A stretch of 64,000 nt of DNA from Demequinaceae bacterium (lineage in GTDB: Bacteria > Actinomycetota > Actinomycetes > Actinomycetales > Demequinaceae). The DNA lies in assembly GCA_016933155.1 (NCBI GenBank), contig JAFGBM010000005.1:62001-126000 (forward strand). Reading direction: 5' to 3'. The notes under the pieces were generated by a model, which saw nothing but the letters and a program-made list of their open reading frames with translations, was not told the DNA's origin and made no database searches. Made by a program: the position numbers and the translations under genes. This document shows positions 1 through 64,000 of the stretch, piece by piece. How positions within the stretch are numbered: position 1 is the stretch's first letter; every line of letters begins with the position of its first letter.

Positions 1-2
1 CC

Positions 3-245
3 CAAACCGTCTTCCGGGTTCGGGATGCCGACACCGGGACCCTCTATGCGGAAGCGCTCATGGGGGCCGGGACGATGGCGGAGATCCCCCTCGATGCGGA
101 TCCCGGTACGCTTCTCGCGATCGAGGGCGAGGCGTCCTGGGTGCTGATCATCGAGGACCTTGACTTCCGGACGGCGGTTCAGCCGGTCGATACCCGAGAC
201 AACCCCGTGTCCATCTCGGCGATTCCGGGGTTTTACGTCCCCTGA
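3..245 (+). CDS. C-terminal end of an unknown protein (possibly DUF5719)
   Basis: An open frame enters from the left edge and stops at the TGA at 243–245, giving the last 80 residues of a protein whose start lies outside the window. The tail looks like beta-strands, with short hydrophobic stretches around TLLAIEG and WVLIIEDL and an end in GFYVP. No motif identifies it. In related actinobacteria a DUF5719 protein often lies just upstream of DUF3499 and phosphomannomutase, so that identity is possible from position, but it is a guess from context. It runs in the same direction as the next gene, with 71 bases between. Confidence 0.45.
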   Translation, partial: QTVFRVRDADTGTLYAEALMGAGTMAEIPLDADPGTLLAIEGEASWVLIIEDLDFRTAVQPVDTRDNPVSISAIPGFYVP

Positions 246-316
246 CCGACCCAAGCGTGGCCGGTCGACGGCGTGGTGCCGAGGGATGGGTTTGGGGCGG
301 GGGTAACGTCCCGAAC

Positions 317-670
317 GTGACGACCATGCGTCGGTGTTCCAAGACCCCCTGTGGCCGACCGGCCGTGGCGACCCTCACCTATGTCTATGCGGACTCCTGC
401 GTCGTCGTCGGCGCGCTCTCCCACCACGCGGAACCGCACTCCTACGACCTGTGCGCGCATCATGCCGAAGTCTTCACGGCTCCACGGGGATGGGACATCG
501 TGCACCTCCATCAGGAGTACGCCACCCTTCCGCCGTCACCCGACGACATCGACGCCCTGGCCAGGGCGGTTCGCGAGGCCGGTCGCCCCCAGGTCGAGGA
601 GGACCACCCGACCGCAACCCCCGAACCGCCACGCCGCGGCCATCTCCGCGTGGTGTCCAGGGAGGCGTGA
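317..670 (+). CDS. DUF3499 family protein
   Basis: A small protein of 117 residues that begins VTTMRRCSKTPCGRPAVATL. The N-terminal Cys pair (CSKTPC), the VATLTYVYADS segment, and the later DLCAHHAEVFTAPRGW with its Cys-His group are the signature of the actinobacterial DUF3499 family (Rv3258c-like). The Cys and His residues suggest metal binding, but the function is not known. I chose the GTG at 317; the ATG at 326 is also possible, and the longer in-frame ORF from 257 adds only low-complexity Gly/Arg sequence. It sits 19 bases upstream of the phosphomannomutase gene, the arrangement seen in mycobacteria and other actinobacteria. Confidence 0.8.
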   Translation: MTTMRRCSKTPCGRPAVATLTYVYADSCVVVGALSHHAEPHSYDLCAHHAEVFTAPRGWDIVHLHQEYATLPPSPDDIDALARAVREAGRPQVEEDHPTATPEPPRRGHLRVVSREA

Positions 671-689
671 CGCCGACTACGGTAGTGGC

Positions 690-2111
690 GTGAGCGATTC
701 CCCCGATCTTTCCGACCTCATCAAGTCCTACGATGTCCGAGGCGTATGGGGCAAGGACCTCACCGCCGATGTCACCCGGGCCATCGGGGCGGCCTTCGCC
801 GATGTCGTCGTCCGGTCCGACGGTGCGAGGACCGTCGTCATCGGACGGGACATGAGGGATTCCGGCCCCGCCCTGGCCGACGCCTTCGCCTCCGGCCTCG
901 CCGACCGGGGCATCGACGCCATCCGCATCGGACTCTGTTCGACGGATGGCCTGTATCACGCCTCAGGGGTTCTCGACCTCCCGGGGGCGATGATCACCGC
1001 CAGCCACAATCCCGCCGAATACAACGGGATCAAACTTTGTCGCTCGCGGGCGAGGGCCGTCGGGGAGAACACGGGGTTGGGGGAGGTCCGGGCCTTAGCC
1101 GGACGATACGTCGCGGAGGGCATCCCCATCGAGGAGAACCGGGGGTCGGGCAGCGAACGAGACATGCTTGTCGAGTACGGATCTTTCCTCCGCTCGCTCG
1201 TCGATCTTTCGGCAATCCGGCCCCTCAAGGTCGTCGTGGACGCCGCGAACGCGATGGGCGGATACACGGTCCCCGCGGCCCTGGGCGAGGAGGCCGGGCT
1301 TTCCCCTCTTCCGCTCACTATCGTCCCGCTGTACTTCGAACTCGACGGGACGTTCCCCAATCACGAGGCGAATCCGCTTCAGGAGGAAAACCTCCGCGAC
1401 CTCCAAGCGGCTGTCCGGGAGCACAGCGCCGACATTGGCCTGGCCTTCGACGGGGATGCCGATCGGTGTTTCGTCGTCGACGAACGCGGCGAGATCGTCA
1501 AGCCCTCGACGATCACGGCGCTGATCGGGGTCCGCGAGACCCTCCGGGAGAAGCGGGCAGGCCGCACCCCGACCGTCATCTACAACCTCATCTCCTCGAG
1601 AGCCGTCCCCGAGGCGCTTACCCTGGCCGGGGCCACACCTGTGCGCTCAAGGGTCGGGCATTCCTTCATCAAGGCCGACATGGCCCGGCTCGATGCCGTG
1701 TTCGGCGGCGAGCACTCCGCCCACTACTACTTCCGGGACTTCTTCTTCGCGGACTCCGGGATGCTGGCCGCCCTTCACGTCCTCGCCGCGCTCGGCGGGC
1801 AGGGCCGAGTCCTCTCGGAGCTCCTCGCCGAGTACGACCCCTACGTCGCCTCAGGGGAGATCAACTCCGCCGTGGCCTCCGCCGATGCGGCCATCGAGAG
1901 GGTGAGGAAGGCCTTCGCCACGCCCGAGACCGAGGAGGATCTCCTCGACGGGCTGACCGTGAGCCACTGGAGCGCCGAACCCCGCTGGTGGTTCAATGTG
2001 AGGCCCTCGAACACCGAACCCCTCGTCCGGCTGAATGCTGAGGCGGCCGACCCGGCCGTCCTCTCCGACCTGACGGAGCGCGTGCTCGGCGTGATCCGGG
2101 GGGAGGGCTAG
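690..2111 (+). CDS. manB: Phosphomannomutase/phosphoglucomutase
   Basis: Interconverts mannose 6-phosphate and mannose 1-phosphate (and often the glucose equivalents), feeding GDP-mannose for cell-envelope glycans. The 473-residue protein has all four alpha-D-phosphohexomutase landmarks in order: the catalytic phosphoserine loop TASHNP (Ser105), the Mg-binding loop DGDADR, the sugar-specificity loop GGEHSAHYYF, and the phosphate-binding RPSNTEP near the C-terminus. The GTG at 690 gives VSDSPDLSDLIKSYDVRG, a normal start for the family; the open frame extends upstream to 351 but only by overlapping DUF3499. The last base of its TAG stop is the first base of the GTG start of the next gene, indicating translational coupling. 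Confidence 0.93.
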   Translation: MSDSPDLSDLIKSYDVRGVWGKDLTADVTRAIGAAFADVVVRSDGARTVVIGRDMRDSGPALADAFASGLADRGIDAIRIGLCSTDGLYHASGVLDLPGAMITASHNPAEYNGIKLCRSRARAVGENTGLGEVRALAGRYVAEGIPIEENRGSGSERDMLVEYGSFLRSLVDLSAIRPLKVVVDAANAMGGYTVPAALGEEAGLSPLPLTIVPLYFELDGTFPNHEANPLQEENLRDLQAAVREHSADIGLAFDGDADRCFVVDERGEIVKPSTITALIGVRETLREKRAGRTPTVIYNLISSRAVPEALTLAGATPVRSRVGHSFIKADMARLDAVFGGEHSAHYYFRDFFFADSGMLAALHVLAALGGQGRVLSELLAEYDPYVASGEINSAVASADAAIERVRKAFATPETEEDLLDGLTVSHWSAEPRWWFNVRPSNTEPLVRLNAEAADPAVLSDLTERVLGVIRGEG

Positions 2112-3034
2112 TGTCCTCACACGCCGGAACGCGGGCGGTCCTGGCCGCACTCGCCGCCAACATCGGCCTGGCGGTCACCAAGTTCGTCGCCTTCCTGCTG
2201 ACGGGGGCCGCCGCCATGCTGGCGGAGTCCGTCCACTCCGTCGCAGACTCCGGGAACCAGATCCTCCTCCTGGTGGGGGGCCGCCGCGCCAAGCGCGAGG
2301 AGACCGAAAGCCACCCCTTCGGGTATTCGCGCGCCCGCTACTACTACGCCTTCCTCGTCGCCGTCATCCTCTTCTTCGTCGGCGGGCTGTATGCCCTCTT
2401 CGAGGCGTGGCATAAGTTCCACAACCCCGAGCCGATCGAGGCATGGCGGTGGGTCCCCCTCACCGTCCTCGGGGTCGGGATCCTTCTGGAATCCCTCTCC
2501 TTCCGCACGGCCATCAGGGAGTCCAATCGGGTCCGGGGAATCCTCGGGTGGGCGGCCTACATCCGCAGGTCGAGGAGCCCGGAACTTCCCGTCATCCTTT
2601 TGGAGGACCTCGCGGCGCTCATCGGACTCCTGTTCGCTTTCGCCGGGATCAGCCTGACCCTTGTCACGGGCGACGGACGATGGGACGGGGCTGGTACGGC
2701 CGGGATCGGCTTCCTGCTCGTGGCCGTGGCGTTCATCCTCGGGGTGGAGACCAAGTCGATGCTCATGGGGGAATCCGCGACGGCCGAGGATCTCGAGGCC
2801 ATCCGCGGCGCCTTCGCGGAATCGAAGCTCGGCAACGTCGTCCACCTCAGGACGATGCACCTGGGGCCGGACGACCTTCTCGTGGCGGCCAAGGTCGCCC
2901 TTCCCGGATCGACCCCCCTCACCCAGGCTGCGGCGCTCGTGGACGACGCCGAGGCGAGGATCCGCGCGGCCGTTCCTGCCGCTCGCCTGATCTACATCGA
3001 GACCGATGCCGAGAGGACGGGGGGCGGGGGATGA
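2111..3034 (+). CDS. Cation diffusion facilitator (CDF/ZnT9-like) membrane protein
   Basis: An integral membrane protein of 307 residues, predicted to export divalent metal (Zn or a related ion) by proton antiport. CDF features are visible: TM helix 1–2 with the metal site in [13 protein letters not shown] (His42 and Asp46), a family-typical [15 protein letters not shown] after it, and several hydrophobic helices. The second metal site in the helix around residues 163–170 reads LLEDLAAL rather than HxxxD, as in the ZnT9-type subgroup, so classical zinc transport should not be assumed. The C-terminal soluble domain (about residues 225–300) is a short ferredoxin-like fold. Starts at GTG overlapping the manB stop; its TGA overlaps the ATG of ahcY. 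Confidence 0.85.
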
Positions 3035-4506
3035 CCGGACCCAACAGCATCAGATCCGACCGGGTCAAGGGTGACCATGTCGTCGCCGACCTCGGCCTTG
3101 CACCTGCCGGGAGGCATCAGATCGACCTCGCCGAACGGGAGATGCCCGGACTCATGGCCCTTCGGGAGGAGTACGCGGAGGCCCGTCCCCTCGCGGGGGC
3201 CAGGATCGCGGGGTCGCTCCACATGACCGTGCAGACGGCCGTCCTGATCGAGACCCTGGCCGCCCTGGGGGCGGAGGTGAGGTGGGCCTCCTGCAACGTC
3301 TTCTCCACCCAGGACGAGGCCGCCGCAGCCGTCGTGCTCGGGTCCGGGACCCTCGACGACCCCACCGGGGTTCCCGTCTTCGCCGTCAAGGGGGAGACGG
3401 TGGAGGAGTACTGGACCTATACCGACAGGATCCTGTCCTGGGAGGGAGAGGATGGGCCGACCCTGCTGGTCGACGACGGCGGGGACGCCACCCTGCTCGT
3501 CCACGAGGGGGCGGCCGCGGAGGCGGCTGGCTCGGTCCCTGCCCCGCTCGACCCCGAAGACCCGGGATTCCGCCGCGAGACCGAGGCCATGCGAGCCGTC
3601 CTCCGGGCCTCCCTCGAGAAGGACCCGACCCGTTTCACCCGCATGGCTGCCGGCATCGCCGGTGTCAGCGAGGAGACGACGACGGGGGTCATCCGCCTCG
3701 CGAGGCTCCACAGCCAAGGGGGCCTCCTCTTCCCCGCCATCAACGTCAACGACTCCGTCACCAAGTCGAAGTTCGACAATCGATACGGCATCCGTCATTC
3801 CCTCCCCGACGGCCTCAACAGGGGCACGGACGTGCTCATCGGCGGGAAGGTGGCCGTCGTCGCCGGCTATGGGGATGTCGGCAAGGGCGCGGCCGAGGCG
3901 CTTCGGGGCCAGGGGGCGAGGGTTATCGTCACGGAGGCGGATCCCATCTGCGCCCTTCAGGCCGCCATGGACGGATACCAGGTGGCCCTCCTGGACGACG
4001 TCGTCGCGGCAGCAGATTTTGTCATCACGGCGACGGGAGGCAGGGATGTCCTGACCGTCCGGCACATGGAGGCGATGAAGGACAAGGCAATCGTCGGGAA
4101 CATCGGGCATTTCGACGACGAGATCGACATGGCCGGGCTTCAGGCGTCGCCCGCCAAGCGGGTGCCGGTCAAGCCCCAGGTGGACGAGTGGGTGTTCCCG
4201 GACGGGCACTCCGTCATCGTGCTGAGCGAGGGCAGGCTCCTCAACCTTGGGAACGCCACCGGCCACCCGTCGTTCGTCATGAGCACGTCGTTCTCCAACC
4301 AGGTGCTTGCACAGATCGAACTCTGGACCAGGAGGGGTGAGTACCCCGTCGGGGTCCACCGGTTGCCCAAGGTCCTCGACGAGAAGGTGGCCCGGCTTCA
4401 CCTCGACGCACTCGGCGTCGGCCTGACCCGGCTCACCCCAGAGCAGGCGAAGTACCTCGGGGTTCCGATCGAGGGGCCGTACAAGCCCGACCACTATCGC
4501 TACTGA
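3031..4506 (+). CDS. ahcY: S-adenosylhomocysteine hydrolase
   Basis: Cytosolic NAD-dependent enzyme that splits S-adenosylhomocysteine to adenosine and homocysteine, removing the inhibitory product of methyltransferases. The 491-residue protein has the substrate-domain segment [16 protein letters not shown], the [14 protein letters not shown] block with the catalytic Lys/Asp pair, the NAD-binding glycine motif [10 protein letters not shown], and the conserved C-terminal KPDHYRY that completes the neighbouring subunit's cofactor site. It starts with ATG in an ATGA overlap with the CDF gene, so manB, the transporter and ahcY probably form one operon. In mycobacteria this gene also lies just upstream of mtrAB, there with tmk between; here an envelope-protein cluster fills that space. 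Confidence 0.96.
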
Positions 4507-4509
4507 GGG

Positions 4510-5334
4510 CTAGTTGTCGACGTCGGGCACGCCGTAGGGCAGTCGTCGGAGGAGGTCGGACTCCGCCAGGGACTTCTGGGTCTGCCTGATGAGGTACTCG
4601 TACTCGCGGTCCCGTCGGGAGGCGAGTACGGCCGCGATGAAGGTTTCCGGGTGGGTCCTGGCCGGCGGGGGAGGGGCGACTAGCGAGCTCATCTCGTCGG
4701 CGATCATGTTCCCGAGCCGGGCCCTGGCCTCCGGGCGGAGTTGGTGCGCCCGTCCGAGGAAGAGCCGGGCCGTCAGGGCGAGTCCGTCGGGCAGGCGCCG
4801 CATGTCCGCCTTGTTCGCCCAGTCCTCGAGGCTTGGGGGCATCCGGACGGGGGGAAGAACTTTGGCTCCACCCCTCGTCCTGAGCGGGTAGGTCCCGGCA
4901 AGGTAGTCTCCGATTCGCTTGCCCTTGGAGGAGAAGACGGCGACGGTGATGGCGAGTGAGCCGAGGGTCATGTAGACCTCGAGCATTCCGAGGAGGGCGC
5001 GGATGAAGGCGTGTCGGAAGGAGATGGGGCCCCCGTCGTCCCGGATGATGCGGATTCCGACGGCGAGGCGACCCAGGCTTTGCCCCCGGGTCAGGGTTTC
5101 GACGGTGGCGGGGATGATGAGGAAGACGGTGACGTAGAACAGGATGATGACGGCGTTGAAGAGAGCGAAGTTCTCGTAGAGGAAGGGCTCGAGGACGTTT
5201 GTGAAGATCATGATGAGGACGACGATCGCCAAACCGTCGATGAGGGCCGATCCGATGCGGAGCGTCACGGGTGCCGCCCCGGACTCCAGGCGGACCCCCT
5301 CCCCGATGAGGATCTCGTCCTCCACGCTGGACAT
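4510..5334 (-). CDS. RDD family membrane protein
   Basis: A 274-residue protein with an N-terminal RDD domain: hydrophobic helices around residues 25–75 (LIDGLAIVVLIMIF; FNAVIILFYVTVF), then RGQSLGRLAVGIRII and a third membrane segment before KGKRIGDYLAGTYPLR. The last 110 residues are soluble and partly helical, with no recognised domain. The start at 5334 is set by a strong AGGAGGT ribosome-binding site 4–11 bases upstream; the open frame continues much further upstream but only opposite the SpoIIM-like gene. It is divergent from that gene with 36 bases between. RDD–SpoIIM–DUF58–MoxR clusters are common in actinobacteria, and the group is often thought to act on the cell envelope; the exact role is unknown. 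Confidence 0.85.
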   Translation of the reverse strand: MSSVEDEILIGEGVRLESGAAPVTLRIGSALIDGLAIVVLIMIFTNVLEPFLYENFALFNAVIILFYVTVFLIIPATVETLTRGQSLGRLAVGIRIIRDDGGPISFRHAFIRALLGMLEVYMTLGSLAITVAVFSSKGKRIGDYLAGTYPLRTRGGAKVLPPVRMPPSLEDWANKADMRRLPDGLALTARLFLGRAHQLRPEARARLGNMIADEMSSLVAPPPPARTHPETFIAAVLASRRDREYEYLIRQTQKSLAESDLLRRLPYGVPDVDN

Positions 5335-5370
5335 CGCACCTCCTAGGCTCTGATATGGCATGGTAGCGGC

Positions 5371-6369
5371 ATGGACATCGATGCGCTCAGCGCCGCGAGG
5401 GCGAAGAGGTGGGCCCGGCTGAAGGACCTGTCCAAGGGTCGTGCCCTCAGCGGAGCCGAGGCGGACGAGTTGACCCGGCTCTTCCAGCAGACGGCCGGGG
5501 ATCTTTCCGCCGTCCAGTCGACGGCCCCCGATCCCGGGCTCGTCGCGCGGTTGTCCCTCATGCTCGCGGGGGCGCGGGTGTGGATGACGGGGGCGCACGC
5601 CCCCTCGCTTTCCGAAATCAGAAGGTTTGTTGTGCGAGAACTCCCAGCGGCTCTCTATCGCGTGCGATGGTGGTCGGTCGGCGCTGCGGGGATCTTCATC
5701 CTGCTGGCAACGGTTGCCGCGGTCTACACCTTCAATACTCCAGAGGCGCTCGACCTTGCGGGAAGTGCCGAGAGCCGGGCGGCATACGCGCAGCAGCAGT
5801 TCGAGAGCTATTACAGCGAATACGACCCGGCCTCGTTCGCGGCACAGGTGTGGACGAACAACTGGTGGATCGCCGCACAGTGTTTCCTTCTGGGCTGGTT
5901 CCTGGGGCTCATCCCCATCGTCGTCGTCTACACGAATGCCGTCGGGGTCGGAGTCACCGCGGCGATCATGGCCGAGCACGGGATGCTCGGCATCTTCTTC
6001 CAGCTCATCTCGCCCCACGGGCTGCTCGAATTGAGCGCCGTCATCGTCGCGGCCGCGGTGGGTTTCCGCCTCTTCTGGACGATGCTCGTTCCGGGACCCC
6101 GAAACCGCGGGAGGGCATTCGGCGAGGAGGGGAGGGCGGCCATCACGATCATCCTTGCCCTCGTGATCGTCCTTCTCGTCTCGGGGCTCATCGAGGCCTT
6201 CATCACCCCGAGCTCCCTGCCCTGGGCGGTCAAGGACGTCATCGGGATCGTGGCCGTTACGGCATTCTGGGTATACACCTTCGTCGTGGGGAGGGCGGCC
6301 GTGCACGAGGGCGCGACGGGTGACATCGAGGGTGCTTTCGCGTCCGCGGTCCTTCCGGTTTCCGCCTAG
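5371..6369 (+). CDS. SpoIIM-like (stage II sporulation protein M family) membrane protein
   Basis: A 332-residue integral membrane protein. After a soluble N-terminal region of about 90 residues it shows five or six membrane helices (for example VGAAGIFILLATVAAVYTF, FLLGWFLGLIPIVVVYTNA, AITIILALVIVLLVSGLI). The central SPHGLLELSAVIVAAAVGF segment is the most conserved motif of the SpoIIM/DUF95 family. The N-terminal MDIDALSAARAKRWARL is typical of the actinobacterial branch found beside RDD and DUF58 genes. In spore formers SpoIIM works with a peptidoglycan-degrading machine; in non-sporulating actinobacteria the function is unknown, and nothing here indicates sporulation. It ends one base before the convergent DUF58 gene. 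Confidence 0.85.
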   Translation: MDIDALSAARAKRWARLKDLSKGRALSGAEADELTRLFQQTAGDLSAVQSTAPDPGLVARLSLMLAGARVWMTGAHAPSLSEIRRFVVRELPAALYRVRWWSVGAAGIFILLATVAAVYTFNTPEALDLAGSAESRAAYAQQQFESYYSEYDPASFAAQVWTNNWWIAAQCFLLGWFLGLIPIVVVYTNAVGVGVTAAIMAEHGMLGIFFQLISPHGLLELSAVIVAAAVGFRLFWTMLVPGPRNRGRAFGEEGRAAITIILALVIVLLVSGLIEAFITPSSLPWAVKDVIGIVAVTAFWVYTFVVGRAAVHEGATGDIEGAFASAVLPVSA

Positions 6370-7662
6370 TCAGAGCTTGCCGGCCGCTTTGAGCCGGAGG
6401 TAGGCATCGGCGAGGGAGGGGGCAAGATCGGCGGGCAGGCCCCGGACGACCTCCGCCCCCAGTTGGCGCATCCTCATGGCGAGGGCGGACGTCTCCAGCC
6501 GTCCCCGTTCGGCGGCGGCTGCGCCGTAGAGATCGGTCGCGTCCCCGCGGGTCGAGGCCAGGTCTGCGAGTTCGGGATCCTCGACGCTTGCGACGACGAC
6601 CTGGTGCCGCTTGCCCAGGGAGGCGACGGCATCGGTGAGGCCGTTGTCCAGACCGGAGGGATCGATGGTCGTGAGGAGGACGACGAGGGCACGCTGGGAA
6701 AGCCGGTCCTGGATGAGGTGGACGGCGCCCGGCCAGTCCGGCTCGACGAGGTTCGGCTGGGCAACGGCGAGCGCCTCCGCGAGGGCGGGCATGAGGCGGG
6801 GGCTCGTGGATCCCAGGGCGCGGGCCCGTTCCCTCCGGTCGAAGGCCACCACCTGGACGCGATCCCCGGCATGGGCCGCGAGGGCCGAGAGGAGGAGGGC
6901 GGCCTCGATGGAGGCGTCGAGGCGGGGGGCGTCGCCGACGCGGCCCGCGGATAGGCGGGAGGTGTCCACGAGGATGAAGACCCGCCGATCCCGTTCGGGT
7001 CGGAAGGTCTTGACGAGCACCTCCGCCCGCCGGGCGGTCGCCCGCCAGTCGATGTTCCTGACGTCGTCCCCGATGACGTACTCCCGGAGGGAGTCGAACT
7101 CGCTTCCGGCCCCCCGCATGTTCACCGAGGCCAGTCCGTCGATCTCCCTGAGGAGGGCGAGGCGCGACGGGAGGTGGCGCCGGGAGGCGAATTCCGGCAG
7201 GACGCGCAGGGTTTCGCGCCGGGGGATGGAGCGTTGACGACCGGCGAGGCGGAGGGGGCCGTCCAGACGGACGGTCAGGTCGCCGGAGTGCCGGTCCCCC
7301 CGACGGGTCGGGGTGAGTCGGGTGGTGAGCTTCCGGGTCTCGAGGGGCCCGAGGTCGAATCGGTGCCGGTTGGCCCCCGCCCCCGCGGAGGGCTCCCATG
7401 CGTCCCGGATGGCTCCACGCAAGCGACCCCGGGTGAGGTTCGCGATGCTGAGGGAGGCCTCCGTCGCCTGTCCCAGGCGCACCGATCGGGGGACGGTGCT
7501 CTTCACCCCGATGCCGGCTGCCACCGGGGCGAGGAGGGCATCGAGGAGGGCCAGCCCGACGACCCCGACCATCCAAGCCCAGGCGACAGCCCTGTCGTGG
7601 GCGAGGAAGGTCGGCACGGCCCCGAAAGCCGCGAGGAGGGCCGTCCACCCGGTGATGTACAC
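6370..7662 (-). CDS. DUF58 domain protein (MoxR-associated)
   Basis: A 430-residue protein with two N-terminal membrane helices (about residues 3–40), a beta-rich middle, and the DUF58 signature around LREYVIGDDVRNIDWRATAR, followed by a von Willebrand A-like region (RVFILVDTSRLS). Such proteins are the usual partners of MoxR AAA+ ATPases and are thought to be acted on or assembled by them at the membrane. The start is the GTG at 7662, two bases after the MoxR stop codon; the open frame upstream overlaps MoxR and is not likely to be used. It is the last gene of a five- or six-gene minus-strand operon running from 11615. Confidence 0.88.
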   Translation of the reverse strand: MYITGWTALLAAFGAVPTFLAHDRAVAWAWMVGVVGLALLDALLAPVAAGIGVKSTVPRSVRLGQATEASLSIANLTRGRLRGAIRDAWEPSAGAGANRHRFDLGPLETRKLTTRLTPTRRGDRHSGDLTVRLDGPLRLAGRQRSIPRRETLRVLPEFASRRHLPSRLALLREIDGLASVNMRGAGSEFDSLREYVIGDDVRNIDWRATARRAEVLVKTFRPERDRRVFILVDTSRLSAGRVGDAPRLDASIEAALLLSALAAHAGDRVQVVAFDRRERARALGSTSPRLMPALAEALAVAQPNLVEPDWPGAVHLIQDRLSQRALVVLLTTIDPSGLDNGLTDAVASLGKRHQVVVASVEDPELADLASTRGDATDLYGAAAAERGRLETSALAMRMRQLGAEVVRGLPADLAPSLADAYLRLKAAGKL

Positions 7663-7664
7663 GT

Positions 7665-8660
7665 CTACCGGGGAACGTCGACCGTCGCGAGAACGGTGTC
7701 GAGGACGGTAGCCGGGGTGACCCCCTCGAGTTCCGCCTCGGGTCTCACCTGCATGCGGTGAAGGAGGGTCGAGGCCGCGAGGGCCTTGACATCGTCCGGG
7801 GAGACGAAGTCCTTGCCCCTGAGCCACGCCCAGGCCCTGGAGGTGGCGGCGAGGGCCGTGGCCCCGCGGGGAGAGACCCCGAGCGAGATCGACGGAGATT
7901 CGCGGGTCGCGCGGCAGATGTCGACGATGTATCCGAGGACGTCGGGGGAGATTTCCACCTTGGCGACGGAGGCCCTCCCCTTGTCGAGGTCGGAGGCTTT
8001 GGCCACGGATTTCATCCCGGCGGCCTTGAGGTCGCGCGGGTTGAAGCCCTCAGCGTGGCGGCGAAGCACCTCGGCCTCGACCGCCCTCTCGGGAAGGGGG
8101 ATGGTGATCTTCATGAGGAATCGGTCGAGTTGGGCCTCGGGCAGGGGGTACGTCCCCTCGTATTCGACGGGGTTCTGGGTCGCGATGACGAGGAATGGCT
8201 CGGGGAGGGGACGGGCGACGCCGTCGCTCGTGACCTGGCGCTCCTCCATCGCCTCAAGTAGGGAGGACTGCGTCTTGGGCGGCGTCCGGTTGATCTCGTC
8301 GGCGAGCATGAGGTTCGTGAAGACCGGGCCTTCGCGGAAGGAGAAGGCGGCCGTCTTCGCGTCGTAGACGAGCGAGCCGGTGACGTCTCCGGGCATGAGG
8401 TCGGGGGTGAACTGGACTCGCTTGAAGTCCAGGTCGAGGGAGGCCGCAAGGGCCCGGACGAGGAGGGTCTTGGCGACGCCGGGGACACCCTCGAGGAGCA
8501 CGTGACCGCGGCACAGGAGGGCGATGACGAGGCCGGACACGGCTGCGTCCATGCCGACGACGGCTTTGCCGACCTCGGTACGGATTGCCGATAGCGACTC
8601 GCGGGCCTTGTCGGGAGCCGGGGGCGGCGGTGGGGCTTGGGGTGGTGGGCTGTCGGTCAC
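7665..8660 (-). CDS. MoxR family AAA+ ATPase
   Basis: A 331-residue cytosolic AAA+ ATPase of the MoxR/RavA class. After a Pro-rich N-terminal tail it shows Walker A in LLEGVPGVAKTLL, the MPGDVTGS loop, Walker B in LMLADEINRTPPKTQSSLLEAMEE, sensor 1 in VIATQNPVEYEGTYPLPEAQLDRF, and a C-terminal lid domain. MoxR ATPases act as chaperone-like remodellers of metal-binding or vWA-domain partners, here most likely the DUF58 protein directly downstream. ATG start in an ATGA overlap with the DUF4350 gene, so the two are translationally coupled. Confidence 0.93.
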   Translation of the reverse strand: MTDSPPPQAPPPPPAPDKARESLSAIRTEVGKAVVGMDAAVSGLVIALLCRGHVLLEGVPGVAKTLLVRALAASLDLDFKRVQFTPDLMPGDVTGSLVYDAKTAAFSFREGPVFTNLMLADEINRTPPKTQSSLLEAMEERQVTSDGVARPLPEPFLVIATQNPVEYEGTYPLPEAQLDRFLMKITIPLPERAVEAEVLRRHAEGFNPRDLKAAGMKSVAKASDLDKGRASVAKVEISPDVLGYIVDICRATRESPSISLGVSPRGATALAATSRAWAWLRGKDFVSPDDVKALAASTLLHRMQVRPEAELEGVTPATVLDTVLATVDVPR

Positions 8661-9880
8661 GGTCGTTCAACCTCTCTCTCCAGGGTGTCGAGTTCCTTCG
8701 CAAGGACCATCATGTCGGGTTCGGTGGTCGGGGGTGGGCCGTACAGGAGCCTTTCGACGGCCGCAGCCTCCCGGTTGCTTGCCCGGGACACGGCCGCGAT
8801 CAATGCCGGGGGTTCTGCCGACCGGGGGACCCCGAGGCGTCGCCCCATTCTTTCTGCCGCGGCGGCCCGGAGGGCCGCCGAGGCCCGACCCGTCGATTTC
8901 GCACGCCGGTAGAGCCTTCCCCGACCTCTTGCGGACTCCGAGGCGTGGACGATGACGGGCAGGGGCTCACTCACGAGGGCGCCCATGCGTCTGCCTCTCC
9001 AGAAAGCGGCGACCAGGCCGGCGAGGCCGAGGGCGAAGAGGGCGTCTCCCGTGCCCGTGGGCAGATAGCCGGGCTGGGCCTCGATTTCCCGTGGAGGAGG
9101 CCCGCCGGGGTTTCCGGGGGCGCCAGGGACAACGAGGGTGGTGTCGTCGTCCAGGGCTCGGGAATACCAGACGAGGGTGCGATGCTTCCCCAGTGCTCGG
9201 AGGACGAGGGCGGCGTTGCCCTCCTTCGAGAGGTTCTCGTTCATGGCGATCACGGGATCGGTGATGAGGATGATGCGGCGCTCATACTGGTCGATGACCG
9301 CATAGGTTCCGTACCCGTTGGGGTCCTGAAAGCAGACGGTCGTCCCGCCGATCCGGTCGGATCCGATGCGGGGGCTGGAGGCCGTGGTGAATTCGGCGGC
9401 GATCGCATCCGGATCATCGCAGGCCGCGGAAAAGGCGTAGCCCTGATCCGTCCAGTAGGAGAGCCCATCGCCCAGGGCCTGAAGGAGATCCCGACTGATC
9501 CCGATGAACACCAGGTCCCCCGGGTGCTCCAGGACCGAGGCTATCTGGTCATCGGACAGCATGCTGGGGAGGGTGATGACGAAGGTGGTGGCGTCCGGGT
9601 CGGAGATCAAGGCACGGCTGAGGTATCCGATCTCGCGGATCCGGACCCCTTGGTCGCGGAGGATCTCCGCGACGGCCATGGATCCGTCCGGTTCCGGGTT
9701 CCACGTCGACAGGGCCTCGGACGATGAGGGGGTTGCTCTGGCGAGGGCGAGGGCGACGATCGCGACGAAGGCGAGGGCGACGACGATCCAGTACCTCAGG
9801 CGCCACAGACGGGACTTGAGAGCAGGCCCAGGCTCGGGGATGGTGTATCCCTCGACCCTGGCGATATCGGTCGCGGTCAT
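8657..9880 (-). CDS. DUF4350 domain membrane protein
   Basis: A 407-residue protein with one membrane helix near the N-terminus (WIVVALAFVAIVALALA, about residues 30–46), a long extracytoplasmic domain beginning with the NPEPDGSMAVAEILRDQGV stretch that marks DUF4350, a second helix at about residue 290 (TGDALFALGLAGLVAAFW), and an Arg-rich cytosolic C-terminus. It belongs to the MoxR–DUF58–DUF4350–DUF4129 set found together in many actinobacteria, with no known biochemical activity. It overlaps its neighbours by ATGA junctions at both ends (8657–8660 and 9877–9880), as expected of one transcript. Confidence 0.85.
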   Translation of the reverse strand: MTATDIARVEGYTIPEPGPALKSRLWRLRYWIVVALAFVAIVALALARATPSSSEALSTWNPEPDGSMAVAEILRDQGVRIREIGYLSRALISDPDATTFVITLPSMLSDDQIASVLEHPGDLVFIGISRDLLQALGDGLSYWTDQGYAFSAACDDPDAIAAEFTTASSPRIGSDRIGGTTVCFQDPNGYGTYAVIDQYERRIILITDPVIAMNENLSKEGNAALVLRALGKHRTLVWYSRALDDDTTLVVPGAPGNPGGPPPREIEAQPGYLPTGTGDALFALGLAGLVAAFWRGRRMGALVSEPLPVIVHASESARGRGRLYRRAKSTGRASAALRAAAAERMGRRLGVPRSAEPPALIAAVSRASNREAAAVERLLYGPPPTTEPDMMVLAKELDTLEREVERP

Positions 9881-10506
9881 GGCTTCGCCAGAGATAGCAG
9901 GGAGCGACTGGCGAGGGTGGAATCGAGGCGACGCAGGGAGCCGTCGTCCTCTCGGGTCGCCACGTCGTGCCCATACCGCACCCCGTCGAAGAGCTCGGCG
10001 GCCGAGGTCATCTTGTCGAGGACGTCGGGGAACCTCGTCCCCGTCTCCCGCGCGGCCTCGTCGGCCGTCACCCCCGGGCGGTCGCTGATGAGGTCCCGCT
10101 CCTCGAGGGAACGGATGATCGCGCGGTATCGCTCGAGGACGGCGAGGCTGAAGTCCCCCCGTTGGGCGGCGGCATTGGCGGCCTCCCGCATCTCAGACGA
10201 GGAGCGAGTGTCGTCCTCGAAGACCGAATGGGTTCGCCTGGCCCGGTAGGCCCTCCTGACCGGACCCACGGTCAGCCTCACCGCCAGGATTAGGAGGCCG
10301 ACGAGAACGGCGATGATGACGAGCGCGACGACCATGCTGCCGCCGAGATCGAGGCTGAACAGGTGGCCGAGCTGCTCCGTCACCCAATTCCACAGCCGTT
10401 CCAGCCACGAGGGCCCGTGCTCCTGGTATCGCGACTTGGACAACTCCTCGATCGCCCATTCCCGGGCCGTCTCGGCGTCGGGCTCGACGGGGATCTCCGT
10501 GAACAC
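9877..10506 (-). CDS. DUF4129 domain membrane protein
   Basis: A 209-residue protein: a short N-terminal part with Trp-rich helix (WLERLWNWVTEQLGHLF), one strong membrane helix (MVVALVIIAVLVGLLILAV, about residues 57–75), then a basic linker and a cytosolic helical DUF4129 region with the typical AAAQRGDFSLAVLERYRAIIRSLEERDLI and PGVTADEAARETG motifs. DUF4129 regions occur alone or fused to transglutaminase-like proteins in MoxR gene neighbourhoods. The start is the GTG at 10506, two bases after the stop of the upstream gene. Function unknown beyond membership of this envelope cluster. Confidence 0.85.
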   Translation of the reverse strand: MFTEIPVEPDAETAREWAIEELSKSRYQEHGPSWLERLWNWVTEQLGHLFSLDLGGSMVVALVIIAVLVGLLILAVRLTVGPVRRAYRARRTHSVFEDDTRSSSEMREAANAAAQRGDFSLAVLERYRAIIRSLEERDLISDRPGVTADEAARETGTRFPDVLDKMTSAAELFDGVRYGHDVATREDDGSLRRLDSTLASRSLLSLAKP

Positions 10507-10508
10507 CC

Positions 10509-11615
10509 CTACCGCCCGGCCGCAGCCTCAGCCGCACGGGCCAGGTCGACGTCGAATCCCTCGTTTCGGATCCTGAGGTCGACGTACATCAGGGTGAGAA
10601 GGGAGCCGAGGAACGAGTACTGGACGATCGTCGTGACCACGGTCGAGACGATCAGGAAGATGATCGTCACGATGGCGAGGGTCGCCAGGCTGGAGGTCTC
10701 CGCGACGGCCACGAGGCCTGCTTGCGCCACCCCGGTGATCGCGTTGGAAATGATCGAGAGGATGATGGAGATGACGATGAAATTGCCGATCAGGCGCCAG
10801 GCGCTCCCCTTCATCAGGGAACGCGCCCTCGAGAGTGAGGCGGTGGCGGGAATCCTCTCCAGGATGATCGCGGAGACGGCCACCCCCATGAACACGGACA
10901 AGTACAGCACTCCGGGAATGGCGGCGAGGATGAGGATGACCGAGAACGCGCCGGCCCCCACGGCGGCCAGTCCGGCGATGCCCAGGACCACCGCAACAGC
11001 CATCAAGGTGATCAAGAGATACAGCAGAAGGATCTGAGCGATGCGGGGACGGGTGATCGACCAGGCCTTGCCGAGGGTGATCCTCTCTCCGAGGATCGCC
11101 CGGGATACCCCGGGGACGACGAGCACCCTGGCCGCCGCGTCCGTCACGATGAAGACGAGGACCGCCACGACGATGGCCAGGATCGTCTCCGCACTCATCG
11201 GGCCGAGATCCGCATTGGGGTAGAACCGGAAGAAATCCGGCTGCTCCATGATGAAGAGGACGGTCGCCACGGATGCGGCGAGCATGCTGGCGATCACGCA
11301 CAGGAGCGGGCCCCCGAGGATGACCTGCCGGTTGAACGTGATGGCCTTCATGGGAAGGCTGAGGAAGTCGTTGAGGGTCAGGGGCCGGAGGGGCATGAAC
11401 CCGGGTTGCCATGAGCGATAGGTCGGCACGCCTTGTCCCACCCGGGGAAGTCCTGAAGTCGAGGTCCCTCCCGGAGGTGGAGGGTAGGAGCCGCCCGGAG
11501 AAGGAGGGTAGGCCGGGGTGGGTGGGGAGAACGGGGGAGGGCTCCCGACCGGGGCACCCGAAGGCGCCTCCCAACCGGGAATCGAGGTGTCGTCCGGTCC
11601 ATACCTCTCGGTCAT
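10509..11615 (-). CDS. Multi-pass membrane protein with Pro-rich N-terminus (GDPD membrane-domain-like)
   Basis: A 368-residue protein that starts with about 65 residues rich in Pro, Gly and Ser, then has six to seven membrane helices (including VILGGPLLCVIASMLAASVA, ILAIVVAVLVFIVTDAAA and IGNFIVISIILSIISNAI). The layout, with LTLNDFLSLPMKAITFNRQV before the first helix and YVDLRIRNEGFDVDLARA at the end, fits the actinobacterial membrane family related to the membrane domain of glycerophosphodiester phosphodiesterases; no catalytic domain is present. It is the first gene of the minus-strand operon that ends with DUF58; an AAAGGGGA sequence lies about 5 bases before the ATG. It diverges from mtrA over 59 bases. 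Confidence 0.75.
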   Translation of the reverse strand: MTERYGPDDTSIPGWEAPSGAPVGSPPPFSPPTPAYPPSPGGSYPPPPGGTSTSGLPRVGQGVPTYRSWQPGFMPLRPLTLNDFLSLPMKAITFNRQVILGGPLLCVIASMLAASVATVLFIMEQPDFFRFYPNADLGPMSAETILAIVVAVLVFIVTDAAARVLVVPGVSRAILGERITLGKAWSITRPRIAQILLLYLLITLMAVAVVLGIAGLAAVGAGAFSVILILAAIPGVLYLSVFMGVAVSAIILERIPATASLSRARSLMKGSAWRLIGNFIVISIILSIISNAITGVAQAGLVAVAETSSLATLAIVTIIFLIVSTVVTTIVQYSFLGSLLTLMYVDLRIRNEGFDVDLARAAEAAAGR

Positions 11616-11674
11616 GGGAATCCCCTTTCGGTCCGTGCCTATCCTGTCATGAACCGGCCCACCATAATGGGGGG

Positions 11675-12358
11675 ATGAGTGGACGAATCCTGGTAGTCGA
11701 CGACGATACGGCCCTGGCGGAGATGATCGGCATCGTCCTCCGTTCGGATGGTTTCGAGCCCATCTTCTGCGATCACGGGGACCGGGCCGTCGAAGCCTTT
11801 CGCACGGAGAACCCCGACGTCATCCTTCTGGACCTCATGCTTCCGGGGAAGAGCGGGGTCGATGTGTGCCGGGAGATCCGGGCCGAATCCGGGGTTCCGA
11901 TCATCATGTTGACCGCGAAGTCGGACACGGTCGACGTGGTCCTCGGCCTCGAATCCGGGGCCGATGACTACGTTTCCAAGCCCTTCAAGCCCCGTGAACT
12001 CATCGCGAGGGTGCGGGCCAGGCTGCGACGGGCCGGGAACCCTCCCCCCGCGGTCATCCACATCGCCGACCTCGAGATCGACGTCGCGGGTCACCGTGTG
12101 ACCCGGGGCGGGGAGGCCATCCCCCTGACCCCCTTGGAATTCGATGTGCTGGTCGCTCTGGCCAGGACCCCGGGCCAGGTATTCACGAGGGAGGTTCTCC
12201 TAGAGGACGTATGGGGGTATCGGCACGCCGCCGACACCCGCTTGGTGAACGTTCACATCCAGAGGCTTCGATCGAAGATCGAAGCGGATCCGGAGAATCC
12301 CGAGATCGTCCTGACCGTGAGGGGTGTCGGGTACAAGGCGGGCGGCGCCGGAGCGTGA
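11675..12358 (+). CDS. mtrA: Two-component response regulator MtrA
   Basis: OmpR/PhoB-type transcription factor of 227 residues. The receiver domain (residues 3–115) has the acidic pocket VVDDD, the phospho-acceptor Asp53 in LLDLMLPG, Thr80 and Lys102 in the conserved YVSKPFKP. The C-terminal winged helix (about 130–225) ends in RGVGYKAG. In actinobacteria MtrA controls cell-wall hydrolases, division and osmotic responses, and its order mtrA–mtrB–lpqB is conserved; here the same order is intact. The ATG at 11675 gives the usual MSGRILVVDDD start; the open frame upstream is not conserved-looking. There are 28 bases before mtrB. Confidence 0.95.
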   Translation: MSGRILVVDDDTALAEMIGIVLRSDGFEPIFCDHGDRAVEAFRTENPDVILLDLMLPGKSGVDVCREIRAESGVPIIMLTAKSDTVDVVLGLESGADDYVSKPFKPRELIARVRARLRRAGNPPPAVIHIADLEIDVAGHRVTRGGEAIPLTPLEFDVLVALARTPGQVFTREVLLEDVWGYRHAADTRLVNVHIQRLRSKIEADPENPEIVLTVRGVGYKAGGAGA

Positions 12359-12386
12359 GTCGGGGAGGCGTCAGGCGGGAAACTCC

Positions 12387-14024
12387 ATGAGGTCGCGTCA
12401 GCGGCGGGTCGTGGGCACGGTGTTCTCACCCCTCCGCAGGGGGGTCGACCGGTGGCGGAGTTCGATGATGCTCCGGGTCGTCACCTCCTCGATCGTCATC
12501 GGGTTCGTGTCGGTCGCGATCCTCGGGGCATACGTGAGCACCCAGATACGGGACGGCCTCGTCGACACCAAACTCGAACGCATCCTCGCGGAGAGTTCCC
12601 GGGATGTGGCGAGCGCCCAGGCTCAGGTGTATTCATCTACCGCCGTCACTCAGGGGGAGCTTGAGCAGTTCGAATACAAGCTCGTCACGGACATGCGGCA
12701 ACTCGGAGGGGAGGACCGGGAGGTTCTGCTTCTCCAGCGGGAGGGCAACCAGGGCGGGGTCGTCCTTCCCGAGCTGGCGTCGGACCTCGAGTTGCTTGCC
12801 ACCGTCACCCCGGAGATGAGGCGAGGCCTCTCGGAGGGGGCGCAGCAGTCGTGGCAGCATGTGGCGTTTCCCGAGACGGGGGAGCCGGGTGTGGTCGTCG
12901 GGGCGCCCCTTGACGTGCCGGTTGCCGGCGACTTCGAACTGTATTTCGTCTACAGCCTGGGGGACGAGCAGCGCACGCTCGGGGTCATCCAGCGGATCCT
13001 CGGGCTCGGGGGCCTCGCCCTCGTGGCCCTCGTCGTCTTCATGACGTGGTCCGTGACCCTCCAGGCGGTCCGTCCCGTCCGGCAGGCGGCCCGGGTGGCG
13101 GCTCGGCTTGCCGAGGGGCATCTGGACGCCCGCATGGGGGTGAGGGGTCGGGACGAGATGGCGACCCTTGCGAGCACCTTCAACGACATGGCCGAGAGCC
13201 TTCAGCGGCAGATCACCAAGATGGAGGAACTCTCCCGCGTCCAGCGGAGGTTCGTCTCGGACGTCTCCCACGAACTTCGGACCCCCCTGACGACCATCAG
13301 GATGGCCTCGGAGGTCCTTCACGAGGCCCGCTTTGCTTTCACCCCAGAGGCTGCCCGGTCGGCCGAACTCCTGTCGACCCAACTTGACAGGTTCGAGGTC
13401 CTGCTGGCCGATCTCTTGGAGATCAGCCGGATCGATGCGGGGGTGTCGCAACTGGACTTCGAGGAGACGGACCTCCTGGGGGTCGTTCGCGATGAGGCGG
13501 AGACGGTGGCGCCCGTCGCCAAACAGGGTGGCGTGGCCCTCCGGCTCTGGGCGGCGGAGGGAAGCCATGTCGCGTCGATGGACCGGACGAGGGTCGGACG
13601 CATCGTTCGGAACCTCCTGTCGAACGCCGTCGAGTATGCCCAGGCGCGGCCGGTCGACATCCTGGTCGGATCCAATAGGAGGGGCGTCGCCGTCGTCGTT
13701 CGCGACTATGGTCTCGGGATGACCGCCCAACAGGCGGAGCGGGTTTTCGACAGGTTCTGGAGGGCGGATTCCTCGAGGAGGAGGACCATGGGCGGTACGG
13801 GGCTGGGGCTCGCGATCGCCCGCGAGGACGCCCACCTGCACGGGGGGCGACTCGAGGCCTGGGGTTCGCCACGCATGGGGGCGAGTTTCCGATTGACCCT
13901 TCCTCGTTCGTCGGAGGGGCTCGGGACCAGGCCCGTCCTGCCGCTCGTGCCGCACGAGGAGGACTTCCCCGCCCACGGGGTGCGGGTACCGCTCTCCAAG
14001 GGTTCGTCGAGGAGGAAGCGATGA
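12387..14024 (+). CDS. mtrB: Sensor histidine kinase MtrB
   Basis: Membrane histidine kinase of 545 residues, partner of MtrA. It has a first membrane helix near residues 30–52, an extracytoplasmic sensor region, a second helix near 205–228, a HAMP linker, the dimerisation and phosphotransfer helix with SDVSHELRTPLTTI (phospho-acceptor His295), and an ATPase domain with the N box NLLSNAVEYA, G1 DYGLGM, the FWRADSS F box and G2 GGTGLGLAI. The start ATG at 12387 lies behind a weak AGGCGGGA site; the open frame begins earlier but overlaps mtrA. The stop overlaps the ATG of lpqB by four bases, so the accessory lipoprotein is coupled to the kinase. Confidence 0.95.
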   Translation: MRSRQRRVVGTVFSPLRRGVDRWRSSMMLRVVTSSIVIGFVSVAILGAYVSTQIRDGLVDTKLERILAESSRDVASAQAQVYSSTAVTQGELEQFEYKLVTDMRQLGGEDREVLLLQREGNQGGVVLPELASDLELLATVTPEMRRGLSEGAQQSWQHVAFPETGEPGVVVGAPLDVPVAGDFELYFVYSLGDEQRTLGVIQRILGLGGLALVALVVFMTWSVTLQAVRPVRQAARVAARLAEGHLDARMGVRGRDEMATLASTFNDMAESLQRQITKMEELSRVQRRFVSDVSHELRTPLTTIRMASEVLHEARFAFTPEAARSAELLSTQLDRFEVLLADLLEISRIDAGVSQLDFEETDLLGVVRDEAETVAPVAKQGGVALRLWAAEGSHVASMDRTRVGRIVRNLLSNAVEYAQARPVDILVGSNRRGVAVVVRDYGLGMTAQQAERVFDRFWRADSSRRRTMGGTGLGLAIAREDAHLHGGRLEAWGSPRMGASFRLTLPRSSEGLGTRPVLPLVPHEEDFPAHGVRVPLSKGSSRRKR

Positions 14025-15745
14025 AGACGGGTCGGATGTCCAGCGTGGCGGTAGTCGTCCTGGCTGTGGGGGCGACGCTCTCGGGCTGCGCCTCGATTCC
14101 GACCACGGGACCCGTGCAGGCGGGCAACGGTGACCTCCCCTTCGATGAGGACCTCTATCCGATTCCCCCTCAGATCGCGCAGGACGATCCGGTTCGGCTG
14201 GTCACCGGATTCGTGACGGCCTCTGCCGCCGGGGTTGCCGGGGACTTCTCGGACGAGCGGGGGTACCTCTACGGCGACGTGGCTGCTGAATGGGACCCCT
14301 CCGCGCAGGTCACGATCTACGGGACGGGGGATCTCGATGCGGTCTTCGACCCGGAGAAGCAGACCGTGTCCGTCTCCTTTCCCCTGGCCGCCACCGTCGA
14401 TGTCGAGGGCCGGATGACGGAATACGAGGAGGGGACCAGCACCACCGTGACCTTCGGCGTGACGGAGCCGATTTCGGGACGGTGGAGAATCTCGAGCCTG
14501 GATGACGGCATCGTGATCTCACAAGCGAGTTTCGACTTGGTCTTCCGACCGGTCGCCCTCGCGTTCGGCTCCCGTGATGGCGACGTCGTCGTGCCGGAAC
14601 TCCGCTGGTTGCCGAGGAGGAACATCGCGACCCACGCCACCCTTGCCCTGATCGGCGGTCCCTCCGCGTGGCTAGAGGACGCCGTGGTCACGGGTCTCAG
14701 TCCCACGGCGGAACTCGTCGTCCAGGCGGTTCCGATCGACGAGGGTCAGGCGGATATCGCGTTGACGGAGGGGAGCACGGGAAGCCTGGCCGAGCGGTCG
14801 CTCGCGCTCGAGCAGATCCTGCACACCCTTCTGCCGCTTCCCGATGTGGCGGGCGTGAACGTCACCGTCGGGGCCCTACCCATCGGGGGGGACGGAAGCG
14901 TGAGCCTGGAGGCCCCCCCGGTTCCGTCCTCGCGGGCCGCGGTCGTCACCGAGGGTCGCCTCGGGGTGTGGGACGGGGAGGGGCTGTCCGTCGTGGACGG
15001 CGGGGGAAGGTTTCCGGCGGACGCACGGGACGTCGCCCTCGCCTACGACGGGGTGACGGTCGCCTGTGTCATCGGTGAGGGGACCTTGGCCACCGCCGCC
15101 TTGCCTTCCGACCTGGTCGCCGTGGAGGACGCGGCCCCCGCGACGGCGGTCCTCGATCTCACCGAGGTTTTCGAGGGCGAGAAGCTCGTTGCCCCGAGTT
15201 TCGACCGGGAAGGGTGGTTGTGGACGGCCGAGGCCGAGGGCGCGGGTCTGCTGCATGTCATCGGTCCGACCGGGGAAGAGGTCGATATCCGGATCCCGGG
15301 GATGGAAGGTCGGAACATCGGCGGCATAGCCGTGTCCCATGACGGTGTCCGCATCGCGATCCTGTCGCAGGAGGGTGGGAGGTGGCGGCTGGGGGTCGTG
15401 GCGCTCATCAGGGCGGAGGACGGCACGCCCCTTTCGGTCGGTCCGTCCCTTGACGTCGGCGTGGGGATGGGGCCGTCCGGGCATCTGTCCTGGATCGACG
15501 AGGGCACGATCGCCGTGCTCGGGTCTGCCTCGGCCGGTGAAGCCGGGGAGATCCGTCTCGTCACAGTCGGGGGCCGGACCGAGGTGATCGCCTCCCCGCC
15601 GGATGCCGTGGGGATGGCCGCCAGAAACGGGATCGGCTCGATTGCGGTCGTCACCGAGGACGGGTCGCTCTACGTGCGCGTGAGCACCCAGTGGTCCCGG
15701 GTGGACATCGGGGCGTCCGTCGAGTTCTTGGCCTTCAGCGGCTGA
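14021..15745 (+). CDS. lpqB: Lipoprotein LpqB, MtrAB accessory protein
   Basis: Lipoprotein of 574 residues. The signal peptide ends in a lipobox TLSGC with the modified Cys at residue 23. A spore-germination (GerMN-like) domain follows (about residues 170–295, HATLALIGGPSAWLEDAVVTG), then the LpqB C-terminal propeller-like region. In mycobacteria LpqB sits outside the membrane, interacts with MtrB and modulates its phosphorelay. Conserved position after mtrB and the ATGA overlap support the name. No sign of truncation. Confidence 0.93.
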   Translation: MKTGRMSSVAVVVLAVGATLSGCASIPTTGPVQAGNGDLPFDEDLYPIPPQIAQDDPVRLVTGFVTASAAGVAGDFSDERGYLYGDVAAEWDPSAQVTIYGTGDLDAVFDPEKQTVSVSFPLAATVDVEGRMTEYEEGTSTTVTFGVTEPISGRWRISSLDDGIVISQASFDLVFRPVALAFGSRDGDVVVPELRWLPRRNIATHATLALIGGPSAWLEDAVVTGLSPTAELVVQAVPIDEGQADIALTEGSTGSLAERSLALEQILHTLLPLPDVAGVNVTVGALPIGGDGSVSLEAPPVPSSRAAVVTEGRLGVWDGEGLSVVDGGGRFPADARDVALAYDGVTVACVIGEGTLATAALPSDLVAVEDAAPATAVLDLTEVFEGEKLVAPSFDREGWLWTAEAEGAGLLHVIGPTGEEVDIRIPGMEGRNIGGIAVSHDGVRIAILSQEGGRWRLGVVALIRAEDGTPLSVGPSLDVGVGMGPSGHLSWIDEGTIAVLGSASAGEAGEIRLVTVGGRTEVIASPPDAVGMAARNGIGSIAVVTEDGSLYVRVSTQWSRVDIGASVEFLAFSG

Positions 15746-15830
15746 TGTCCCCAGGCGGATGGGCGGACCTGGCGGTTCACCTGTGTGGCGGGTCACGGCC
15801 CCGGCCGGGAGGCCGGACGATCCTGGTGTC

Positions 15831-16556
15831 GTGAGGTGGGGCGTGGACGTCGTCGAAGGCCTGAGGGCGCTGGCCAGGACGGTCGTCCCCATCGCCTGCC
15901 CGGGCTGTGGCCTTGAGGACCTCAGGTGGTGTGAGGAGTGCGCGGCGTCGTGGTGGGAGGCGCCCTTTCGTTCGGAGTCCGGGGCTCCCCGCCTCGACAT
16001 CGAGGGGAGGGCGACGTTGCCCGTGTGGTCGGTCGCGCCCCTTCTCGGCTCGTCCCACCTCATGGTCTCGGCATGGAAGGACGGAGGGAGGCGGGACTTG
16101 GATCCTTTCTTCTCCGATGCGATTCGGAGGGCGGCACGGGAACTGGCCCCTGCCCTCTCAGCCGGTGATGTGATCGTGCCCGTCCCCCCTCACCGGCGAT
16201 CGGTCCGGTCGAGGGGTCTCGACCTCACCGCCATGTTGGCCCTGGCGGCAGCGGAGGGCTTCGCCGCCGCTGGGAGGTCGATCCCCGTGGAGCGCCTTCT
16301 CGTCAACCGGGGGTACGAGTCCCGGGCCCTCGGCGACAGGGAGCGCTGGCTCAATGCCGGCCGGGGGATCCGGGCGAGGGAGGGGTCCTCGAGGGCCATG
16401 GCGGCCGTTCTCGTGGATGACGTCGTCACGACGGGGGCGAGCCTGGCCCGGGCATCGGAGGTTCTGGAGGCGCGGGGTATCACTGTGGTCGGGGCGTTGA
16501 CGCTCGCGGCCACTCCGTCGACCGGGACCTCTGTCCTACAGGTTAGGCACACCTAA
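15831..16556 (+). CDS. ComF family phosphoribosyltransferase-like protein
   Basis: A protein of 241 residues with an N-terminal zinc finger (IACPGCG…WCEECAASW) and a C-terminal phosphoribosyltransferase-type domain whose PRPP-binding signature is AAVLVDDVVTTGAS. ComF proteins are linked to DNA uptake in competent bacteria; in actinobacteria the gene is conserved between lpqB and hpf without a known competence role. I chose the GTG at 15831 because it places the CxxC pair close to the N-terminus as in the family; GTG 15843 and the upstream ATG at 15759 are alternatives. Its last codons and stop overlap an iron-regulator-like box for the feo genes. Confidence 0.85.
   Translation: MRWGVDVVEGLRALARTVVPIACPGCGLEDLRWCEECAASWWEAPFRSESGAPRLDIEGRATLPVWSVAPLLGSSHLMVSAWKDGGRRDLDPFFSDAIRRAARELAPALSAGDVIVPVPPHRRSVRSRGLDLTAMLALAAAEGFAAAGRSIPVERLLVNRGYESRALGDRERWLNAGRGIRAREGSSRAMAAVLVDDVVTTGASLARASEVLEARGITVVGALTLAATPSTGTSVLQVRHT
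16538..16556. promoter_or_regulatory. DtxR/IdeR/DmdR-type iron box upstream of feoA
   Basis: The 19 bases here contain GGTTAGGCACACCTAA, a near-perfect copy of the actinobacterial iron box (consensus half sites TTAGG and CCTAA around GTTAGGCTCACC). It lies 18–36 bases before the GTG of feoA, where a bound repressor would block transcription. The box shares its last three bases with the stop codon of comF. Known for the family: DtxR, IdeR and DmdR1 bind such boxes with Fe(II) and repress iron uptake. Confidence 0.85.
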
Positions 16557-16573
16557 GTTCTACCGTTGAGGGT

Positions 16574-16798
16574 GTGCTCCTCATCGACTTGACCCCAGGG
16601 GTCGACGCCCGCGTCACCGGTGTGCGCGCCTCCGGCGGCGATTCGCTCCGCCTGACGGAGATAGGCCTTCGGCCGGGCGAGAAGGTGAGGGTCGTCCAGC
16701 GGGCGGGCCTGGGGGGAAGGCTCATCGCCCTGGGGTGCGGGCGGATCGCCGTCGATGCCGGGACGGCTCGGCGCATCGAGGTTGAGGAGATCCCGTGA
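16574..16798 (+). CDS. feoA: FeoA family ferrous iron transport protein
   Basis: A 74-residue SH3-like FeoA protein, cytosolic, needed for activity of the FeoB ferrous iron transporter. The segments MLLIDLTPGVDARVTGV, LRLTEIGLRPGEKVRVV and LIALGCGRIAVDAGTARRIEV match the FeoA pattern of a small beta-barrel. It starts at a GTG and its TGA stop overlaps the GTG start of feoB. It is the first gene downstream of the iron box, which implies repression when iron is plentiful. Confidence 0.9.
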   Translation: MLLIDLTPGVDARVTGVRASGGDSLRLTEIGLRPGEKVRVVQRAGLGGRLIALGCGRIAVDAGTARRIEVEEIP

Positions 16799-18690
16799 CG
16801 ACGGAGAGGCCCGTCCTCATAATCGGCAACCCGAACGTCGGCAAGTCCACGCTGTTCAACACGCTCACGGGCGCCCGTCAGCACACCGTCAACGCCCCCG
16901 GCACGACCGTCGAGCTCGTGAAGGGGACATGGGTGACCCCACATGGACGGTTCGAGGTCACGGACCTGCCCGGCACCTACAGCCTCATCGCCCGGTCGCC
17001 GGACGAGTGCGTCGTCGACGACGCGATCGCGGGGGCCGCACCCGGAACGGTCGGAATCGTGGTCGTGGATGCGACGAGTCCGTCCCGATCCCTCTACCTT
17101 CTCGCCCAGGTGGTCGAGGAGGGGTGCCCCGCCGTCGTCGCCCTGACGATGAACGATCTCGCGGAGGCCCACCATCACAGGGTCGACGCTTCCGCCCTGA
17201 GTGCGACGATCGGGGTTCCCGTCGTCGAGGTCGACACCCGCCGCCGTCACGGAACGGACGCCCTGGCGGAGGCCGTCCTCGAGGCCGCGGCCGCCGGCCC
17301 CGCCCTCAAGGGGTTGGCGCTGAAGGCCAAGGGGTCCGGCGACGGCGGGGAATCCCTCGACGACACCCTGACAAGAACCGAGCGGCTCTTCGAGTGGGTG
17401 CGCGAGGCGGCGGCCGCCATCGAGGCCGTGCCGCGAACCCGCCGGACACTGTCCGACCCCATCGACCGGCTCCTCCTCGCCCCATGGACGGGCATCCCGA
17501 TCTTCCTCGCGGTCGCCTGGGCGCTCTTCGAAGTCGCGACAAGGGTGACCGCCCCTCTCGTCCATGGGGTGATGGCCTTCTTCTCGGGCCCGGTCTCCTC
17601 GGGGGGATCCTGGCTCCTGGAACGGGTCGGGGCCGACGGGGGGTGGCTCGAGGGGCTACTCGTCGACGGGGTCATCCTGGGCGTCGGAACGGTCGCCTCG
17701 TTCATTCCCATCCTGGCCCTCATCTTCGCGGCCCTCGGGGTGCTGGAGGCCAGCGGGTACATGGCGAGGGTGGCCGTCGTCGCCGACCGGGTGATGTCCT
17801 CGATGGGGCTCGACGGGAGGGCCGTGCTTCCCCTCATGGTGGGATTCGGATGCAATGTCCCGGCGCTTGCGGCGACACGGGTCATGCCCGATGCCCGTCA
17901 GAGGCTTCTCACCGGCCTGCTCATCCCCTTCACGTCCTGTTCCGCCCGGCTGACCGTCTACATCGTCCTGGCCGAGATGTTCTTCCCCGACCATGCCGGG
18001 ACGGCCGTCTTCCTGCTCCACGTCCTCAGCGTCGTGCTCGTCGTGGCGGTCGGCCTTCTTCTCAGGGGAACCGTGCTCCGGGACGTGCGCCGCGAACCCC
18101 TCGCGATGATCATGCCGGCGTATCAGTGGCCCCTCCCCGGGGTCCTCACGCGCTCGATCTTGACGCGGGTGTGGGACTTCGTTCGAGGGGCCGGCCCCAT
18201 CATCGTGGCGGCCCTTGTCGCCCTGTGGCTGGCCGCCGCCGTCCCTGTTCGGGGCGGTCACGCCATCGGGGACGTGCCAGTTGAGGACAGCCTGTATGGG
18301 GCGGGCGCCAGGGGGATCGCCCCCGTTCTCGAACCGATGGGTTTGGGGGACTGGCACCTTGCGGCGTCCCTCGTGTCCGGACTCGCCGCGAAGGAGGTCA
18401 CCGTCGCGGCCCTCGCCCAGTCGTATGCGGTGGAGGCGCCGACGGGGTCCCCGCCGACCGCTCTTGTCGAGCGGGTGAGGGAGACGGTGACGGAGACGTC
18501 GGGCGGGCATCCCGCGGCGGCGGGCTTCGCCTTCATGGTCCTGGTTCTGGTCTATGCCCCCTGCCTGGCGACCGCCGCAGAACAGCGACGGTTGTTCGGC
18601 TGGCGGTGGGCGGGGGGAGCCCTCGCGATGCATCTCGTCCTCGGATGGCTGTTGGCGACCTTGGCCTTCCAGGTGGGGAGGCTCCTATGA
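16795..18690 (+). CDS. feoB: Ferrous iron transporter FeoB
   Basis: Inner-membrane Fe(II) transporter of 631 residues, shorter than the 700–770 residues of many homologues. The N-terminal G domain shows G1 GNPNVGKS (residues 11–18), the switch APGTTVE, and G3 DLPG (57–60); the G4 position reads TMND, a variant of the usual NxxD. A helical GDI region follows, then the membrane part with two Gate motifs, including VGFGCNVPALAATRVM and LLIPFTSCSARLTVY. Starts at GTG in a GTGA overlap with feoA and ends in an ATGA overlap with the small FeoC-like gene, so all three are co-transcribed. Confidence 0.94.
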   Translation: MTTERPVLIIGNPNVGKSTLFNTLTGARQHTVNAPGTTVELVKGTWVTPHGRFEVTDLPGTYSLIARSPDECVVDDAIAGAAPGTVGIVVVDATSPSRSLYLLAQVVEEGCPAVVALTMNDLAEAHHHRVDASALSATIGVPVVEVDTRRRHGTDALAEAVLEAAAAGPALKGLALKAKGSGDGGESLDDTLTRTERLFEWVREAAAAIEAVPRTRRTLSDPIDRLLLAPWTGIPIFLAVAWALFEVATRVTAPLVHGVMAFFSGPVSSGGSWLLERVGADGGWLEGLLVDGVILGVGTVASFIPILALIFAALGVLEASGYMARVAVVADRVMSSMGLDGRAVLPLMVGFGCNVPALAATRVMPDARQRLLTGLLIPFTSCSARLTVYIVLAEMFFPDHAGTAVFLLHVLSVVLVVAVGLLLRGTVLRDVRREPLAMIMPAYQWPLPGVLTRSILTRVWDFVRGAGPIIVAALVALWLAAAVPVRGGHAIGDVPVEDSLYGAGARGIAPVLEPMGLGDWHLAASLVSGLAAKEVTVAALAQSYAVEAPTGSPPTALVERVRETVTETSGGHPAAAGFAFMVLVLVYAPCLATAAEQRRLFGWRWAGGALAMHLVLGWLLATLAFQVGRLL

Positions 18691-18920
18691 GCGAGCGGGG
18701 CGCATTCTCAGCCGTCGTCTCCGAGGTGGCCGGGGGGACGACGGCGGCCGCGGCGGCGCGTCGGATGGGGATTCCGGTCGGCTTGGCCGACACCATCGTC
18801 GAGGAGGCTGAGCGTCTGGGGCTCCTCTCCCGGTATGGCGGCGCGTGTGCGTCATGCGATCCTTCCGCGGCCGGGGGATGTGTCGGATGCCCCATGACGC
18901 GCATAAGGCGGGGGGCTTAG
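18687..18920 (+). CDS. FeoC-like small Cys-rich protein
   Basis: A 77-residue protein coupled to feoB by an ATGA overlap. The N-terminal half looks like a small winged helix (VSEVAGGTTAAAAARRMGIPVGLADTIVEEAERLGLL), and the C-terminal half carries four Cys in CASCDPSAAGGCVGCP, followed by a basic tail. This matches the layout of FeoC, a helix-turn-helix protein with a Cys cluster that can bind iron-sulfur and modulates FeoB. The assignment rests on position and layout rather than strong sequence identity. Confidence 0.7.
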   Translation: MSERGAFSAVVSEVAGGTTAAAAARRMGIPVGLADTIVEEAERLGLLSRYGGACASCDPSAAGGCVGCPMTRIRRGA

Positions 18921-19031
18921 AGTAGGGGGAGGAGAGGTTCAGGCGCCCATCGCAAGGGAGGTGGTATCGCCCTCTTTGCCGTTCTCGATCCAGCCACCCG
19001 CGGCCTTGCCGCCCCACCCAGGAGGTGCCTC

Positions 19032-19676
19032 ATGGACGTTGTCGTCGTCGGACGTCACACGAAAGTCTCGGACGAGTTCCGGGGCAAGGTGATCGACAAG
19101 TTGCGGAGGATCGAGACCGTCGATCCCCGGGCGACGCGAATAGACGTCCATGTGGTCCATGAACGCAATCCCAAGATCGCGGGAGAGCGGGAGCGAGTGG
19201 AACTCACCGTCCACGGACACCGCCCCATCGTCCGGGCCGAGGCCTCGTCGGATGACCGATTCGTCGCCCTTGAGATGGCGATCGACCACGTGATCGAGCG
19301 GCTGCGCAAGCGCCACGAGAGATTCTCCCATCGCCACCAGGGCCGGACGGGATTGGGCAAGACGGCGGTCCCCGCACCGTCCGACGTCGCCAGCGTCGAG
19401 GCCTGGGAGGGGGCTCCGGACACCGCAACCCGGGAGATTCCCCTCGACGGCACGCCGATCACCATCAGGAGCAAGGTCCACGCCGCCCAGCCGATGACCG
19501 TTCCCGAGGCGATCGACCACATGGAGTTGGTGGGTCACGACTTCTACCTCTTCCACGATTCGGAGAGCGGCCTTCCCTCCGTCGTCTATCGCCGACGCGG
19601 ATGGACGTACGGAGTCATCCACCTTGAGGAGGCGTCGGCGTCGGAGGCCGACGAGGGATTGAGGGAGACGGCGTAG
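19032..19676 (+). CDS. hpf: Long-form ribosome hibernation promoting factor
   Basis: A 214-residue protein with the N-terminal ribosome-binding domain (about residues 1–105: MDVVVVGRHTKVSDEFRGKV … HRPIVRAEASSDDRFVALEMAIDHVIERLRK) and the C-terminal dimerisation domain of the long form (about 150–205: MTVPEAIDHMELVGHDFYLF…VVYRRRGWTYGVIHL). It dimerises 70S ribosomes into inactive 100S particles in stationary phase or stress. The ATG at 19032 has AGGAGGTG about 5 bases upstream. The gene lies between the feo operon and secA, its usual place before secA in actinobacteria. Confidence 0.93.
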   Translation: MDVVVVGRHTKVSDEFRGKVIDKLRRIETVDPRATRIDVHVVHERNPKIAGERERVELTVHGHRPIVRAEASSDDRFVALEMAIDHVIERLRKRHERFSHRHQGRTGLGKTAVPAPSDVASVEAWEGAPDTATREIPLDGTPITIRSKVHAAQPMTVPEAIDHMELVGHDFYLFHDSESGLPSVVYRRRGWTYGVIHLEEASASEADEGLRETA

Positions 19677-19773
19677 CCGCCGGTTCCGACGGTTCGGCTG
19701 GCGGATGGGGAGGCCCGAGGCGGCACATGCGCCTACGATGGTTTCCGAACCATGTCCAACTTGAGGAGTAGCC

Positions 19774-22689
19774 GTGTCCGTGTTCTCTAGGATCCTTCGT
19801 GCGGGCGAGGGGAAGAAGGTCAAGCGCCTCGCGTCCGTCGCCGCCATCACGAGCGGCCTGGAGGAGGTCTTCCGGGGCTTCTCCGACGACGAGTTGCGTG
19901 CCATGACCGACGACTTCAGGGCGAGGATCGAGGCGGGCGAGACCCTCGACACGCTCATGCCCGAGGCCTTCGCGACCGTGAGGGAGGTCGCCCGCCGGGT
20001 CCTGGGCCAGCGGCCCTTCGACGTCCAGGTCATGGGCGGGGCCGCCCTCCACATGGGAATGGTCGCCGAGATGAAGACAGGTGAGGGCAAGACCCTCGCC
20101 GCCACCATGCCCGCCTACCTCAACGCTCTGACCGGCAAGGGCGTCCACATCGTCACCGTCAACGACTACCTCGCCAAGTATCAGTCCGAACTGATGGGCC
20201 GCGTTTTCCGGTTCCTCGGCCTCGAGACCGGATGCATCCTCGCGGGAATGCCTCAGGAGGAGCGCCGCAAGCAGTATCTGGCGGACATCACCTATGGCAC
20301 GAACAACGAGTTCGGCTTCGATCACCTGAGGGACAACATGGTGCTGCGTCCGGAGGACGTGGTCCACCGGGAGCTCCACTTCGCGATCATCGACGAGTGC
20401 GACTCGATCCTCATCGATGAGGCCCGGACGCCGCTCCTGATCTCCGGGCCCGCCTCGGGGGACAACAGCCGGTGGTACGGGGAGTTCGCCCGGCTCGTCC
20501 GCAGCCTCAACAAGGACGTCGACTATGAGGTCGACGAGAAGAAGAGGGCCGTCGGGGTGCTCGAACCCGGCATCGACAAGGTCGAGCAGGCCCTCGGGAT
20601 CGACAACCTCTACTCCGCCCAGAACACGCCCCTCATCGGTTTCCTGAACAACGCCATCAAGGCGAAGGAACTCTTCGTCCGGGATCGCGACTACGTGGTG
20701 CAGGGGGGCGACCTCGACATCATCGACGAGCACACCGGTCGCATCTTCAAGGGGCGTCGATTCGGCGAGGGCCTTCACCAAGCCCTCGAAGCCAAGGAGG
20801 GCCTGCCGATCAAGGCCGAGGTTCAAACCTTCGCGACCATCACCCTCCAGAACTTCTTCAGGAAGTACGAGAAGGTGGCCGGCATGACCGGAACTGCCCA
20901 GACGGAGGCCGCGGAACTCAGGTCGACCTATGGGATGGAGGTCGTCTCGGTCCCGACGCACATGCCGATGATCCGCATCGACCAGTCGGACCTCCTGTAC
21001 AAGAACTCCAAGGCCAAGTTCGAGGCGATCGTGGAGGACATCAAGGAGCGGCACGAGAAGGGGCAGCCCGTCCTGGTCGGGACGATCTCCGTCGAGAAGT
21101 CGGAGTTCCTGTCGAGGGAGCTGGACAAGGTCGGTATCCCCCACTCCGTCCTCAACGCCAAGCAGCACGCGCGGGAGGCCACGATCATCGCCGAGGCCGG
21201 CCGCAAGGGGGTCGTGACCATCGCGACGAACATGGCCGGGCGAGGCACGGACATCATGCTCGGCGGGAACCCGGAGTTCCGGGCCGTCGAGGCGCTGGCG
21301 GAGAAGGGCCTCGACCCCATCGGGGATGCGGCGAAGTACGAGAAGGAGTGGGCCAAGGCCTTCGAGGCGGCCCAGCGGGCCGTTCAGAAGGAGCACGACG
21401 AGGTCGTCGCCGCCGGGGGCCTGTACGTCCTCGGGACGGAGCGGCACGAGTCGAGGCGCATCGATAACCAACTCCGCGGCCGGTCGGGCCGCCAGGGGGA
21501 TCCCGGGGAGTCGAGGTTCTACCTCTCCCTCGAGGACGACCTCATGCGCATCTTCCAGTCCGGGCTAGCCGCGCAGCTCATGAACTCGACGGCGTTCCCG
21601 GACGACATGCCCATCGAGTCCAAGGTTCTGACCAGGGGGGTCAGGAGCGCCCAGGCTCAGATCGAGGGCCACAACCACGAGATTCGGAAGACCCTGCTCA
21701 AGTACGACGACGTCATGGCCTCCCAGCGGGACGTCATCTACTCCGAGAGGAAGAGGATCCTGGCCGGGGAAGACGTCCGGGACCAGGTCGAGGGTTTCAT
21801 CGACGACGTCGTCAAGGAGTACGTGCTTCCGGCGACGGCGGGCAACCCGGACGACTGGGATCTCGACGGACTCGTCAGGGATCTCCGGGCCGTCTATCCC
21901 GTCTCCTTGACCGCTGACGAGCTCATCGAGAATGTCGGGGGCGTCTCCGTCCTCTCCTCGGAGTACCTCGTGCGCGAATTCACCTCGGATGCCCGTATCC
22001 GATACGAGGAGGTCGAGAAGCGGATCGGACCGGACATTATGCGGCAGGTGGAGCGCCAGGTCGTCCTCCAGGTCATCGACGCCAAGTGGCGCGAGCACCT
22101 CTACGAGCTGGACTACCTGAGGAGCGGCATCGGGCTCCGGGCGATGGGCCAGCGCGACCCTCTCATGGAGTATCAGAGGGAGAGCTTCCAGATGTTCGAG
22201 GCCCTCTCCGGCGCCATCAAGGAAATGACGCTCCAGTTGCTCTTCCGGTTGGAGAAGCGGGAGCAGGGCCCGTCCGCCCAGGGCCAGTCTCCCGTCACGG
22301 CGGATTCGGCCGCGAGGACCGCCGCGGGGGCCAAGGCCCTCGGGCCCGCCCCGAAGGCGCCGGCCTCTTCCTCCACGGGGACGGGGTCTCCCGGCGCGGT
22401 GAATATGTCGCAGATGACCTTCAGCGGACCGAGCCTCGACACGACGTCGGGGTCGACGCCGACGGGGGAGACAGCCCCATCGCGGGCCGCCAAGAGGAGG
22501 GCCGCCTCAAAGGGGGGTGCGGCCAAGGGCGGACCGGACGCCATGGGTGCCCCTGCGGCTCCGAAGAAGGCGCCAGTCGTCAAGAAGCCGTCGGATGGGA
22601 TCACCTTCCCGGGGACGAGCCGGAACGCCCCCTGCCCCTGCGGGTCGGGCAAGAAGTACAAGCTCTGCCACGGCAAGGACGAAACGTAG
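19774..22689 (+). CDS. secA: Preprotein translocase ATPase SecA
   Basis: The 971-residue motor of the Sec export pathway, cycling between cytosol and the SecYEG channel. It has Walker A in [12 protein letters not shown], the DEAD-like box [15 protein letters not shown], the preprotein-binding region, NBD2 with [16 protein letters not shown] and [11 protein letters not shown], a helical scaffold, a Ser/Ala/Gly-rich linker, and the C-terminal zinc-binding SEC-C motif [18 protein letters not shown]. Start is GTG at 19774. In mycobacteria the equivalent position holds secA1, the housekeeping copy, and the full length plus SEC-C motif suggest the same here. Confidence 0.97.
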
Positions 22690-22697
22690 CCTCAGGA

Positions 22698-23768
22698 TCA
22701 GCTGGGATGCGCCCCCGCAGCCCGGATCGCCTTGAGCGCCTGCCTGATGCCGACGATTAGCGCCAGAAGGCCGGCGAGCCCACCGGCGAACCACACCGGG
22801 ATGATCATGAAGTACACCTTGATGGTCTCGGCGACGCCCGGCAGCAATCCCGAGACTCCGGCGACGACGCAGGCGATCACGATGTAGGTCACCAGGCCCC
22901 GCTTCGAGGACTGAGTCCAGCGCAGGTGCACGGTCTCTGGATCGGCGGTGGCGCGCAGGTTGGCCAGCAGGAGACCGACGGGGATCCCGTACAGCGCGAC
23001 GGCAATCACCATTTGATGCGTGGATATGAGGTTTTCCCCCGTGATGGAGGCCCCGAAGACCACAAAGCAGGCGGCAAACACTACGCCGATCCACTTGAGG
23101 GCAGGCGTGGTGGGGAGGGCGTCGGCAAGGGACGTCACCTTTGCTTGGGGTCGCAGGTATCGGACCAGGAGCGTGAGGGCTACGGCCGTCCCGGGAAGGC
23201 CGATCCATACGAACCAGAAGGGCCAGCGCTCGGTGACGAACGCGCCGGGGAAGACGGCGGCCAACACGAGGAGCGTCCAGCGAAGCCAGGACGGGGTGCG
23301 GCGGATCCACGCGGGGGCGAGTCCGAGGATCCTCGGCCGCTCGACGGCCAGTTGCTCGACGATGAGGAGCGGGAGGATGAACGCCAGGATCGAGTGCCAG
23401 AAGCAGGCGAGGACGAGCACGCCCCACCACGAGATCCCTCCAGGCCCGATGAGTGCCTCCTCGTTTCCCACACCCCAGAGCACCCCCGTGAGGAAGAACT
23501 CGTACAGGCCGAAGATGACCCCAGCGCTCCAGAGGGCGGCCATGGTGAATCGGCGGTTGGTCCGATAGACCCAGGAGGCCAGCAGAAGGGCGTGGCCTCC
23601 ATAGATGATGGCCATGAGCGGCATGACCCAGGGGCCGATGAGTCCGAAGGGCTCATTGGCGATGGTCACCTCGGCGAAGGCGATGGAGAAGGCGGTGATG
23701 AGGATCGCGACCTTCCATCGATCGGCGGTGCCGAATCGCGTCTCCGGCGCGAGCGAAGGTGTATTCAT
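22698..23768 (-). CDS. Multi-pass membrane protein of unknown function
   Basis: A 356-residue, very hydrophobic protein with roughly nine or ten membrane helices, starting after a short soluble N-terminus (MNTPSLAPETRFGTADRWK). Notable loops are RTNRRFTMAALWSAG and the central VERPRILGLAPAWIRRTPSW. I do not recognise the family. Codon use is like the flanking core genes, so it does not look newly acquired. It is convergent with secA (8 bases between stops). Confidence 0.7.
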   Translation of the reverse strand: MNTPSLAPETRFGTADRWKVAILITAFSIAFAEVTIANEPFGLIGPWVMPLMAIIYGGHALLLASWVYRTNRRFTMAALWSAGVIFGLYEFFLTGVLWGVGNEEALIGPGGISWWGVLVLACFWHSILAFILPLLIVEQLAVERPRILGLAPAWIRRTPSWLRWTLLVLAAVFPGAFVTERWPFWFVWIGLPGTAVALTLLVRYLRPQAKVTSLADALPTTPALKWIGVVFAACFVVFGASITGENLISTHQMVIAVALYGIPVGLLLANLRATADPETVHLRWTQSSKRGLVTYIVIACVVAGVSGLLPGVAETIKVYFMIIPVWFAGGLAGLLALIVGIRQALKAIRAAGAHPS

Positions 23769-23886
23769 GACACGACCCTAGGCAGGGGCACGGCTTCATG
23801 AAAACCGCCTCAAGGATGACCGTGATCAGGGGTTTCCCGGATCAGGCACCCTCCACCCGGAATCGATTTCGGGCCAGTGTGCGTCC

Positions 23887-24312
23887 CTATCCGATATCCA
23901 GGACGGTGGCCTGCCACCGGCCGCCGACGTCCTCGAAGCGCGCCGCGACGGCCCTGACGCGGACCCCGTCGTCGGCGACGATGCTCGTCTCCGCCGCCGC
24001 CTCCGAGACTCGGTAGACCCGGATCCTCTTGATCGCCACCGCCGCCTGACGTCCGCGCCCGGAGCGGAGGGCGAGGGCCCCCTGGCGGGCAAGCGAGGTC
24101 CGGATCTCCGGGGTCACCCACCGGTTGAGCTGGTCGAGGCCGGTCCCGCCGAGAACGACCTCAAGGGCGGTCTTCGCCACCGTACAGGCCAGGGGGGTCG
24201 GATCGCCCAGCGCCCGTCGGGGTCGGACGTAGGGGTTGCTTGGAATCGCGGACGGGTTGAGCGCCCGGACGGATGGGGAGAGGTGTGGCCTCTCCACGGT
24301 CACAACGCTCAT
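23887..24312 (-). CDS. DUF6459/Rv3235-like protein
   Basis: A 141-residue cytosolic protein. After a disordered start it has PLACTVAKTALEVVLGGTG, LNRWVTPEIRTSLARQGALA, a basic stretch, IKRIRVYRVSEAAAETSIV and a final RFEDVGGRWQATVLDIG. This order of segments matches the actinobacterial Rv3235-like (DUF6459) family, usually found just after secA, as here. The function is unknown. The ATG at 24312 is preferred; the frame stays open upstream to 24567 but would cross the transposon end. The region upstream of this gene is where the transposon has inserted. Confidence 0.75.
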   Translation of the reverse strand: MSVVTVERPHLSPSVRALNPSAIPSNPYVRPRRALGDPTPLACTVAKTALEVVLGGTGLDQLNRWVTPEIRTSLARQGALALRSGRGRQAAVAIKRIRVYRVSEAAAETSIVADDGVRVRAVAARFEDVGGRWQATVLDIG

Positions 24313-24438
24313 GGCTTTCCCCCATAGCCCCTGCCCATGGTCCACAGAGTCCCAGTTTTCATAGTTTTCCACCCTCTTAGGAATCGAATGATGCTTGATA
24401 GTGTTATTTGATATCGATAGGTGTAGTGCCAAGAGCCG

Positions 24439-24446
24439 GATTTGTC
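24439..24446. repeat. Left copy of 8-bp target site duplication (GATTTGTC)
   Basis: GATTTGTC occurs directly outside the left terminal repeat here and directly outside the right one at 35906–35913, in the same orientation. An 8-bp duplication is what IS1595-family transposition normally produces. Because the next base is G on both sides, the boundary could be shifted by one base. Confidence 0.9.
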
Positions 24447-24471
24447 GGCGATTAGCGGGATGACACACCCA
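24447..24471 (+). repeat. Left terminal inverted repeat of the transposon (TIR-L)
   Basis: The 25 bases starting GGCGATTAGCGGGATG and ending ACACCCA are the exact reverse complement of 35881–35905. The match stops outside at the target duplication and inside after 25 bases. The Panacea gene's ribosome-binding site AAAGGAGG overlaps the inner end by one base. Confidence 0.95.
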
Positions 24472-24484
24472 AAGGAGGATTGAA

Positions 24485-25225
24485 ATGGCGAAGCAATCGA
24501 AAAGGAACCCCGTTTCCACCAGTTCCAACAGTTCCCCCACTTCCAACAGTTCCACCGGTAGCCACAATGGCCACAGTTACGCCATTTCCAACGGTGCCGC
24601 GAATACACTGAGGAAGGCGGGGAAGAACAGGAAGCGACGAGGAGGATCCGTGGACGCGCGAGCGGCTGTGGCCGCACAGCCGAGATTCAACGAGACGAAG
24701 TTCGCCGAGTTGATGCTGTACGTGGCGAAGAAGATGGAGTGCTCTCCTTCGTACGGGGCGACGATTCTGAACAAGGTGTTGTTCTACTCGGACTTCCGTC
24801 ACTACGAGGTGTATGGGTCGTCCATTACGGGGGCGGAGTACCGACGTCGGGAGTTTGGGCCAGCGCCGCACAAGTTGCTTCCGGTTCGGGATGGTCTAGT
24901 CGAGTCGGGGCGGGCGGCGCTTGCGACGAAGTCGGCGGGGCCCAACGGTCACCAGCAGGTGCGCCTGGAAGCGGTGGGGGAGCCGGACTTGTCGCGGTTC
25001 ACGGGCACGGAGATCGCTGTCGTGGACGAGGTGATCGAGTGGTTGTGGGATCAGACGGCCGTGTCTGCGTCGAATCGTTCCCACGAGTTCTTGGGCTGGC
25101 AGTTGGTCGAACCCAACGATCCGATCCCGTATCAGATGGTGTTTCTGCGCAAGACTCCCGTGACGGATAGTGACAGGGAAACGGCGCGGCATGTCGAGAA
25201 GTTGGTTGTCGCGGCGCACGCGTAG
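24485..25225 (+). CDS. Panacea-domain (SocA/DUF4065) antitoxin-like protein
   Basis: A 246-residue protein. Residues 1–60 are low-complexity Ser/Asn/Thr followed by a basic patch (RKAGKNRKRRGG). From about residue 68 on it has the Panacea fold signature: FAELMLYVAKKM, TILNKVLFYSDFRHYEVYGS, ITGAEYRRREFGPAPHKLLP, and the later VVDEVIEWLWDQTAVSASNR. Panacea proteins (PanA) are antitoxins that neutralise very diverse small toxins encoded next door; the 102-residue gene 11 bases downstream is the obvious candidate. AAAGGAGG lies 6 bases before the ATG at 24485, but GTG 24650, also behind GGAGG, would give a 191-residue Panacea core without the repeats. No promoter is evident inside the repeat, so transcription may start in host DNA. 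Confidence 0.82.
   Translation: MAKQSKRNPVSTSSNSSPTSNSSTGSHNGHSYAISNGAANTLRKAGKNRKRRGGSVDARAAVAAQPRFNETKFAELMLYVAKKMECSPSYGATILNKVLFYSDFRHYEVYGSSITGAEYRRREFGPAPHKLLPVRDGLVESGRAALATKSAGPNGHQQVRLEAVGEPDLSRFTGTEIAVVDEVIEWLWDQTAVSASNRSHEFLGWQLVEPNDPIPYQMVFLRKTPVTDSDRETARHVEKLVVAAHA
24514..24558. repeat. Five tandem 9-bp units (TTCCAMCAG-like) near the left transposon end
   Basis: Five consecutive 9-base units begin TTCC: TTCCACCAG, TTCCAACAG, TTCCCCCAC, TTCCAACAG, TTCCACCGG. They start 43 bases inside TIR-L and lie in the 5' part of the Panacea gene, where they encode the Ser/Thr/Asn-rich start. They could be transposase or antitoxin binding sites, or simply a coding repeat. Confidence 0.7.
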
Positions 25226-25236
25226 GCTTCTGATTT

Positions 25237-25545
25237 GTGGATACCACGTGGGGGTTGATCGACGAGCGTTCCTACGTTGACGCGCTCACGAAGTTGGGGA
25301 TCGAGCAGAAGAAGCTCGACGAGTTCCTTGCCGCATCCACGTTCAGCATCGCACTCCATGGTGCGAACTCGGCGTTCGCGAACGAAGTGTCACCGGGGAT
25401 CTACGTCACGAAGGTGCACTTCCGTGAGCCCGCCCGGTTGCTTCGCCTGTGGTACACGTTGGACCACGCGGAGATGAAAGCACACCTGGTCTACATCGAC
25501 ATTGAGGACTGGCCAAAGTCGGCCGAACAAGACGAACCCTGGTGA
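25237..25545 (+). CDS. Small protein next to the Panacea gene, candidate toxin
   Basis: A 102-residue protein with a GTG start 11 bases after the Panacea stop. It opens MDTTWGLIDERSYVDALTKL, has a helical N-terminal half, and a C-terminal half that could form beta-strands (IYVTKVHFREPARLLRLWYT…MKAHLVYIDIEDW). I do not recognise the family. The size, tight linkage and alternation of helix then strands fit a small toxin neutralised by the upstream protein; a RelE-like fold is possible but not shown. It is followed by a short gap and then oppositely transcribed genes, so the two genes form an isolated pair. Confidence 0.6.
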   Translation: MDTTWGLIDERSYVDALTKLGIEQKKLDEFLAASTFSIALHGANSAFANEVSPGIYVTKVHFREPARLLRLWYTLDHAEMKAHLVYIDIEDWPKSAEQDEPW

Positions 25546-25570
25546 ACCACACTAGGGTCAGGGCGGTCCT

Positions 25571-25702
25571 TCAATCGGCTTTCGTGTCCGCCTCAGCCCG
25601 GACCGCGGCCGCTTCCTCGCCGCTCACCGCCAACAGTGCTCGAAGGAACTCCTCTGGGTCGAGGGTTTCCTCTTCAGTGCTCTCGGGGGCCGTCGCCGTC
25701 AC
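25571..25702 (-). CDS. Possible 43-residue acidic protein
   Basis: A GTG-started frame on the minus strand encodes VTATAPESTEEETLDPEEF followed by LRALLAVSGEEAAAVRAEAD and a short end. The composition is helical and acidic, and third-base choice resembles that of the host. A GAGG sequence lies just before the GTG, though closer than usual. A 13-base palindrome CTACCCGGGGTAG (25712–25724) sits 10 bases upstream and could be an operator. It could be a small regulator or antitoxin-like partner, or not a gene at all. Confidence 0.4.
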   Translation of the reverse strand: MTATAPESTEEETLDPEEFLRALLAVSGEEAAAVRAEADTKAD

Positions 25703-25802
25703 AACCTCATGCTACCCGGGGTAGATCGCGTTTCGGCAGTGCGGGCCGACGGGTCGTCGCGACACGCGCGACCGCATGATGTGAGGCACGGCCGGTTTCG
25801 GG

Positions 25803-25816
25803 GGGTGCTTCCGCAC
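25803..25816. terminator. Possible short hairpin after the VbhA-like gene
   Basis: GGTGC and GCACC pair around a four-base loop to form a compact GC hairpin nine bases after the stop of the minus-strand VbhA-like gene. No T-run follows on that strand, so it is at best a weak terminator or a processing signal. Confidence 0.3.
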
Positions 25817-25824
25817 CGGACCGT

Positions 25825-26076
25825 CTAGACCTGCTTGTCGTGGAACTGGTGCTCCTCGCGCGCAAGGATGCGGGCGTCGGTTCTCCCCACGATCTCGGCG
25901 ATCGCCTCGGCGGTCGTGATCTCGCCGAGTTCAAGCCGCACCACGCGGCGCACGTCGTCCTCGGTCGGCTCCCAGCCTGAGAGGGCGCCGTTTTGGATGG
26001 TGCTGAGCACTCGGTGTTGCGCTGCAGGGTCGAGGTCCGCGTACACGTGTGCGTAACGAGTTTGCCAGTCGTCCAT
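25825..26076 (-). CDS. VbhA-like (Fic antitoxin-type) small protein
   Basis: An 83-residue helical protein (from Met at 26076: MDDWQTRYAHVYADLDPAAQ). The core STIQNGALSGWEPTEDDVRR then LELGEITTAEAIAEIVGR fits the antitoxin VbhA domain, normally three helices that insert an inhibitory S/TxxxE(G/N) motif into a Fic toxin. Here the positions aligning with that motif read N…SG, so the inhibitory Glu is missing. The start at 26076 has AGAGG about 8 bases upstream; Met 26118 would overlap the upstream gene by 20 bases and has no such site. It is the second gene after the 224-residue protein and most likely its partner. Confidence 0.55.
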   Translation of the reverse strand: MDDWQTRYAHVYADLDPAAQHRVLSTIQNGALSGWEPTEDDVRRVVRLELGEITTAEAIAEIVGRTDARILAREEHQFHDKQV

Positions 26077-26098
26077 GGAGTGAGCCTCTCGTTGTGGA

Positions 26099-26773
26099 CT
26101 AGAAGAGTTGTTCGACATCAGAGGGTGAACCCCGCCAGTGGAGGGCCCAATCGACCGCCTTCACGTAGTCGCGGTTGTACTCCGCCGTGTAGACGGCACC
26201 GACCGCCATGTGACGTTCAGCCATGATGGTCGCCGGGGTTGCCGCAATCTGCAAAGACGACGCGGGGGCAATGTAGTCCAAGCCGAGGAGCCACAGTGCC
26301 GTGCACAGCATGCCTACCCTCTGCTCGTCAACCTGCCGTTCCATGAGACCCTCGAAGACCCGATGGGGTACCTCGATGTCTTGAGGTGTGAGCCCCGCCC
26401 CATCAAGGTTCGTCGCGAGTAGAGCCTCCAGGGCCGCCTCCGATGCGAACGCGGGGCTCGGGTCGCGCAGGCCCAGTGCGTCCATAGCCTCGACGGGCGT
26501 GCACTCCATCGCCGTGACCATCTCGCCCACGAGACACTCTGGCCAAGGCAATGTGCGTGCGATGCCACTGAAGTCGAAGTCCGGAGCGTCACCGTGGTTG
26601 TCGTTGCGCCACAGTCGCGCATAGAACGAATGGAGGTCGAAGTCGTACCCCCATGTGCTTCGATGTTCCCAGCCCACGAGGTCGACGCCATCTTGCAGCT
26701 CGTATCCAGGTTTGGCACCGTGGTTGCGTGTCGCACGTTCAAGGGCCGCACCGTGCAGGTCGTCAGCGGTCAA
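26099..26773 (-). CDS. 224-residue protein of unknown function paired with the VbhA-like gene
   Basis: A soluble, acidic protein with no recognised domain. Segments that stand out are TWGYDFDLHSFYARLWRND, ARTLPWPECLVGEMVTAMEC and VGMLCTALWLLGLDYIAPAS. It has no Fic motif HxFx(D/E)GNxR, so despite the VbhA-like neighbour it is not a standard Fic AMP-transferase. It is transcribed with the VbhA-like gene and divergently from the HNH gene over about 100 bases. It may be a toxin of a new type or an unrelated cargo protein; the sequence does not decide. Confidence 0.6.
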   Translation of the reverse strand: MTADDLHGAALERATRNHGAKPGYELQDGVDLVGWEHRSTWGYDFDLHSFYARLWRNDNHGDAPDFDFSGIARTLPWPECLVGEMVTAMECTPVEAMDALGLRDPSPAFASEAALEALLATNLDGAGLTPQDIEVPHRVFEGLMERQVDEQRVGMLCTALWLLGLDYIAPASSLQIAATPATIMAERHMAVGAVYTAEYNRDYVKAVDWALHWRGSPSDVEQLF

Positions 26774-26873
26774 CTCTCGCCCCCTCCAATGGTTGGTGTC
26801 TCAGTCTCGCACCCGCTTGTGACAAGTGGTGGGTCAGGTTGACGGCGCCACCGGGGCGAACGACACTCGGAAC

Positions 26874-27596
26874 ATGTCTGGGATGTGGACCCTGGGTGAG
26901 TGCGCCCACTGTCGTGCCGCGTTGGACCCCGCGAAGCCCTCGTTGTTCTGTTCCGACCGGTGTAGAGACACGGCCAAGGACATCAGGTACTTCCGGCGCT
27001 GCTACCGCGACGGGCGTATCGACGATCCTGGGGTGCGCGCCGCCCTTCGCACACGGATGGCGTTCCACGTCTCAGGCGGATACAACGCCAAGGCACGCCA
27101 CCTGGACGCGGACACACGGCACGCGGTCCTTTCCGCCAACAACGGCTTGTGCGTGAACTGCAACGTCGCTCGAGCGACGCAAGTCGACCACATCGACGGG
27201 CCATCCTCTGACCGGACCAACCTTCAAGGATTGTGCGAGACATGCCACACCAGGAAGACCAACGACCGAATGGTGCCGATGACCGACGAGGACAAGGAGG
27301 TGCGAGACGCCTTCCTTGCGCTGGTCGAACGAGTCGAACCCAAGATGGCTGCCCATGATGAACGTACCTGGGACGGCCGGTGGCGTTCCCTCTTGGCTGA
27401 GACGCGAGAGTGGGCGAGGTCCGAACAGGGGGAGACCTACGTCGGGAAACACGGGTCTTCGAGGGCGGCTTCGACCAAAGAGGGGCTCGAGCAGGATGAT
27501 ACCGACGCCGGCGAATTCGGTGACGGCTCCACCGGGACCGTCGAAGACTATGAGCACGGCGTGTATCTTCAAATGCTCGCTGAACGCGACGACTGA
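26874..27596 (+). CDS. HNH endonuclease with N-terminal zinc finger
   Basis: A 240-residue protein. Near the N-terminus CAHCRAALDPAKPSLFCSDRC forms a zinc-ribbon-like Cys4. The nuclease core at about residues 90–125 reads CVNCNVARATQVDHIDGPSS then NLQGLCETCHTRK: it has the HNH catalytic VDH, the Asn and the final His, stabilised by two CxxC pairs. The C-terminal 100 residues are helical and acidic. HNH proteins of this kind act as nicking or double-strand nucleases in defence or mobile elements. The start is likely ATG 26874, with 26883 as an alternative; an in-frame start at 26826 lacks family-like sequence. Confidence 0.78.
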   Translation: MSGMWTLGECAHCRAALDPAKPSLFCSDRCRDTAKDIRYFRRCYRDGRIDDPGVRAALRTRMAFHVSGGYNAKARHLDADTRHAVLSANNGLCVNCNVARATQVDHIDGPSSDRTNLQGLCETCHTRKTNDRMVPMTDEDKEVRDAFLALVERVEPKMAAHDERTWDGRWRSLLAETREWARSEQGETYVGKHGSSRAASTKEGLEQDDTDAGEFGDGSTGTVEDYEHGVYLQMLAERDD

Positions 27597-28029
27597 ACCT
27601 CTGATGCTCCAGGTGTCAAGACGCGAGTCGGTCAGATCCCCTGCGGTTGTCTACATCCCGTTGCCGTCGCCTTGAGATGCAAGGGTGGGCTCAAAGGCAA
27701 ACGAGCACGGGCCGCAAAGATGACACCGGAAGAGCGAAGCGAGTCGGCGAGGCAAACCGTACGCACTCGGTGGTCGCGAGACGACTGAGAGATTCCCTCG
27801 CCGTGGCGTTTGGCCCGTCGCCTCGTTGTGACCCGCAAGGTTTGGCATACGCATCGCATACCGAAGTTGCCTTGTTGAGTAGCCGTACTCTTTGATTGCT
27901 ACGTCGACGACGCGAGCGGCGATAGACGGTCGCTCGGGCGAGACTTCGTATCGCTCGGTAACGTCCCGAGCGTCAACGGTCGCAGGACACGATCGCCGGC
28001 ATCCCCTGCGGTGCGATACGTTTGCCACG
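27597..28029. other. Non-coding stretch in the transposon before the restriction gene
   Basis: No convincing gene is seen in these 433 bases. They contain a hairpin with arms CGCTCGG and CCGAGCG around a 7-base loop (27952–27972), and two copies of ATCCCCTGCGGT about 360 bases apart (near 27635 and 27999). A TACGTT element at 28017–28022 lies 7 bases before the ATG of the BglII-like gene and could be the -10 of a leaderless promoter, but no good -35 is visible. Confidence 0.5.
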
Positions 28030-28947
28030 ATGACCGAGAACGACGAACCTGACGACCTAGGCGATGGCAACGAATCCGCCGAGGAGGGCGTGGTTGACCT
28101 AGCGGGCGAGGTGCGCGATGTAGCCACGTCCGGCTGGCCCTCCGGCTATGTGTACGGCGCGACTCGCTATGCCGACGTGATTCTGCGGCAATCGTTCCCT
28201 GAGCGGTTCGCTGACCTGATCGCGGCGCTCTCGGCCTTCCGGCCGACTCTCACCGAGTTGCGATCCAGCGGTGGCGGTCGCGCCGTGTTCACGAAGCGGT
28301 TTGACGACTCCCTCGCGGCGATGACGTATGCAGGAGAGACGATCTGGGGAAAGCAGAACGTCACCATCGAGAAGGTCGTCGGCCTCGACGGTACGGCGAT
28401 GCGCCGCACGCGCACGCGGGGCCACGAGATTGACATGTTCGGCAAGGGGACGCTCGCCCAGCCGCTGCCCGGTATTGCGGTCGAGATGGAGTGGAACAAC
28501 AAGGACCCCTTCTACGACCGCGACCTCAACAACTTCCAGGCCTTGCACCACGAAGGCGCGATCGCAGTGGGCGTGATCGTCACGCGAGGCCCTGCGTTGC
28601 AGGCGCTGATCGGGATGACCGTGCGGAGCAAGGATGGCGGCTTGAAGTTCGGCCAGTCCAGCACTCACTGGAGCAAGTTGATCCCGAAGGTGAATCTCGG
28701 TGGCGGCGGCGAATGCCCCCTGCTGCTGATCGGCATCGAGCCCGAGCGCATCGACGGCATCGACCTCGCTCGCCAGGTCAAGAGCAAACTCGAAGCGATG
28801 GATGCGACTCAGGGCAAGGGTGTGTGGCGCTCCCACTGGGCCACTTACGAGGCTGCGCAGGCAGCGTGGAAGGCGATGCGCGAGGAGGCCGAGGCGTTGA
28901 TGCCTCCACTCGCAGAGGAGAAATCCGACGACGAGGGCGAGTCGTAA
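28030..28947 (+). CDS. BglII-family type II restriction endonuclease
   Basis: A 305-residue protein whose middle third carries the BglII/BstYI-type nuclease core: GHEIDMFGKG (Asp135) and IAVEMEWNNKDPFYDRDLNN (Glu152 and Glu154), followed by FQALHHEGAIAVGVIVTRG. In BglII the catalytic acids lie in an Asp…ExQ arrangement, so the Asp…ExE here is consistent with metal-dependent DNA cleavage. Family members recognise sites built on GATC, such as AGATCT or RGATCY. The ATG at 28030 gives an acidic N-terminus; the frame extends upstream to 27892 without conserved-looking sequence. The adenine methyltransferase gene follows 74 bases later, with two AGATCT sites between. Confidence 0.8.
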   Translation: MTENDEPDDLGDGNESAEEGVVDLAGEVRDVATSGWPSGYVYGATRYADVILRQSFPERFADLIAALSAFRPTLTELRSSGGGRAVFTKRFDDSLAAMTYAGETIWGKQNVTIEKVVGLDGTAMRRTRTRGHEIDMFGKGTLAQPLPGIAVEMEWNNKDPFYDRDLNNFQALHHEGAIAVGVIVTRGPALQALIGMTVRSKDGGLKFGQSSTHWSKLIPKVNLGGGGECPLLLIGIEPERIDGIDLARQVKSKLEAMDATQGKGVWRSHWATYEAAQAAWKAMREEAEALMPPLAEEKSDDEGES

Positions 28948-28970
28948 CCGCGCGATGTCGGAGGTGCGTG

Positions 28971-29007
28971 CCAAGATCTAATTATCGACCGCTCCCAAGA
29001 TCTAATT
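28971..29007. repeat. Direct repeat with two AGATCT sites before the methyltransferase gene
   Basis: CCAAGATCTAATT occurs twice, at 28971–28983 and 28995–29007, a spacing of 24 bases. Each copy contains the palindrome AGATCT, the recognition sequence of BglII itself. The repeat lies between the BglII-like nuclease gene and the methyltransferase start (29022), where methylation state or a bound protein could set expression. Confidence 0.8.
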
Positions 29008-29021
29008 GGAGACCCACGCGA

Positions 29022-29858
29022 ATGACGATCACCCAACCTTTACGCGAGGAAATGCCCGCCCCTGCTCTGCCCGAAGTCGCGGGCGGGTTCAAGACGGTCC
29101 TTGCCGATCCGCCATGGCGGTTCACGAACCGCACCGGCAAGGTGGCTCCTGAGCATCGGCGACTCGATCGCTACTCAACGATGAGCCTGGACGCGATCTG
29201 CGACCTGCCGGTGAACGACGCGGTGGCGCACGACGCGCACCTGTACCTCTGGGTACCGAATGCGCTCCTGCCTGCGGGTATGCAGGTGATGGAGGCGTGG
29301 GGCTTCCGGTACGTCTCCAACGTCGTCTGGGCGAAGCGACGCAAGGACGGCGGTCCCGACGGGCGCGGCGTCGGGTTCTACTTCCGCAACGTCACCGAGT
29401 TGATTCTGTTCGGCGTGTGTGGCTCCATGCGCACGCTCGCGCCAGCCCGCAGCCAAGTCAACATGATCGAGAGTCGCAAACGCGAGCACTCCCGTAAGCC
29501 CGACGAGCAGTACGAGTTCATCGAACGATGCTCGCCGGGGCCCTACTTGGAAATGTTCGCGCGACATGCGCGGGCGGGCTGGTCGGCTTGGGGTGACGAG
29601 GCGGGAGAGGATGTGGCGCCTCGGGGTCAGGCGCACCGAGGCTACGCGGGCGGCCCGATTGAGGTGCCGCGTCTCTCCCACCATGCCCGTATGACGGACG
29701 GGCAGACCGACGTGATCGGGAACGAACTGCGGCGCCGCTATCACGCGGGCGCGAGTATTCGGGCTATCTCCGAGGAGACCGGCTACTCAATTCAGAGGGT
29801 GCGCAAGCTCCTGCTGTCCTCGGGGATGACCCTTCGGAGCCGAGGCGGTAGCCGCTAG
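29022..29858 (+). CDS. MT-A70 family adenine-N6 DNA methyltransferase with C-terminal HTH
   Basis: A 278-residue protein. The MT-A70 domain (about residues 20–205) has the catalytic DPPW motif (LADPPWRF, Asp29–Trp32), the LYLWVPNALLPAGMQVMEAW segment, the target-side RKREHSRKPDEQYEFIERC block and GPYLEMFARHARAGWSAWGD. The last 45 residues form a helix-turn-helix (LRRRYHAGASIRAISEETGY then SIQRVRKLLLSSG) of a type common in actinobacterial DNA-binding proteins. As the gene after the BglII-like nuclease it is the likely protective methylase, but the Dam-type enzyme at 31.9 kb could also act on GATC. The HTH could add DNA affinity or autoregulation. Confidence 0.85.
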   Translation: MTITQPLREEMPAPALPEVAGGFKTVLADPPWRFTNRTGKVAPEHRRLDRYSTMSLDAICDLPVNDAVAHDAHLYLWVPNALLPAGMQVMEAWGFRYVSNVVWAKRRKDGGPDGRGVGFYFRNVTELILFGVCGSMRTLAPARSQVNMIESRKREHSRKPDEQYEFIERCSPGPYLEMFARHARAGWSAWGDEAGEDVAPRGQAHRGYAGGPIEVPRLSHHARMTDGQTDVIGNELRRRYHAGASIRAISEETGYSIQRVRKLLLSSGMTLRSRGGSR

Positions 29859-30406
29859 CGCCGCTCTGCTGCCGAACCCATCAATGCCGAGACAAGGTCG
29901 GCAGGCGAGGCACGTCGGCGTCGCGGCGTCCGAGGGGTCCACCCGTTTAGTGTGCCATCGAGGCGACGAGAGCCGCCGCGTTTGTACAGATGTCACCCCC
30001 GGGCAACCGCAGGCGCGGCATGGGGGTGACCAGTATCGGTGCCCCGACCGCGGATGTCCCGGTACTGGCCACCGGTAGCGGTCCCTCGGCACAATGATGC
30101 GCGACGACTACTCGGGCTGGGCATGGAGCCGGTCTGCGACCATTCCGCACACCACCACACGGTTGTCGTGTGAGGTTAGGTTCGCCCGTCGAACCGTGTG
30201 GCTCAAACTGACCCACTACGATCTTGCCGTCCATGTTGTGGAAGATGTGTTCGGTCTGCTCTAGTCGGGCTGTCTCGCGCCCGGTGGCTTGAACTCTAGC
30301 CGTGGAGTCGAGCACCTAGCTCACGCGGCCTGTTTCGTCGAACGGGTGGGATAGGAAGGCGCGCCTATCTTCGTGGTGCCTAGAGACGTTAGTGCGATTA
30401 GATCGA
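29859..30406. other. Non-coding 548-base stretch in the transposon
   Basis: No gene is convincing here. The longest minus-strand frame (29947–30315, 122 codons, GTG start) has no ribosome-binding site and looks compositionally random. The stretch contains a notable inverted repeat at 30155–30201, listed separately. Neighbouring genes converge on it (methyltransferase from the left, DUF4236 from the right), so it may hold terminators or a small RNA. Confidence 0.5.
30155..30201. repeat. Inverted repeat with two mutually exclusive hairpins
   Basis: CCACACGGTT at 30155–30164 is exactly complementary to AACCGTGTGG at 30192–30201, a 10-bp stem over a 27-base loop. The left arm's CACACG can pair instead with CGTGTG at 30166–30171 to form a short 6-bp hairpin with a 5-base loop. 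Such a choice of hairpins resembles an attenuator or a structured RNA, but no T-run marks it as a terminator. Confidence 0.55.
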
Positions 30407-31471
30407 CTAGTCCCGCATGGCATCCAAGGCGTCAACGATCGCTTTCCCGCGATTCGCCTGCGAAAGTTGGATCTCCCAATCGAGGCCGCCTGAGGTCGTC
30501 ACTTCAACGTGTCCATATAGGACGATAGGAAGGACCGGGTTGTTCGCGAACCTTCTGTCGGGGCCTCCACGGAGGTTCACGTATTGCCATGTTTCACCGA
30601 CCTGCGTCGCGTCTGGCAGTACCGGTCCGGGTCCTTCGATGAATTGAGTCGTTGACGCCGTGACGCGGAGAGACGAGTAGGCGACATCGCTGTACTGGGC
30701 TCCTTCGCGGACAAGCACTCTATCGGGAAGGAAATACAAGGCGATCCTGCCAGCGGTCCACGACGGCACCGAGATGTTGGTTACCAGATGCGGTGGACCA
30801 GATTCAGAGCGGGTGATCGGAATCCGTTGCACGACGGTTGAAGCCCCGGCATTCGTTTTCAGTTGGTACGTTGTTCGCACCGCCCCCGACTCAACGACCC
30901 GCCAGAATCCTCGCAAGGTCGTGAGGTTCGCCCAGGCATCGACGAGCGACTGGAATCGGTCGGCTGGGGTGTCTTCGACATCGTAGAAGACGACAACCGA
31001 ACGTCTCGCGCGGTCGCGTTGCGCGAGCCACCAACTGACCGGCGCGCCGGCCGCCCAGACCGCAAGACCCCACGGCAACGTCGCTGCCCCGACAGCGATG
31101 ACAGGAACCGCCACCCAGGGCGCGACGCGGCTCTGCTTGGCCGCCTCGCACAGTTGCGTTGTGAGATCGTCGAAACCCGCTGGTTCGAGCTCCGACACTT
31201 GAGTACCTGTCGCGTCTTCCATGACGACGCCGGACGGCAAATACTCCGGGAGCGACCCCTCACCGGTTCGCACGGTCCGACGACTGCTTCCGCCATGCGG
31301 ATCGAGGGTCGCCCGGTAGAACGCCCCGCCCTTGCCGATCTGAACGTAGTTGCCGCGAGGACCAGTCCCAACCCTGAAGCCTGGGACGCCGGTGCTCACT
31401 CCGAGACCCGACTTACTCAAGTTGAAGCGGAATGGGCCAGCACGAAGACTCTTGCGAACGTAGAACCCCAT
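30407..31471 (-). CDS. DUF4236 domain protein with membrane segment
   Basis: A 354-residue protein. The first 60 residues are a clear DUF4236 domain: MGFYVRKSLRAGPFRFNLSK then SGLGVSTGVPGFRVGTGPRG, a pattern of short beta repeats. A membrane hairpin lies at about residues 115–150 (VAPWVAVPVIAVGAATLPWG, LAVWAAGAPVSWWLA). The C-terminal half is soluble, with a Trp-rich beta pattern (GFWRVVESGAVRTTYQL). DUF4236 proteins occur widely on mobile elements and plasmids with no established role. A GGGGGT sequence precedes the ATG. It is divergent from the zinc-ribbon–Dam operon across 238 bases. Confidence 0.75.
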   Translation of the reverse strand: MGFYVRKSLRAGPFRFNLSKSGLGVSTGVPGFRVGTGPRGNYVQIGKGGAFYRATLDPHGGSSRRTVRTGEGSLPEYLPSGVVMEDATGTQVSELEPAGFDDLTTQLCEAAKQSRVAPWVAVPVIAVGAATLPWGLAVWAAGAPVSWWLAQRDRARRSVVVFYDVEDTPADRFQSLVDAWANLTTLRGFWRVVESGAVRTTYQLKTNAGASTVVQRIPITRSESGPPHLVTNISVPSWTAGRIALYFLPDRVLVREGAQYSDVAYSSLRVTASTTQFIEGPGPVLPDATQVGETWQYVNLRGGPDRRFANNPVLPIVLYGHVEVTTSGGLDWEIQLSQANRGKAIVDALDAMRD

Positions 31472-31674
31472 TCGACCCCCATCGCTAGTCGTGCGACGAA
31501 GTAAGCATGGCAGAGGGCACGCGGTGCCGCTACTCGAGGAATCCGATGAGGACGAGGCTGTCGGTCAAACACCCCTCAACGTCTTGGCCGTTCGACTCGT
31601 GAGGTTCCCCCACCGTCTCCACACACCGTCATCACCCACCCCCGATCACGGCCCCCATGATGATACGGCCCCTC

Positions 31675-31703
31675 TCGACAGGCGTCCGCGTAACGCGTAT
31701 AAT
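31675..31703 (+). promoter_or_regulatory. Sigma-70-type promoter for the zinc-ribbon–Dam operon
   Basis: TCGACA at 31675–31680 and TATAAT at 31698–31703 are separated by 17 bases. The ATG of the next gene begins 6 bases after the -10, so transcription would start at or next to the A of the ATG, giving a leaderless mRNA. No ribosome-binding site is present. Leaderless transcripts are common in actinobacteria. Confidence 0.75.
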
Positions 31704-31709
31704 TGTTAC

Positions 31710-31922
31710 ATGGCTTCTCTCGTTTCGTTGTCTGACGAGACACTTTCCCGTCGCGCTGACGCGATTCGTCGGGAACGTCTGAGGCGCGCCGGGCGTGAGC
31801 GCCGTTGCGCCCGTTGCGGGGACAGGTTCTACGCTCGGGCTGATGCGATCTACTGCACGGGACGTTGCCGGGTCGCCGCGTTTCGTGTGCGCACAGGCAC
31901 TATCGCGGGGAGGTGGACATGA
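31710..31922 (+). CDS. Small zinc-ribbon protein upstream of Dam
   Basis: A 70-residue basic protein: an Arg-rich helical start (MASLVSLSDETLSRRADAIR) followed by a Cys4 zinc ribbon, RCARCGDRFYARADAIYC then TGRCRVAAFR. The pattern CxxC…CxxxC resembles the small DNA- or RNA-binding zinc proteins seen on plasmids and phages. ATG at 31710 is placed directly at the predicted transcription start, so it is probably translated without a leader. The TGA stop overlaps the ATG of the Dam gene by four bases, so the two proteins are made together. Confidence 0.7.
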   Translation: MASLVSLSDETLSRRADAIRRERLRRAGRERRCARCGDRFYARADAIYCTGRCRVAAFRVRTGTIAGRWT

Positions 31923-32857
31923 GCCAGGCGACTGTTGAGGTCGTGACGGAGGGTCGAAAGCCACGACCGCTCGATGACGGAAGCGTCATCTCGATATCCA
32001 CCACCCGCCGCTACGCGGCCGCGAGTCCCTTGCGCTACCCCGGGGGCAAGGCCGCCCTCGCCGGGTTCTTCAAAGGACTGATCGACGATCTGGGTATCGA
32101 GAACCCGCGTTACGTTGAACCGTTCGCCGGGGGCGTTGGAGCTGGCCTGGCACTGCTCGTCGACGATGCGGTCGCCTCCATCGTCATCAACGACGTTGAT
32201 CCGGCGGTCTTCTCGTTCTGGAGCTCCGTGGTGAACGACACCCAGCGATTCCTTGACCTGGTGGTCGATACGCCGGTGACCATTGACGAGTGGCGCCTCC
32301 AACGCGACACGTACCAACGTGCGGACCGCCGTGACCGGCTCGCCTTGGGGTTCGCGTTCTTCTACCTCAACCGAACGAACCGCTCCGGAATCCTCAATGC
32401 GGGAGTGATCGGCGGGCAAGCCCAAGTGGGCAAGTACCGAATCGGCGCACGGTACTACCGCGACGAATTGGTCCGCCGCATCGAAGCGATCGGCGCCTTG
32501 AGGGACCGCATCACGGTTTCGGATGAGGACGGGGGTGACCTCATCCACTCCCTCGTTGTGGACCCGGGCGCGTTCTTCTACATTGACCCGCCATACGTTC
32601 GGATGGGCGACTCCCTGTACCTGAATGCGTTCAACCTTGAGGACCATGCCAACTTGTCCGAGACGATCAACAGTGCATCGACGTCACATTGGGTGCTGAC
32701 GTACGACATCTCCGACTACGTGCGCGAGCTCTACCAAGATCGGTATATCCGCGAGTTCGAGTTGCAGTACAGCGCCTCACGCGCGGGCATCGCACGCGAA
32801 CTACTGATCTCCTCGCCCTCGGTTGAGGCCGTGCTCCGTGCGCGCGCCAGCCGTTAG
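31919..32857 (+). CDS. Dam-type (D12 class) adenine-N6 DNA methyltransferase
   Basis: A 312-residue enzyme that methylates adenine in DNA using S-adenosylmethionine. The D12/Dam features are all present: LRYPGGKA near residue 38, motif I in RYVEPFAGGVGAGLAL (about 64–79), FFYLNRTNRSGILN (148–161) and the catalytic DPPY in FYIDPPY (Asp223–Tyr226). The usual target of this class is GATC, the core of BglII-family sites, so it may protect the host together with the MT-A70 enzyme. GGGGAGG lies just before the ATG at 31919. The stop overlaps that of the convergent ParB-like gene by two bases. Confidence 0.85.
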   Translation: MSQATVEVVTEGRKPRPLDDGSVISISTTRRYAAASPLRYPGGKAALAGFFKGLIDDLGIENPRYVEPFAGGVGAGLALLVDDAVASIVINDVDPAVFSFWSSVVNDTQRFLDLVVDTPVTIDEWRLQRDTYQRADRRDRLALGFAFFYLNRTNRSGILNAGVIGGQAQVGKYRIGARYYRDELVRRIEAIGALRDRITVSDEDGGDLIHSLVVDPGAFFYIDPPYVRMGDSLYLNAFNLEDHANLSETINSASTSHWVLTYDISDYVRELYQDRYIREFELQYSASRAGIARELLISSPSVEAVLRARASR

Positions 32858-34311
32858 GGCTTCGAGGGAGGCGTCAACAGTACTTTGATGAGGGGAGCCA
32901 TGTGCTCCCACGCGGCGTGAACACCCGGGCCCTCGACGAACACGTCGGGTTCGTGGTTGATCCCGTTGAGGATCCACGCTGACTTGCTGTATTGCGCGGC
33001 CGTCTGCCCAGGCTGAGACAGGTTGTTCAGAACCGAGGTCATGTGCTTGTTCGTCGAGAAGTGGCCGCGGGCTTTGGTGATGCTGTCCATGAGCGTCGAG
33101 CCGGGCTTCAGAGGGTCCTTGAGGTCGCGGAAGTACTGCTTGATGGTGCACTCGAGGACGGAGCGTAGGTGGTCACCGGCCGCGTTGGGAAACCTGGTGA
33201 CATCGATCTCAGCCAACTCTTCGAACCGGCGCCGCAACCCGGGCGACTTCAATGCGCTGTAGTCGACCCCAGCAAGGTTCAGGTACGTGGCGGCGTCACC
33301 GCGCTTGGACCGCGGCTTCTTGCCTGAGGTTGCGCCACCTTGGCCCGTGTCGCTCCCGCCCGCAGATCCGGTCCCGGAGCCAGTCCCGGTACCGTCGGAC
33401 GGTTGCTCCTGCTCACCGCCACTTGCCCCTGGTGCCGGGTTCGTGGCTGAGGGCGCATTGCCGGCAAGGGCGGCAAGTTTCGCCACGTACTCGTTGTACT
33501 CCCTGGACTTCGTCTTGAGTATCGGCGTGCGGGTGTTGAGAATGCCAGCCTTCAAGTCGGCAATCAGGCGCCTGACGACGCGAAGCGCACCGCCTGAGAG
33601 TTTGCGGTTCTTCAGCATCCCATCGGAGTCGTGATCGAGCCCCGCGAGGGCACGGATGGCGGGTTTGCGGTACACGTACTCAAGAGATGAAATCTTGAAG
33701 TCGCTGCTGTGCACGAAGGTGTTCAAGTCGTCGTCGCCGAGGTCAGTCTTCCGCAGAAGCTCGAGGACCTCGCCCATCACAATGAAGCGCTGGATTTGGG
33801 AGGCTTCGGCAGGGTACTCGTCCTTGAGGTCAGACAGCGACGTACCGGGCCCCAATTGGGCGTGGAAGAAGATCGCCTGTTGATCCCGATCCCAGCTCTT
33901 CTTGTTCAAACCGATGTGCAGGCGCGCCAACAGGGGCTGTGCGGCCTCACGCGTCGGTGCCACCATCACACGAATCGTTGTGGGGACCACGGCGGTGCTG
34001 TACTTGGCCACGAGGCGCTCAAGTTCCTTCGTTCGCGCCGGGACAGACGTCGGATCGGTCAACCCCTTGAGCGCGGCAACACGTCGGTTGCCCTCCAAGA
34101 CCGCGAACTTCGCGCCCACCTTGACGACGACGGGAATCTCATTGTCGATGTAACCGTCGCGCAAGAAACTGTGGGCAAGGTCCATCACTTCGTCGGCGGC
34201 GTACAGGTACTTCAGTGCTGCCGCTTCCTTGAGCGTCTCTTCGCGGATGCGCGCGTTATGGAGGTCGAGTTGCAGGTCCTCAACCTTCACTTCCTCGATG
34301 GGCCACACCAT
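32854..34311 (-). CDS. ParB/Srx-domain protein with long C-terminal region
   Basis: A 485-residue protein. Residues 1–140 form a ParB-like N-terminal domain with the nucleotide-binding box FAVLEGNRRVAALKGL (Glu73–Arg77). The middle is helical (LGPGTSLSDLKDEYPAEASQ), then comes a low-complexity Gly/Ser/Thr linker with basic KKPRSKRG at about 305–350, then a helical C-terminal domain with RSVLECTIKQYFRDLKD and SAWILNGINHEPDVFV. ParB-box proteins act as CTP switches in plasmid partition, but many defence-island versions exist; this one has no ParA partner. GGAG lies 7 bases before ATG 34311. The C-terminal part resembles helical HEPN-like regions, but no RxxxxH motif is seen. Confidence 0.72.
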   Translation of the reverse strand: MVWPIEEVKVEDLQLDLHNARIREETLKEAAALKYLYAADEVMDLAHSFLRDGYIDNEIPVVVKVGAKFAVLEGNRRVAALKGLTDPTSVPARTKELERLVAKYSTAVVPTTIRVMVAPTREAAQPLLARLHIGLNKKSWDRDQQAIFFHAQLGPGTSLSDLKDEYPAEASQIQRFIVMGEVLELLRKTDLGDDDLNTFVHSSDFKISSLEYVYRKPAIRALAGLDHDSDGMLKNRKLSGGALRVVRRLIADLKAGILNTRTPILKTKSREYNEYVAKLAALAGNAPSATNPAPGASGGEQEQPSDGTGTGSGTGSAGGSDTGQGGATSGKKPRSKRGDAATYLNLAGVDYSALKSPGLRRRFEELAEIDVTRFPNAAGDHLRSVLECTIKQYFRDLKDPLKPGSTLMDSITKARGHFSTNKHMTSVLNNLSQPGQTAAQYSKSAWILNGINHEPDVFVEGPGVHAAWEHMAPLIKVLLTPPSKP

Positions 34312-34344
34312 GGTCGCTCCAAGTCGCCTAGTAGCACGGCCCCC

Positions 34345-34390
34345 GAGCAAACAAGAGCCGCAACGCACTGCGGGGGCCACCGTGCGGCTC
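34345..34390 (-). terminator. Hairpin with T-rich tail after the transposase gene
   Basis: Read on the minus strand, GAGCCGC (34390–34384) pairs with GCGGCTC (34361–34355) and is followed by TTGTTTGCTC. This looks like an intrinsic terminator about 110 bases after the transposase stop and just upstream of the ParB-like gene, separating transposase transcription from the cargo. Confidence 0.55.
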
Positions 34391-34503
34391 CCCCACGAGC
34401 GTATCGAGAAGGCGCCATCCGCGCAGGGTGACGGACCCTCGCACCGACAGCACTAGTAACGTCGGGCTCCGCGCGTTCGCTTGCGGTCGCGGTACGGAAC
34501 CAG

Positions 34504-35496
34504 TCAGGCGACACCGGGAATCGGCCGGTACGTGAGACGGCGGCCGTCGACGTTGTTGATGAGCATCCGCAAACGTTCACTGTCACTCTTGCGGCAGTTC
34601 GTGGCCAGCCACGCGAATTGCTCCAAGTAGCGGTCCAAGTGCCACAGGGACACGTGATGGTGGGTGCCATCGAGTGACCGCTTGAGTTGGGAGAAGAACC
34701 CTTCGGCGGCGTTCGTCGTCGCCCCACCGCGCACCTTGTACTGACCCGCTTTGTGGTTCACGGCTTCGTGGTCGGCGAACTCGGGGGCGAGTTGCCGGTA
34801 GTAACCTGCCGAGTCGGTCCACAAGTGGGTGTTCGGCACGTCAATGTGACGTCCGAGTTGACGACGGAGGTTCTTGCCCGTGACGTCCACGATGCTCATG
34901 GCCCGAACCTCACGGGTCTCATGGTGCACCAACGCCAACACGGGGATCTTGTCCGTCCCACCGAAGGGCCCGCGTGGCTTCACCCGAGGGCCTGACCGGT
35001 GACGGTTCTTCGGATCCCCACCGATCCATGTCTCATCCGCGATCACCGTCCTCCGAAGCAAGCCCGCGACGGGTTCTCGTTTCATCGCTTCCCGAATCCT
35101 GTGGAGCATGTGCCACGCCGACTCGTTCGTGATCCCGTACTTGCGGGACACCTCCCACGCTGACACGCCGTTCTTCGCCGAACACATGTCGAAGATCACG
35201 AGGACCCATGTGCGCAACGGAATCCGCGTCCCATGGAAGATCGTGTTCGTCAGCACCGAGAACTGCCTCCTGCACGACGCGCACTTCCACAGACGCCGCT
35301 CCGTCCTCGAACCCGTGCGAGTTCTCCGAGTCTCACCATTCGCCGGCTTCAAGAAGTAGAACTTCCCCACCACCCCACACAACGGGCACGCCTGCGGTTC
35401 CCCACCCCAACGCAACTCCTCCAGGAAACGGTAAGCGTCGGCCTCCGTCTTCAGACGAGCCGCCAACTTCGGGACCGAGAACTCCTGCTTCTCCAT
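34504..35496 (-). CDS. IS1595-family (ISXO2-like) transposase
   Basis: A 330-residue DDE transposase. It begins with a zinc ribbon (CPLC at 37–40 and CASC at 72–75), then the catalytic core with first Asp154 in VIADETWIGG, second Asp228 in LWTDSAGYY, and Glu265 in the TTNAAEGFFSQLKR motif that marks the ISXO2/IS1595 group. All residues and the full length are present, so it should be active. Start is ATG 35496, with a weak GAAGG site; ATG 35520 would add eight residues and sit exactly at the internal terminal-repeat-like sequence. It is the only transposase in the element. Confidence 0.93.
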   Translation of the reverse strand: MEKQEFSVPKLAARLKTEADAYRFLEELRWGGEPQACPLCGVVGKFYFLKPANGETRRTRTGSRTERRLWKCASCRRQFSVLTNTIFHGTRIPLRTWVLVIFDMCSAKNGVSAWEVSRKYGITNESAWHMLHRIREAMKREPVAGLLRRTVIADETWIGGDPKNRHRSGPRVKPRGPFGGTDKIPVLALVHHETREVRAMSIVDVTGKNLRRQLGRHIDVPNTHLWTDSAGYYRQLAPEFADHEAVNHKAGQYKVRGGATTNAAEGFFSQLKRSLDGTHHHVSLWHLDRYLEQFAWLATNCRKSDSERLRMLINNVDGRRLTYRPIPGVA

Positions 35497-35519
35497 ACCT
35501 TCATTGTCCCAAGAATCCA

Positions 35520-35544
35520 TGGGTGTGTCAATCCGCAGTCCGAT
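35520..35544 (+). repeat. Degenerate third copy of the terminal repeat at the transposase 5' end
   Basis: These 25 bases start TGGGTGTGTCA, the same 11 bases that open the inner end of the right terminal repeat, and match it at 17 of 25 positions in the same orientation. It covers the possible alternative start codon of the transposase. It could be an older right end of the element or a site where the transposase controls its own promoter. Confidence 0.7.
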
Positions 35545-35647
35545 GATCCTTGACCTGACTGGCGGGGCACGGAAAAGACCATCGTGGCCCGACCGCCGGG
35601 CCCTCTTCTCATAGCCCGCGCCCCACCCTTCGCCGGGAGTTGCCCTC

Positions 35648-35830
35648 CTACACCATCTCGCCGAGGCCCTTCTCTCCCGTGTTGCTGCCACACTTCGCGT
35701 TCGGGCACTTCCGGTCCCACACGACCGGGGCGGGGCCACCCGCGAGCGGACGCTCGGCTGGCAGACTCCGGCGGATCTTCTTCACGCCGTCGGAACCGCA
35801 AATACGACAGGGGCCTTCGTAGTCGTCCAT
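35648..35830 (-). CDS. Small zinc-ribbon protein at the right transposon end
   Basis: A 60-residue protein, MDDYEGPCRICGSDGVKKIR at its start and CPNAKCGSN near its end. CxxC plus CxxxxC suggests a single structural zinc ribbon. An AAAGGAC sequence lies 7 bases before the ATG at 35830, and the frame is free of stops at host-like codon use, so it looks real. It sits between the internal repeat copy and TIR-R and is transcribed toward the transposase. Function unknown; small zinc proteins of this type are frequent on mobile elements. Confidence 0.6.
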   Translation of the reverse strand: MDDYEGPCRICGSDGVKKIRRSLPAERPLAGGPAPVVWDRKCPNAKCGSNTGEKGLGEMV

Positions 35831-35880
35831 CGCCTTGTCCTTTCGTTGGCACCCTCATCCTTACACCCAATCCCGACACG

Positions 35881-35905
35881 TGGGTGTGTCATCCCGCTAA
35901 TCGCC
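35881..35905 (-). repeat. Right terminal inverted repeat of the transposon (TIR-R)
   Basis: Exact reverse complement of TIR-L (24447–24471) over 25 bases, starting TGGGTGTGTCATCCCGC and ending in TAATCGCC directly before the target duplication. Confidence 0.95.
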
Positions 35906-35913
35906 GATTTGTC
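35906..35913. repeat. Right copy of 8-bp target site duplication (GATTTGTC)
   Basis: Same GATTTGTC as at 24439–24446, directly outside TIR-R. Joining 24446 to 35914 restores an uninterrupted intergenic sequence between the DUF6459 gene and the RWNDLFGDLE gene. Confidence 0.9.
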
Positions 35914-35962
35914 GAGTCGAATGGGGATGCTGTGGACAACCAAGGTCCCGTACCGTGGGGTT

Positions 35963-36475
35963 GTGCGGTGGAACGACTTGTTCGGTGACCTCGAAGGTCA
36001 GTTCGCCTCAGCCGTCAGCCAGGAGTTTGCGGTCGAGGTCGCGGAACTCACGGTTGCGGAACGGGCGTCGGTCGAATTGGCGGCGCGGCTTCGGGCCGTC
36101 GGATCGGACCAGGTCGTCGTTCACCTCGCTGGCGGTTCGGTGCTTCGGGGTGTGGTTTCGGACGTCACTCCGACCTGGATCCTGATGCGTGAGGGTAGAC
36201 GCGAACACCTCGTGCCCCTGACGGCGATCGCGGCTGTGGTCGGGGCGCCGGATCGTTCCCTGCCTTGGAGCGAGGTCGAACGCCGCCTCTCCCTCGGGCA
36301 CGCGCTTCGCGTCTTGGCGGACGCCGGTGTTCGGGTCGTCATCGAGACTCAAGGGAGCGAGTTTCGGGGAGTGATCTCAGCCGTCGGCGCCGATCATTGC
36401 GATGTCCTGCCGGATTCGGGATCGGATCGGGTGTCCGTGCCATTCTCCGCGGTCAGGCGGGTGACGTCCGCCTAA
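35963..36475 (+). CDS. Actinobacterial RW(D/N)DLFGDLE-type conserved protein
   Basis: A 170-residue soluble protein beginning VRWNDLFGDLEGQFASAVSQ, a start shared by a family found near secA in actinobacteria. Two similar beta-rich segments follow (VVHLAGGSVLRGVVSDVTPT and VVIETQGSEFRGVISAVGAD), each likely a small barrel. Function unknown. GTG at 35963 was chosen; the open frame extends left into the transposon end and cannot be native. Before the insertion this gene and the DUF6459 gene were divergent neighbours with about 175 bases between them. Confidence 0.75.
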   Translation: MRWNDLFGDLEGQFASAVSQEFAVEVAELTVAERASVELAARLRAVGSDQVVVHLAGGSVLRGVVSDVTPTWILMREGRREHLVPLTAIAAVVGAPDRSLPWSEVERRLSLGHALRVLADAGVRVVIETQGSEFRGVISAVGADHCDVLPDSGSDRVSVPFSAVRRVTSA

Positions 36476-36493
36476 ACGCGCCGTCCCCGATCA

Positions 36494-36700
36494 TCAGCGT
36501 TCGACCTCCGCCCGGGAGCGGGTCGCCTCATATTGCCTCTGGATGTAGGCCTCGAGTTCCGACGCCTCGACCCGCCAGGTGTTCCGACCGCCGATCTGGA
36601 TCGCGGGCAACTCTCCCGAACGTACGAGCGCATAAGCCTGAGCCGACTTGATATTCAGGGCCTCTTGGACATCGGCGAGCGTCAGGAATCGGGCTTCCAT
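36494..36700 (-). CDS. Excisionase-family (MerR-like HTH) DNA-binding protein
   Basis: A 68-residue protein with a single helix-turn-helix domain: FLTLADVQEALNIKSAQAYA, LVRSGELPAIQIGG, TWRVEASELEAYIQRQY. This is the pattern of excisionase/AlpA/BldC-type small DNA binders. The gene has a conserved-looking place convergent with the RWNDLFGDLE gene and upstream of the pilus-like genes in actinobacteria, so it is probably a chromosomal regulator and not part of the transposon. Confidence 0.8.
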   Translation of the reverse strand: MEARFLTLADVQEALNIKSAQAYALVRSGELPAIQIGGRNTWRVEASELEAYIQRQYEATRSRAEVER

Positions 36701-36808
36701 GTTCACCAGTCTCCCATGACGAGGTTGAAGGTCCCGGTTATCCACACCCGTCTGCGGGACCCGCCGCACTCGGGCAATATGGCCTCCAAGCGACCGAAGG
36801 AGGTCCCC

Positions 36809-37432
36809 ATGAATCCGGCATCCGGTCCCATCGCCGGGCGTCTCACCAGGCCTGGATGGACGGACCCACGCCTCATCGTCGGGCTGCTCCTCATCGTCCT
36901 GTCCGTTTGGGGAACGACGCTCGTTGTCTCTCGCGCAGACCGCACCGAGCCGTTCCTCGTGGCCAAGGGAACGCTGACACCCGGAACCGTCTTGAGCGAT
37001 AGCAACGTCCTGGTGTCGAACGTCAGGATCGGAGACGGGTATATCCCGGCGGACGATGCCCCGTGGGGTGCGGTGGTGACCCGCACCATTTCCCCCGGAG
37101 AACTCATTCCCCAGTCGGCCGTCTCAGGATCTGACGAGTTCGACTTGCGGCCCGTGGCGGTGGAAAGCGCCCTTCCGCTCGCCGCGGGAATCGTACCCGG
37201 CGCCATCGTCGACGTCTGGTTGACGAGAGAGGGGCTCATGGGAACCGAGTCCGTCCTCGTGGCATCGGGGCTCGTCATCGATCAGGTCGATCAAGGCTCC
37301 GGATCCTTCTCCCAGGGCGCGGAGACCGTCTATGTATTGGTCCCCGCAAGGGACGTCGGAGATTTCCTGGCCACCCTCGCAGAGGAAGGGGAGGTTGTGG
37401 TGGTGGGCATACCCGGCGGGGGAGGGACGTGA
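36809..37432 (+). CDS. SAF-domain (CpaB/RcpC-like) membrane-anchored protein
   Basis: A 207-residue protein with one N-terminal membrane helix (LIVGLLLIVLSVWGTTLVVS, about residues 24–43) and an extracytoplasmic SAF domain (about 50–115: LVAKGTLTPGTVLSDSNVLV…RTISPGELIPQSAV). CpaB/RcpC proteins of this type belong to Flp/Tad pilus assembly. A perfect AAGGAGGT lies 4 bases before the ATG at 36809, which decides against the earlier ATG at 36779. GTGA overlap with the CpaE-like gene. Confidence 0.8.
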   Translation: MNPASGPIAGRLTRPGWTDPRLIVGLLLIVLSVWGTTLVVSRADRTEPFLVAKGTLTPGTVLSDSNVLVSNVRIGDGYIPADDAPWGAVVTRTISPGELIPQSAVSGSDEFDLRPVAVESALPLAAGIVPGAIVDVWLTREGLMGTESVLVASGLVIDQVDQGSGSFSQGAETVYVLVPARDVGDFLATLAEEGEVVVVGIPGGGGT

Positions 37433-38655
37433 CGACTGCCGTCATCCTCGCCGTTCGGGGGACGGGGGAGGCCGCTCTCGCGAAAGCCATCGAGGCTCAG
37501 GCGGATCTCGTCGTCGCGAGGCGGTGCGCCGATCTCGTCGAGGCCGTGGCAGCCGCGGCTGCGGGCGTGGGCGGGGTGGTCGTCATCCACGATCAGCCTC
37601 GGCTGGACCGCGCGATTGTCCGGTCCCTGACCCGGCACAACGTGGCCGTCATCGGAATCCCTTCGGGTCCGGACGAGGCGAAGCGATGGCTCTCCCTCGG
37701 GGTCGGGACCGTCACCTCAGTCGGGGCCGGGGTCGACGAGGTCGTCGCGGCCGTTATGGAATCCATCAGCGAACCACTCGATGAGCCCGACTCCCCGTCA
37801 ATACACAAGGAACGGGGAGGCGGAACGGTCGTGGCGGTGTGGGGTCCGACGGGTGCCCCCGGAAGGACGACCTTGGCGGTCAACTTGGCCTCCGAGATGA
37901 CTCGCCTTGCCGGCTCCGTCATTCTGCTCGACGCCGATACCTATGGAGGGGCCGTCTCTCAGGCCCTGGGTATGCTCGACGAAGCTCCTGGGATCGCGGC
38001 GGTTGCCCGGATCGCCCTTGACGGCGGCCCTCTCAGCGACGCCATTCGTCGGCACTCCCTCGAGGTGCAGCCGGGGCTCAGAGTTCTCAGCGGAATGTCT
38101 CAGGCGTCCCGCTGGAGGGAACTGCCATCGGCGGCGGTCGAGCCCATTCTTGCTGCCGTTCGGTTCGAGGCCGCGGTATCGATCGTGGATTGCGGCTTCG
38201 GCATCGAGGGCGGGGACTCCAAGTCCGGGGGTGCAGGCCGGGACGACGCCACCCTCTCGGTTCTGTCCGGCGCTGACCTGATCGTGGTGATCGGTTCGGC
38301 CGATCCCCTGGGGATCCAGAGGCTTGTGCGTTCGCTGGGTGACTTGGCCGATGGACCGGCAGGCCCGATTCCGAGAAAGGTCGTGGTGAACAGGGTGAGG
38401 GCCTCGGTCTGTGGGGCGAGGCCTGCCCAGGCCGTTGGGGATGCACTCGCCCGTTACGCGGGTGTTCGGGAGGCCTGGGCCATTCCCGATGATCCGAAGG
38501 CCTGCGACGCTGCGACCCTTGCCGGGCAGACCCTTTCCGAGCGGGCGCCCCGCTCCCCCGTGCGGAAAGCCGTCGAGGCGCTCGCCAGAACGGTGTGGGA
38601 AGAGGCGACGGCCGGACGAACCGAGGAGGCGGCCGCAGTCCTGCTGGGGGCCTAG
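37429..38655 (+). CDS. CpaE-like P-loop ATPase
   Basis: A 408-residue cytosolic protein. The first 120 residues resemble a degenerate receiver domain, then comes a MinD/ParA-type ATPase with the deviant Walker A WGPTGAPGRTTLAVNLA, followed by VILLDADTYGGAVSQALGM and a later DLIVVIGSADPLG. CpaE proteins place pilus machines at cell poles. Together with the SAF protein it suggests a Tad-like function, but no CpaF, TadB/C or pilin gene is in this window; such two-gene remnants are common in actinobacteria. Ends overlapping the convergent hisN by four bases. Confidence 0.78.
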   Translation: MTTAVILAVRGTGEAALAKAIEAQADLVVARRCADLVEAVAAAAAGVGGVVVIHDQPRLDRAIVRSLTRHNVAVIGIPSGPDEAKRWLSLGVGTVTSVGAGVDEVVAAVMESISEPLDEPDSPSIHKERGGGTVVAVWGPTGAPGRTTLAVNLASEMTRLAGSVILLDADTYGGAVSQALGMLDEAPGIAAVARIALDGGPLSDAIRRHSLEVQPGLRVLSGMSQASRWRELPSAAVEPILAAVRFEAAVSIVDCGFGIEGGDSKSGGAGRDDATLSVLSGADLIVVIGSADPLGIQRLVRSLGDLADGPAGPIPRKVVVNRVRASVCGARPAQAVGDALARYAGVREAWAIPDDPKACDAATLAGQTLSERAPRSPVRKAVEALARTVWEEATAGRTEEAAAVLLGA

Positions 38656-39455
38656 ACGGCCCCGGGCAGATCTTGCCCGAGGAGCCTGAGCACGTCGTCG
38701 TGCAGAACCCCGTTTGTCGCTAGGGCGTCGACCCCGAAGGGGCCCCTCACCCCGGCAAGGGAGGTGAACCGCCCCCCGGCCTCTTCGACGATGGGCACGA
38801 GCGCGGCCATGTCGTACAACTCGAGGCTGGGCTCGGTCGCCGCCTCCACGACGCCCTCGGCGACGAGCATGTAGCTCCAGAAGTCGCCGAACGCCCGGGT
38901 TCGCCACATCTTCCGCTGAAGGTCGAGGAATCGGTTGAGGCTCCCTGCCGCCTCCCACCCCGTGAGGTCGGAGTAGGACAGGGTCGCCTCCGAGAGGCTC
39001 TCGATCCCCGAGACCCGGAGGCGCTTGGCGTTCTTACGGTTCCGGCCCTTCCACGCCCCATCCCCGCGGGAGGCGAACCACCTCTCGCCGAGGGCGGGGG
39101 CGCTCACCACGCCCATGACGGGGTCGCCCTCGACGAGGAGGGCGATGAGGGTGGCCCACACCGGGATGCCCCGGATGAAGTTCTTCGTCCCGTCGACCGG
39201 GTCGATGACCCACTGGCGCGGGCCGCCGCCCTTGGTGCCGAACTCCTCCCCATAGACGGAGTCATCGGGCAGGGTCTTCTCGAGGAGCGTGCGGATCAGG
39301 TCCTCGGCCGTGCGGTCGATCTCGGTGACGGGGGTCAGGTCCGGTTTCGTCTCCACCCGGATGGACGCGTTGCCAAATCCGGCGAGCGTGAGGGCGTCGA
39401 CCTCGTCGGCCAGGCTGAGGGCGAGGGAAAGGTCGTCGGCGTAGGGCCCGGTCAT
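38652..39455 (-). CDS. hisN: Histidinol-phosphatase (inositol monophosphatase family)
   Basis: A 267-residue Mg-dependent phosphatase. Metal ligands lie in VYGEEFG, in WVIDPVDGTKNF and in the C-terminal LYDMAALVPIVEEAGG, as in the inositol monophosphatase superfamily. The sequence and the hisN–rsgA–aroA order match the actinobacterial histidinol-phosphate phosphatase that completes histidine synthesis. A role on another sugar phosphate cannot be excluded from sequence. ATG start at 39455, ten bases after the stop of rsgA. Confidence 0.88.
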   Translation of the reverse strand: MTGPYADDLSLALSLADEVDALTLAGFGNASIRVETKPDLTPVTEIDRTAEDLIRTLLEKTLPDDSVYGEEFGTKGGGPRQWVIDPVDGTKNFIRGIPVWATLIALLVEGDPVMGVVSAPALGERWFASRGDGAWKGRNRKNAKRLRVSGIESLSEATLSYSDLTGWEAAGSLNRFLDLQRKMWRTRAFGDFWSYMLVAEGVVEAATEPSLELYDMAALVPIVEEAGGRFTSLAGVRGPFGVDALATNGVLHDDVLRLLGQDLPGAV

Positions 39456-39464
39456 GCCTCAACG

Positions 39465-40466
39465 CTACAGGGGTTCGGCCCCGATGCGGCTGGCCAGGAG
39501 CCTCCGGATGGATTCGAGGCGCGATCGCCGCTCGGCGGTGTCGGCCCAGGCGTCCAACAGGCATCCATCGCCGTCCCCGAGGTGGGGGCACCCACGGGCG
39601 CAGGCCGTCGCGGCTTCCGCGACGTCGGGGAACGCCGCTAGGAGGTGCTCGGTCTTGACGTGGCCCAGCCCGAACGTCCGTACCCCCGGCGTGTCGATGA
39701 TCCAGCCCGCCCCCGGCAGGCGCAGGGCGACGGCGGAGGAGGAGGTGTGCCGTCCCCGCCCGGTCACCTCGTTCACCCCCCCGGTCGCACGGTCGGATCC
39801 CGGAACGAGGGCGTTGACGAGGGTCGACTTGCCGACGCCAGAGGATCCGATGAGGACGGTCGTGCCACCCGAGAGTGCCTCCCGGAGGGCGGGAAGCCCA
39901 CCGATCTCCCCCTTCTTGAGCCCCGTGTCGACGACAGCGACGCCCAGGGGCTCATACGCTTCCCGGAGGGGGGAGGGGTCCTCGAGGTCGGTCTTGGTGA
40001 GCACGAGGAGGCCCTCCATCCCGGCGTCGAAGGCGGCCACGAGGCACCGGTCGATCAGGCGTCGGTTCGGCTCCGGCTCCGCGAGCGAGGCGACGATTCC
40101 CAGTTGGGTGGCATTCGCCACGACGACCCGCTCGGTGGGGTCGGAGTCGTCGGCGCTCCGGCGAAGGACGCTGGTGCGTTTTTTTCGGCCGACGATCCGG
40201 GCCAGGGTTCCGGGATCCCCGCTCACGTCCCCGACGACGCGGACCCGGTCGCCCACGACGATCGCCCGCTTGCCCAACTCGCGCGCCTGAACCGCCGTCA
40301 CCTCGACATCGTCCTCCCCGACCCCATGGATGAGGTACCGGCCCCGGTCGACGGCGACGACCCAGCCGTCGAGGGCATCCGTGTGCTCGGGGCGCCTTTT
40401 TGAACGCGGGCGTGATCCGCGAGGATTCGGCCGAATCCTGGCGTCGGACTCGTCGAAGCGCCTCAA
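39465..40466 (-). CDS. rsgA: Ribosome small-subunit-dependent GTPase RsgA
   Basis: A 333-residue circularly permuted GTPase that helps late maturation of the 30S subunit. After an OB-fold domain (DGWVVAVDRGRYLIHGVGED…) it has the permuted GTPase motifs: G4 LTKTDLEDP, G1 GSSGVGKST, G3 DTPG, and a zinc knuckle C-terminal domain with C…CPHLGDGDGC. The start is the TTG at 40466 (LRRFDESDARIRPNPRGSR matches actinobacterial relatives), overlapping the aroA stop, with GGAG just upstream. The long open frame beyond that lies inside aroA. Confidence 0.9.
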   Translation of the reverse strand: MRRFDESDARIRPNPRGSRPRSKRRPEHTDALDGWVVAVDRGRYLIHGVGEDDVEVTAVQARELGKRAIVVGDRVRVVGDVSGDPGTLARIVGRKKRTSVLRRSADDSDPTERVVVANATQLGIVASLAEPEPNRRLIDRCLVAAFDAGMEGLLVLTKTDLEDPSPLREAYEPLGVAVVDTGLKKGEIGGLPALREALSGGTTVLIGSSGVGKSTLVNALVPGSDRATGGVNEVTGRGRHTSSSAVALRLPGAGWIIDTPGVRTFGLGHVKTEHLLAAFPDVAEAATACARGCPHLGDGDGCLLDAWADTAERRSRLESIRRLLASRIGAEPL

Positions 40467-41791
40467 GCAATCTCCGCGTCGACCGTCAGGCCGAGCATCG
40501 TGCGCCACATGGCCGGGAAATCCGGCATGGTCTTGGCCGTCGTTCCCACGTTGATGACCCGGGTCCCGGGCACTCGGAGCCCGACGATCGCCCCGAAGGT
40601 GGCCATCCGGTGGTCGTGGTAGGTGTGGACATCGGCACCGACCAGGCGCCCCGATGCGGGAGGAGAGATCCGGAGGGCGTCGGGTTCTTCCGAGCACTGG
40701 CCCCCGAAGCGCTGGATCTCGGTGGAGATCGCGGCGAGACGGTCCGTCTCGTGCCCCCGAAGGTGAGCGATCCCGCTCAGGGTCGAGGGGCCGTCGGCCA
40801 GGGCGCATAGGGCGGCGATGGTCGGAGTCATCTCGCCGCAGCCCGACAGGTCGGCGTCGATGGCGTGGATGGTCCCCATGCTCGAGATGTTCATGACCCC
40901 GTCCTCGACGAAGTAGGTGGCGCCCATCCGTTCGATGATCGCCGGGAGGAGGGCTCCGGGCTGGGTGGTGTTCTCGGGCCATCCGGGGATGCGGACCGTC
41001 CCGCCGGCGGCCAGGGCGGCAGCCATGAAGGGCCCGGCATTGCTGAGGTCCGGCTCGATCAAGATCCTGCCGAGGTGGATGGCGCTCGGGTGGACGATCC
41101 AGGTGCGGTCATCCGGCTCCTCGACGCGGACGCCGGCCTCCCTGAGGTTGGCCACGGTCATCTCGATATGGGGCAGGCTCGGAAGCCCCTCGCCGACGTG
41201 GCGGATGGTCAGGCCCTTGGGGAGCCGGGGCGCGACCAGGAGCAGCCCGGTGATGAATTGGCTCGACGCGGAGGCGTCGACCTCGACCTCGGATACGACC
41301 TCGTCCGGGGGAGTGACGATGAAGGGGAGGGAGCCCAAGCCGGCGTCGTCGACCTTCGCGCCGAGGGCCCGGAGGGCGTCGATGAGGGGGGCCATGGGCC
41401 GGGTGCGGGCACCCGAGTCGCCGTCGAACGAGACCGGGCCGTCGGCGAGCAGGACCATCGGGGGGACGAAACGCATGACCGTGCCCGCCAGCCCGCACTC
41501 CACGAAATCACCCCCGCGGAGGAGGCCGGGCGTGACGACCCATTCGTCCTCGGAATCGTCCACCCCGATCCGCATGGCCCGGAGGGCGTCGATCATGAGG
41601 TTCGAGTCGCGCGAGCGAAGGCCTCCCGCGATCCGGACTGGAGCATCGGCCAGGGCGGCCAGGACCAGGTACCTGGCGGTCAGCGACTTGCTCCCGGGGA
41701 TGGCGACGGTGGCGTCCAGCGGACCCGGAGCGACGGGGGCATCCCACAACTGCCCCGGACCGAAGCCGGGAGAACCGATGGTGGGGCTCAT
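40463..41791 (-). CDS. aroA: 3-phosphoshikimate 1-carboxyvinyltransferase (EPSP synthase)
   Basis: Sixth step of the shikimate pathway: joins phosphoenolpyruvate and shikimate 3-phosphate. The 442-residue protein has the substrate loop PGSKSLTARYLVLAAL near the N-terminus, CGLAGTVMRFVPPM (the LAGT variant typical of actinobacteria), SGARTRPMAPLIDALRALGA, ASASSQFITGLLL and the C-terminal YHDHRMATFGAIVGLR. AAGGAGG lies 4 bases before the ATG at 41791. It is the first gene of the aroA–rsgA–hisN run. Confidence 0.94.
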   Translation of the reverse strand: MSPTIGSPGFGPGQLWDAPVAPGPLDATVAIPGSKSLTARYLVLAALADAPVRIAGGLRSRDSNLMIDALRAMRIGVDDSEDEWVVTPGLLRGGDFVECGLAGTVMRFVPPMVLLADGPVSFDGDSGARTRPMAPLIDALRALGAKVDDAGLGSLPFIVTPPDEVVSEVEVDASASSQFITGLLLVAPRLPKGLTIRHVGEGLPSLPHIEMTVANLREAGVRVEEPDDRTWIVHPSAIHLGRILIEPDLSNAGPFMAAALAAGGTVRIPGWPENTTQPGALLPAIIERMGATYFVEDGVMNISSMGTIHAIDADLSGCGEMTPTIAALCALADGPSTLSGIAHLRGHETDRLAAISTEIQRFGGQCSEEPDALRISPPASGRLVGADVHTYHDHRMATFGAIVGLRVPGTRVINVGTTAKTMPDFPAMWRTMLGLTVDAEIA

Positions 41792-41944
41792 CTTGCCTCC
41801 TTAGGGCTCAAACCTACCAACGTTGGTGATCGATGCGGGAATGGGGCGGGGAGGGAAGGGGTTTGATCGGATGTGGCCCTGTGCACCTTGGTTGAGGAGT
41901 CCCGGCCCTCCATCGGGGGGCTCGGGACGGTAGGCTCGTCCACG

Positions 41945-42541
41945 ATGAACGACGCCGATGCCGCCCTGGCCGCATTCGAGGCCGAGGCCCTTTCATACAT
42001 GGACCAGCTCTATGCTGCGGCCATGAGGATGACTCGGAATCCCGCGGATGCCGAGGACCTAGTCCAGGAGACCTACGCCAAGGCTTTTGCCGGGCGAGCG
42101 CGATTCGAACCGGGGACCAACCTCCGGGCCTGGCTCTACCGCATCCAGACCAACGCCTTCATCAACACCTATCGCAAGCGACGTCGCGAGCCTCAACGGA
42201 CGGATTCCGAGACCATCGAGGACTGGCATTTGGCCCGCGCGGCGTCCCACGATTCCGGGGGCCTGTCATCGGCCGAGGACCACGCCCTCGACGGGATCGG
42301 CGACCTCGACATCCGCGAAGCCCTGGCCGCGCTTCCGGACGAGTTCCGCATGGCCGTCTACCTGTGCGATGTGGAGGGCTTTGCCTACAAGGAGATCGCA
42401 GAGATCATGGAGTGTCCGGTCGGCACGGTCATGTCCCGGCTCCATCGGGGCCGGAAGATGCTCAGAGAACTGCTCCAGGACTACGCGGCCGATCAGGGCA
42501 TCCGGTCGGTCGCGGGTGGCAAGGAGGACTCCGATGGTTGA
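41945..42541 (+). CDS. sigR: ECF sigma factor, SigR/SigH group
   Basis: A 198-residue ECF sigma factor. Region 2 is [20 protein letters not shown]…[16 protein letters not shown], with [20 protein letters not shown] in 2.4–2.5; region 4 is [20 protein letters not shown] then [20 protein letters not shown]. This closely fits SigR (Streptomyces)/SigH (mycobacteria), which directs the thiol-oxidative stress response. The matching anti-sigma gene overlaps its end. ATG 41945 was chosen; the open frame extends upstream to 41873 without sigma-like sequence. Confidence 0.92.
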
Positions 42542-42773
42542 CCATTGCGACGAGTTGCTGGACAAGATCTTCGCCTACATCGACCAGGAGCTCCCCGAGG
42601 AGGAACTCCGGGCCATCGCCGAGCATCTGGAGATCTGCGGCCCGTGCGAGGCCGAGCGCAGGGCGTTCGAGCGCATCAAGGAGATGGTCTCCGGGTGTCC
42701 GCTCGAGTGCGCCCCCGACCGGCTGAGGGAGAGGATTCGCAGCATCATCGGCGAGGCGAAGGAAGTCGGATAG
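42534..42773 (+). CDS. rsrA: ZAS anti-sigma factor RsrA
   Basis: A 79-residue redox-sensitive anti-sigma factor. The zinc-binding motif [11 protein letters not shown] (HxxxCxxC) is intact, with an early [14 protein letters not shown] and a late [16 protein letters not shown]. Oxidation of the Cys releases zinc and frees the sigma factor. AAGGAGGA precedes the ATG by five bases, and the gene overlaps sigR by 8 bases, so the pair is made in equal amounts. RsrA-type factors pair with mycothiol metabolism, consistent with an actinobacterium. Confidence 0.92.
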
Positions 42774-42781
42774 TGCCCTCG

Positions 42782-42856
42782 TCAGGCGTTGGGGCGCTTC
42801 CCGTGGTTGGCTGCGCTGCCCTTGCGGGTCCGGCGTTTGCGTCCTCTTTTACTCAT
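42782..42856 (-). CDS. Ribosomal protein bL37 (24 residues)
   Basis: A minus-strand frame of 24 codons encodes MSKRGRKRRTRKGSAANHGK followed by RPNA. The very basic composition and the NHGKRPN end are those of bL37, a tiny protein of the actinobacterial 50S subunit first seen in mycobacterial ribosome structures. Its position near sigH/rshA is shared with mycobacteria. It is convergent with rsrA. Genes of this size are usually missed by automatic annotation. Confidence 0.85.
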   Translation of the reverse strand: MSKRGRKRRTRKGSAANHGKRPNA

Positions 42857-42959
42857 GAGGGCTCCAATTCGATCGTGTGGCATTTTGCGCATCATCTTCC
42901 CACACCCTCCGAGCCGTACTAGCCTCAACTTTCAGGGCCACTATGCCGATGGAGGTGTT

Positions 42960-44048
42960 GTGAGCGAACAACCGGTTTCCGTCATTCCCTTCCTGCATGC
43001 CCTTGCAAGCACGAACGGATCTGACCTGCACTGCAAAGTGGGTTCGGCGCCCCGGATTCGAGTCGACGGCCGACTCCGGAAACTCCAGGTTCCCCCACTC
43101 CGGCCGGAGGATACCCGCAACATGGTTGCCCAGGTGCTTCCGGAGGATCTCGTCCTCGAATTCCGGGAGACCCACGAGGCCGACTTCGCCTTCTCGCTGT
43201 CCGGCGTCGGGCGATTCCGCGTCAATGCCTACGTCTCGCGGGGGATGGATGCGCTCGTGTTCCGGCGGGTCGCCGTCGGGGCGCAATCGATGCAGGAACT
43301 CGGGCTTCCGGACGTCGTGGCCGACCTCGCCCTCGAGCCTCGAGGACTCGTCCTCGTCACGGGCCCGACCGGATCAGGGAAGACCACGACCCTCGCCTCG
43401 ATGATCGACCTCGTCAACAACCACCGTGAGACGAACATCATCACGATCGAGGACCCGATCGAGGTGCTTCACAGCGACAAGAAGTCGATCATCTCCCAGC
43501 GCGAGATCCGATCTGACACCCTCGACTTCCACCACGCGCTCCGGGGCGCCATGCGCCAGGACCCTGACGTCATCATGGTCGGCGAGATGCGCGACGCCGA
43601 GACCGTCAGGGCCGCACTGATGGCGGCCGAGACCGGACACCTCGTCCTGTCGACCCTCCACACCATCGACGCCCAGGACTCGATCAACCGCATCGTCGAC
43701 TTCTTCACCCCACACGAGCAGGCCCAGATCCGGGCGACCCTCGCCCAGACGCTCCGGGGGATCGTCTCCCAACGGCTGGTGCAGCGCGCGGACGGGGGCG
43801 GCCGGGTGCTGGTCGCCGAGATCATGATCAACACCGGACGGACGGCGGAGGCGATCGTGGACCCGTCGTCGCAACCGCCGATCCTGGACCTCATCACCGA
43901 GGGCGACTACTACAAGATGCAGACGTTCGACCAGCACCTGTTCAGCCTGGTCAGGGCGGGGACGATCGCCTACGACGAGGCCATCTCCATCGCCTCTCGT
44001 CCGCACGACTTGGCGGTTTCGCTCAGGAACGCCGGCGTCGTCACCTGA
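42960..44048 (+). CDS. pilT: PilT-like type IV pilus retraction ATPase
   Basis: A 362-residue secretion-type ATPase. Walker A is LVTGPTGSGKTTTLASMIDL, then the Asp box IITIEDPIEVLH, Walker B DPDVIMVGEMRD and the His box ETGHLVLSTLHT; the N-terminal PAS-like domain (SVIPFLHALASTNGSDLHCK) and lack of a PilB zinc domain identify PilT. PilT powers retraction of type IV pili and twitching. No pilin, PilB, PilC or PilM–Q gene is in the window. GGAGGTG lies 3–9 bases before the GTG at 42960. Confidence 0.88.
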   Translation: MSEQPVSVIPFLHALASTNGSDLHCKVGSAPRIRVDGRLRKLQVPPLRPEDTRNMVAQVLPEDLVLEFRETHEADFAFSLSGVGRFRVNAYVSRGMDALVFRRVAVGAQSMQELGLPDVVADLALEPRGLVLVTGPTGSGKTTTLASMIDLVNNHRETNIITIEDPIEVLHSDKKSIISQREIRSDTLDFHHALRGAMRQDPDVIMVGEMRDAETVRAALMAAETGHLVLSTLHTIDAQDSINRIVDFFTPHEQAQIRATLAQTLRGIVSQRLVQRADGGGRVLVAEIMINTGRTAEAIVDPSSQPPILDLITEGDYYKMQTFDQHLFSLVRAGTIAYDEAISIASRPHDLAVSLRNAGVVT

Positions 44049-44093
44049 GACAGCCGACGGGTCTGATGGTGCATCCCTCGGGATGAGGCGCGC

Positions 44094-44678
44094 CTATGCC
44101 TCGGTGGGGATCCCGAGCCATTCCCGCCATTTGGCGTGCAGGACGAGCCAGGCCAGGAGTCCGTACCCGGCGGGGCCGGGCAGGGCTTCGACGCTCGTCG
44201 CCATGTCCGTCACCCAGTGTTCGTGGGTGACGAGCGGACCGTAGGTGTCGACGTAGGGCACGCCCCTCCGGGAAGCGGCGTCCTCGCAGATGGCCCCGAG
44301 TTCGGCGATCGCCTCGTTCTCCTCCGGCGTCCCGGGGGGAGGGCCGACGAGCATCGCCTTGAATCCCATGTTCTTGGCGGCGTCGAGGGAGCCGGCCAGG
44401 CTGAGGCGCACCATCGACAGGCTCGACTTCAGGCGGGCGTCGGCCCGTCCGGCGGCGAAGACGATCGCGTTCGATTCCCGCGTCCGTACCCGGCGGACGA
44501 CCTCGTCCTCCCACCGATTGGCCATTTCGATGATCGTCTCCCCGGGGACGCCCAGGGAATGGGAGGTCAGGTCGAAGCCGTCGGTGATGGTGCGGGCGAT
44601 CACCCGGCCCGTCCATCCGAGCGCCTTGGGGTCACCCTTGCCTGCGACCAGTTCATCCCCGACGAAGAAGATGTTCAT
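44094..44678 (-). CDS. SGNH/GDSL-type hydrolase
   Basis: A 194-residue protein with a GDSL-like start, IFFVGDELVAGKGDPKALGW, in which the catalytic Ser position reads Glu (GDEL), then SLGVPGETIIEM and a later VTHEHWVTDM where the Asp/His pair would lie. The fold looks like SGNH esterases, but the changed first block means normal serine hydrolase activity is doubtful. No signal peptide. It is convergent with pilT, 45 bases between the two stops. Confidence 0.65.
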   Translation of the reverse strand: MNIFFVGDELVAGKGDPKALGWTGRVIARTITDGFDLTSHSLGVPGETIIEMANRWEDEVVRRVRTRESNAIVFAAGRADARLKSSLSMVRLSLAGSLDAAKNMGFKAMLVGPPPGTPEENEAIAELGAICEDAASRRGVPYVDTYGPLVTHEHWVTDMATSVEALPGPAGYGLLAWLVLHAKWREWLGIPTEA

Positions 44679-44826
44679 CGGCGGGAATCCTCGGAGGTCG
44701 ATTCGGGACGGGGCACGACGCAGATGCTACGCCCCCCAGCACGATGACGCGAGTGCCGACATCGAGTCATGCCAGGGTTGCGGCCCCCGGGGGGCCGTAT
44801 GCTGGGCTCACCATGGATCGACATAG

Positions 44827-46122
44827 GTGCGCAACGTGACGACCGAGTGGGTGCTGATCGGGGTCGGCGTGTTGCTGATACTCGGAAACGCATTGTTCGT
44901 GGCCGCCGAGTTTTCCCTGGTCGCCACGGATCCAGCCCAGGTCGATTCCTCGACTCGATCGGGGAGGAGGGTGACCCGTGGGCTCAAACGGCTCTCGACC
45001 GAGTTGTCCGGGGCGCAGGTGGGCATCTCTGTCACCTCAATCCTCGTCGGATACACGGCTCAGCCCGCCCTGACGGCCATTCTGGGGATACCCCTGGAGT
45101 CGACCCCGCTCAACCGCGCGGCTGTGGGTGCCCTGGCGGGCGGATTGTCGCTTATCTTCGTGAACTCGTTCCAGATGGTCTTCGGGGAACTCGTGCCCAA
45201 GAACATCGCCCTCGTTTCCCCCTTCAAGATTGCCGCGTGGGTGACCCCGGCGACCATGACCTTCACCGTCCTTCTGTGGCCGGTCATCGCCATCCTCAAC
45301 GGGGCCGCGAACGGGATCCTTCGACTCATGGGGATCGAACCGAAGGAGGAACTCTCCGGCGGGAGGTCACGTCAGGAGTTGGCGGCGCTCGTCCGACGAT
45401 CGGTTGAGGCCGGAACCCTCGCCTCCTCGACCGCCCTCCTCCTCAAGAACACGATCGACTTCGACGAACTGACGGCCATCGACGTCATGACGGACCGAAC
45501 CCGGATGGTCGTGCTGAATCGGGAATCGACGGCCACCGACGTCTTGGAGGCCTCGCGGGCCTCCGGACACTCTCGCTTCCCCGTGATCGGCGATTCCCAC
45601 GATGACGTGTTGGGCTTGGTGTGCCTGAGGAGCGCCATCGGAGTCCCGTACGAGGTCAGGGCGCTGACGCCCGCGGTCGGGCTCATGGTCGAGGCCGCCA
45701 GGGTGCCCGAGACGCAGTCGGCCCGCCCCCTCCTCGAGGAACTCCGCGTCCTTCCCCTTCAGATGGCGCTCGTCGTGGACGAATACGGGGGAACCGCGGG
45801 ACTCGTCACCCTCGAAGATGTCGTCGAGGAGTTGGTGGGCGAGGTGGCCGACGAACACGACCGACGGCGGATCGACGTCCATCGCACGCTGGATGGAGCC
45901 TGGAGTGTGCCCGGGGTGCTCCGGCCGGACGAGGTGCACGAATCCACCGGCATGGCGGTTCCGGAGGAGCCCTCATACGAGACCATCGGGGGTTTCGTCA
46001 TGGAGCGGCTCGGGCGGGTCCCGGCGGTGGGGGACGAGGTTGTCGAGGGCGGTCTCTGCATCAGGGTCGAGCGCATGGAGGGACGACGGGTGGAGCGTGT
46101 TCGGTTGTGGGTGGACGAATGA
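44827..46122 (+). CDS. CNNM/CorC-type membrane protein with CBS domains
   Basis: A 431-residue membrane protein: a DUF21 domain of four membrane helices (IGVGVLLILGNALFVAAEFS; VGISVTSILVGYTAQPAL; FVNSFQMVFGELVPKNIALV), a CBS-domain pair (about 215–335, TAIDVMTDRTRMVVLNRES…VVDEYGGTAGLVTLEDVVEE) and a C-terminal CorC/HlyC domain. Such proteins are linked to magnesium and cobalt homeostasis. GTG start at 44827. The next gene encodes a shorter relative, starting in an ATGA overlap. Confidence 0.88.
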   Translation: MRNVTTEWVLIGVGVLLILGNALFVAAEFSLVATDPAQVDSSTRSGRRVTRGLKRLSTELSGAQVGISVTSILVGYTAQPALTAILGIPLESTPLNRAAVGALAGGLSLIFVNSFQMVFGELVPKNIALVSPFKIAAWVTPATMTFTVLLWPVIAILNGAANGILRLMGIEPKEELSGGRSRQELAALVRRSVEAGTLASSTALLLKNTIDFDELTAIDVMTDRTRMVVLNRESTATDVLEASRASGHSRFPVIGDSHDDVLGLVCLRSAIGVPYEVRALTPAVGLMVEAARVPETQSARPLLEELRVLPLQMALVVDEYGGTAGLVTLEDVVEELVGEVADEHDRRRIDVHRTLDGAWSVPGVLRPDEVHESTGMAVPEEPSYETIGGFVMERLGRVPAVGDEVVEGGLCIRVERMEGRRVERVRLWVDE

Positions 46123-47150
46123 ACGGGGGACTCGTCTTCGCGCTCCTCGGCCTTCTCGCGGCCAACGCCTTTTTCGTCGGCGCTGAGTTCGCCGTCATCT
46201 CGGCGCGGAGGAGCGCGATGGAGGTTCGTGCCGATCAGGGGAGCCGGGCGGCGAAGACGGTTCTCTGGGCGATGGAGAACGTCTCGTTGATGTTGGCGTG
46301 TGCTCAACTCGGAATCACGGTCTGCTCGATCACGTTGGGGGTGCTCGCCGAACCCGCCCTCGCGCATTCCCTCGAAGGGGTGACGACGGGGATGGGGCTT
46401 TCGGTCGGGGCCTCCCATGGGCTGGCCGTTGCCATCGCCCTCCTCTTCATCGCCGCACTGCACGTTGTCCTCGGAGAAATGGTGCCCAAGAACGCGGCGG
46501 TGTCGAGCCCGGATCGGGCGGCCCTCATCTTCGGGCCTGCCCTCGTGGTGGTCGCCAGGGCTACCAGGCCGATCATCGTTTCGCTGAACTGGATGGCCAA
46601 TGCCTTCATCCGGGCGATGGGGATCACTCCCCGGGACGAGGTGACGAGCGCGTTCACGGCCGATGAGGTCCATAGGATCGTGCAGAGGTCGCATGAGGAG
46701 GGCACTCTCGAGGACACCCAGGGGCTCCTCACCGGGGCGATCGAGTTTTCCGATCGAACGGCTTCGGATGTCATGGTTCCCATTCGCCAGGTCAGGATGG
46801 TCAAGTCGGGGGCGACGGTGGCGGAAATCGAGGCCGTCATCGCGGAGACGGGATTCTCTCGCTTTCCCGTTGCGGACGGTCAGGGACTCGTGGGGTATCT
46901 CCATCTCAAGGATCTTCTCTATGCCCGTCCCACAGAGCGCGGAGAGCCGATTCACGGGTGGCGGATTCGGCAACTGCCGACCGTCGATGCGGCCGACGAG
47001 GTCGAGGATGTCCTCGCCCTTATGCGGGAGTCGGGGGCCCACCTCGCCAGGGTTAGGAAGGAGGATCGAGTCGTGGGAATGGTGTTTCTGGAGGACATCA
47101 TCGAGGAACTGGTCGGGGAGGTCGGGGGATCGAAGAAGAAACTCGCCTAA
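46119..47150 (+). CDS. CNNM/CorC-type membrane protein, second copy
   Basis: A 343-residue paralogue of the gene before it, with the same DUF21 membrane domain (LLGLLAANAFFVGAEFAVIS; LACAQLGITVCSITLGVLAE; ALHVVLGEMVPKNAAVSSPD) and a CBS pair ending in RVVGMVFLEDIIEELVGEVG. It lacks the C-terminal CorC/HlyC domain that the first gene has. Two such genes in tandem are usual in actinobacteria and the products may work together. ATG at 46119 overlaps the upstream stop. Confidence 0.88.
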   Translation: MNGGLVFALLGLLAANAFFVGAEFAVISARRSAMEVRADQGSRAAKTVLWAMENVSLMLACAQLGITVCSITLGVLAEPALAHSLEGVTTGMGLSVGASHGLAVAIALLFIAALHVVLGEMVPKNAAVSSPDRAALIFGPALVVVARATRPIIVSLNWMANAFIRAMGITPRDEVTSAFTADEVHRIVQRSHEEGTLEDTQGLLTGAIEFSDRTASDVMVPIRQVRMVKSGATVAEIEAVIAETGFSRFPVADGQGLVGYLHLKDLLYARPTERGEPIHGWRIRQLPTVDAADEVEDVLALMRESGAHLARVRKEDRVVGMVFLEDIIEELVGEVGGSKKKLA

Positions 47151-47299
47151 TGTCTGAAAGTATATGATGCGGTCAATCTGACTAAAAAACGCGAAATGGA
47201 CGGGCTTGGCGATCGGGGCGCCCGGGGTTACCATGGGCCTTGGCCGTGTCGAAGGCGCGCGGTTCGTATCCGCGCTCGCACAACGACCCAGGAGGCCCC

Positions 47300-48250
47300 G
47301 TGAATCCGCCCCCCAACCTCCCCGAGGTCTTCGGCATCGCCCAAGGCCACAGGAGAATGGTGAGGACGATCCGGAGCAAGGAACTCGCCATTCGCGCCCG
47401 GCACCGTCGGAAGGCCACGGTCGTCCGGCTCGGGGTCCTCGCCCTCTTCGGGCTTTCCATGGTCGTCTATCCGATCATCGGCACCCTCTCGCCTGCCGCC
47501 AACGCGGCGGAGAAGGTACCCGGGGTGATCATCGGCGTCATCCCGGAAACCGTCGAAGTCGTCATGGGAGGGGCTCCCGGGCTGGTCGAGGCATCCCTCC
47601 CACTTCCCGACCTGGATGACACGGCGCACTACCTCGCCATCTCGAGCGAGTATGTCGTCACCCCGTACCTTCCGAACTGCGACGGGCACTCACCCGAGAA
47701 CATCGCAGCGCTGCAGAACGGGAACATCCCGGACAGCGAAATGTGCATCCTCTGGGATGGGAGCAACAAGGTCCGAGCCGATGCGGCGGTGGCCCTCGCC
47801 GAACTCAATCACGCGTTCAAGTTGAAGTTCGGCCGCAACGTCTGCATCATCTCGAGTTACCGCACCATCGGCGATCAGATCCGGATGGTCCGGGAGCGGG
47901 GCCGTCTCGCGGCGGCCGTTGGCCAGTCGTACCACGGGTGGGCGCTCGCCATCGACGTCTGCCCCGGTGACGACAAGGGCGAGCGCAAGGCCTGGTTGGA
48001 CGCGAACGGCCCCATCTACGGGTGGGTGAGCCCGCCGTGGACCAAGAGCTACTCGCTGTATGAGCCGTGGCACTTCGAGTACGCCCCGGGCACCGCCCAG
48101 GTCGGGTGGGCCTCGGCGGGCGGGACCTACGATCCCGACGGGCAGGCCGTACCTGACGTGACCATCCCGGACCCGACTCCGACCCCGACGGAGACGACCC
48201 CGGAACCCGAACCCGAACCGTCACCCGAGCCGGAGCCGAGTCCCTCCTAG
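47300..48250 (+). CDS. M15 family D-Ala-D-Ala carboxypeptidase-like protein
   Basis: A 316-residue exported peptidase. After a basic cytosolic start it has one membrane anchor or signal (VVRLGVLALFGLSMVVYPII, about residues 41–60), then a VanY-type M15 domain with the zinc site SYHGWALAIDVC and EPWHFEYA, and ends in a Pro/Glu/Thr-rich tail. It likely trims peptidoglycan stem peptides. GTG 47300 was chosen because AGGAGG lies 4 bases upstream; an ATG at 47240 would add 20 residues without such a site. Convergent with the alpha-galactosidase (stops overlap). Confidence 0.85.
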   Translation: MNPPPNLPEVFGIAQGHRRMVRTIRSKELAIRARHRRKATVVRLGVLALFGLSMVVYPIIGTLSPAANAAEKVPGVIIGVIPETVEVVMGGAPGLVEASLPLPDLDDTAHYLAISSEYVVTPYLPNCDGHSPENIAALQNGNIPDSEMCILWDGSNKVRADAAVALAELNHAFKLKFGRNVCIISSYRTIGDQIRMVRERGRLAAAVGQSYHGWALAIDVCPGDDKGERKAWLDANGPIYGWVSPPWTKSYSLYEPWHFEYAPGTAQVGWASAGGTYDPDGQAVPDVTIPDPTPTPTETTPEPEPEPSPEPEPSPS

Positions 48251-50472
48251 AGGGATGACTCCACGCGCGATGCGTGGACGAGCGCGACCTCTTCCGGGTG
48301 AAGTGCGGGCGCCTGGACCCCGTGCGAGGCCAGGGTCCTGCCGCTCAAGATGACCCCCTCGTCCCACCAGGCGGGTTTCGCCCGCATGCCAGCCCCCCCA
48401 AGTGCGAGGGGGACGACGGGTTCGACGCGGTAGTCGCTTCCGGGGTCGAGGCCATCGAGGCGGATCTGGCCGACGGGGTTCTCGTGGATCGAGTCGAGAG
48501 CGACGTAGGCGTAGAGGGCTTCCGAGCGGTCCGGGGCGACGACGCCGTGGACGAGTCGCCCGATGACAGGGAGGTCGGAGCGGACGACATCGCCCGAGTG
48601 GAGGAGGCGACGGAAACGTTTGTGGAGGGCCACCCAGTCGCGGAGGGCGTCATGGGAGGTGGGATCGGAGGCCTCGGGGCTGGTGAGATCCCATTCGATC
48701 CCGAGGTGGCCCCAGAGGGCGGCGCCCGCCCGGAAGCCGAGGGCGTGGGTGCGACCGGTGGTGTGGGCGGCCGGGGGGCCGATGTGGCAGCCCATCATCT
48801 CCGGCGGGACGACGAGGCCCGTCCATCGCTGGATGCGCTGCCGCTCGAGGGCGTCGTTCGTGTCCGACGCCCACACGCGCTCGACGTGGTGGAGGATCTC
48901 GAGGTCGATACGGGCTCCGCCCCCGGAGCAGCTCTCTATCTCAAGGTCGGGGAAGGCTGCGTGGAGCCTGTCGAGGAGGCGGTAGCAGGCGAGAGTCTGG
49001 GAGTGGCCGATGGCGCGGCCCGTGGCGGTGCTGCCGGCCTCGAGCAGGTCGCGGTTGTGATCCCACTTGAGGTAGGCGGGTTCGAGGTCGGCGACGAGGG
49101 CATGGAGGCGTTCCTCGATGTAGGCGAAGGCCTCCGGATGGGTGAGGTCGAGGACCTGCTGGTGGCAGGCCTCCAGGGGCAGGCGCGGGATTGTTCCCAG
49201 CAGGTAGGGCCGGGCGATCCACTCGGGGTGGGCGCGGGCCAGGTCGCTGTCCGGGTTGACCATCTCCGGCTCGACCCATAGCCCGAACTCCAGGCCTTTG
49301 CCCCGGACATAATCCGCGAGGGGCCGAAGCCCGCCCGGGTAGACGCCCTCGTCGACGAACCAGTCCCCGAGCCCGGCGTCGTCCCCCCGCCTCCCCCGGA
49401 ACCAGCCGTCGTCTAGGACGAAGCGCTCGGCTCCGACGTCGGCCGCGGCGTCGGCCAGGGCGCGGAGTCTGGCCTGGTCGTGGTCGAAGTACACGGCCTC
49501 CCAGGTGTTGACGGTGATGGGACGGGGGATGGTGGGGTGCTCGGGTCGGGAGCGGAGGTAGCGGTGGATGCGGGAGGAGGCCTCGTCGAGGCCGTCGCCG
49601 TACGTGAAGTAGATCCAGGGGGAGGAGTATGACTCCCCGGAGAGTAGGCGGATCTCGCCCGGGTAGAGGAGTTCACCGCCGCCGAGGATCGCGGTGCCGT
49701 CGTTATTCCGTTCGGCGATCCAGCGGGAGTTGCCCGACCAGGCGATGTGGCTCGCCCACACCTCGCCGGAACGGAAGCCGAAGCCCGGGGCGCCCGCGGC
49801 CAGGAGGAAGGCGGAGTCATGTCCGGGCTTGCCGCGCCGGGACTCCCGGAGGCGGGTGCCGACCGTGAAGGGGCCCCTCTGGGGGACGCGTTCGCGGATC
49901 CAGCGCCCGGCGAAGTCGAGGAGCTCGGCGGCCTCGCGGGGAACGGGGAGGAAGAGGCCGAGGGAGTCGAGGGTGTAGGGGGCCGCGGTTTCACTTGAGC
50001 CTGAGCCGGTGCTCGCGATCTCGCCCCTGGTCCGTACCAGCCCGGAGGCGAGCATCTCGATTTGGATGGTGAGGGCAAGGTCCGCGACGGGATCGGCAGC
50101 CTCGACCGTCAGCCGCTGGACCAGCCGGTCGCCCTCGCCATCCCCGGCGTCGCCAACCGCCGTGAGGTCGATTGACGTCGCCTCGAAGCGGGTCGAATGG
50201 TCGCGCCCGTCGCGGTGGCCCACAAGCCCGGGGGTGTGCATCCAGCCGTACGAGTGCTCGGGGAGGATGGCGACCGGGTAGCGGTCGTCGAGTTCCCCGT
50301 TGACGCGGGGCTCGACGGAGGAGGCGACGACGGCGGCGAGGGCGGCATCGTCGAGGTCGCCGAGGTCGGCTCCCCAGTGGAGGACGCGGGGAAGGCGGCC
50401 GCCGCCCGTGGCGACGACGAGCGACACCCCGGAGGAGCGGAGGTGGACGGCATCGGCGGTGACCCTAGCCAT
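48247..50472 (-). CDS. Alpha-galactosidase, glycoside hydrolase family 36
   Basis: A 741-residue cytosolic enzyme releasing alpha-galactose from oligosaccharides such as raffinose or melibiose. The GH36 layout is clear: a beta-supersandwich N-terminal domain, a TIM barrel with NTWEAVYFDHDQARL, FVLDDGWFRGRRGDD, the nucleophile Asp471 in YLKWDHNRD and the acid/base Asp537 in ASDTNDALERQRIQRW, and a C-terminal beta domain. Length is normal. No sugar transporter lies beside it. It diverges from the PadR gene. Confidence 0.92.
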   Translation of the reverse strand: MARVTADAVHLRSSGVSLVVATGGGRLPRVLHWGADLGDLDDAALAAVVASSVEPRVNGELDDRYPVAILPEHSYGWMHTPGLVGHRDGRDHSTRFEATSIDLTAVGDAGDGEGDRLVQRLTVEAADPVADLALTIQIEMLASGLVRTRGEIASTGSGSSETAAPYTLDSLGLFLPVPREAAELLDFAGRWIRERVPQRGPFTVGTRLRESRRGKPGHDSAFLLAAGAPGFGFRSGEVWASHIAWSGNSRWIAERNNDGTAILGGGELLYPGEIRLLSGESYSSPWIYFTYGDGLDEASSRIHRYLRSRPEHPTIPRPITVNTWEAVYFDHDQARLRALADAAADVGAERFVLDDGWFRGRRGDDAGLGDWFVDEGVYPGGLRPLADYVRGKGLEFGLWVEPEMVNPDSDLARAHPEWIARPYLLGTIPRLPLEACHQQVLDLTHPEAFAYIEERLHALVADLEPAYLKWDHNRDLLEAGSTATGRAIGHSQTLACYRLLDRLHAAFPDLEIESCSGGGARIDLEILHHVERVWASDTNDALERQRIQRWTGLVVPPEMMGCHIGPPAAHTTGRTHALGFRAGAALWGHLGIEWDLTSPEASDPTSHDALRDWVALHKRFRRLLHSGDVVRSDLPVIGRLVHGVVAPDRSEALYAYVALDSIHENPVGQIRLDGLDPGSDYRVEPVVPLALGGAGMRAKPAWWDEGVILSGRTLASHGVQAPALHPEEVALVHASRVESSL

Positions 50473-50523
50473 GCGTCGAGCCTAGCGGGGTGGGGAGGAT
50501 TTCGTCTCTCGTCAAGAGAACCC

Positions 50524-50561
50524 TTGCACGGCCAGTAGTGTGTCTGATATAGTACCAGACA
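50524..50561 (+). promoter_or_regulatory. Leaderless promoter and palindromic operator of the PadR operon
   Basis: TTGCAC (50524–50529), 18 bases, then TATAGT (50548–50553) form a sigma-70-like promoter; the ATG at 50561 starts 7 bases after the -10, so the mRNA is probably leaderless. The -10 lies inside the palindrome TGTCTG–N9–CAGACA (50541–50561), a likely binding site for the PadR repressor encoded here. Confidence 0.75.
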
Positions 50562-50947
50562 TGACCAAGGACAAGACGACCGCCAGAGATGCCGCGAAGA
50601 CGTCCGAGCCGTTCGCCTCCGACCTCCTCCGGGGGCACACGGACACGATCGTGCTCGCCGTGCTCCGCTCCCATGACCGCTACGGATACGAGATCTACAA
50701 GGTCATCCGCGACGCGACCGGCGGGGAGCACGAGATCAAGGAGGCGACCCTCTACGCCACCTTCCGGCGCCTGGAGAAGGACGGCCTCGTCGAGGCCTAC
50801 TGGGGGGACGAAACCCAGGGCGGGCGCCGCAAGTACTACCGCATCACCGACGCCGGCCGGGCCGTCTTCCGTCGGGCCGTCGCCGATTGGACCGCGACCC
50901 AACGCATCATCGACACGCTCCTGAACCTGAAAGGCAACCCCTCATGA
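50561..50947 (+). CDS. PadR family transcriptional regulator
   Basis: A 128-residue repressor. Residues 20–105 form the PadR winged helix: DTIVLAVLRSHDRYGYEIYK, then EATLYATFRRLEKDGLVEAY with the wing GGRRKYYRITDAGR. A short C-terminal helix should dimerise it. PadR proteins of this size usually control a neighbouring membrane protein, and the coupled HAAS-domain gene fits. Autoregulation through the palindrome over its promoter is likely. GTG 50540 is an alternative start but lies upstream of the predicted -10. Confidence 0.88.
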   Translation: MTKDKTTARDAAKTSEPFASDLLRGHTDTIVLAVLRSHDRYGYEIYKVIRDATGGEHEIKEATLYATFRRLEKDGLVEAYWGDETQGGRRKYYRITDAGRAVFRRAVADWTATQRIIDTLLNLKGNPS

Positions 50948-51879
50948 CCAGGTACGACACCTCGACCATCCACCGCTACCTCGACGGGGTCTTCGCCGAT
51001 GTCCCGCTGACCCCGGACGTCCAGGACCTCAAAGAGGAGATCCGCGGCAACCTCTCCGCCCGCGTGGCCGAACTCGAGGCCACGGGCATGGAGGCGGGCG
51101 CTGCCTCCCGGAAGGCCATCAAGGAGCTCGGCGACGTCAGAGAGATCATCGCGCAACTGGGGGTCGAGAAGGACGCGACATCGAGCCCGCGGGGCTCGAC
51201 GCTGGCGGCCTATGAGCGGAACAAGGTCCGCCCACGGCCGGGCTTTGTCGTCCGCACCGTCGTGCTGTCCCTTGCCGCCGCGTTCGGGGCTGTCGTCGTC
51301 GTGCTCGCCATCGTCGGAGTCTGGGACACGGGGTGGTTGTCCGAGGCCGGTCCCGCGGCCTGCACCCTCGCCCTTCCGATCGGGCTGCTCGTCTGGGACG
51401 CGCTGCGACAGGAGACAACCTCCAGCCATCCCCTCCCGGGCTGGCGCGCGGCGGGGTATGGCCTGGCCACGGTCCTCTGCGTCGGGGGCCTCGCCCTCGC
51501 CTCGCAATTCATCACCCAGTCGTCCCACGACTGGCTGCTAATGACCGGGGTGCCTCTCGTCGTTGTCGCCATCGTGCTGTATTCCTATCTCGGCGCGACC
51601 CAGACCAACCACAAGAAGGCCTGGGTCAGGGAGGAGACGGCCGAGTGGGCGTACCACCCGGCGCCGCCCCGATTCGAGAACGATCCCGCGGCCGCCGCTC
51701 GTTTCGGGCTCTATAGCGGCGTGCTGTGGATCTCGGCGGTCGTGGCCTTCGTCGTGCTCAGCATCACGATCGGGTTCGCCTGGTCATGGGTGGCATTTCT
51801 GGGGGCGCTCCTGACGCAGTTGGTCCTCGTTGCCCGGATGGCGTTCCCGGCCGACGGTTCGACGAAGGACGCTCCCTAG
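50944..51879 (+). CDS. HAAS/permease-prefix domain membrane protein
   Basis: A 311-residue protein coupled to the PadR gene by an ATGA overlap. The first 85 residues form a three-helix HAAS-like domain (IHRYLDGVFADVPLTPDVQD then LKEEIRGNLSARVAELEA), typical of membrane proteins paired with PadR. Five or six membrane helices follow in three groups (for example VVLSLAAAFGAVVVVLAIVG, AGYGLATVLCVGGLALAS). It is not an ABC component by sequence; it is probably a stress-related membrane protein controlled by PadR. Confidence 0.8.
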   Translation: MTRYDTSTIHRYLDGVFADVPLTPDVQDLKEEIRGNLSARVAELEATGMEAGAASRKAIKELGDVREIIAQLGVEKDATSSPRGSTLAAYERNKVRPRPGFVVRTVVLSLAAAFGAVVVVLAIVGVWDTGWLSEAGPAACTLALPIGLLVWDALRQETTSSHPLPGWRAAGYGLATVLCVGGLALASQFITQSSHDWLLMTGVPLVVVAIVLYSYLGATQTNHKKAWVREETAEWAYHPAPPRFENDPAAAARFGLYSGVLWISAVVAFVVLSITIGFAWSWVAFLGALLTQLVLVARMAFPADGSTKDAP

Positions 51880-51891
51880 GCGGGATGGGGC

Positions 51892-52338
51892 CTATGCCGT
51901 CTCCACCGGTTTCCTGTAGCCCTTGAGCGTGGTGCCGCATTCGGGGCAGGCGAGGTCCCACCAGGAAGCGTCCTTCCCGCACGACGGGCAGCTCCATCTT
52001 TCCCTCATCGCGCAGAGCCAGACCTCCTTGCCCTTGTCCTTGATTGTCGCCATGTAGCCGTAGATCTCTGAGTGGTAGGGCCAATCCGGCGTGTTCTTGA
52101 AATCCTCCAGGTCCTGACAGGGGTAGTCCGCGCACTCGTAGCAGAACTCCACGCCCTTCTCTCGGGCGCATCTCTTCAGGGTGCAGATCGCGCACCAGCC
52201 CGCGGCCACGACGTCCGAACGGCAACCCTGGCAGTCTTCCAGGCCCAACTCGGCGGCGTGTCCCGCTCGCGTGGCCAGGAATTGGGGGCAGGCACCGCAG
52301 TACAAACCGCAGTAGCCGTCTGGGACGAATCCGCTCAT
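51892..52338 (-). CDS. DUF3795 zinc protein, copy 2
   Basis: A 148-residue Cys-rich protein, the downstream member of a tandem pair. It starts MSGFVPDGYCGLYCGACPQF, continues with CQGC, CAIC and CAREKGVEFCYECADYPC, and ends with a zinc ribbon SCPSCGKDASWWDLACPECG. DUF3795 proteins are small, presumably metal-binding and of unknown function. Its ATG overlaps the stop of copy 1 by four bases. Both copies share the same order of Cys groups. Confidence 0.82.
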   Translation of the reverse strand: MSGFVPDGYCGLYCGACPQFLATRAGHAAELGLEDCQGCRSDVVAAGWCAICTLKRCAREKGVEFCYECADYPCQDLEDFKNTPDWPYHSEIYGYMATIKDKGKEVWLCAMRERWSCPSCGKDASWWDLACPECGTTLKGYRKPVETA

Positions 52339-52775
52339 GTCTCCTCCGGTGGTTTCTCGTATCCGTTGAGGGGGGTGCCGCATCCAGTGCAAGAAAGGTC
52401 CCACCAGGTGGCGTCAGTCTCACAAGAAGGGCAACTCCACCTTCTCTTCATCCTCGTCAGCCATTCCTCCTTGCCCGCTTCCTTGATGGTGGCCAGGTAC
52501 TCGCCGATCTCGACAACGTAGGGGTCTTTTGCGTGATCGATGAAGTCCTGGTACTCGGGGCAGGGGAAGTCAGGACACTCGGAGCAGAATTCGACCGCCC
52601 TCTTCTGGGCGCAGGTCTTCAAGGCGCAGTCGGTACACCACGGCGCGGTGACACCCGACTTGCACCCTTGGCAGGAACTCGTTTCTGGATCGTGTGTGTT
52701 TCCCGTCTTCGTGGCGAGGAAATCCGGGCAGCTTCCGCAGTACAGACCGCAGTATCCGTCGGGGAAGAAAGCCAT
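52335..52775 (-). CDS. DUF3795 zinc protein, copy 1
   Basis: A 146-residue protein closely parallel to copy 2: MAFFPDGYCGLYCGSCPDFL, CQGCKSG, CTDCALKTCAQKRAVEFC, CPDFPCPEYQDFIDHAKD, and the terminal ribbon SCPSCETDATWWDLSCTGCG. The duplication is clear from the equal spacing of Cys groups along the whole length. GGAGG lies about 8 bases before the ATG at 52775. Both genes form a two-gene operon with no obvious partner. Confidence 0.82.
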   Translation of the reverse strand: MAFFPDGYCGLYCGSCPDFLATKTGNTHDPETSSCQGCKSGVTAPWCTDCALKTCAQKRAVEFCSECPDFPCPEYQDFIDHAKDPYVVEIGEYLATIKEAGKEEWLTRMKRRWSCPSCETDATWWDLSCTGCGTPLNGYEKPPEET

Positions 52776-52997
52776 CGGATATCCTCCAAGCCGTGGAGAC
52801 TGGGGTCTGGGCGAGCGTCGCATCAGAACCATTCACGAGGCAGGCTATCGCGGACCACTGATACGACGGGCGTTATCCGGGAGAGACGCGACGCAGGCCG
52901 GCAACCCGGTTTGGGTTGTGCCGCTCGGGTCTCTTCTTGGTGTTGATGCAGCATCCGGGTGAGGCGATGGGTCAAATTGTTCCGTGCCTCAGAATGC

Positions 52998-53648
52998 CTA
53001 GCGTGGCCCGATCGTGCCGACACCCCTGACCGTCGAATCCACGTCGGGATTGCCGACATAGGTGACGTCCCCGACTCCACTCAGCGACACCGTGAGGGAA
53101 TCGCTGGCGGACACGTCAATATCGCCCGCCCCCACGAGCCTGACATCGGCAACACCGGCTTCGAGTCCAGTGGTGTTGATGCTCCCGGCCCCGGCAAGGA
53201 GGACGTTCAGCGTCGACGCACGACCGGACACGGTGACATTCCCGGCCCCGGCAAGGGTGATCCCGAAGGCCTTGGTATTGACCCCCGAAACCGTGAGATT
53301 GCCGGCGCCCGTGAGGGTCACCGACTCCAAAGACGACGTGGTGACCAGGAAGGACACATGCAGGTCGCGGGTGCTGAAGTCGTAGTCCTCGTTGAGAATG
53401 AGCTCACCGTCGCGGACCTCCACCTGCACACCGTCGATGAACGTGGCATCGGTTGTGACGGTGACGCTGTAGTCGTCGCCCGGGACGACGGTGACGTCGC
53501 CGATACCGAGGAGGTCAACCTCAGAAAAGGCCGTCAGGGTGTGGAACTCGGTGACGGTCTCGCCGGACGGGCCTTGGCTGAAAACGGAACAGCCTCCGAG
53601 CACGAAGAGGGTGACGGCGGTAGCGGGAAGGAGAGTGCGTGTTTTCAC
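52998..53648 (-). CDS. GIN-domain (DUF2807) lipoprotein
   Basis: A 216-residue lipoprotein: signal peptide with lipobox VLGGC (Cys20), then a GIN domain made of repeated short beta-turns (TLTGAGNLTVSG, ITLAGAGNVTVSG, VLLAGAGSINTTG, VRLVGAGDIDVSA, VSLSGVGDVTYVG), which should stack into a small beta-helix. Function unknown; such proteins are found at the cell surface in several phyla. The 222 bases before the DUF3795 gene hold nothing I can identify. Confidence 0.82.
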   Translation of the reverse strand: MKTRTLLPATAVTLFVLGGCSVFSQGPSGETVTEFHTLTAFSEVDLLGIGDVTVVPGDDYSVTVTTDATFIDGVQVEVRDGELILNEDYDFSTRDLHVSFLVTTSSLESVTLTGAGNLTVSGVNTKAFGITLAGAGNVTVSGRASTLNVLLAGAGSINTTGLEAGVADVRLVGAGDIDVSASDSLTVSLSGVGDVTYVGNPDVDSTVRGVGTIGPR

Positions 53649-53783
53649 AGGTTCAACGATATTGGGGCCGAGGGCGCTGCGGAATCGCGCCTGCGAGTGA
53701 TCCTGCCTCCCCCATGTGGGGGTGCCGCCCCGGAGTCGTTCGGGCAGGCCCGCACGAGTGATGAACCCTCAGGGCGCCTCGCC

Positions 53784-54557
53784 TCAAGCGATCACGGCCT
53801 TTGCGGCTTCCCGTCCCCGTTGGATGAGCGCGGGGACGTCCCGTCGCGACCATTGCGCAAAACCCTCGAAATCGGGTCGGATCATGGTGACCGAATCCTG
53901 TCGTTCCAGTCGCTCGATTTCGGATCCCGTCTTGAGGACTCGGAGGCTGTCCCATTCCGGGGTGAGCCGAACACCGATGACGTGAGTGGCTCCCATGGCA
54001 AAGGCGGAGGCGAGGGGCAGGTTGGCCATCATCCCCCCGTCCACGAGCCACTGGCCATCGATCCGCGCCGGAGGGAACAGGCCGGGGACGGCGATACTCG
54101 CGCACAGCGCCTCGCTGATCCTTCCCCGATCGAGGAGGACCGATGTCCTCGTCTTGACGTCGGTCGCGACGGCGCCGAAGCGGATGGGCAGGTCTTCGAT
54201 CAGTCGATCTCCGCCCAGGCGTTCGATGGTCGCGACGAGAGCGGCTGTATCGAGGACTCCGAGCCGGGGGGTCAAGGTCAGGACACCGAACGTGCTCCAC
54301 GTGGCGCGCTGGATGAGGCTTCCCATGACGCGGGGCTCCATACCCGCCGCATAGGCCCCGCCGATGATGGCTCCGGCGCTTGTTCCGACCACGATGCGCG
54401 GGCGGATTCGGTGTTCGCTCAGAACATCGAGGACCCCGACGTGGGCGGCCCCGAGGGCGCCACCGCCGCCGAGTGCGAGGGCCAGGCCGTCGCCAGCCTC
54501 ACGCCAGAGCCCAAGGACCCCGTCTTCGGGGCGGGCGGCCATGGCCCTCCTCCTCAT
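53784..54557 (-). CDS. Patatin-like phospholipase family protein
   Basis: A 257-residue serine hydrolase of the patatin/RssA type. The oxyanion loop LALGGGGALGAAHVGVLDVL, the nucleophile elbow VVGTSAGAIIGG and the catalytic Asp in LVDGGMMANLPLAS are complete, so it should be an active phospholipase or lipid esterase. No signal peptide; likely cytosolic or membrane associated. ATG 54557 and the Met 54542 a few residues later are both possible starts. Confidence 0.88.
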   Translation of the reverse strand: MRRRAMAARPEDGVLGLWREAGDGLALALGGGGALGAAHVGVLDVLSEHRIRPRIVVGTSAGAIIGGAYAAGMEPRVMGSLIQRATWSTFGVLTLTPRLGVLDTAALVATIERLGGDRLIEDLPIRFGAVATDVKTRTSVLLDRGRISEALCASIAVPGLFPPARIDGQWLVDGGMMANLPLASAFAMGATHVIGVRLTPEWDSLRVLKTGSEIERLERQDSVTMIRPDFEGFAQWSRRDVPALIQRGREAAKAVIA

Positions 54558-54611
54558 GCCATTGAGGACCGTCGCCCGCGAAGGAAAGGAGCGTCCGCGT
54601 CGGCGGTAGGG

Positions 54612-54684
54612 TGCCCTCGACAGGAATCGAACCTGCGACCTTCGGTACCGGAAACCGGCGCTCTATCCGCTGAGCTACGAGGGC
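54612..54684 (-). tRNA. tRNA-Arg (anticodon CCG)
   Basis: The minus strand folds into a normal cloverleaf: acceptor GCCCTCG/CGAGGGC, D arm GCTC…GAGC, anticodon loop TTCCGGT with CCG at 54649–54651, T arm GCAGG TTCGAAT CCTGT and discriminator A. It reads CGG arginine codons. One C·A mismatch closes the anticodon stem (27–43). The 3' CCA is not encoded. Confidence 0.93.
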
Positions 54685-54755
54685 ATGTGCGGGCGAACCC
54701 GCAACACGCAAGGCTACCAGGACAACGAACGGCGCGGCTCGGGCGTTGAGTTGTC

Positions 54756-55157
54756 ATGACGAATCGCACCCGCCGGGCGTTGGCACCCGTCGCCGCCCTT
54801 GCCGCACTCCTGCTTGCCGCATGCGGAACGTCCGCCTCCATCGATTGGTCCGCCAGCCTTCCCGATCGTGATCCCTCCGCCGTCGGCACCCTGTACTCGA
54901 AAGGCCCCGCCGACCCCACCGGCCCCGGCGCGGTCGTGCTCTTCACCCTCATCGTCAACGTGGACGAGTACCCCTACTTCGAGAATGCGCGCTTGTCCTT
55001 CGACTCCCGCACGGTCATCAGGACCGCAACGGGCGAGGTGTTGACCCTTCGCGAGCTCGCGTCTGGGATGAGGGTCGAGGTGTGGACTGACATCTGTGCG
55101 GAGTCCTTTCCCATCCAGTGTTTCGTCACCGACGTCTACGTGACCGACGTCCGCTGA
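54756..55157 (+). CDS. Small lipoprotein
   Basis: A 133-residue protein with a signal peptide and lipobox LLAAC (Cys23), then a soluble domain with VLFTLIVNVDEYPYFENARL and a Cys pair (TDICAESFPIQCFVTDVYVT) likely to form a disulfide outside the cell. I do not recognise the family. It precedes argS by 43 bases on the same strand but has no evident link to amino-acid metabolism. Confidence 0.75.
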   Translation: MTNRTRRALAPVAALAALLLAACGTSASIDWSASLPDRDPSAVGTLYSKGPADPTGPGAVVLFTLIVNVDEYPYFENARLSFDSRTVIRTATGEVLTLRELASGMRVEVWTDICAESFPIQCFVTDVYVTDVR

Positions 55158-55200
55158 CCAAGCCGCCCACCGGCGCCTCCCACCCCGATAGAATCGGGCG

Positions 55201-56874
55201 GTGACCCCCGGAGAACTTGCCGCCGCCATCCACGCCTGCCTGGAGGAGTGCGTCGCGGCCGGGGAACTCGACTTGGAATCGAACGCCCTGCCCGAACCCA
55301 ACGTCGAACGCCCCCGTGAGCGCGAGCACGGCGACTGGGCGACGAACGTCGCCATGCAGGTGGCCAAAGCCGCAGGGCTTCCGCCCCGGGACATCGCCGC
55401 GCTCCTGGCCGCCCGCCTCGCGGAGATGCCCGGAATCGCGTCGGCCGAGGTCGCCGGGCCCGGGTTCCTCAACATCCGCCTCGCGGCCGGGGCGGCGGGG
55501 GGGCTCGCCCGCACCATCGTCAAGGTTGGCACGGACTACGGGAGGGGCACGACGATGGCGGGGACGACCGTCAACGTCGAGTTCGTCTCGGCCAACCCGA
55601 CCGGGCCGATCCACCTGGGCGGCACCCGCTGGGCGGCGGTGGGGGACAGCATCGCCCGCCTCCTCGAATCCCAAGGGGCGACAGTCATCCGCGAGTACTA
55701 CTTCAACGACCACGGCGTGCAAATCGACCGATTCGCCTCCTCCCTGCTCGCCCGTGCCAAGGGCGAGGAGGCCCCGGAGGACGGCTACGGCGGCCAGTAC
55801 ATCGACGACATCGCCACGGCCGTCCTCAGCCAAGCGGCCGAGGCAGGGGAGCCCGATCCCCGCACCCTCCCCGAACCGGAAGCCCTCGAGGCCTTCCGTT
55901 CCCGCGGCGTGGAGTTGATGTTCGCCGAGATCCGCGCGTCTCTTCACGCCTTCGGCGTCGACTTCGATGTCTTCACCCACGAGGAATCCCTCCACGACTC
56001 CGGCGCCGTCTCCCGGGCGCTCGACCAACTCAAGGAAAGCGGCGCCCTGTATGAGCACGATGGCGCCTGGTGGCTCCGCTCAACCGAATACGGCGACGAC
56101 AAGGACCGCGTCGTCCTCAAATCCAACGGCACCGAGGCCTACATTGCCGGCGACATCGCCTACATTCGCGACAAACACGAACGCGGGGCTGACCTCTGCG
56201 TCCTCCTCCTCGGCGCCGACCACCACGGCTACATCTCCCGCCTCAAGGCGGCTACCGCGGCCCTCGGCTACAACCCCGATTCCGTCGAGGTCATCATCGG
56301 CCAGATGGTCAACCTCGTCCGCGACGGTGAACCCGTCCGGATGTCCAAACGCGCCGGAACCGTCGTGACCATGGAGGACCTCGTCGACGCCGTGGGGGTC
56401 GACGCCGCCCGCTACGCCCTCGCCCGCTCCTCCGTCGACTCCACCCTCGACGTCGATCTCAACCTCCTCGCCTCGGCCACGAACGCCAACCCCGTCTTCT
56501 ACGTCCAGTACGCCCACGCCCGTGCGGCGAACGTCGCCAGGAACGCCGCCGAATATGGAATCGCCCGGGAGAAGGCCTTCGCGCCCGAAACCCTGACCGA
56601 CGAGACGGAGACGATCCTTCTCGGCGTCCTGGGCGAATACCCGCGCGTCGTCGCCCAAGCCGCCGCGTATCGGGAGCAGCATCGGGTCGCCCGCTACCTA
56701 GAAGAACTGGCCGCCGCCTTCCACCAGTGGTACGACCGCTGCCGGGTCACGCCCCACGGGGACGAACCCACGACCGACACCCACCACACCCGGCTCTGGC
56801 TCAACGACGCCGCGAGGCAGGTCTTTGCCAACGGCCTGGGGTTGCTGGGAGTCGGCGCCCCGGACAGGATGTAG
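55201..56874 (+). CDS. argS: Arginyl-tRNA synthetase
   Basis: Class I aminoacyl-tRNA synthetase of 557 residues. The N-terminal additional domain (about 1–90) is followed by [20 protein letters not shown] with the HIGH-type motif HLGG, the conserved [15 protein letters not shown], and the KMSKS-type RMSKRAGT near residue 380; the C-terminal anticodon-binding domain has [18 protein letters not shown]. Start GTG at 55201. It lies directly before lysA with two bases between, as is common in actinobacteria. Confidence 0.95.
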
Positions 56875-56876
56875 GC

Positions 56877-58220
56877 ATGGACTCCGACGGTTCCGTCTGG
56901 CCCGCCAGCACCACCCGCAGGGAGGACGGCGGCCTCGAGGTCGGGGGATGCGAGATTGCGGCTCTCGCGGCGGAGTTCGGCACCCCCCTGTACGTGGTCG
57001 ACGAGGCGGACTTCCGGGCGCGGGCGGTAGCCTTCCGGACGGCCTTCGGGGAGGCGTTCGCCCGGTACGACGCCACGGTCGATGTGTTCTATGCGGCCAA
57101 GGCCTTCCTATGCTCTCGCGTGGCCTCCTGGATGAAGAAGGAGGGGCTCGGGATCGATGTCGCCTCCGCCGGGGAATTGGAGCTGGCCCTCCGCGGTGGG
57201 ATGCCGCCCGCACGGATCACCCTTCACGGGAACAACAAGTCCGACGCCGAGATCGCCCGGGCCCTCGAGGTCGGGGTGGGTCGGATCGTCGTCGACTCTC
57301 TCGAGGAGATCGGACTTCTCTGGGAGGAGGCCGAGCGGCAGGGGGTCGTCGCGCCCGTGCTGATCAGGGTGACGACGGGCGTGCACGCCGGGGGCCACGA
57401 GTACATCGCGACCGCGCACGAGGACCAGAAGTTCGGGTTGAGCCTGGCGAGCGGAGCCGCGGCCGAGGCCCTCAGCCTGTGCCACGAGTCCCCCTTCCTC
57501 AAACTGCTCGGCATCCACACCCACATCGGGAGCCAGATCCAGTCCCTCGACGCCTTCCGGGAGAGCGCGGAGAGGATGCTCCGGCTGCGGTCGGACTTCG
57601 CCGAGGCCTCGGGGTTCGAGGTGCCGGAGGTAGACCTCGGGGGCGGCTACGCCATCGCCTACACCTCAAGCCAGGAGGCCCTTCCGATCGAGGACGCCGC
57701 GACGGCGATCGCCGGGACCGTCGCAGAGGCGCTCGCGGCGAGCGGGGGCTCCTGGCCGCGAGTCTCTATCGAGCCCGGACGGGCCATCGCCGGGCCCGCG
57801 GGAATCACTGTCTACACCGTCGGCGTCACCAAGACGGTGCGGTTGGAGGATGGGGGGGAACGGCGATACATCGCCATCGACGGCGGCATGAGCGACAACA
57901 TGCGCCCCATCACCTACGGTGCCGAATACACGGCGACGCTCGCCTCACGCGAGAGCGACGCCGAACCCGTCCGGTCCAGGGTCGTTGGCAAACACTGCGA
58001 ATCCGGGGACATCCTCGTCCATGAGGTGGAACTGCCCGGTGACGTGGCCCACGGTGACCTTCTGGCGATCCCGGCGACCGGGGCGTACGGACGGGTCATG
58101 GCGAACAACTACAACGCCCTGCCGAGGCCTGCGGTCGTGGCCGTCAAGAAGGGCAAGACCCAACTGCTCATCCGCCGCGACACCATCGAAGACCAACTCG
58201 CGTGGGACGTCGCGCCTTAG
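56877..58220 (+). CDS. lysA: Diaminopimelate decarboxylase
   Basis: PLP-dependent last step of lysine synthesis, 447 residues. PLP-binding Lys75 lies in DVFYAAKAFLCS, followed by GIDVASAGELELAL, LLGIHTHIGSQI, EVDLGGGYAI, SIEPGRAIAGPAG, GKHCESGD (catalytic Cys from the other subunit) and the end GAYGRVMANNYNALPRPAVV. Length and motifs are normal. It overlaps the next gene by 19 bases. Hom and thrC, its usual neighbours, are displaced 3.6 kb downstream here. Confidence 0.95.
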   Translation: MDSDGSVWPASTTRREDGGLEVGGCEIAALAAEFGTPLYVVDEADFRARAVAFRTAFGEAFARYDATVDVFYAAKAFLCSRVASWMKKEGLGIDVASAGELELALRGGMPPARITLHGNNKSDAEIARALEVGVGRIVVDSLEEIGLLWEEAERQGVVAPVLIRVTTGVHAGGHEYIATAHEDQKFGLSLASGAAAEALSLCHESPFLKLLGIHTHIGSQIQSLDAFRESAERMLRLRSDFAEASGFEVPEVDLGGGYAIAYTSSQEALPIEDAATAIAGTVAEALAASGGSWPRVSIEPGRAIAGPAGITVYTVGVTKTVRLEDGGERRYIAIDGGMSDNMRPITYGAEYTATLASRESDAEPVRSRVVGKHCESGDILVHEVELPGDVAHGDLLAIPATGAYGRVMANNYNALPRPAVVAVKKGKTQLLIRRDTIEDQLAWDVAP

Positions 58221-58882
58221 CGGTCGCCGCGCTAGCCGGGGTGCTCGTTCTCGGCGCAGGGACGTCCGTCGTCTTCGCAGAGACCCCACCCGCGCAACCC
58301 CCACCGCCGGGAGCGGGCGGAGTCGTGTGGGTCGAGGGCACGTTGACGTGGGGCGACTTCCGGCACGGCACGCCCGACCAGATCGACGAGGCGTTTGCCT
58401 CAGGGATCACCGAGACCGGATACCTGTGCCGCGCGGCGCCCCGGGCGACTCCCGGCGGTTCCGGGGTTCTGGGGTGCGGTAGGTGGGGCGATGCCGGGGA
58501 GTTCACGTGGACATGGTGGGGGGATTTCGATGCAGCTTCCCCCGACGTCTTCACACGCGAGGGAGTGATCCTCAGCGCCGGCGGCCAGGGTATGTACCTG
58601 TACTCGGACGGCGAGTTGATTCCATTCGACGGACAAGCCAAGAGCGTCATCAGTGAGGGGGGCCCACCCCACGTCGTCCTCCCGATGATCATTCGCGCGC
58701 TCGAGGATGCCACCTGGGCCGGGGGATGGGGGCCTGTCCTGACGCAGGTTCTTCCGTTGGCCATCCTCGCGGTCGCATTCTCGGCAATTGTCGTGACCAT
58801 CACCATCGCCATTCGGCGCGCCCGCTTGAACCGTCACCCCGCCGCCCTGGACGAGTCACCCCATCCGGAGGTCGCGCCCTAG
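58202..58882 (+). CDS. Secreted/membrane protein of unknown function
   Basis: A 226-residue protein with a signal-like N-terminus (ALAVAALAGVLVLGAGTSVV), an outside domain with several Trp and Gly (VVWVEGTLTWGDFRHGTPDQ; FTWTWWGDF) and a C-terminal membrane helix (VLPLAILAVAFSAIVVTITI, about 181–200) followed by a basic tail. I do not recognise the family. Start GTG at 58202 overlaps lysA by 19 bases, so it is probably co-transcribed with it. Its stop overlaps the convergent phosphatase gene by four bases. Confidence 0.7.
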   Translation: MGRRALAVAALAGVLVLGAGTSVVFAETPPAQPPPPGAGGVVWVEGTLTWGDFRHGTPDQIDEAFASGITETGYLCRAAPRATPGGSGVLGCGRWGDAGEFTWTWWGDFDAASPDVFTREGVILSAGGQGMYLYSDGELIPFDGQAKSVISEGGPPHVVLPMIIRALEDATWAGGWGPVLTQVLPLAILAVAFSAIVVTITIAIRRARLNRHPAALDESPHPEVAP

Positions 58883-59430
58883 CCGACCCAGGCCGTGATG
58901 GCGTCCAGGTGTTTCTTGCATTGCCGCAGCGCCTCCGCGTGCGCCTCGTAGTTCAACTCGTTGGGATCCAGAAGGTTCTCATGACGCACGTCGGTCAACT
59001 GCGCCCGCGCGGAATCGAGCGCCGCTGCGGCGAGACGGATCCGCTCCTTCCGGTCGGATGTTTGGGGACGCATGGCGAACACGGTCAGGGCCGAAGCCTC
59101 CGCCAGGAGAAAGACGTTTGAGGGCACGGTCCCCATGCGCTGGGCGATCCATGCACGGTTTTCACTGGCCGCGACCAGGACCAGGTCCGCCTCCTCGACC
59201 ACGGCCACCGTCAATTGGGTCGGTTCGTATGCGCTGGCATCAAGGCCCTCGGAGGCCATGACTTTGAGTGCCAGATCTGGTACGGCCCAGCCGACCATGG
59301 CGTATGTCCCGGCCGAACTGACGATCGCGTCGCCTTTCCACGACCGGGCCAGGAACAGTTGCATTCCGACCGATCGGCAGAGGTTGCTGGTGCAGACGCA
59401 CAGCACTTTGGGGGTAGGCGAATCGGCCAT
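58879..59430 (-). CDS. Low-molecular-weight protein tyrosine phosphatase family protein
   Basis: A 183-residue protein. The P-loop VCTSNLCRS (Cys13, Arg19) is the CX5R signature of the low-molecular-weight phosphatases and arsenate reductases; LVLVAASENRAWIA replaces the usual DLVLTM segment with its acid Asp, which is not obvious here. It may act on phosphotyrosine or, in envelope gene clusters, on a tyrosine kinase. No partner is nearby. Confidence 0.75.
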   Translation of the reverse strand: MADSPTPKVLCVCTSNLCRSVGMQLFLARSWKGDAIVSSAGTYAMVGWAVPDLALKVMASEGLDASAYEPTQLTVAVVEEADLVLVAASENRAWIAQRMGTVPSNVFLLAEASALTVFAMRPQTSDRKERIRLAAAALDSARAQLTDVRHENLLDPNELNYEAHAEALRQCKKHLDAITAWVG

Positions 59431-59762
59431 AGGTGCCTCCCGCGTCTCGTCAAGGACGGACTGACAACCCTGAGACTATCGGGGATTGGGGTGCTTCGGG
59501 TGAGGGATACTCCTGAGGCTTGGATTCGGCCGTACGGCCGATGACGCATTTTGGGTCGTCGGGGAATCGTCGATCTCAGACGAACCCAGGGAAAGGACCC
59601 CTTCATGGTGCTCGTCACGAGCACTCCCCACACCGCGACCGAGGACATCGCTCGAGCCCTTGCCCGGCTCAGGGTTCTGGGCTCCCTGGAGTAGTGCCTC
59701 CTGCTAGGAATCGTTGCTTTGGCGTAACTTGGGGGCAGGAACGAAAGGAACAGGGCACAGGC
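59431..59762. other. Intergenic stretch with a possible 29-residue leader ORF
   Basis: These 332 bases hold no recognised gene. A short frame at 59605–59694 (MVLVTSTPHTATEDIARALA, 29 codons) has AAAGGACC upstream, and its start overlaps the 17-base palindrome GTGCTCGTCACGAGCAC (59608–59624). It could be a leader peptide or operator for the gene at 59763, or chance. Confidence 0.35.
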
Positions 59763-60428
59763 ATGGACCCAACCCTCGTCGAGGATCCCGACGATGCTCG
59801 CGCGTTCGTCGAGGCCCCGCGGACCGAGAAGGACCGCGTCATCCTGAAGGTCGGGGCGGAGCGGCTCGAACTCAACCGGTGGGGGACAGTGCTCGTGAGC
59901 GCCCTCGTCGCGGGCTCTCCGATGCTCCGCAAGGCCGTGAAGGTCCTCCGACCCCGCCGGATCAAGCGGCCCTCCCCGTCGAGCCAGATGGGACGCTCCG
60001 TCGAGTCCTCGACGCCCCTGTCGACCGCTACCGTCGCGGCTCCTCTGGGGGATGAAGCCTCCGTCGAGGCCGGGTCTCAAGCCAAGCCCAGCAAGGCGAT
60101 GCGTCGGGCGACGAGGCGGGTCCGCCAGTACGCGTCCGGCTCCATCCTCGTCGCGACCGATGCCGATGCCGCGCGATGCTTCCTCACCCACGCCCTGGCG
60201 ACACCCGATCCGGTCATCGCGGAGTATCGGGACCGCGAGGTCGTCCTCACCCCCGATGGGGCAAGGGCGGTGCTCGCTTTGTTCACCCGGTCCAAGTTGA
60301 GGCTGGCCCTCGTGCACCTTCTCCTCGGGGCGGATGCGCACCGGCCTCACCCGGATGGCCTGGTCGAGCCCGTCGACCCGGCCGACCCCTGGGGGCCGTT
60401 CCCGAATGGCTCCCTCACCCTCGGCTAA
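59763..60428 (+). CDS. 221-residue protein of unknown function
   Basis: A soluble protein with an acidic start (MDPTLVEDPDDARAFVEAPR), a basic middle (RKAVKVLRPRRIKRPSPSSQ), a Ser/Thr/Ala-rich linker, and a C-terminal half with SGSILVATDADAARCFLTHA and LALVHLLLGADAHRPHPDGL. I do not recognise it. It lies in the accessory stretch between lysA and hom, just upstream of the small ORFs, and could belong with them. ATG 59763; an ACGAAAGGAACAG sequence precedes it. Confidence 0.55.
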   Translation: MDPTLVEDPDDARAFVEAPRTEKDRVILKVGAERLELNRWGTVLVSALVAGSPMLRKAVKVLRPRRIKRPSPSSQMGRSVESSTPLSTATVAAPLGDEASVEAGSQAKPSKAMRRATRRVRQYASGSILVATDADAARCFLTHALATPDPVIAEYRDREVVLTPDGARAVLALFTRSKLRLALVHLLLGADAHRPHPDGLVEPVDPADPWGPFPNGSLTLG

Positions 60429-60447
60429 CCATCGATATCGCGGCCCG

Positions 60448-60567
60448 ATGGATCAGAATGAAGTCATGACCTCCCTTCTCCCCCTGGCGGAAGACGAAGA
60501 CGCTGTCGAGGAGGTGGTCGAGGGCGGACCAGAGGTTCTTCGGACTGATCGCGGAGGACAACGATGA
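60448..60567 (+). CDS. Small ORF A with the LAE…PE leader-like motif
   Basis: A 39-residue frame (Met at 60448 or 60466): MTSLLPLAEDEDAVEEVVEG from the second Met, then GPEVLRTDRGGQR. Its SLLPLAEDEDAVEEVVEGGP lines up, with no gap, with small ORFs C and D. No good ribosome-binding site is seen. It could be a peptide gene or the N-terminal part of a broken gene continuing in another frame (see 60599–60904). Confidence 0.35.
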   Translation: MDQNEVMTSLLPLAEDEDAVEEVVEGGPEVLRTDRGGQR

Positions 60568-60598
60568 GGGGCGTGCCTTCGCGTCTCGCCTGAATGAT

Positions 60599-60904
60599 AT
60601 GGCGCCGCTTACCGTGCGCCTCCGAGGGTCGACGGTTCGCCTAACATCTCGGGGTGACGTGACCTTCGACACCCTCCTTCGTGCAACGCCGCGAGCTATC
60701 GATCGAGTCGCCAGGAGCCTTGGGATTGAAGAAGCCCCTTCTGGGCCTTCTGGACTTGTTGAGCCGAATCAGGACATCGGTTTCTGGTGGTTTGGCAATC
60801 CCGTACGCTTCCTGGCCCGTCTTCGGCAAGCCCACCCATCGGTGGGAAGGAATGAGGATTGGCCTCGGCTCCTTTCGACGCCGATAGTCCGCCATCGGTC
60901 GTGA
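60599..60904 (+). CDS. Possible 101-residue ORF or out-of-frame part of a broken gene
   Basis: From Met 60599: MAPLTVRLRGSTVRLTSRGD, then a helical middle, FWWFGNPVRFLARLRQAHPS and an end in RHRS. The same frame stays open upstream to 60470 and reads FFGLIAEDNDEGRAFASRLN, which looks protein-like, so a frameshift from ORF A near 60535 is possible. No family is recognised. Confidence 0.3.
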   Translation: MAPLTVRLRGSTVRLTSRGDVTFDTLLRATPRAIDRVARSLGIEEAPSGPSGLVEPNQDIGFWWFGNPVRFLARLRQAHPSVGRNEDWPRLLSTPIVRHRS

Positions 60905-60992
60905 GGAGGATGCCCGGGTTCGGGAGTCATCCGTCGGGCCGATTCGCCGGGTGACGCGCGGCGCTATTCTGCTGGTGAGGGGAAGGGAGAGG

Positions 60993-61157
60993 ATGATGCC
61001 GGACGACGAGAAGTCGAAGTGGCCGAAAGAACCAGAGGATACCGATCCCGATCCGGTGAACGATGACGACCCGACGCCCCGGCGGAGCCCCTTCTGGCGG
61101 CGCTTCGGAATCCCGTGGGCGTATGGTGCACACCATATGGGGACGACGCGCTGGTAG
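60993..61157 (+). CDS. Small ORF B, acidic N-terminus with aromatic basic end
   Basis: A 54-residue frame starting MMPDDEKSKWPKEPEDTDPD, then RRSPFWRRFGIPWAYGAHHM and GTTRW. A GGAAGGGAGAGG sequence directly precedes the ATG pair (60993/60996). The strongly acidic front and basic, Trp/His-rich end resemble a leader plus core, and its end FWRRFGIPWAYG can be set against WFRRQGKGNAWG of ORF D. Function unknown. Confidence 0.5.
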   Translation: MMPDDEKSKWPKEPEDTDPDPVNDDDPTPRRSPFWRRFGIPWAYGAHHMGTTRW

Positions 61158-61323
61158 CTGGCATGAACACAGGCAGTCCGGGGCACACCCCCCGCGGAGG
61201 ACGGGGTATCGGCTGGCGCGATCCTCAACGGCATCGGCACGGGACGGGGTCCCAGTGGACCACGACGATGACCTTCCGAGGCCGCTGACGTACCCTGGGA
61301 GGGACGGAAGGAGTGGGGAGAAG

Positions 61324-61512
61324 TTGGAGAATCCGAACAAGAGAACCACGCTCAGTGGGCTCGCGGAGGACGGAGAGGTCCTCCTGGAGGACCTACCGGA
61401 CAACCCCGAATCGAACACACCCAAGGGACGTAGAGGGTTGCCGAGCCAGGGGACAACGGCGAACGCCGCCGCGAATGCTCTGCACTGTGGGGGCATGAGC
61501 GGATTCGGATGA
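61324..61512 (+). CDS. Small ORF C with the LAE…PE leader-like motif
   Basis: A 62-residue frame from TTG 61324: LENPNKRTTLSGLAEDGEVL, then LEDLPDNPESNTPKGRRG and an end ALHCGGMSGFG with one Cys. GGAAGGAGTGGGGAG lies just upstream, nearly the same as before ORF D. The TLSGLAEDGEVLLEDLPDNP segment matches ORF D residue for residue in spacing. Candidate small peptide precursor; unproven. Confidence 0.45.
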   Translation: MENPNKRTTLSGLAEDGEVLLEDLPDNPESNTPKGRRGLPSQGTTANAAANALHCGGMSGFG

Positions 61513-61566
61513 TGCTGTCGCGTCGTCCTCCCAGCGAGAGGGGTGAACGATGGAAAGGAGTGGGTG

Positions 61567-61767
61567 ATGGCCGAGAAGAAGAATAAGAACGATAAGGAAC
61601 GTCCGTCGCTGGTGGAGTTGGCGGAAGAGTTGGGGACGGTCATGCCGGACCTTCCCGAGGAACCTGAGGAAACCAAGACGGGCGAAGAGCCGATCAAGAG
61701 AAAGAGGTGGTTCCGCCGTCAGGGAAAAGGTAACGCGTGGGGAATGCCCCAGAGGGGCTCGATGTAG
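61567..61767 (+). CDS. Small ORF D with the LAE…PE leader-like motif
   Basis: A 66-residue frame starting MAEKKNKNDKERPSLVELAE, then ELGTVMPDLPEEPEETKTGE and a basic, Trp-containing end RKRWFRRQGKGNAWGMPQRG. GGAAAGGAG lies 6 bases before the ATG, the best ribosome-binding site of the group. It joins the features of ORF C (leader) and ORF B (tail). It ends 69 bases before hom. Function unknown. Confidence 0.55.
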   Translation: MAEKKNKNDKERPSLVELAEELGTVMPDLPEEPEETKTGEEPIKRKRWFRRQGKGNAWGMPQRGSM

Positions 61768-61836
61768 CGATCCGGGCGTCGCGGCCTTGAGCAGGCCGCT
61801 CGCAGTGTGAGGTGCCCCACCCGATAGAGTAAGCGA

Positions 61837-63132
61837 GTGGCAGATGCACCTCCCAGCGTGAAGATCGCGCTCCTCGGGGCCGGCACCGTCGGCTCAGAGG
61901 TCGCACGCCTGCTCATCGACCACAAGGACGACCTGGCGCAGCGCATCGGCGCCATGCCTGAAGTCGTCGGCATCGCCACCCTCGAACCCGACGATGAGGC
62001 CCTCACAGGCCTGCCCCGGGACCTCATCACCACCGACGCGGCGGCTCTCATCCCGAAGGCCGACATCGTCGTCGAACTCATCGGTGGCCTCGAGCCCGCC
62101 CGAACCTTCGTACTCGACGCCCTCCAGTCCGGCAAGGCCGTCGTCACAGCGAACAAGGCCCTGCTCGCGGCCCACGGCCCCGAGATCTACGAGGCCGCGG
62201 ATGCCAACGGCTCCGACCTGTACTTCGAGGCCGCGGTCGGGGGTGCCATCCCCATCATCCGACCCGTCCGCGAAAGCCTGGCCGGGGACCGAATCCAACG
62301 CATCCTCGGCATCGTCAACGGGACCACCAACTACGTCCTCGATCGCATGACGACCGCTCACCTGGACTACGAGGTCGCCCTCAAGGAGGCCCAGGAGGCT
62401 GGGTTCGCCGAGGCCGACCCGACGGCCGATGTCGAGGGCTACGATGCCGCGTCGAAGATTGCCATTCTGGCCTCCCTCGCCTTCCACATGAGGGTGAGCC
62501 TCGACGATGTCTACCGCGAGGGGATCACCGAGATCACCCCGCACGATGTGGCCGCCGCCGCGGAGTCCGGGCACGTCATCAAGTTGCTCGGCATCGCTCA
62601 GCGCACGGATGCCGGGGTCACCGTCCGGGTCCACCCGGCGCTCGTTCCCCTCACCCACCCCCTCGCGAACGTCGGGGGAGCCTACAACGCCGTCTTCATC
62701 GAGGCGGAGGCCGCAGGGGAGTTGATGTTCTACGGGAAGGGCGCCGGTGGGGTGCCAACCGCGTCGGCCGTCCTGGGGGACATCGTGAGCGTCGCCCGGC
62801 ACCGCGCCTTGGGCGGCAAGGGCCCCCGCGAGTCGAACTACGTCTCGCTTCCCGTGCTGCCCATCGCCTCATCGAGGACTCGGTTCCAGATCCGACTGGA
62901 GGTGGCGGACCGACCCGGGGTCCTGGCCAAGGTGGCCGCCATCCTGGGCGCCCACGACGTCTCCATCGAAACCGTCCGGCAACCCCCGAGCGGGGGCGGC
63001 GACGGGCGGGCTCACCTGGTCATCGCGACCCATGAGGCCGTGGAATCCGACCTTTCCGCGACGGTCGAGGAGATCCGAGCCTGCGACGTGGTGCACGCTG
63101 TCCTGTCCGTGCTCAGGATCGAGGGGGAGTAG
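61837..63132 (+). CDS. hom: Homoserine dehydrogenase
   Basis: NAD(P)-dependent enzyme of threonine and methionine synthesis, 431 residues. The Rossmann motif is [16 protein letters not shown] near the N-terminus; the catalytic domain has [54 protein letters not shown]; a C-terminal ACT domain (about 347–428, [20 protein letters not shown]) suggests feedback control by threonine. GTG start at 61837. Its TAG stop shares its last base with the GTG of thrC. Confidence 0.95.
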
Positions 63133-64000
63133 TGGCCCTCTGGCGCGGGATCATCCGCGAGTACCTGGACTGGCTGCCGTTCTCCGACGGCGACCCTATC
63201 GTGACGCTGGGAGAGGGCGGGACCCCGCTCGTCGAGGCCGACGCCCTTTCACGGAGAGTCGGGGCGGACGTCTGGCTGAAGGTCGAGGGCGCCAATCCGA
63301 CCGGCTCTTTCAAGGACCGCGGCATGACCTCGGCGATCACGCACGCCCTCATGGAGGGCTCCAAAGCCGTCATCTGCGCCTCGACGGGAAACACGTCTGC
63401 ATCGGCCGCCGCCTACGCCGCACGGGCCGGACTCATGTGCATCGTCGTCCTGCCCCAGGGGAAGATCGCCGCTGGCAAGATGGCCCAGGCGATCGTCCAC
63501 GGCGCCCGGCTGCTCCAGGTCGACGGGAATTTCGACGACTGCCTGACCTTGGTCCGGACCCTGTCCGAGGACTACCCGATCGAACTCGTCAACTCTCTCA
63601 ACCCCTACCGGCTCCAGGGGCAGAAGACGGCGGCCTTCGAGATCTGCGACGCCCTGGGCGACGCGCCCGACATCCATGTGCTCCCTGTCGGCAACGCCGG
63701 CAACATCTCGGCCTACTGGATGGGGTACACCGAGTATGCGGAGAAGGGGCCGGCGACCCGCCGCCCTCGGATGTGGGGCGTCCAGGCCGAGGGGGCCGCA
63801 CCTTTCATCAAGGGCGAGCCCATCAAGAACCCCGAGACCGTGGCGACCGCCATTCGCATCGGCAACCCCGCGTCGTGGGGCCTGGCCGCAGCCGCCCGCG
63901 ATGAGTCGGGGGGCTGGATCCGCGCCGTGTCCGACCGTCAGATCCTCGACGCCCAGGCCATGCTCGCCGCCGAGGTCGGGGTCTTCGTCGAGCCCGCCTC
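63132..64000 (+). CDS. thrC: Threonine synthase, cut by the window end
   Basis: The first 289 residues of the PLP enzyme that converts homoserine phosphate to threonine. It starts GTG ([16 protein letters not shown]), has PLP-binding Lys61 in [13 protein letters not shown], the [20 protein letters not shown] loop and [13 protein letters not shown]. The frame is open to the window edge; about 60–70 residues are missing. Overlaps the hom stop by one base, so the two are co-expressed. Confidence 0.95.

Follow-up and report, generated by a model that had tools for sequence, protein, structure and literature searches.

Does the segment at positions 24447-35905 of the window, the 64,000-nucleotide stretch of Demequinaceae DNA analysed here, constitute a single mobile unit, and what could its cargo do? 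The first-pass annotation had described perfect inverted termini and an identical flanking duplication, and both were confirmed: the left (24447..24471, forward strand) and right (35881..35905, reverse strand) terminal inverted repeats are 25 bp long, agree at 25/25 positions, and are bordered by identical 8-bp copies of GATTTGTC (24439..24446 and 35906..35913). Together with an intact ISXO2-like transposase, these features set the outer limits of an 11,459-bp unit, and the chance expectation of such a pair in the window is ~9e-10. The insertion site is intergenic, with a DUF6459 gene on one side and a DUF2642 gene on the other, and the predicted empty site was recovered in relatives at the gene level, where the locus is without the element: the DUF6459 block lies ~266 bp from DUF2642 in one same-genus genome, against 288 bp in the window minus the unit, and the two genes are at most ~1.2 kb apart in 20/20 same-family loci (L004-L020, L023-L025). 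The duplication and this element-free locus imply that the whole unit, present in a single copy in its genome, would move together. It is very probable in our view that a single transposition unit spans 24447-35905, an IS1595-family insertion sequence of the kind that carries passengers ("transporter IS", tIS), with mobile cassettes as cargo. The DDE transposase would have recognised both 25-bp ends and moved the 11.5-kb DNA to the DUF6459/DUF2642 intergenic site, where a staggered cut would have produced the 8-bp duplication. A plain insertion sequence lying beside an unrelated island was rejected, since the ends, the duplication and the relatives' locus without the element argue against it. 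The GC content of the element is 62.9% vs 67.5% in its surroundings; no Rfam family reached its gathering score across 24200-36200, and the sole tRNA in the window is at 54609-54685.

The end sequence, for which a search of other genomes had been proposed, was found just twice in its own genome with up to 3 mismatches allowed, and in 0/148 other relatives' genomes. Several copies or miniature derivatives in its own genome were rejected on the same count. The insertion may be recent, as had been suggested; this is argued from just the perfect ends, the perfect duplication and the single copy, because the comparison covered one genome per species. No DNA-level copy of the unit was detected in plasmids or phage records, and 17/396 genomes of the phylum (its own included) match it at the DNA level, the matches outside its own genome being separate pieces only, of which the strongest fall for the most part on the MT-A70 gene. 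Cargo carried by relatives without the ends had been named in advance as counting against a transposon. This was seen for single modules, in examined stretches lacking an IS1595 transposase (BglII type at L148, L151 and L152; PD-lambda-5 at L134, L149, L150 and L190), but the whole cargo block had no match among plasmids, phage records or, its own genome aside, the 396 phylum genomes.

The one complete transposase that had been reported (34504..35496, reverse strand) scores above the cut-offs for Zn_ribbon_IS1595 (PF12760, 4.9e-12), DDE_Tnp_IS1595 (PF12762, 2.7e-29) and NCBIfam transpos_IS1595 (NF033547, 1.3e-49). It contains D161, D235 and E272, which we take to be the catalytic residues, as well as C44, C47, C79 and C82 (numbered from residue 1 of window:34507-35517:-). 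The DDE domain with N-terminal zinc ribbon, the single transposase gene, the terminal inverted repeats and the 8-bp duplication were all found here; an ISXO2-like DDE domain, an N-terminal zinc ribbon and a single gene are features of the IS1595 family, whose usual target-site duplication is 8 bp (PMC8101967).

A further copy of the end, absent from the first list of features, lies just upstream of the transposase gene (35520..35544, reverse strand); it is degenerate (17/25) and overlaps the likely -35 box of that gene. With this third copy present more than one insertion is possible, and both the copy and a total size almost double the 5,890 bp of the second-largest delimited element speak for a chromosomal defence island that by coincidence has an end of a separate IS1595-type element on either side, with a transposase that would move only itself. 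We regard such an arrangement as very improbable, given outer ends identical throughout and an exact shared duplication, the mark of a single whole-unit insertion, and given that the relatives' locus is without the element. Within one transposition unit, the inner copy most likely represents the ancestral end on the transposase side: it corresponds in position to the terminal repeat of the simpler relative L028 (23 bp from the transposase start codon here vs 24 bp in L028, counted on the printed sequence), and may have been retained as a promoter, perhaps as a transposase-binding operator, the element having presumably gained a further outer segment after that end had formed. Between the inner and outer right ends, translation gives a 60-aa CxxC-bearing small ORF (35648..35830, reverse strand). 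In L116, L119 and L120 a second end-like copy agrees at 16-17/24 bases, hardly over the chance level met elsewhere.

The proposal that IS1595 has here become the vehicle of a defence/maintenance island is upheld as regards the transposition unit, its largely defence/maintenance-type cargo and the empty locus in relatives. The vehicle itself is not new, because passenger-carrying tIS are an established kind within the IS1595 family, as far as the accounts in PMC5704250 and PMC11891212 go. Between the ends we counted 12 passenger ORFs not involved in transposition, in agreement with the dozen or so first estimated. As these accounts describe them, MTnSag1/tISSag10, tISCpe8 and ISNha5 have, like the window element, an IS1595-type DDE transposase, terminal inverted repeats, a target duplication and passengers dispensable for transposition, and the repeats of MTnSag1 and tISCpe8 are likewise 25 bp long. 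The passenger of ISNha5 is a transcription regulator (PMC5704250, PMC11891212) and that of tISCpe8, by the title of its paper, lincomycin resistance, whereas the window element has 12 passenger ORFs, several defence or toxin-antitoxin (TA) cassettes in 11.5 kb and an actinobacterial host. MTnSag1 and tISCpe8, with their IS1595-type transposase and ends of 25 bp, are also described as mobilizable (PMC5704250), a precedent for conjugal transfer of the window element too, from an internal oriT with helper machinery, for which the stretches without an assigned gene at 27597-28029 and 29859-30406 might be considered; yet 11/12 passenger ORFs were scanned and none is a relaxase, and we find this addition to one transposition unit improbable.

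The passengers would be independent mobile cassettes gathered between the transposase and the far end, among them a PD-lambda-5-like pair, a BglII-type restriction-modification pair, a Panacea pair and a VbhA-like antitoxin operon. Pfam cut-offs were passed by the Panacea, BglII, MT-A70 (with HTH_58), D12 methyltransferase and DUF4236 proteins and missed by the HNH and VbhA matches. The Panacea pair that had been proposed stands for one member, a 246-aa Panacea (SocA-like antitoxin) protein (24485..25225, forward strand; PF13274 9.5e-11). Its neighbour, a 102-aa ORF (25237..25545, forward strand), is a candidate toxin by position, but matched no family of note in Pfam, PADLOC and NCBIfam-type profile scans and had no plasmid homologue; as a test for PanAT, the locus thus offers the Panacea domain and an adjacent ORF without a recognised toxin family. 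The structure model of this partner is poor (mean pLDDT 51.3), and a Cas2e identity, given by a single PADLOC row at 0.045, was put down to chance. For the Panacea protein, a single-protein pattern scan of viral contigs brought up no relative. On the reverse strand follow a 97-aa VbhA-antitoxin-like ORF (25825..26118; PF18495 8.8e-5, 22.9 bits against a cut-off of 25.9) and, overlapping it, a 224-aa ORF of no family (26099..26773) with two weak actinobacterial plasmid matches and a poor structure model (mean pLDDT 44.5). The HNH protein of the first-pass annotation (26826..27596, forward strand) has its PF01844 match (0.0011), though at 19.5 bits, under the cut-off of 21.4, and shows weak similarity to the HNH of ZorE/IscB. 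The others are a 354-aa DUF4236 protein (30407..31471, reverse strand; PF14020 1.4e-12) and a 70-aa CxxC-bearing small ORF with a weak zinc-ribbon match (31710..31922, forward strand), which overlaps the start of the D12 methyltransferase gene.

The BglII-type nuclease and the two adenine methyltransferases first noticed all exceed their cut-offs. The BglII/BstYI-type endonuclease (28030..28947, forward strand; PF09195 4.6e-27) is matched by 10 plasmid records, where the matching genes are annotated as BglII/BstYI family; a PDB sequence search gave nothing for it at 0.01. Downstream on the same strand is an MT-A70-type adenine methyltransferase with a C-terminal helix-turn-helix, HTH_58 (29022..29858; PF05063 6.9e-27, PF19575 4.9e-12, PADLOC MTase_II 3.9e-127). 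Paired by their adjacency, the two form a predicted restriction-modification cassette. It shares with BglII/BstYI-type systems an endonuclease over the Pfam BglII cut-off and an adjoining DNA methyltransferase, and differs in that the methyltransferase is of MT-A70 type with the extra C-terminal helix-turn-helix. Between the genes lie two AAGATCTAATT repeats (28973..29007), with AGATCT at 28974 and 28998, a candidate operator. The window has 10 sites of AGATCT, which (or RGATCY) would be the recognition sequence expected of the type, and L148, L151 and L152, the three other BglII-type loci with AGATCT positions listed, show no such repeat ahead of the methyltransferase gene.

The second cassette consists of a D12/Dam-type adenine methyltransferase (31919..32857, forward strand; PF02086 4.1e-19), matching the PD-lambda-5 B component (PD-Lambda-5_B 4.3e-98), and a ParB-like protein (32854..34311, reverse strand). 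The latter, named in the first-pass annotation, has no Pfam match up to 0.1 but matches the PD-lambda-5 A component in PADLOC (PD-Lambda-5_A 8.2e-31), the best model's best stretch covering residues 5-148 only and another model 6-477. The genes are convergent and overlap at 32854-32857; the A and B genes are likewise convergent in Microbacterium plasmid NZ_CP072877.1 and in viral contig L190. The DPPY and AGG motifs of the methyltransferase and the EGNRR motif of the ParB-like protein are invariant in 4/4 aligned sequences, the window's among them. The pair thus matches the anti-phage system PD-lambda-5, with a Dam-type methyltransferase and ParB-like partner both hit by PADLOC models, and may protect against phage. 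PD-lambda-5 was discovered through selection for phage protection, in its original form a compact prophage version of an RM+Abi system, as the account in PMC9519451 has it; the window's pair lies on a transposon instead, and its A component is divergent. A PDB sequence search gave nothing meaningful for the ParB-like protein, and a single-protein pattern scan of viral contigs no relative. A scan with the methyltransferase alignment reached L190, the closest PD-lambda-5 relative found (methyltransferase 56% identical), a viral contig without an IS1595 transposase, where the protein encoded next to the methyltransferase shares 47% identity with the ParB-like protein. Since the best 80 of 566 viral-contig stretches, chosen by a related Dam-type methyltransferase that is in many only distant, gave a ParB-like match at 22 but an IS1595 transposase in the flank at 0, the usual vehicle of PD-lambda-5 is not IS1595.

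Judged by its protein families, the cargo most likely gives the host phage resistance and stabilises the element. Panacea pairs, VbhA-like operons and restriction-modification systems, as proposed for the window's cargo, can all serve as addiction modules; PemK, ParE and PIN toxin-type genes are passengers of other related elements. It is conceivable, if somewhat unlikely, that the cargo consists mainly of maintenance or addiction genes and neutral passengers, with restriction and PD-lambda-5 serving to retain the element and not to protect the cell, a role to which the origin of PD-lambda-5 in a phage-protection selection, as PMC9519451 presents it, runs counter. The two functions are not mutually exclusive. 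Islands and prophages are known sites of defence-gene clustering, but how a single system passes from one replicon to another is often unclear. The window element, simple in build with one transposase and 25-bp ends, bears at least two complete-looking defence cassettes; if active, it would be a minimal vehicle able to account for single defence systems scattered over chromosomes, and its precise boundaries make it usable for testing cassette functions and cargo gain by insertion sequences.

Elements with ends and an exact 8-bp duplication, the window's among them, were delimited at 37/90 related-transposase loci (control 0/89), corresponding to 36 distinct elements (L100 is identical to L125). 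The set of 90 leaves out L070-L074 (L070/L071 being the L028/L029 places, L072-L074 less strong matches from the L029 genome), L031-L041 (the L059-L069 places) and 29/30 Pseudosulfitobacter plasmid hits. Outside the 37 fall L051 (weak ends, 17/24) and L064, L066 and L076 (ends, no exact duplication), the latter three covered by a looser end scan that was run without a control and includes chance-like pairs. Every delimited element carries passengers, none being a bare IS; lengths are 1,953-11,459 bp (median 2.8 kb), the window element being by far the longest. Nearest among the relatives found is L028, which measures 3,140 bp and has a 61% identical transposase, ends at 24/25 and duplication GAGTTGTC.

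Restriction, defence or toxin-type genes were found in at least 12/35 other distinct elements, whose passengers were scanned individually in 23 and by PADLOC batch only in 7, with L050, L061, L116, L119 and L120 outside the scans. At least 9/48 cargo ORFs (>=150 aa, 30/35 other elements) match PADLOC at <=1e-10 in individual scans or a batch giving 107 families; some of 101 flank ORFs (<=3 per element) also match (batch 71 families, among which mad3 and several methyltransferase models each have 2 members). Defence enrichment of the cargo is not cleanly quantified by this comparison, the flank result counting families and not matching proteins. Cargo of the defence type is a recurrent feature of related elements, and the window element is unusual in its stacking and size. 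Panacea is found in L127 and L064, methyltransferase-Mrr fusions in L060 and L069, and type I/IIG-like methyltransferases in L045, L047 and L059 (the L059 reading includes 126 unresolved bases). We tentatively hypothesise, at somewhat less than even chances, a widespread IS1595 branch, rarely or never bare, that carries single immune or TA cassettes across phyla and has loaded the same systems repeatedly and independently (PD-lambda-5, Panacea, methyltransferase-Mrr fusions, IIG-like methyltransferases); the window element would be a stacked version grown through new outer ends and modules, with its inner end retained as a promoter under the control of the transposase. Among the single-cassette elements, L075, on the Mesorhizobium sp. 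AR07 plasmid pMspAR07d (NZ_CP080528.1) and thus in another phylum, has, like the window element, an IS1595-family transposase, matching ends (23/24), an 8-bp duplication (AATTTTTC) and PD-lambda-5 A and B. It differs in its length of 3,816 bp, in having one 92-aa ORF besides PD-lambda-5, and in a transposase only 36% identical. The methyltransferases share 41% identity, and component A of the window scores far lower than the L075 protein, to which BLASTP aligns its N-terminal part only (31% over 112 aa).

The passenger-carrying IS1595-family element spans 24447-35905 (11,459 bp), with inverted ends that match at 25/25 bases, flanked on each side by the same 8 bp, GATTTGTC, in direct repeat (left copy at 24439-24446), a combination with a chance expectation of about 9e-10 for a stretch of the window's size and composition. 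This confirms the perfect 25-bp termini and identical 8-bp duplication described in the first-pass annotation. Allowing up to three mismatches, the end sequence occurs only at these two places in the element's own genome (1,885,200 bases in 15 contigs), and a search of 148 other relatives found a match in none of them (0/148). The transposase gene (34504-35496, minus strand) has an intact reading frame, and its product matched Zn_ribbon_IS1595, DDE_Tnp_IS1595 and the NCBIfam IS1595 model, all above their cut-offs. Residues D161, D235 and E272, which we take to be the catalytic triad, and four cysteines were invariant in all seven aligned sequences, the window's included, in agreement with the complete ISXO2-like DDE transposase noticed earlier. 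We infer that the whole 11,459-bp unit transposes.

Downstream of secA, the element is flanked by a DUF6459 gene and a DUF2642 gene. A DUF2642 match was present in 43 of 45 genomes (own included), and in the one genome of the same genus secA, DUF6459 and DUF2642 are consecutive, without the element; there the distance from the conserved DUF6459 block to DUF2642 is about 266 bp, against 288 bp in the window once the element is subtracted. We examined 24 loci for this pair, 20 from the same family and four from other families, while seven further same-family matches came without a locus. A DUF6459 match lay within about 1.2 kb of DUF2642 in all 20 same-family loci (L004-L020, L023-L025); among the four from other families it was weak in one and absent from the stretch examined in the other three. 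A locus without the element, which the first-pass annotation had suggested looking for, was seen in relatives at the level of genes.

The leftmost passengers are a Panacea protein and its 102-aa partner, followed to the right by a VbhA-like antitoxin ORF (below cut-off), which is overlapped by a 224-aa ORF without a recognised family, and then by an HNH-like protein, also below cut-off. Next come a BglII/BstYI-type endonuclease, an MT-A70 methyltransferase with a C-terminal helix-turn-helix, and a DUF4236 protein. Left of the transposase lie a Dam-type methyltransferase gene, overlapped by a 70-aa small ORF, and a ParB-like protein, which PADLOC recognises as the anti-phage system PD-lambda-5 (B, 4.3e-98; A, 8.2e-31); a 60-aa small ORF lies beyond the transposase. 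The earlier passenger list thus stands for the BglII-type nuclease, the two methyltransferases, Panacea and the ParB-like protein (matching PD-lambda-5 A), with the HNH match below cut-off. The PD-lambda-5-like and BglII-like cassettes would confer protection against phages, and the Panacea pair would act in addiction. Between the endonuclease stop and the methyltransferase start, a direct repeat, AAGATCTAATT, occurs twice at 28973-29007 (AGATCT at 28974 and 28998); these repeats may be a candidate operator letting the helix-turn-helix-bearing methyltransferase sense its own site.

At 1e-40 the transposase matched 10 of 396 genomes of the phylum (own included) and 32 plasmid records, 30 of them from Pseudosulfitobacter; a pattern scan of genome contigs gave two loci, in a Frankiales MAG (L028, 61%) and an Acidimicrobiaceae MAG (L029, 50%), and viral contigs, scanned twice, yielded 17 and 58 loci, of which two came up in both scans. 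At 90 loci (the window, 13 genome, 3 plasmid and 73 viral-contig loci) we sought element boundaries, requiring that the transposase be enclosed by ends with at least 19/24 matching bases and by an 8-bp duplication without mismatch, and accepting units from 700 bp. This delimited 37 loci, compared with 0/89 in a control with the right flank reversed, and yielded 36 distinct elements (two were identical) of 1,953 to 11,459 bp, median 2,808. No bare insertion sequence was found among the 37, and since units from 700 bp were accepted, one would have been detectable. For the remaining 53 loci, a looser, control-free scan turned up a number of additional end pairs that lacked an exact duplication and likewise left space for passengers. 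The target duplications of the window and of L028 (GAGTTGTC, 9953-9960) have 7/8 bases in common, perhaps a target preference of their branch.

Restriction, defence or toxin-type genes were present in at least 12 of the 35 other distinct elements, of which 23 had passengers scanned individually and seven in a batch only. These comprise a type I-like methyltransferase with a specificity-like protein (L059), a methyltransferase fused to an Mrr-type domain (L060, L069), type I/IIG-like methyltransferases (L047, and L045 together with ParE), an SspD-like protein (L057), PemK (L067), PIN (L077, L121), DUF1828, a PADLOC candidate PDC-M24B (L091), Panacea (L127), and PD-lambda-5 A and B on a compact 3.8-kb IS1595-type element of a conjugative Mesorhizobium plasmid (L075, NZ_CP080528.1, 9904-13719). 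Other related elements carry DUF3800, DUF5343, NYN or protease-like proteins, or genes without a match. Beyond the strictly delimited elements, 24/24 ends enclose a Panacea match in L064, and L066 and L051 have a SoFic and an SspD-like match, respectively. A comparison of defence-gene enrichment between cargo and flanking genes was inexact. That the association recurs is indicated most strongly by PD-lambda-5 on IS1595 elements of different phyla, in the window and on the Mesorhizobium plasmid. Two gene pairings were also observed. Judged by eye, two separate IS1595 elements, at L077 (10927-12302) and L121 (10937-12347), carry a similar-looking pair of an uncharacterised protein and a PIN-domain protein, which may be a two-gene system not yet described. 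A compact pairing of a large methyltransferase with a small ORF after it recurs on the IS1595 elements L045 (968-3898) and L047 (10896-13970), the small ORF being ParE-like by Pfam match in L045 and similar in appearance in L047.

The first-pass annotation named cargo without the ends in relatives as evidence against its reading; taken singly, the BglII-type and PD-lambda-5 modules do occur without an IS1595 transposase nearby. An endonuclease 62-63% identical lies beside a methyltransferase in G405 (L148), and PD-lambda-5 pairs occur in G332 (L149), G224 (L150) and a Microbacterium plasmid (L134), all without an IS1595 transposase in the stretch examined; MT-A70 genes have DNA-level matches in several genomes. 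PD-lambda-5 was discovered by experimental selection for phage protection (PMC9519451). Its usual home is elsewhere than IS1595 elements: among the best 80 of 566 viral matches with a related methyltransferase, 22 had a ParB-like match and none an IS1595 transposase in the flank examined. Among the matches listed, the closest relatives of the window pair are on a viral contig that is one of these loci (L190, 6001-8408; methyltransferase 56%, ParB-like 42-48% in two pieces), without an IS1595 transposase. The two genes are convergent in the window, the Microbacterium plasmid and L190, and co-directional in L075, L149 and L150. In the actinobacterial plasmid locus (L134, NZ_CP072877.1, 8001-10357), component A is split over two annotated ORFs.

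Passenger-carrying IS1595 elements are already established as transporter insertion sequences (tIS), a class reportedly defined by Siguier in 2009. One source describes MTnSag1 and tISCpe8, which have 25-bp ends, as mobilizable elements (PMC5704250), and another names ISNha5 among passenger-carrying IS1595 elements (PMC11891212). The proposal that this family had become the vehicle of a defence island stands for the unit with stacked defence-type cargo, but the passenger-carrying vehicle itself was known. We found no description of defence cargo on an IS1595 element in titles and abstract openings, a coverage that leaves out most subscription journals and so leaves absence unproven. What makes the window element noteworthy is its size, its stacked defence cargo and the recurrence across phyla.

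The right part of the element holds a degenerate copy of the end at 35520-35544 (17/25 bases), including an 11-base core that the window contains just three times. Counted on the sequence, 23 bp separate this inner copy from the start codon of the transposase, and 24 bp separate the terminal repeat of L028 from its own. Within the inner copy is TTGACA, followed at 17 bp by a near -10 element. L061 (element 9417-11460), whose true end begins at 9417, is similar, with the TTGACACACCCA core at 9733 and a 17-bp gap from it to the start codon at 9762. At least two elements therefore have an outer segment beyond an apparent older end. In L116, L119 and L120, weaker second end-like copies, hardly above chance, lie about 57-68 bp inward of the transposase-distal end. 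The window's inner copy would be an ancestral end that now serves as promoter, possibly also as operator, and such elements may have grown by gaining outer ends and modules.

Follow-up and report, generated by a model that had tools for sequence, protein, structure and literature searches.

The window analysed here, meaning the whole stretch of 64,000 nucleotides from a Demequinaceae bacterium, carries a restriction endonuclease gene and an MT-A70 methylase gene in tandem, with a pair of repeats in the gap between them. The features of the locus are as follows:

28030–28947, plus strand: BglII/BstYI-family restriction endonuclease, 305 aa (Pfam Endonuc-BglII, PF09195, 4.6e-27)
28948–29021, no strand assigned: 74-bp intergenic gap, presumed to be the control region of the methylase
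28971–28983, plus strand: repeat copy 1, CCAAGATCTAATT, with the element AAGATCTAATT; AGATCT at 28974–28979
28995–29007, plus strand: repeat copy 2, CCAAGATCTAATT, with the element AAGATCTAATT; AGATCT at 28998–29003; its end lies 14 bp 5' of the methylase start
29022–29858, plus strand: MT-A70 DNA methylase, 278 aa (PF05063, 6.9e-27), with a DPPW motif at aa 29–32
29676–29852, plus strand: C-terminal HTH_58 domain of the methylase, aa 219–277 (PF19575, 4.9e-12), presumed to bind the operator

Analysis of the nuclease confirmed the predicted catalytic core of Asp135, Glu152, and Glu154, through both the PF09195 match and the absence of any variation at these residues across 35 of 35 aligned nuclease sequences. 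The AlphaFold2 model of the nuclease (pLDDT 87) has BstYI as its top fold match (E about 1e-5), followed by BamHI and OkrAI. The MT-A70 methylase expected 3' of the nuclease is present, and an MT-A70 methylase adjoins the BglII-type nuclease in most homologous loci. From these sequence features, the locus is most likely a Type II restriction-modification system of the BglII/BstYI family. Other genes of interest lie on both sides. To the left of the nuclease are a SocA/Panacea-domain protein (24485–25225, plus strand) and a weak HNH protein (26826–27596, plus strand) whose match falls under the Pfam cut-off. A second candidate defence system (31865–34380) adjoins the BglII/MT-A70 pair and consists of a Dam-like adenine methylase (31865–32857, plus strand; PADLOC model PD-Lambda-5_B) and, facing it, a 508-aa protein (32854–34380, minus strand; PADLOC model PD-Lambda-5_A), with an IS1595-type transposase gene (34504–35739) to the right of the defence genes.

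The C-terminal HTH_58 domain of the methylase, which the original prediction did not mention, is the sole HTH_58 match in the 1.89-Mb genome. This helix-turn-helix is placed at the C-terminus, not at the N-terminus as in the EcoRII/SsoII-type enzymes. The fusion of MT-A70 and HTH_58 is not new as such, since PADLOC already includes a methylase model covering the fused protein. The structure model of the methylase was poor (pLDDT 65.7) and was excluded from the analysis. A scan of the neighbouring ORFs gave no HTH family match that would indicate a separate small controller gene of the C-protein type, and the 74-bp gap is too short to hold one.

The direct repeat announced for this gap is indeed there: CCAAGATCTAATT occurs in two exact copies 24 bp apart, which places two AGATCT sites 23–48 bp upstream of the methylase start codon. 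The window as a whole shows no excess of AGATCT (10 sites versus 12.0 expected), and the twin-site pattern occurs only once in the genome. A 13-mer repeated within 74 bp is uncommon, arising at a mean of 0.27 per Markov-1 window, and the real window has a few others; because other close 13-mer repeats do occur there, the repeat taken alone is suggestive evidence of function. The gap contains no match to an E. coli-type promoter, and no RNA structure exceeding that of shuffled sequences was detected in the gap or leader. The decisive evidence for the twin sites as putative control elements is their conservation in relatives.

Relatives were collected by scanning species genomes together with viral, phage, and plasmid collections, and methylases bearing HTH_58 were picked with an HMM built from the tail alone. 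BglII/MT-A70 pairs proved to be numerous and mostly convergent. An upstream pair was scored when at least two RGATCY sites, 12–24 bp apart, lay no more than 130 bp upstream of the methylase. In a first set of non-redundant methylases, such a pair was present in 16 of 16 with HTH_58 and in none of 126 without it (Fisher 8e-22), the latter including one locus (L087) truncated at the end of its contig, where the tail region is not visible. Markov shuffles of this set yielded an expected 0.09 of 16, and AGATCT was the commonest palindrome in the set. In a second set, gathered later from plasmids and from the order to which the window belongs, 13 further methylases had HTH_58, and all 13 had the pair. 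This set also included one family of close relatives (L222–L228) in which the methylase stops before HTH_58 and no BglII-type nuclease was detected in the stretch examined; the pair was kept in three of these seven (L223, L224, and L226), which shows that the twin sites can exist without the tail, and was missing in four. For both sets together, the pair accompanies 29 of 29 methylases with HTH_58 versus 3 of 133 without it.

Comparison of gene layouts revealed twin sites in front of the methylase whether the two genes are tandem, convergent, or divergent, and also where the neighbour is a divergent nuclease or an AAA ATPase. In the loci L231–L234 on actinobacterial plasmids, the gene next to the HTH_58 methylase encodes an AAA_5 ATPase in place of a BglII-type nuclease, yet the RGATCY pair is retained. 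It is thus with the methylase and its tail, not with the nuclease, that the sites travel. We rejected a tie to the nuclease on these grounds and because most BglII/MT-A70 pairs have neither the HTH_58 tail nor the twin sites. The placement of the twin sites in the presumed methylase control region is supported, the pair lying upstream in every HTH_58-bearing homologue. The further expectation that they would persist in homologous pairs held for all loci with HTH_58 and failed for most BglII/MT-A70 pairs without the tail; homologues devoid of the twin sites belong almost exclusively to the tail-less subfamily.

The HTH_58 subfamily is spread over Actinobacteria, a Chloroflexia MAG, alphaproteobacterial plasmids, and viral contigs. 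In the phylogeny, the HTH_58 methylases account for the majority of a single clade, where several losses seem to have occurred. Only two well-supported independent contrasts are available, so a correlated-change or sign test has no power. The main argument for selection is instead that the sites are kept despite changes in spacing, orientation, and gene order.

Two observations were made among loci without HTH_58 on the methylase. In Blastococcus mobilis (L039, reverse strand), an HTH_58 stretch follows the methylase stop directly in another frame, and no twin sites are present. In four Sphingomonadales loci (L062, L064, L068, and L069), a single AGATCT lies near the start of the HTH_58-less methylase; over all HTH_58-less loci there was no enrichment of AGATCT.

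Alignment of the 59 conserved sites upstream of HTH_58 methylases showed 42 AGATCT, 17 AGATCC, and nothing else, a conservation of the hexamer that is partly by construction because the search used RGATCY, the locus count being unaffected. When co-oriented, the 59 sites give the consensus AAGATCYANTT, with asymmetry outside the hexamer; individual copies of the element face either way, and the two copies of a pair, 12–24 bp apart, point in the same direction, toward each other, or away from each other. The flanks differ from those of other RGATCY sites in the same loci with a p-value of 3e-24, which is optimistic because those very sites were used to learn the scoring weights. The complete AAGATCYANTT is matched exactly at 19 of the 59 sites versus 0 of 106 control sites. 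The occurrence of the element in both orientations favours a bound protein over a promoter box, and a −10 box behind the conserved ANTT flank was disfavoured on the same ground. A sister clade, mostly Acidimicrobiia (L016–L034, L089, and L162), has an XRE-like helix-turn-helix, assigned by eye and pattern, at the N-terminus of its MT-A70 frames. Most of its members have an upstream palindrome, CGTAACnCnnnTGTTACG, which is free of GATC and forms a second operator-like element, indicating that an operator need not equal the target.

The nearest characterised relative of the window methylase is M.Nph3I (65.5% identity over 193 aa), and R.Nph3I shares 34.8% identity with the window nuclease. In the Nitratiruptor phage NrS-3, this pair was found experimentally to cleave at RGATCY and to produce RG(m6A)TCY (PMC10734518), and in Acinetobacter baumannii A118 a BglII/BstYI-family nuclease and an adenine methylase are linked to m6A at RGATCY (PMC10287943). 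By analogy, the window system very probably cuts and N6-adenine-methylates RGATCY, AGATCT included; RGATCY is preferred over AGATCT alone because the Nph3I pair has that target and the Acinetobacter system is linked to it. Adenine methylation of GATC, the core common to RGATCY, is also the activity of E. coli Dam. The original prediction of AGATCT or a relaxed form as the target agrees with RG(m6A)TCY methylation by the Nph3I pair and with the 59 of 59 sites that read AGATCT or AGATCC. Strict BglII-type specificity for AGATCT is disfavoured by the RGATCY specificity of M.Nph3I, by the AGATCC sites among the operators, and by a fold nearest to BstYI. Target avoidance was set aside as evidence of specificity, being weak and inconsistent between genomes: in 418 kb sampled from the window genome, AGATCT is slightly avoided (69 versus 88.7 expected, rank 17 of 64 palindromes) and GGATCC is not, and the results for AGATCT in two mycobacteria contradict each other.

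On balance, we favour a self-regulating RGATCY methylase whose HTH_58 domain acts on twin operators, with repression that is probably tuned by methylation. Its parts differ in strength. Binding of HTH_58 to the twin sites is likely from the sequence conservation, repression by the methylase of its own gene is a reasonable though less secure expectation, and on the dependence of this repression on methylation the case is evenly balanced. HTH_58 would bind both AAGATCYANTT copies lying immediately 5' of the methylase start codon and repress transcription. In a new, unmethylated host, the promoter would be open and methylase would be made; once the sites are methylated and the methylase is abundant, its gene would be turned down. 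Binding is probably tuned by methylation because each operator copy holds the target of the methylase itself. A more tentative extension, which we regard as possible rather than probable, is that the methylase gene serves as a gauge of genome methylation, with the operator as the enzyme's own substrate. HTH_58 would then distinguish methylated from unmethylated AAGATCYANTT, unmethylated targets elsewhere would compete for the methylase protein, and methylase output would follow the number of unprotected sites, at first entry or after each replication.

The best-surviving alternative, which we consider unlikely, shares the first two steps: HTH_58 would occupy the twin sites and repress the gene, but whether the embedded GATC is methylated would make no difference, and the operator would look like the target because a domain with a similar sequence preference had been recruited. 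The tight link between HTH_58 and the sites and the extended, asymmetric element would fit this reading, as would the sister clade, where an N-terminal XRE-type helix-turn-helix accompanies a GATC-free palindrome. Some dual-function methylases, moreover, repress without need of catalysis (PMC12707154), and repression by Ecl18kI, and probably by SsoII, is reviewed as methylation-independent. Against it, the paired sites stay RGATCY in 29 of 29 loci (last base T in 42, C in 17, never A or G), a constancy that would follow from a second role of both sites as methylation targets; a binding motif with Y at its last base would give the same picture. A second alternative, which we judge improbable, is that methylation of the sites affects only RNA polymerase, the mode of control in CfrBI, LlaDII, and AhdI, and that HTH_58 serves otherwise, for example in target finding. 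Retention of the pair in three HTH_58-less relatives is compatible with it, and there are precedents for promoter-site methylation that needs no operator protein (PMC12707154); but the pair is missing in 126 of 126 HTH_58-less methylases of the first set and in four of seven of the second, and the conserved flank in both orientations points to a bound protein. That the repeat is a functionless product of chance or of recent tandem duplication, as the few other close 13-mer repeats in the window might suggest, was rejected as having a negligible probability, given a pair conserved in 29 of 29 HTH_58-bearing homologues with varied spacing and orientation.

How a restriction-modification system supplies its methylase early enough on entering a new host, yet avoids a later excess, is a long-standing question. 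The methylation-tuned operator reading would offer a whole subfamily with a simple design, in which the operator-like element contains the enzyme's own probable target, and it provides a rule for recognising putative self-regulating RGATCY methylases from raw sequence. Taken with the sister clade, it suggests that helix-turn-helix regulators were added to MT-A70 methylases in two forms, an N-terminal XRE-type domain and a C-terminal HTH_58.

Comparison with known systems places the locus closest to R/M.Nph3I, which likewise has an Endonuc-BglII nuclease adjoining an MT-A70 methylase in tandem genes; the M.Nph3I frame, however, is 210 aa and lacks both the HTH_58 tail and the upstream RGATCY pair. 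The nuclease shares family and fold with BglII and with BstYI, the RGATCY enzyme that is its top structural match, although a weak profile alignment (E 0.5) sets E-x-E of the nuclease family opposite E-x-Q of BstYI. In BglII and BstYI themselves, the partner methylase acts on N4 of cytosine and does not belong to MT-A70. The Acinetobacter baumannii A118 system differs in having a DNA adenine methylase gene and a separate helix-turn-helix regulator gene (PMC10287943). In CfrBI, LlaDII, and AhdI, control operates through methylation of promoter sites (PMC12707154); like them, the window system has copies of its probable target within the presumed promoter region of the methylase, whereas the reviews describe no operator-binding tail for them comparable to HTH_58. 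The dual-function methylases EcoRII, Ecl18kI, SsoII, MspI, and ScrFI are proposed to repress themselves at an upstream operator (PMC12707154), and EcoRII repression requires methylated sites (PMC12707154; PMC3874152). The window methylase resembles the EcoRII type in being fused to a helix-turn-helix and in having a conserved operator-like element upstream. It differs in that their helix-turn-helix is N-terminal according to the reviews, while HTH_58 is C-terminal on MT-A70, and in that its operator-like element itself holds the probable target. Dual-function methylases and promoter-site methylation are thus already known in kind, and a C-terminal HTH_58 on MT-A70 combined with a conserved, target-containing operator-like element appears to be a new variant in the open-access literature searched.
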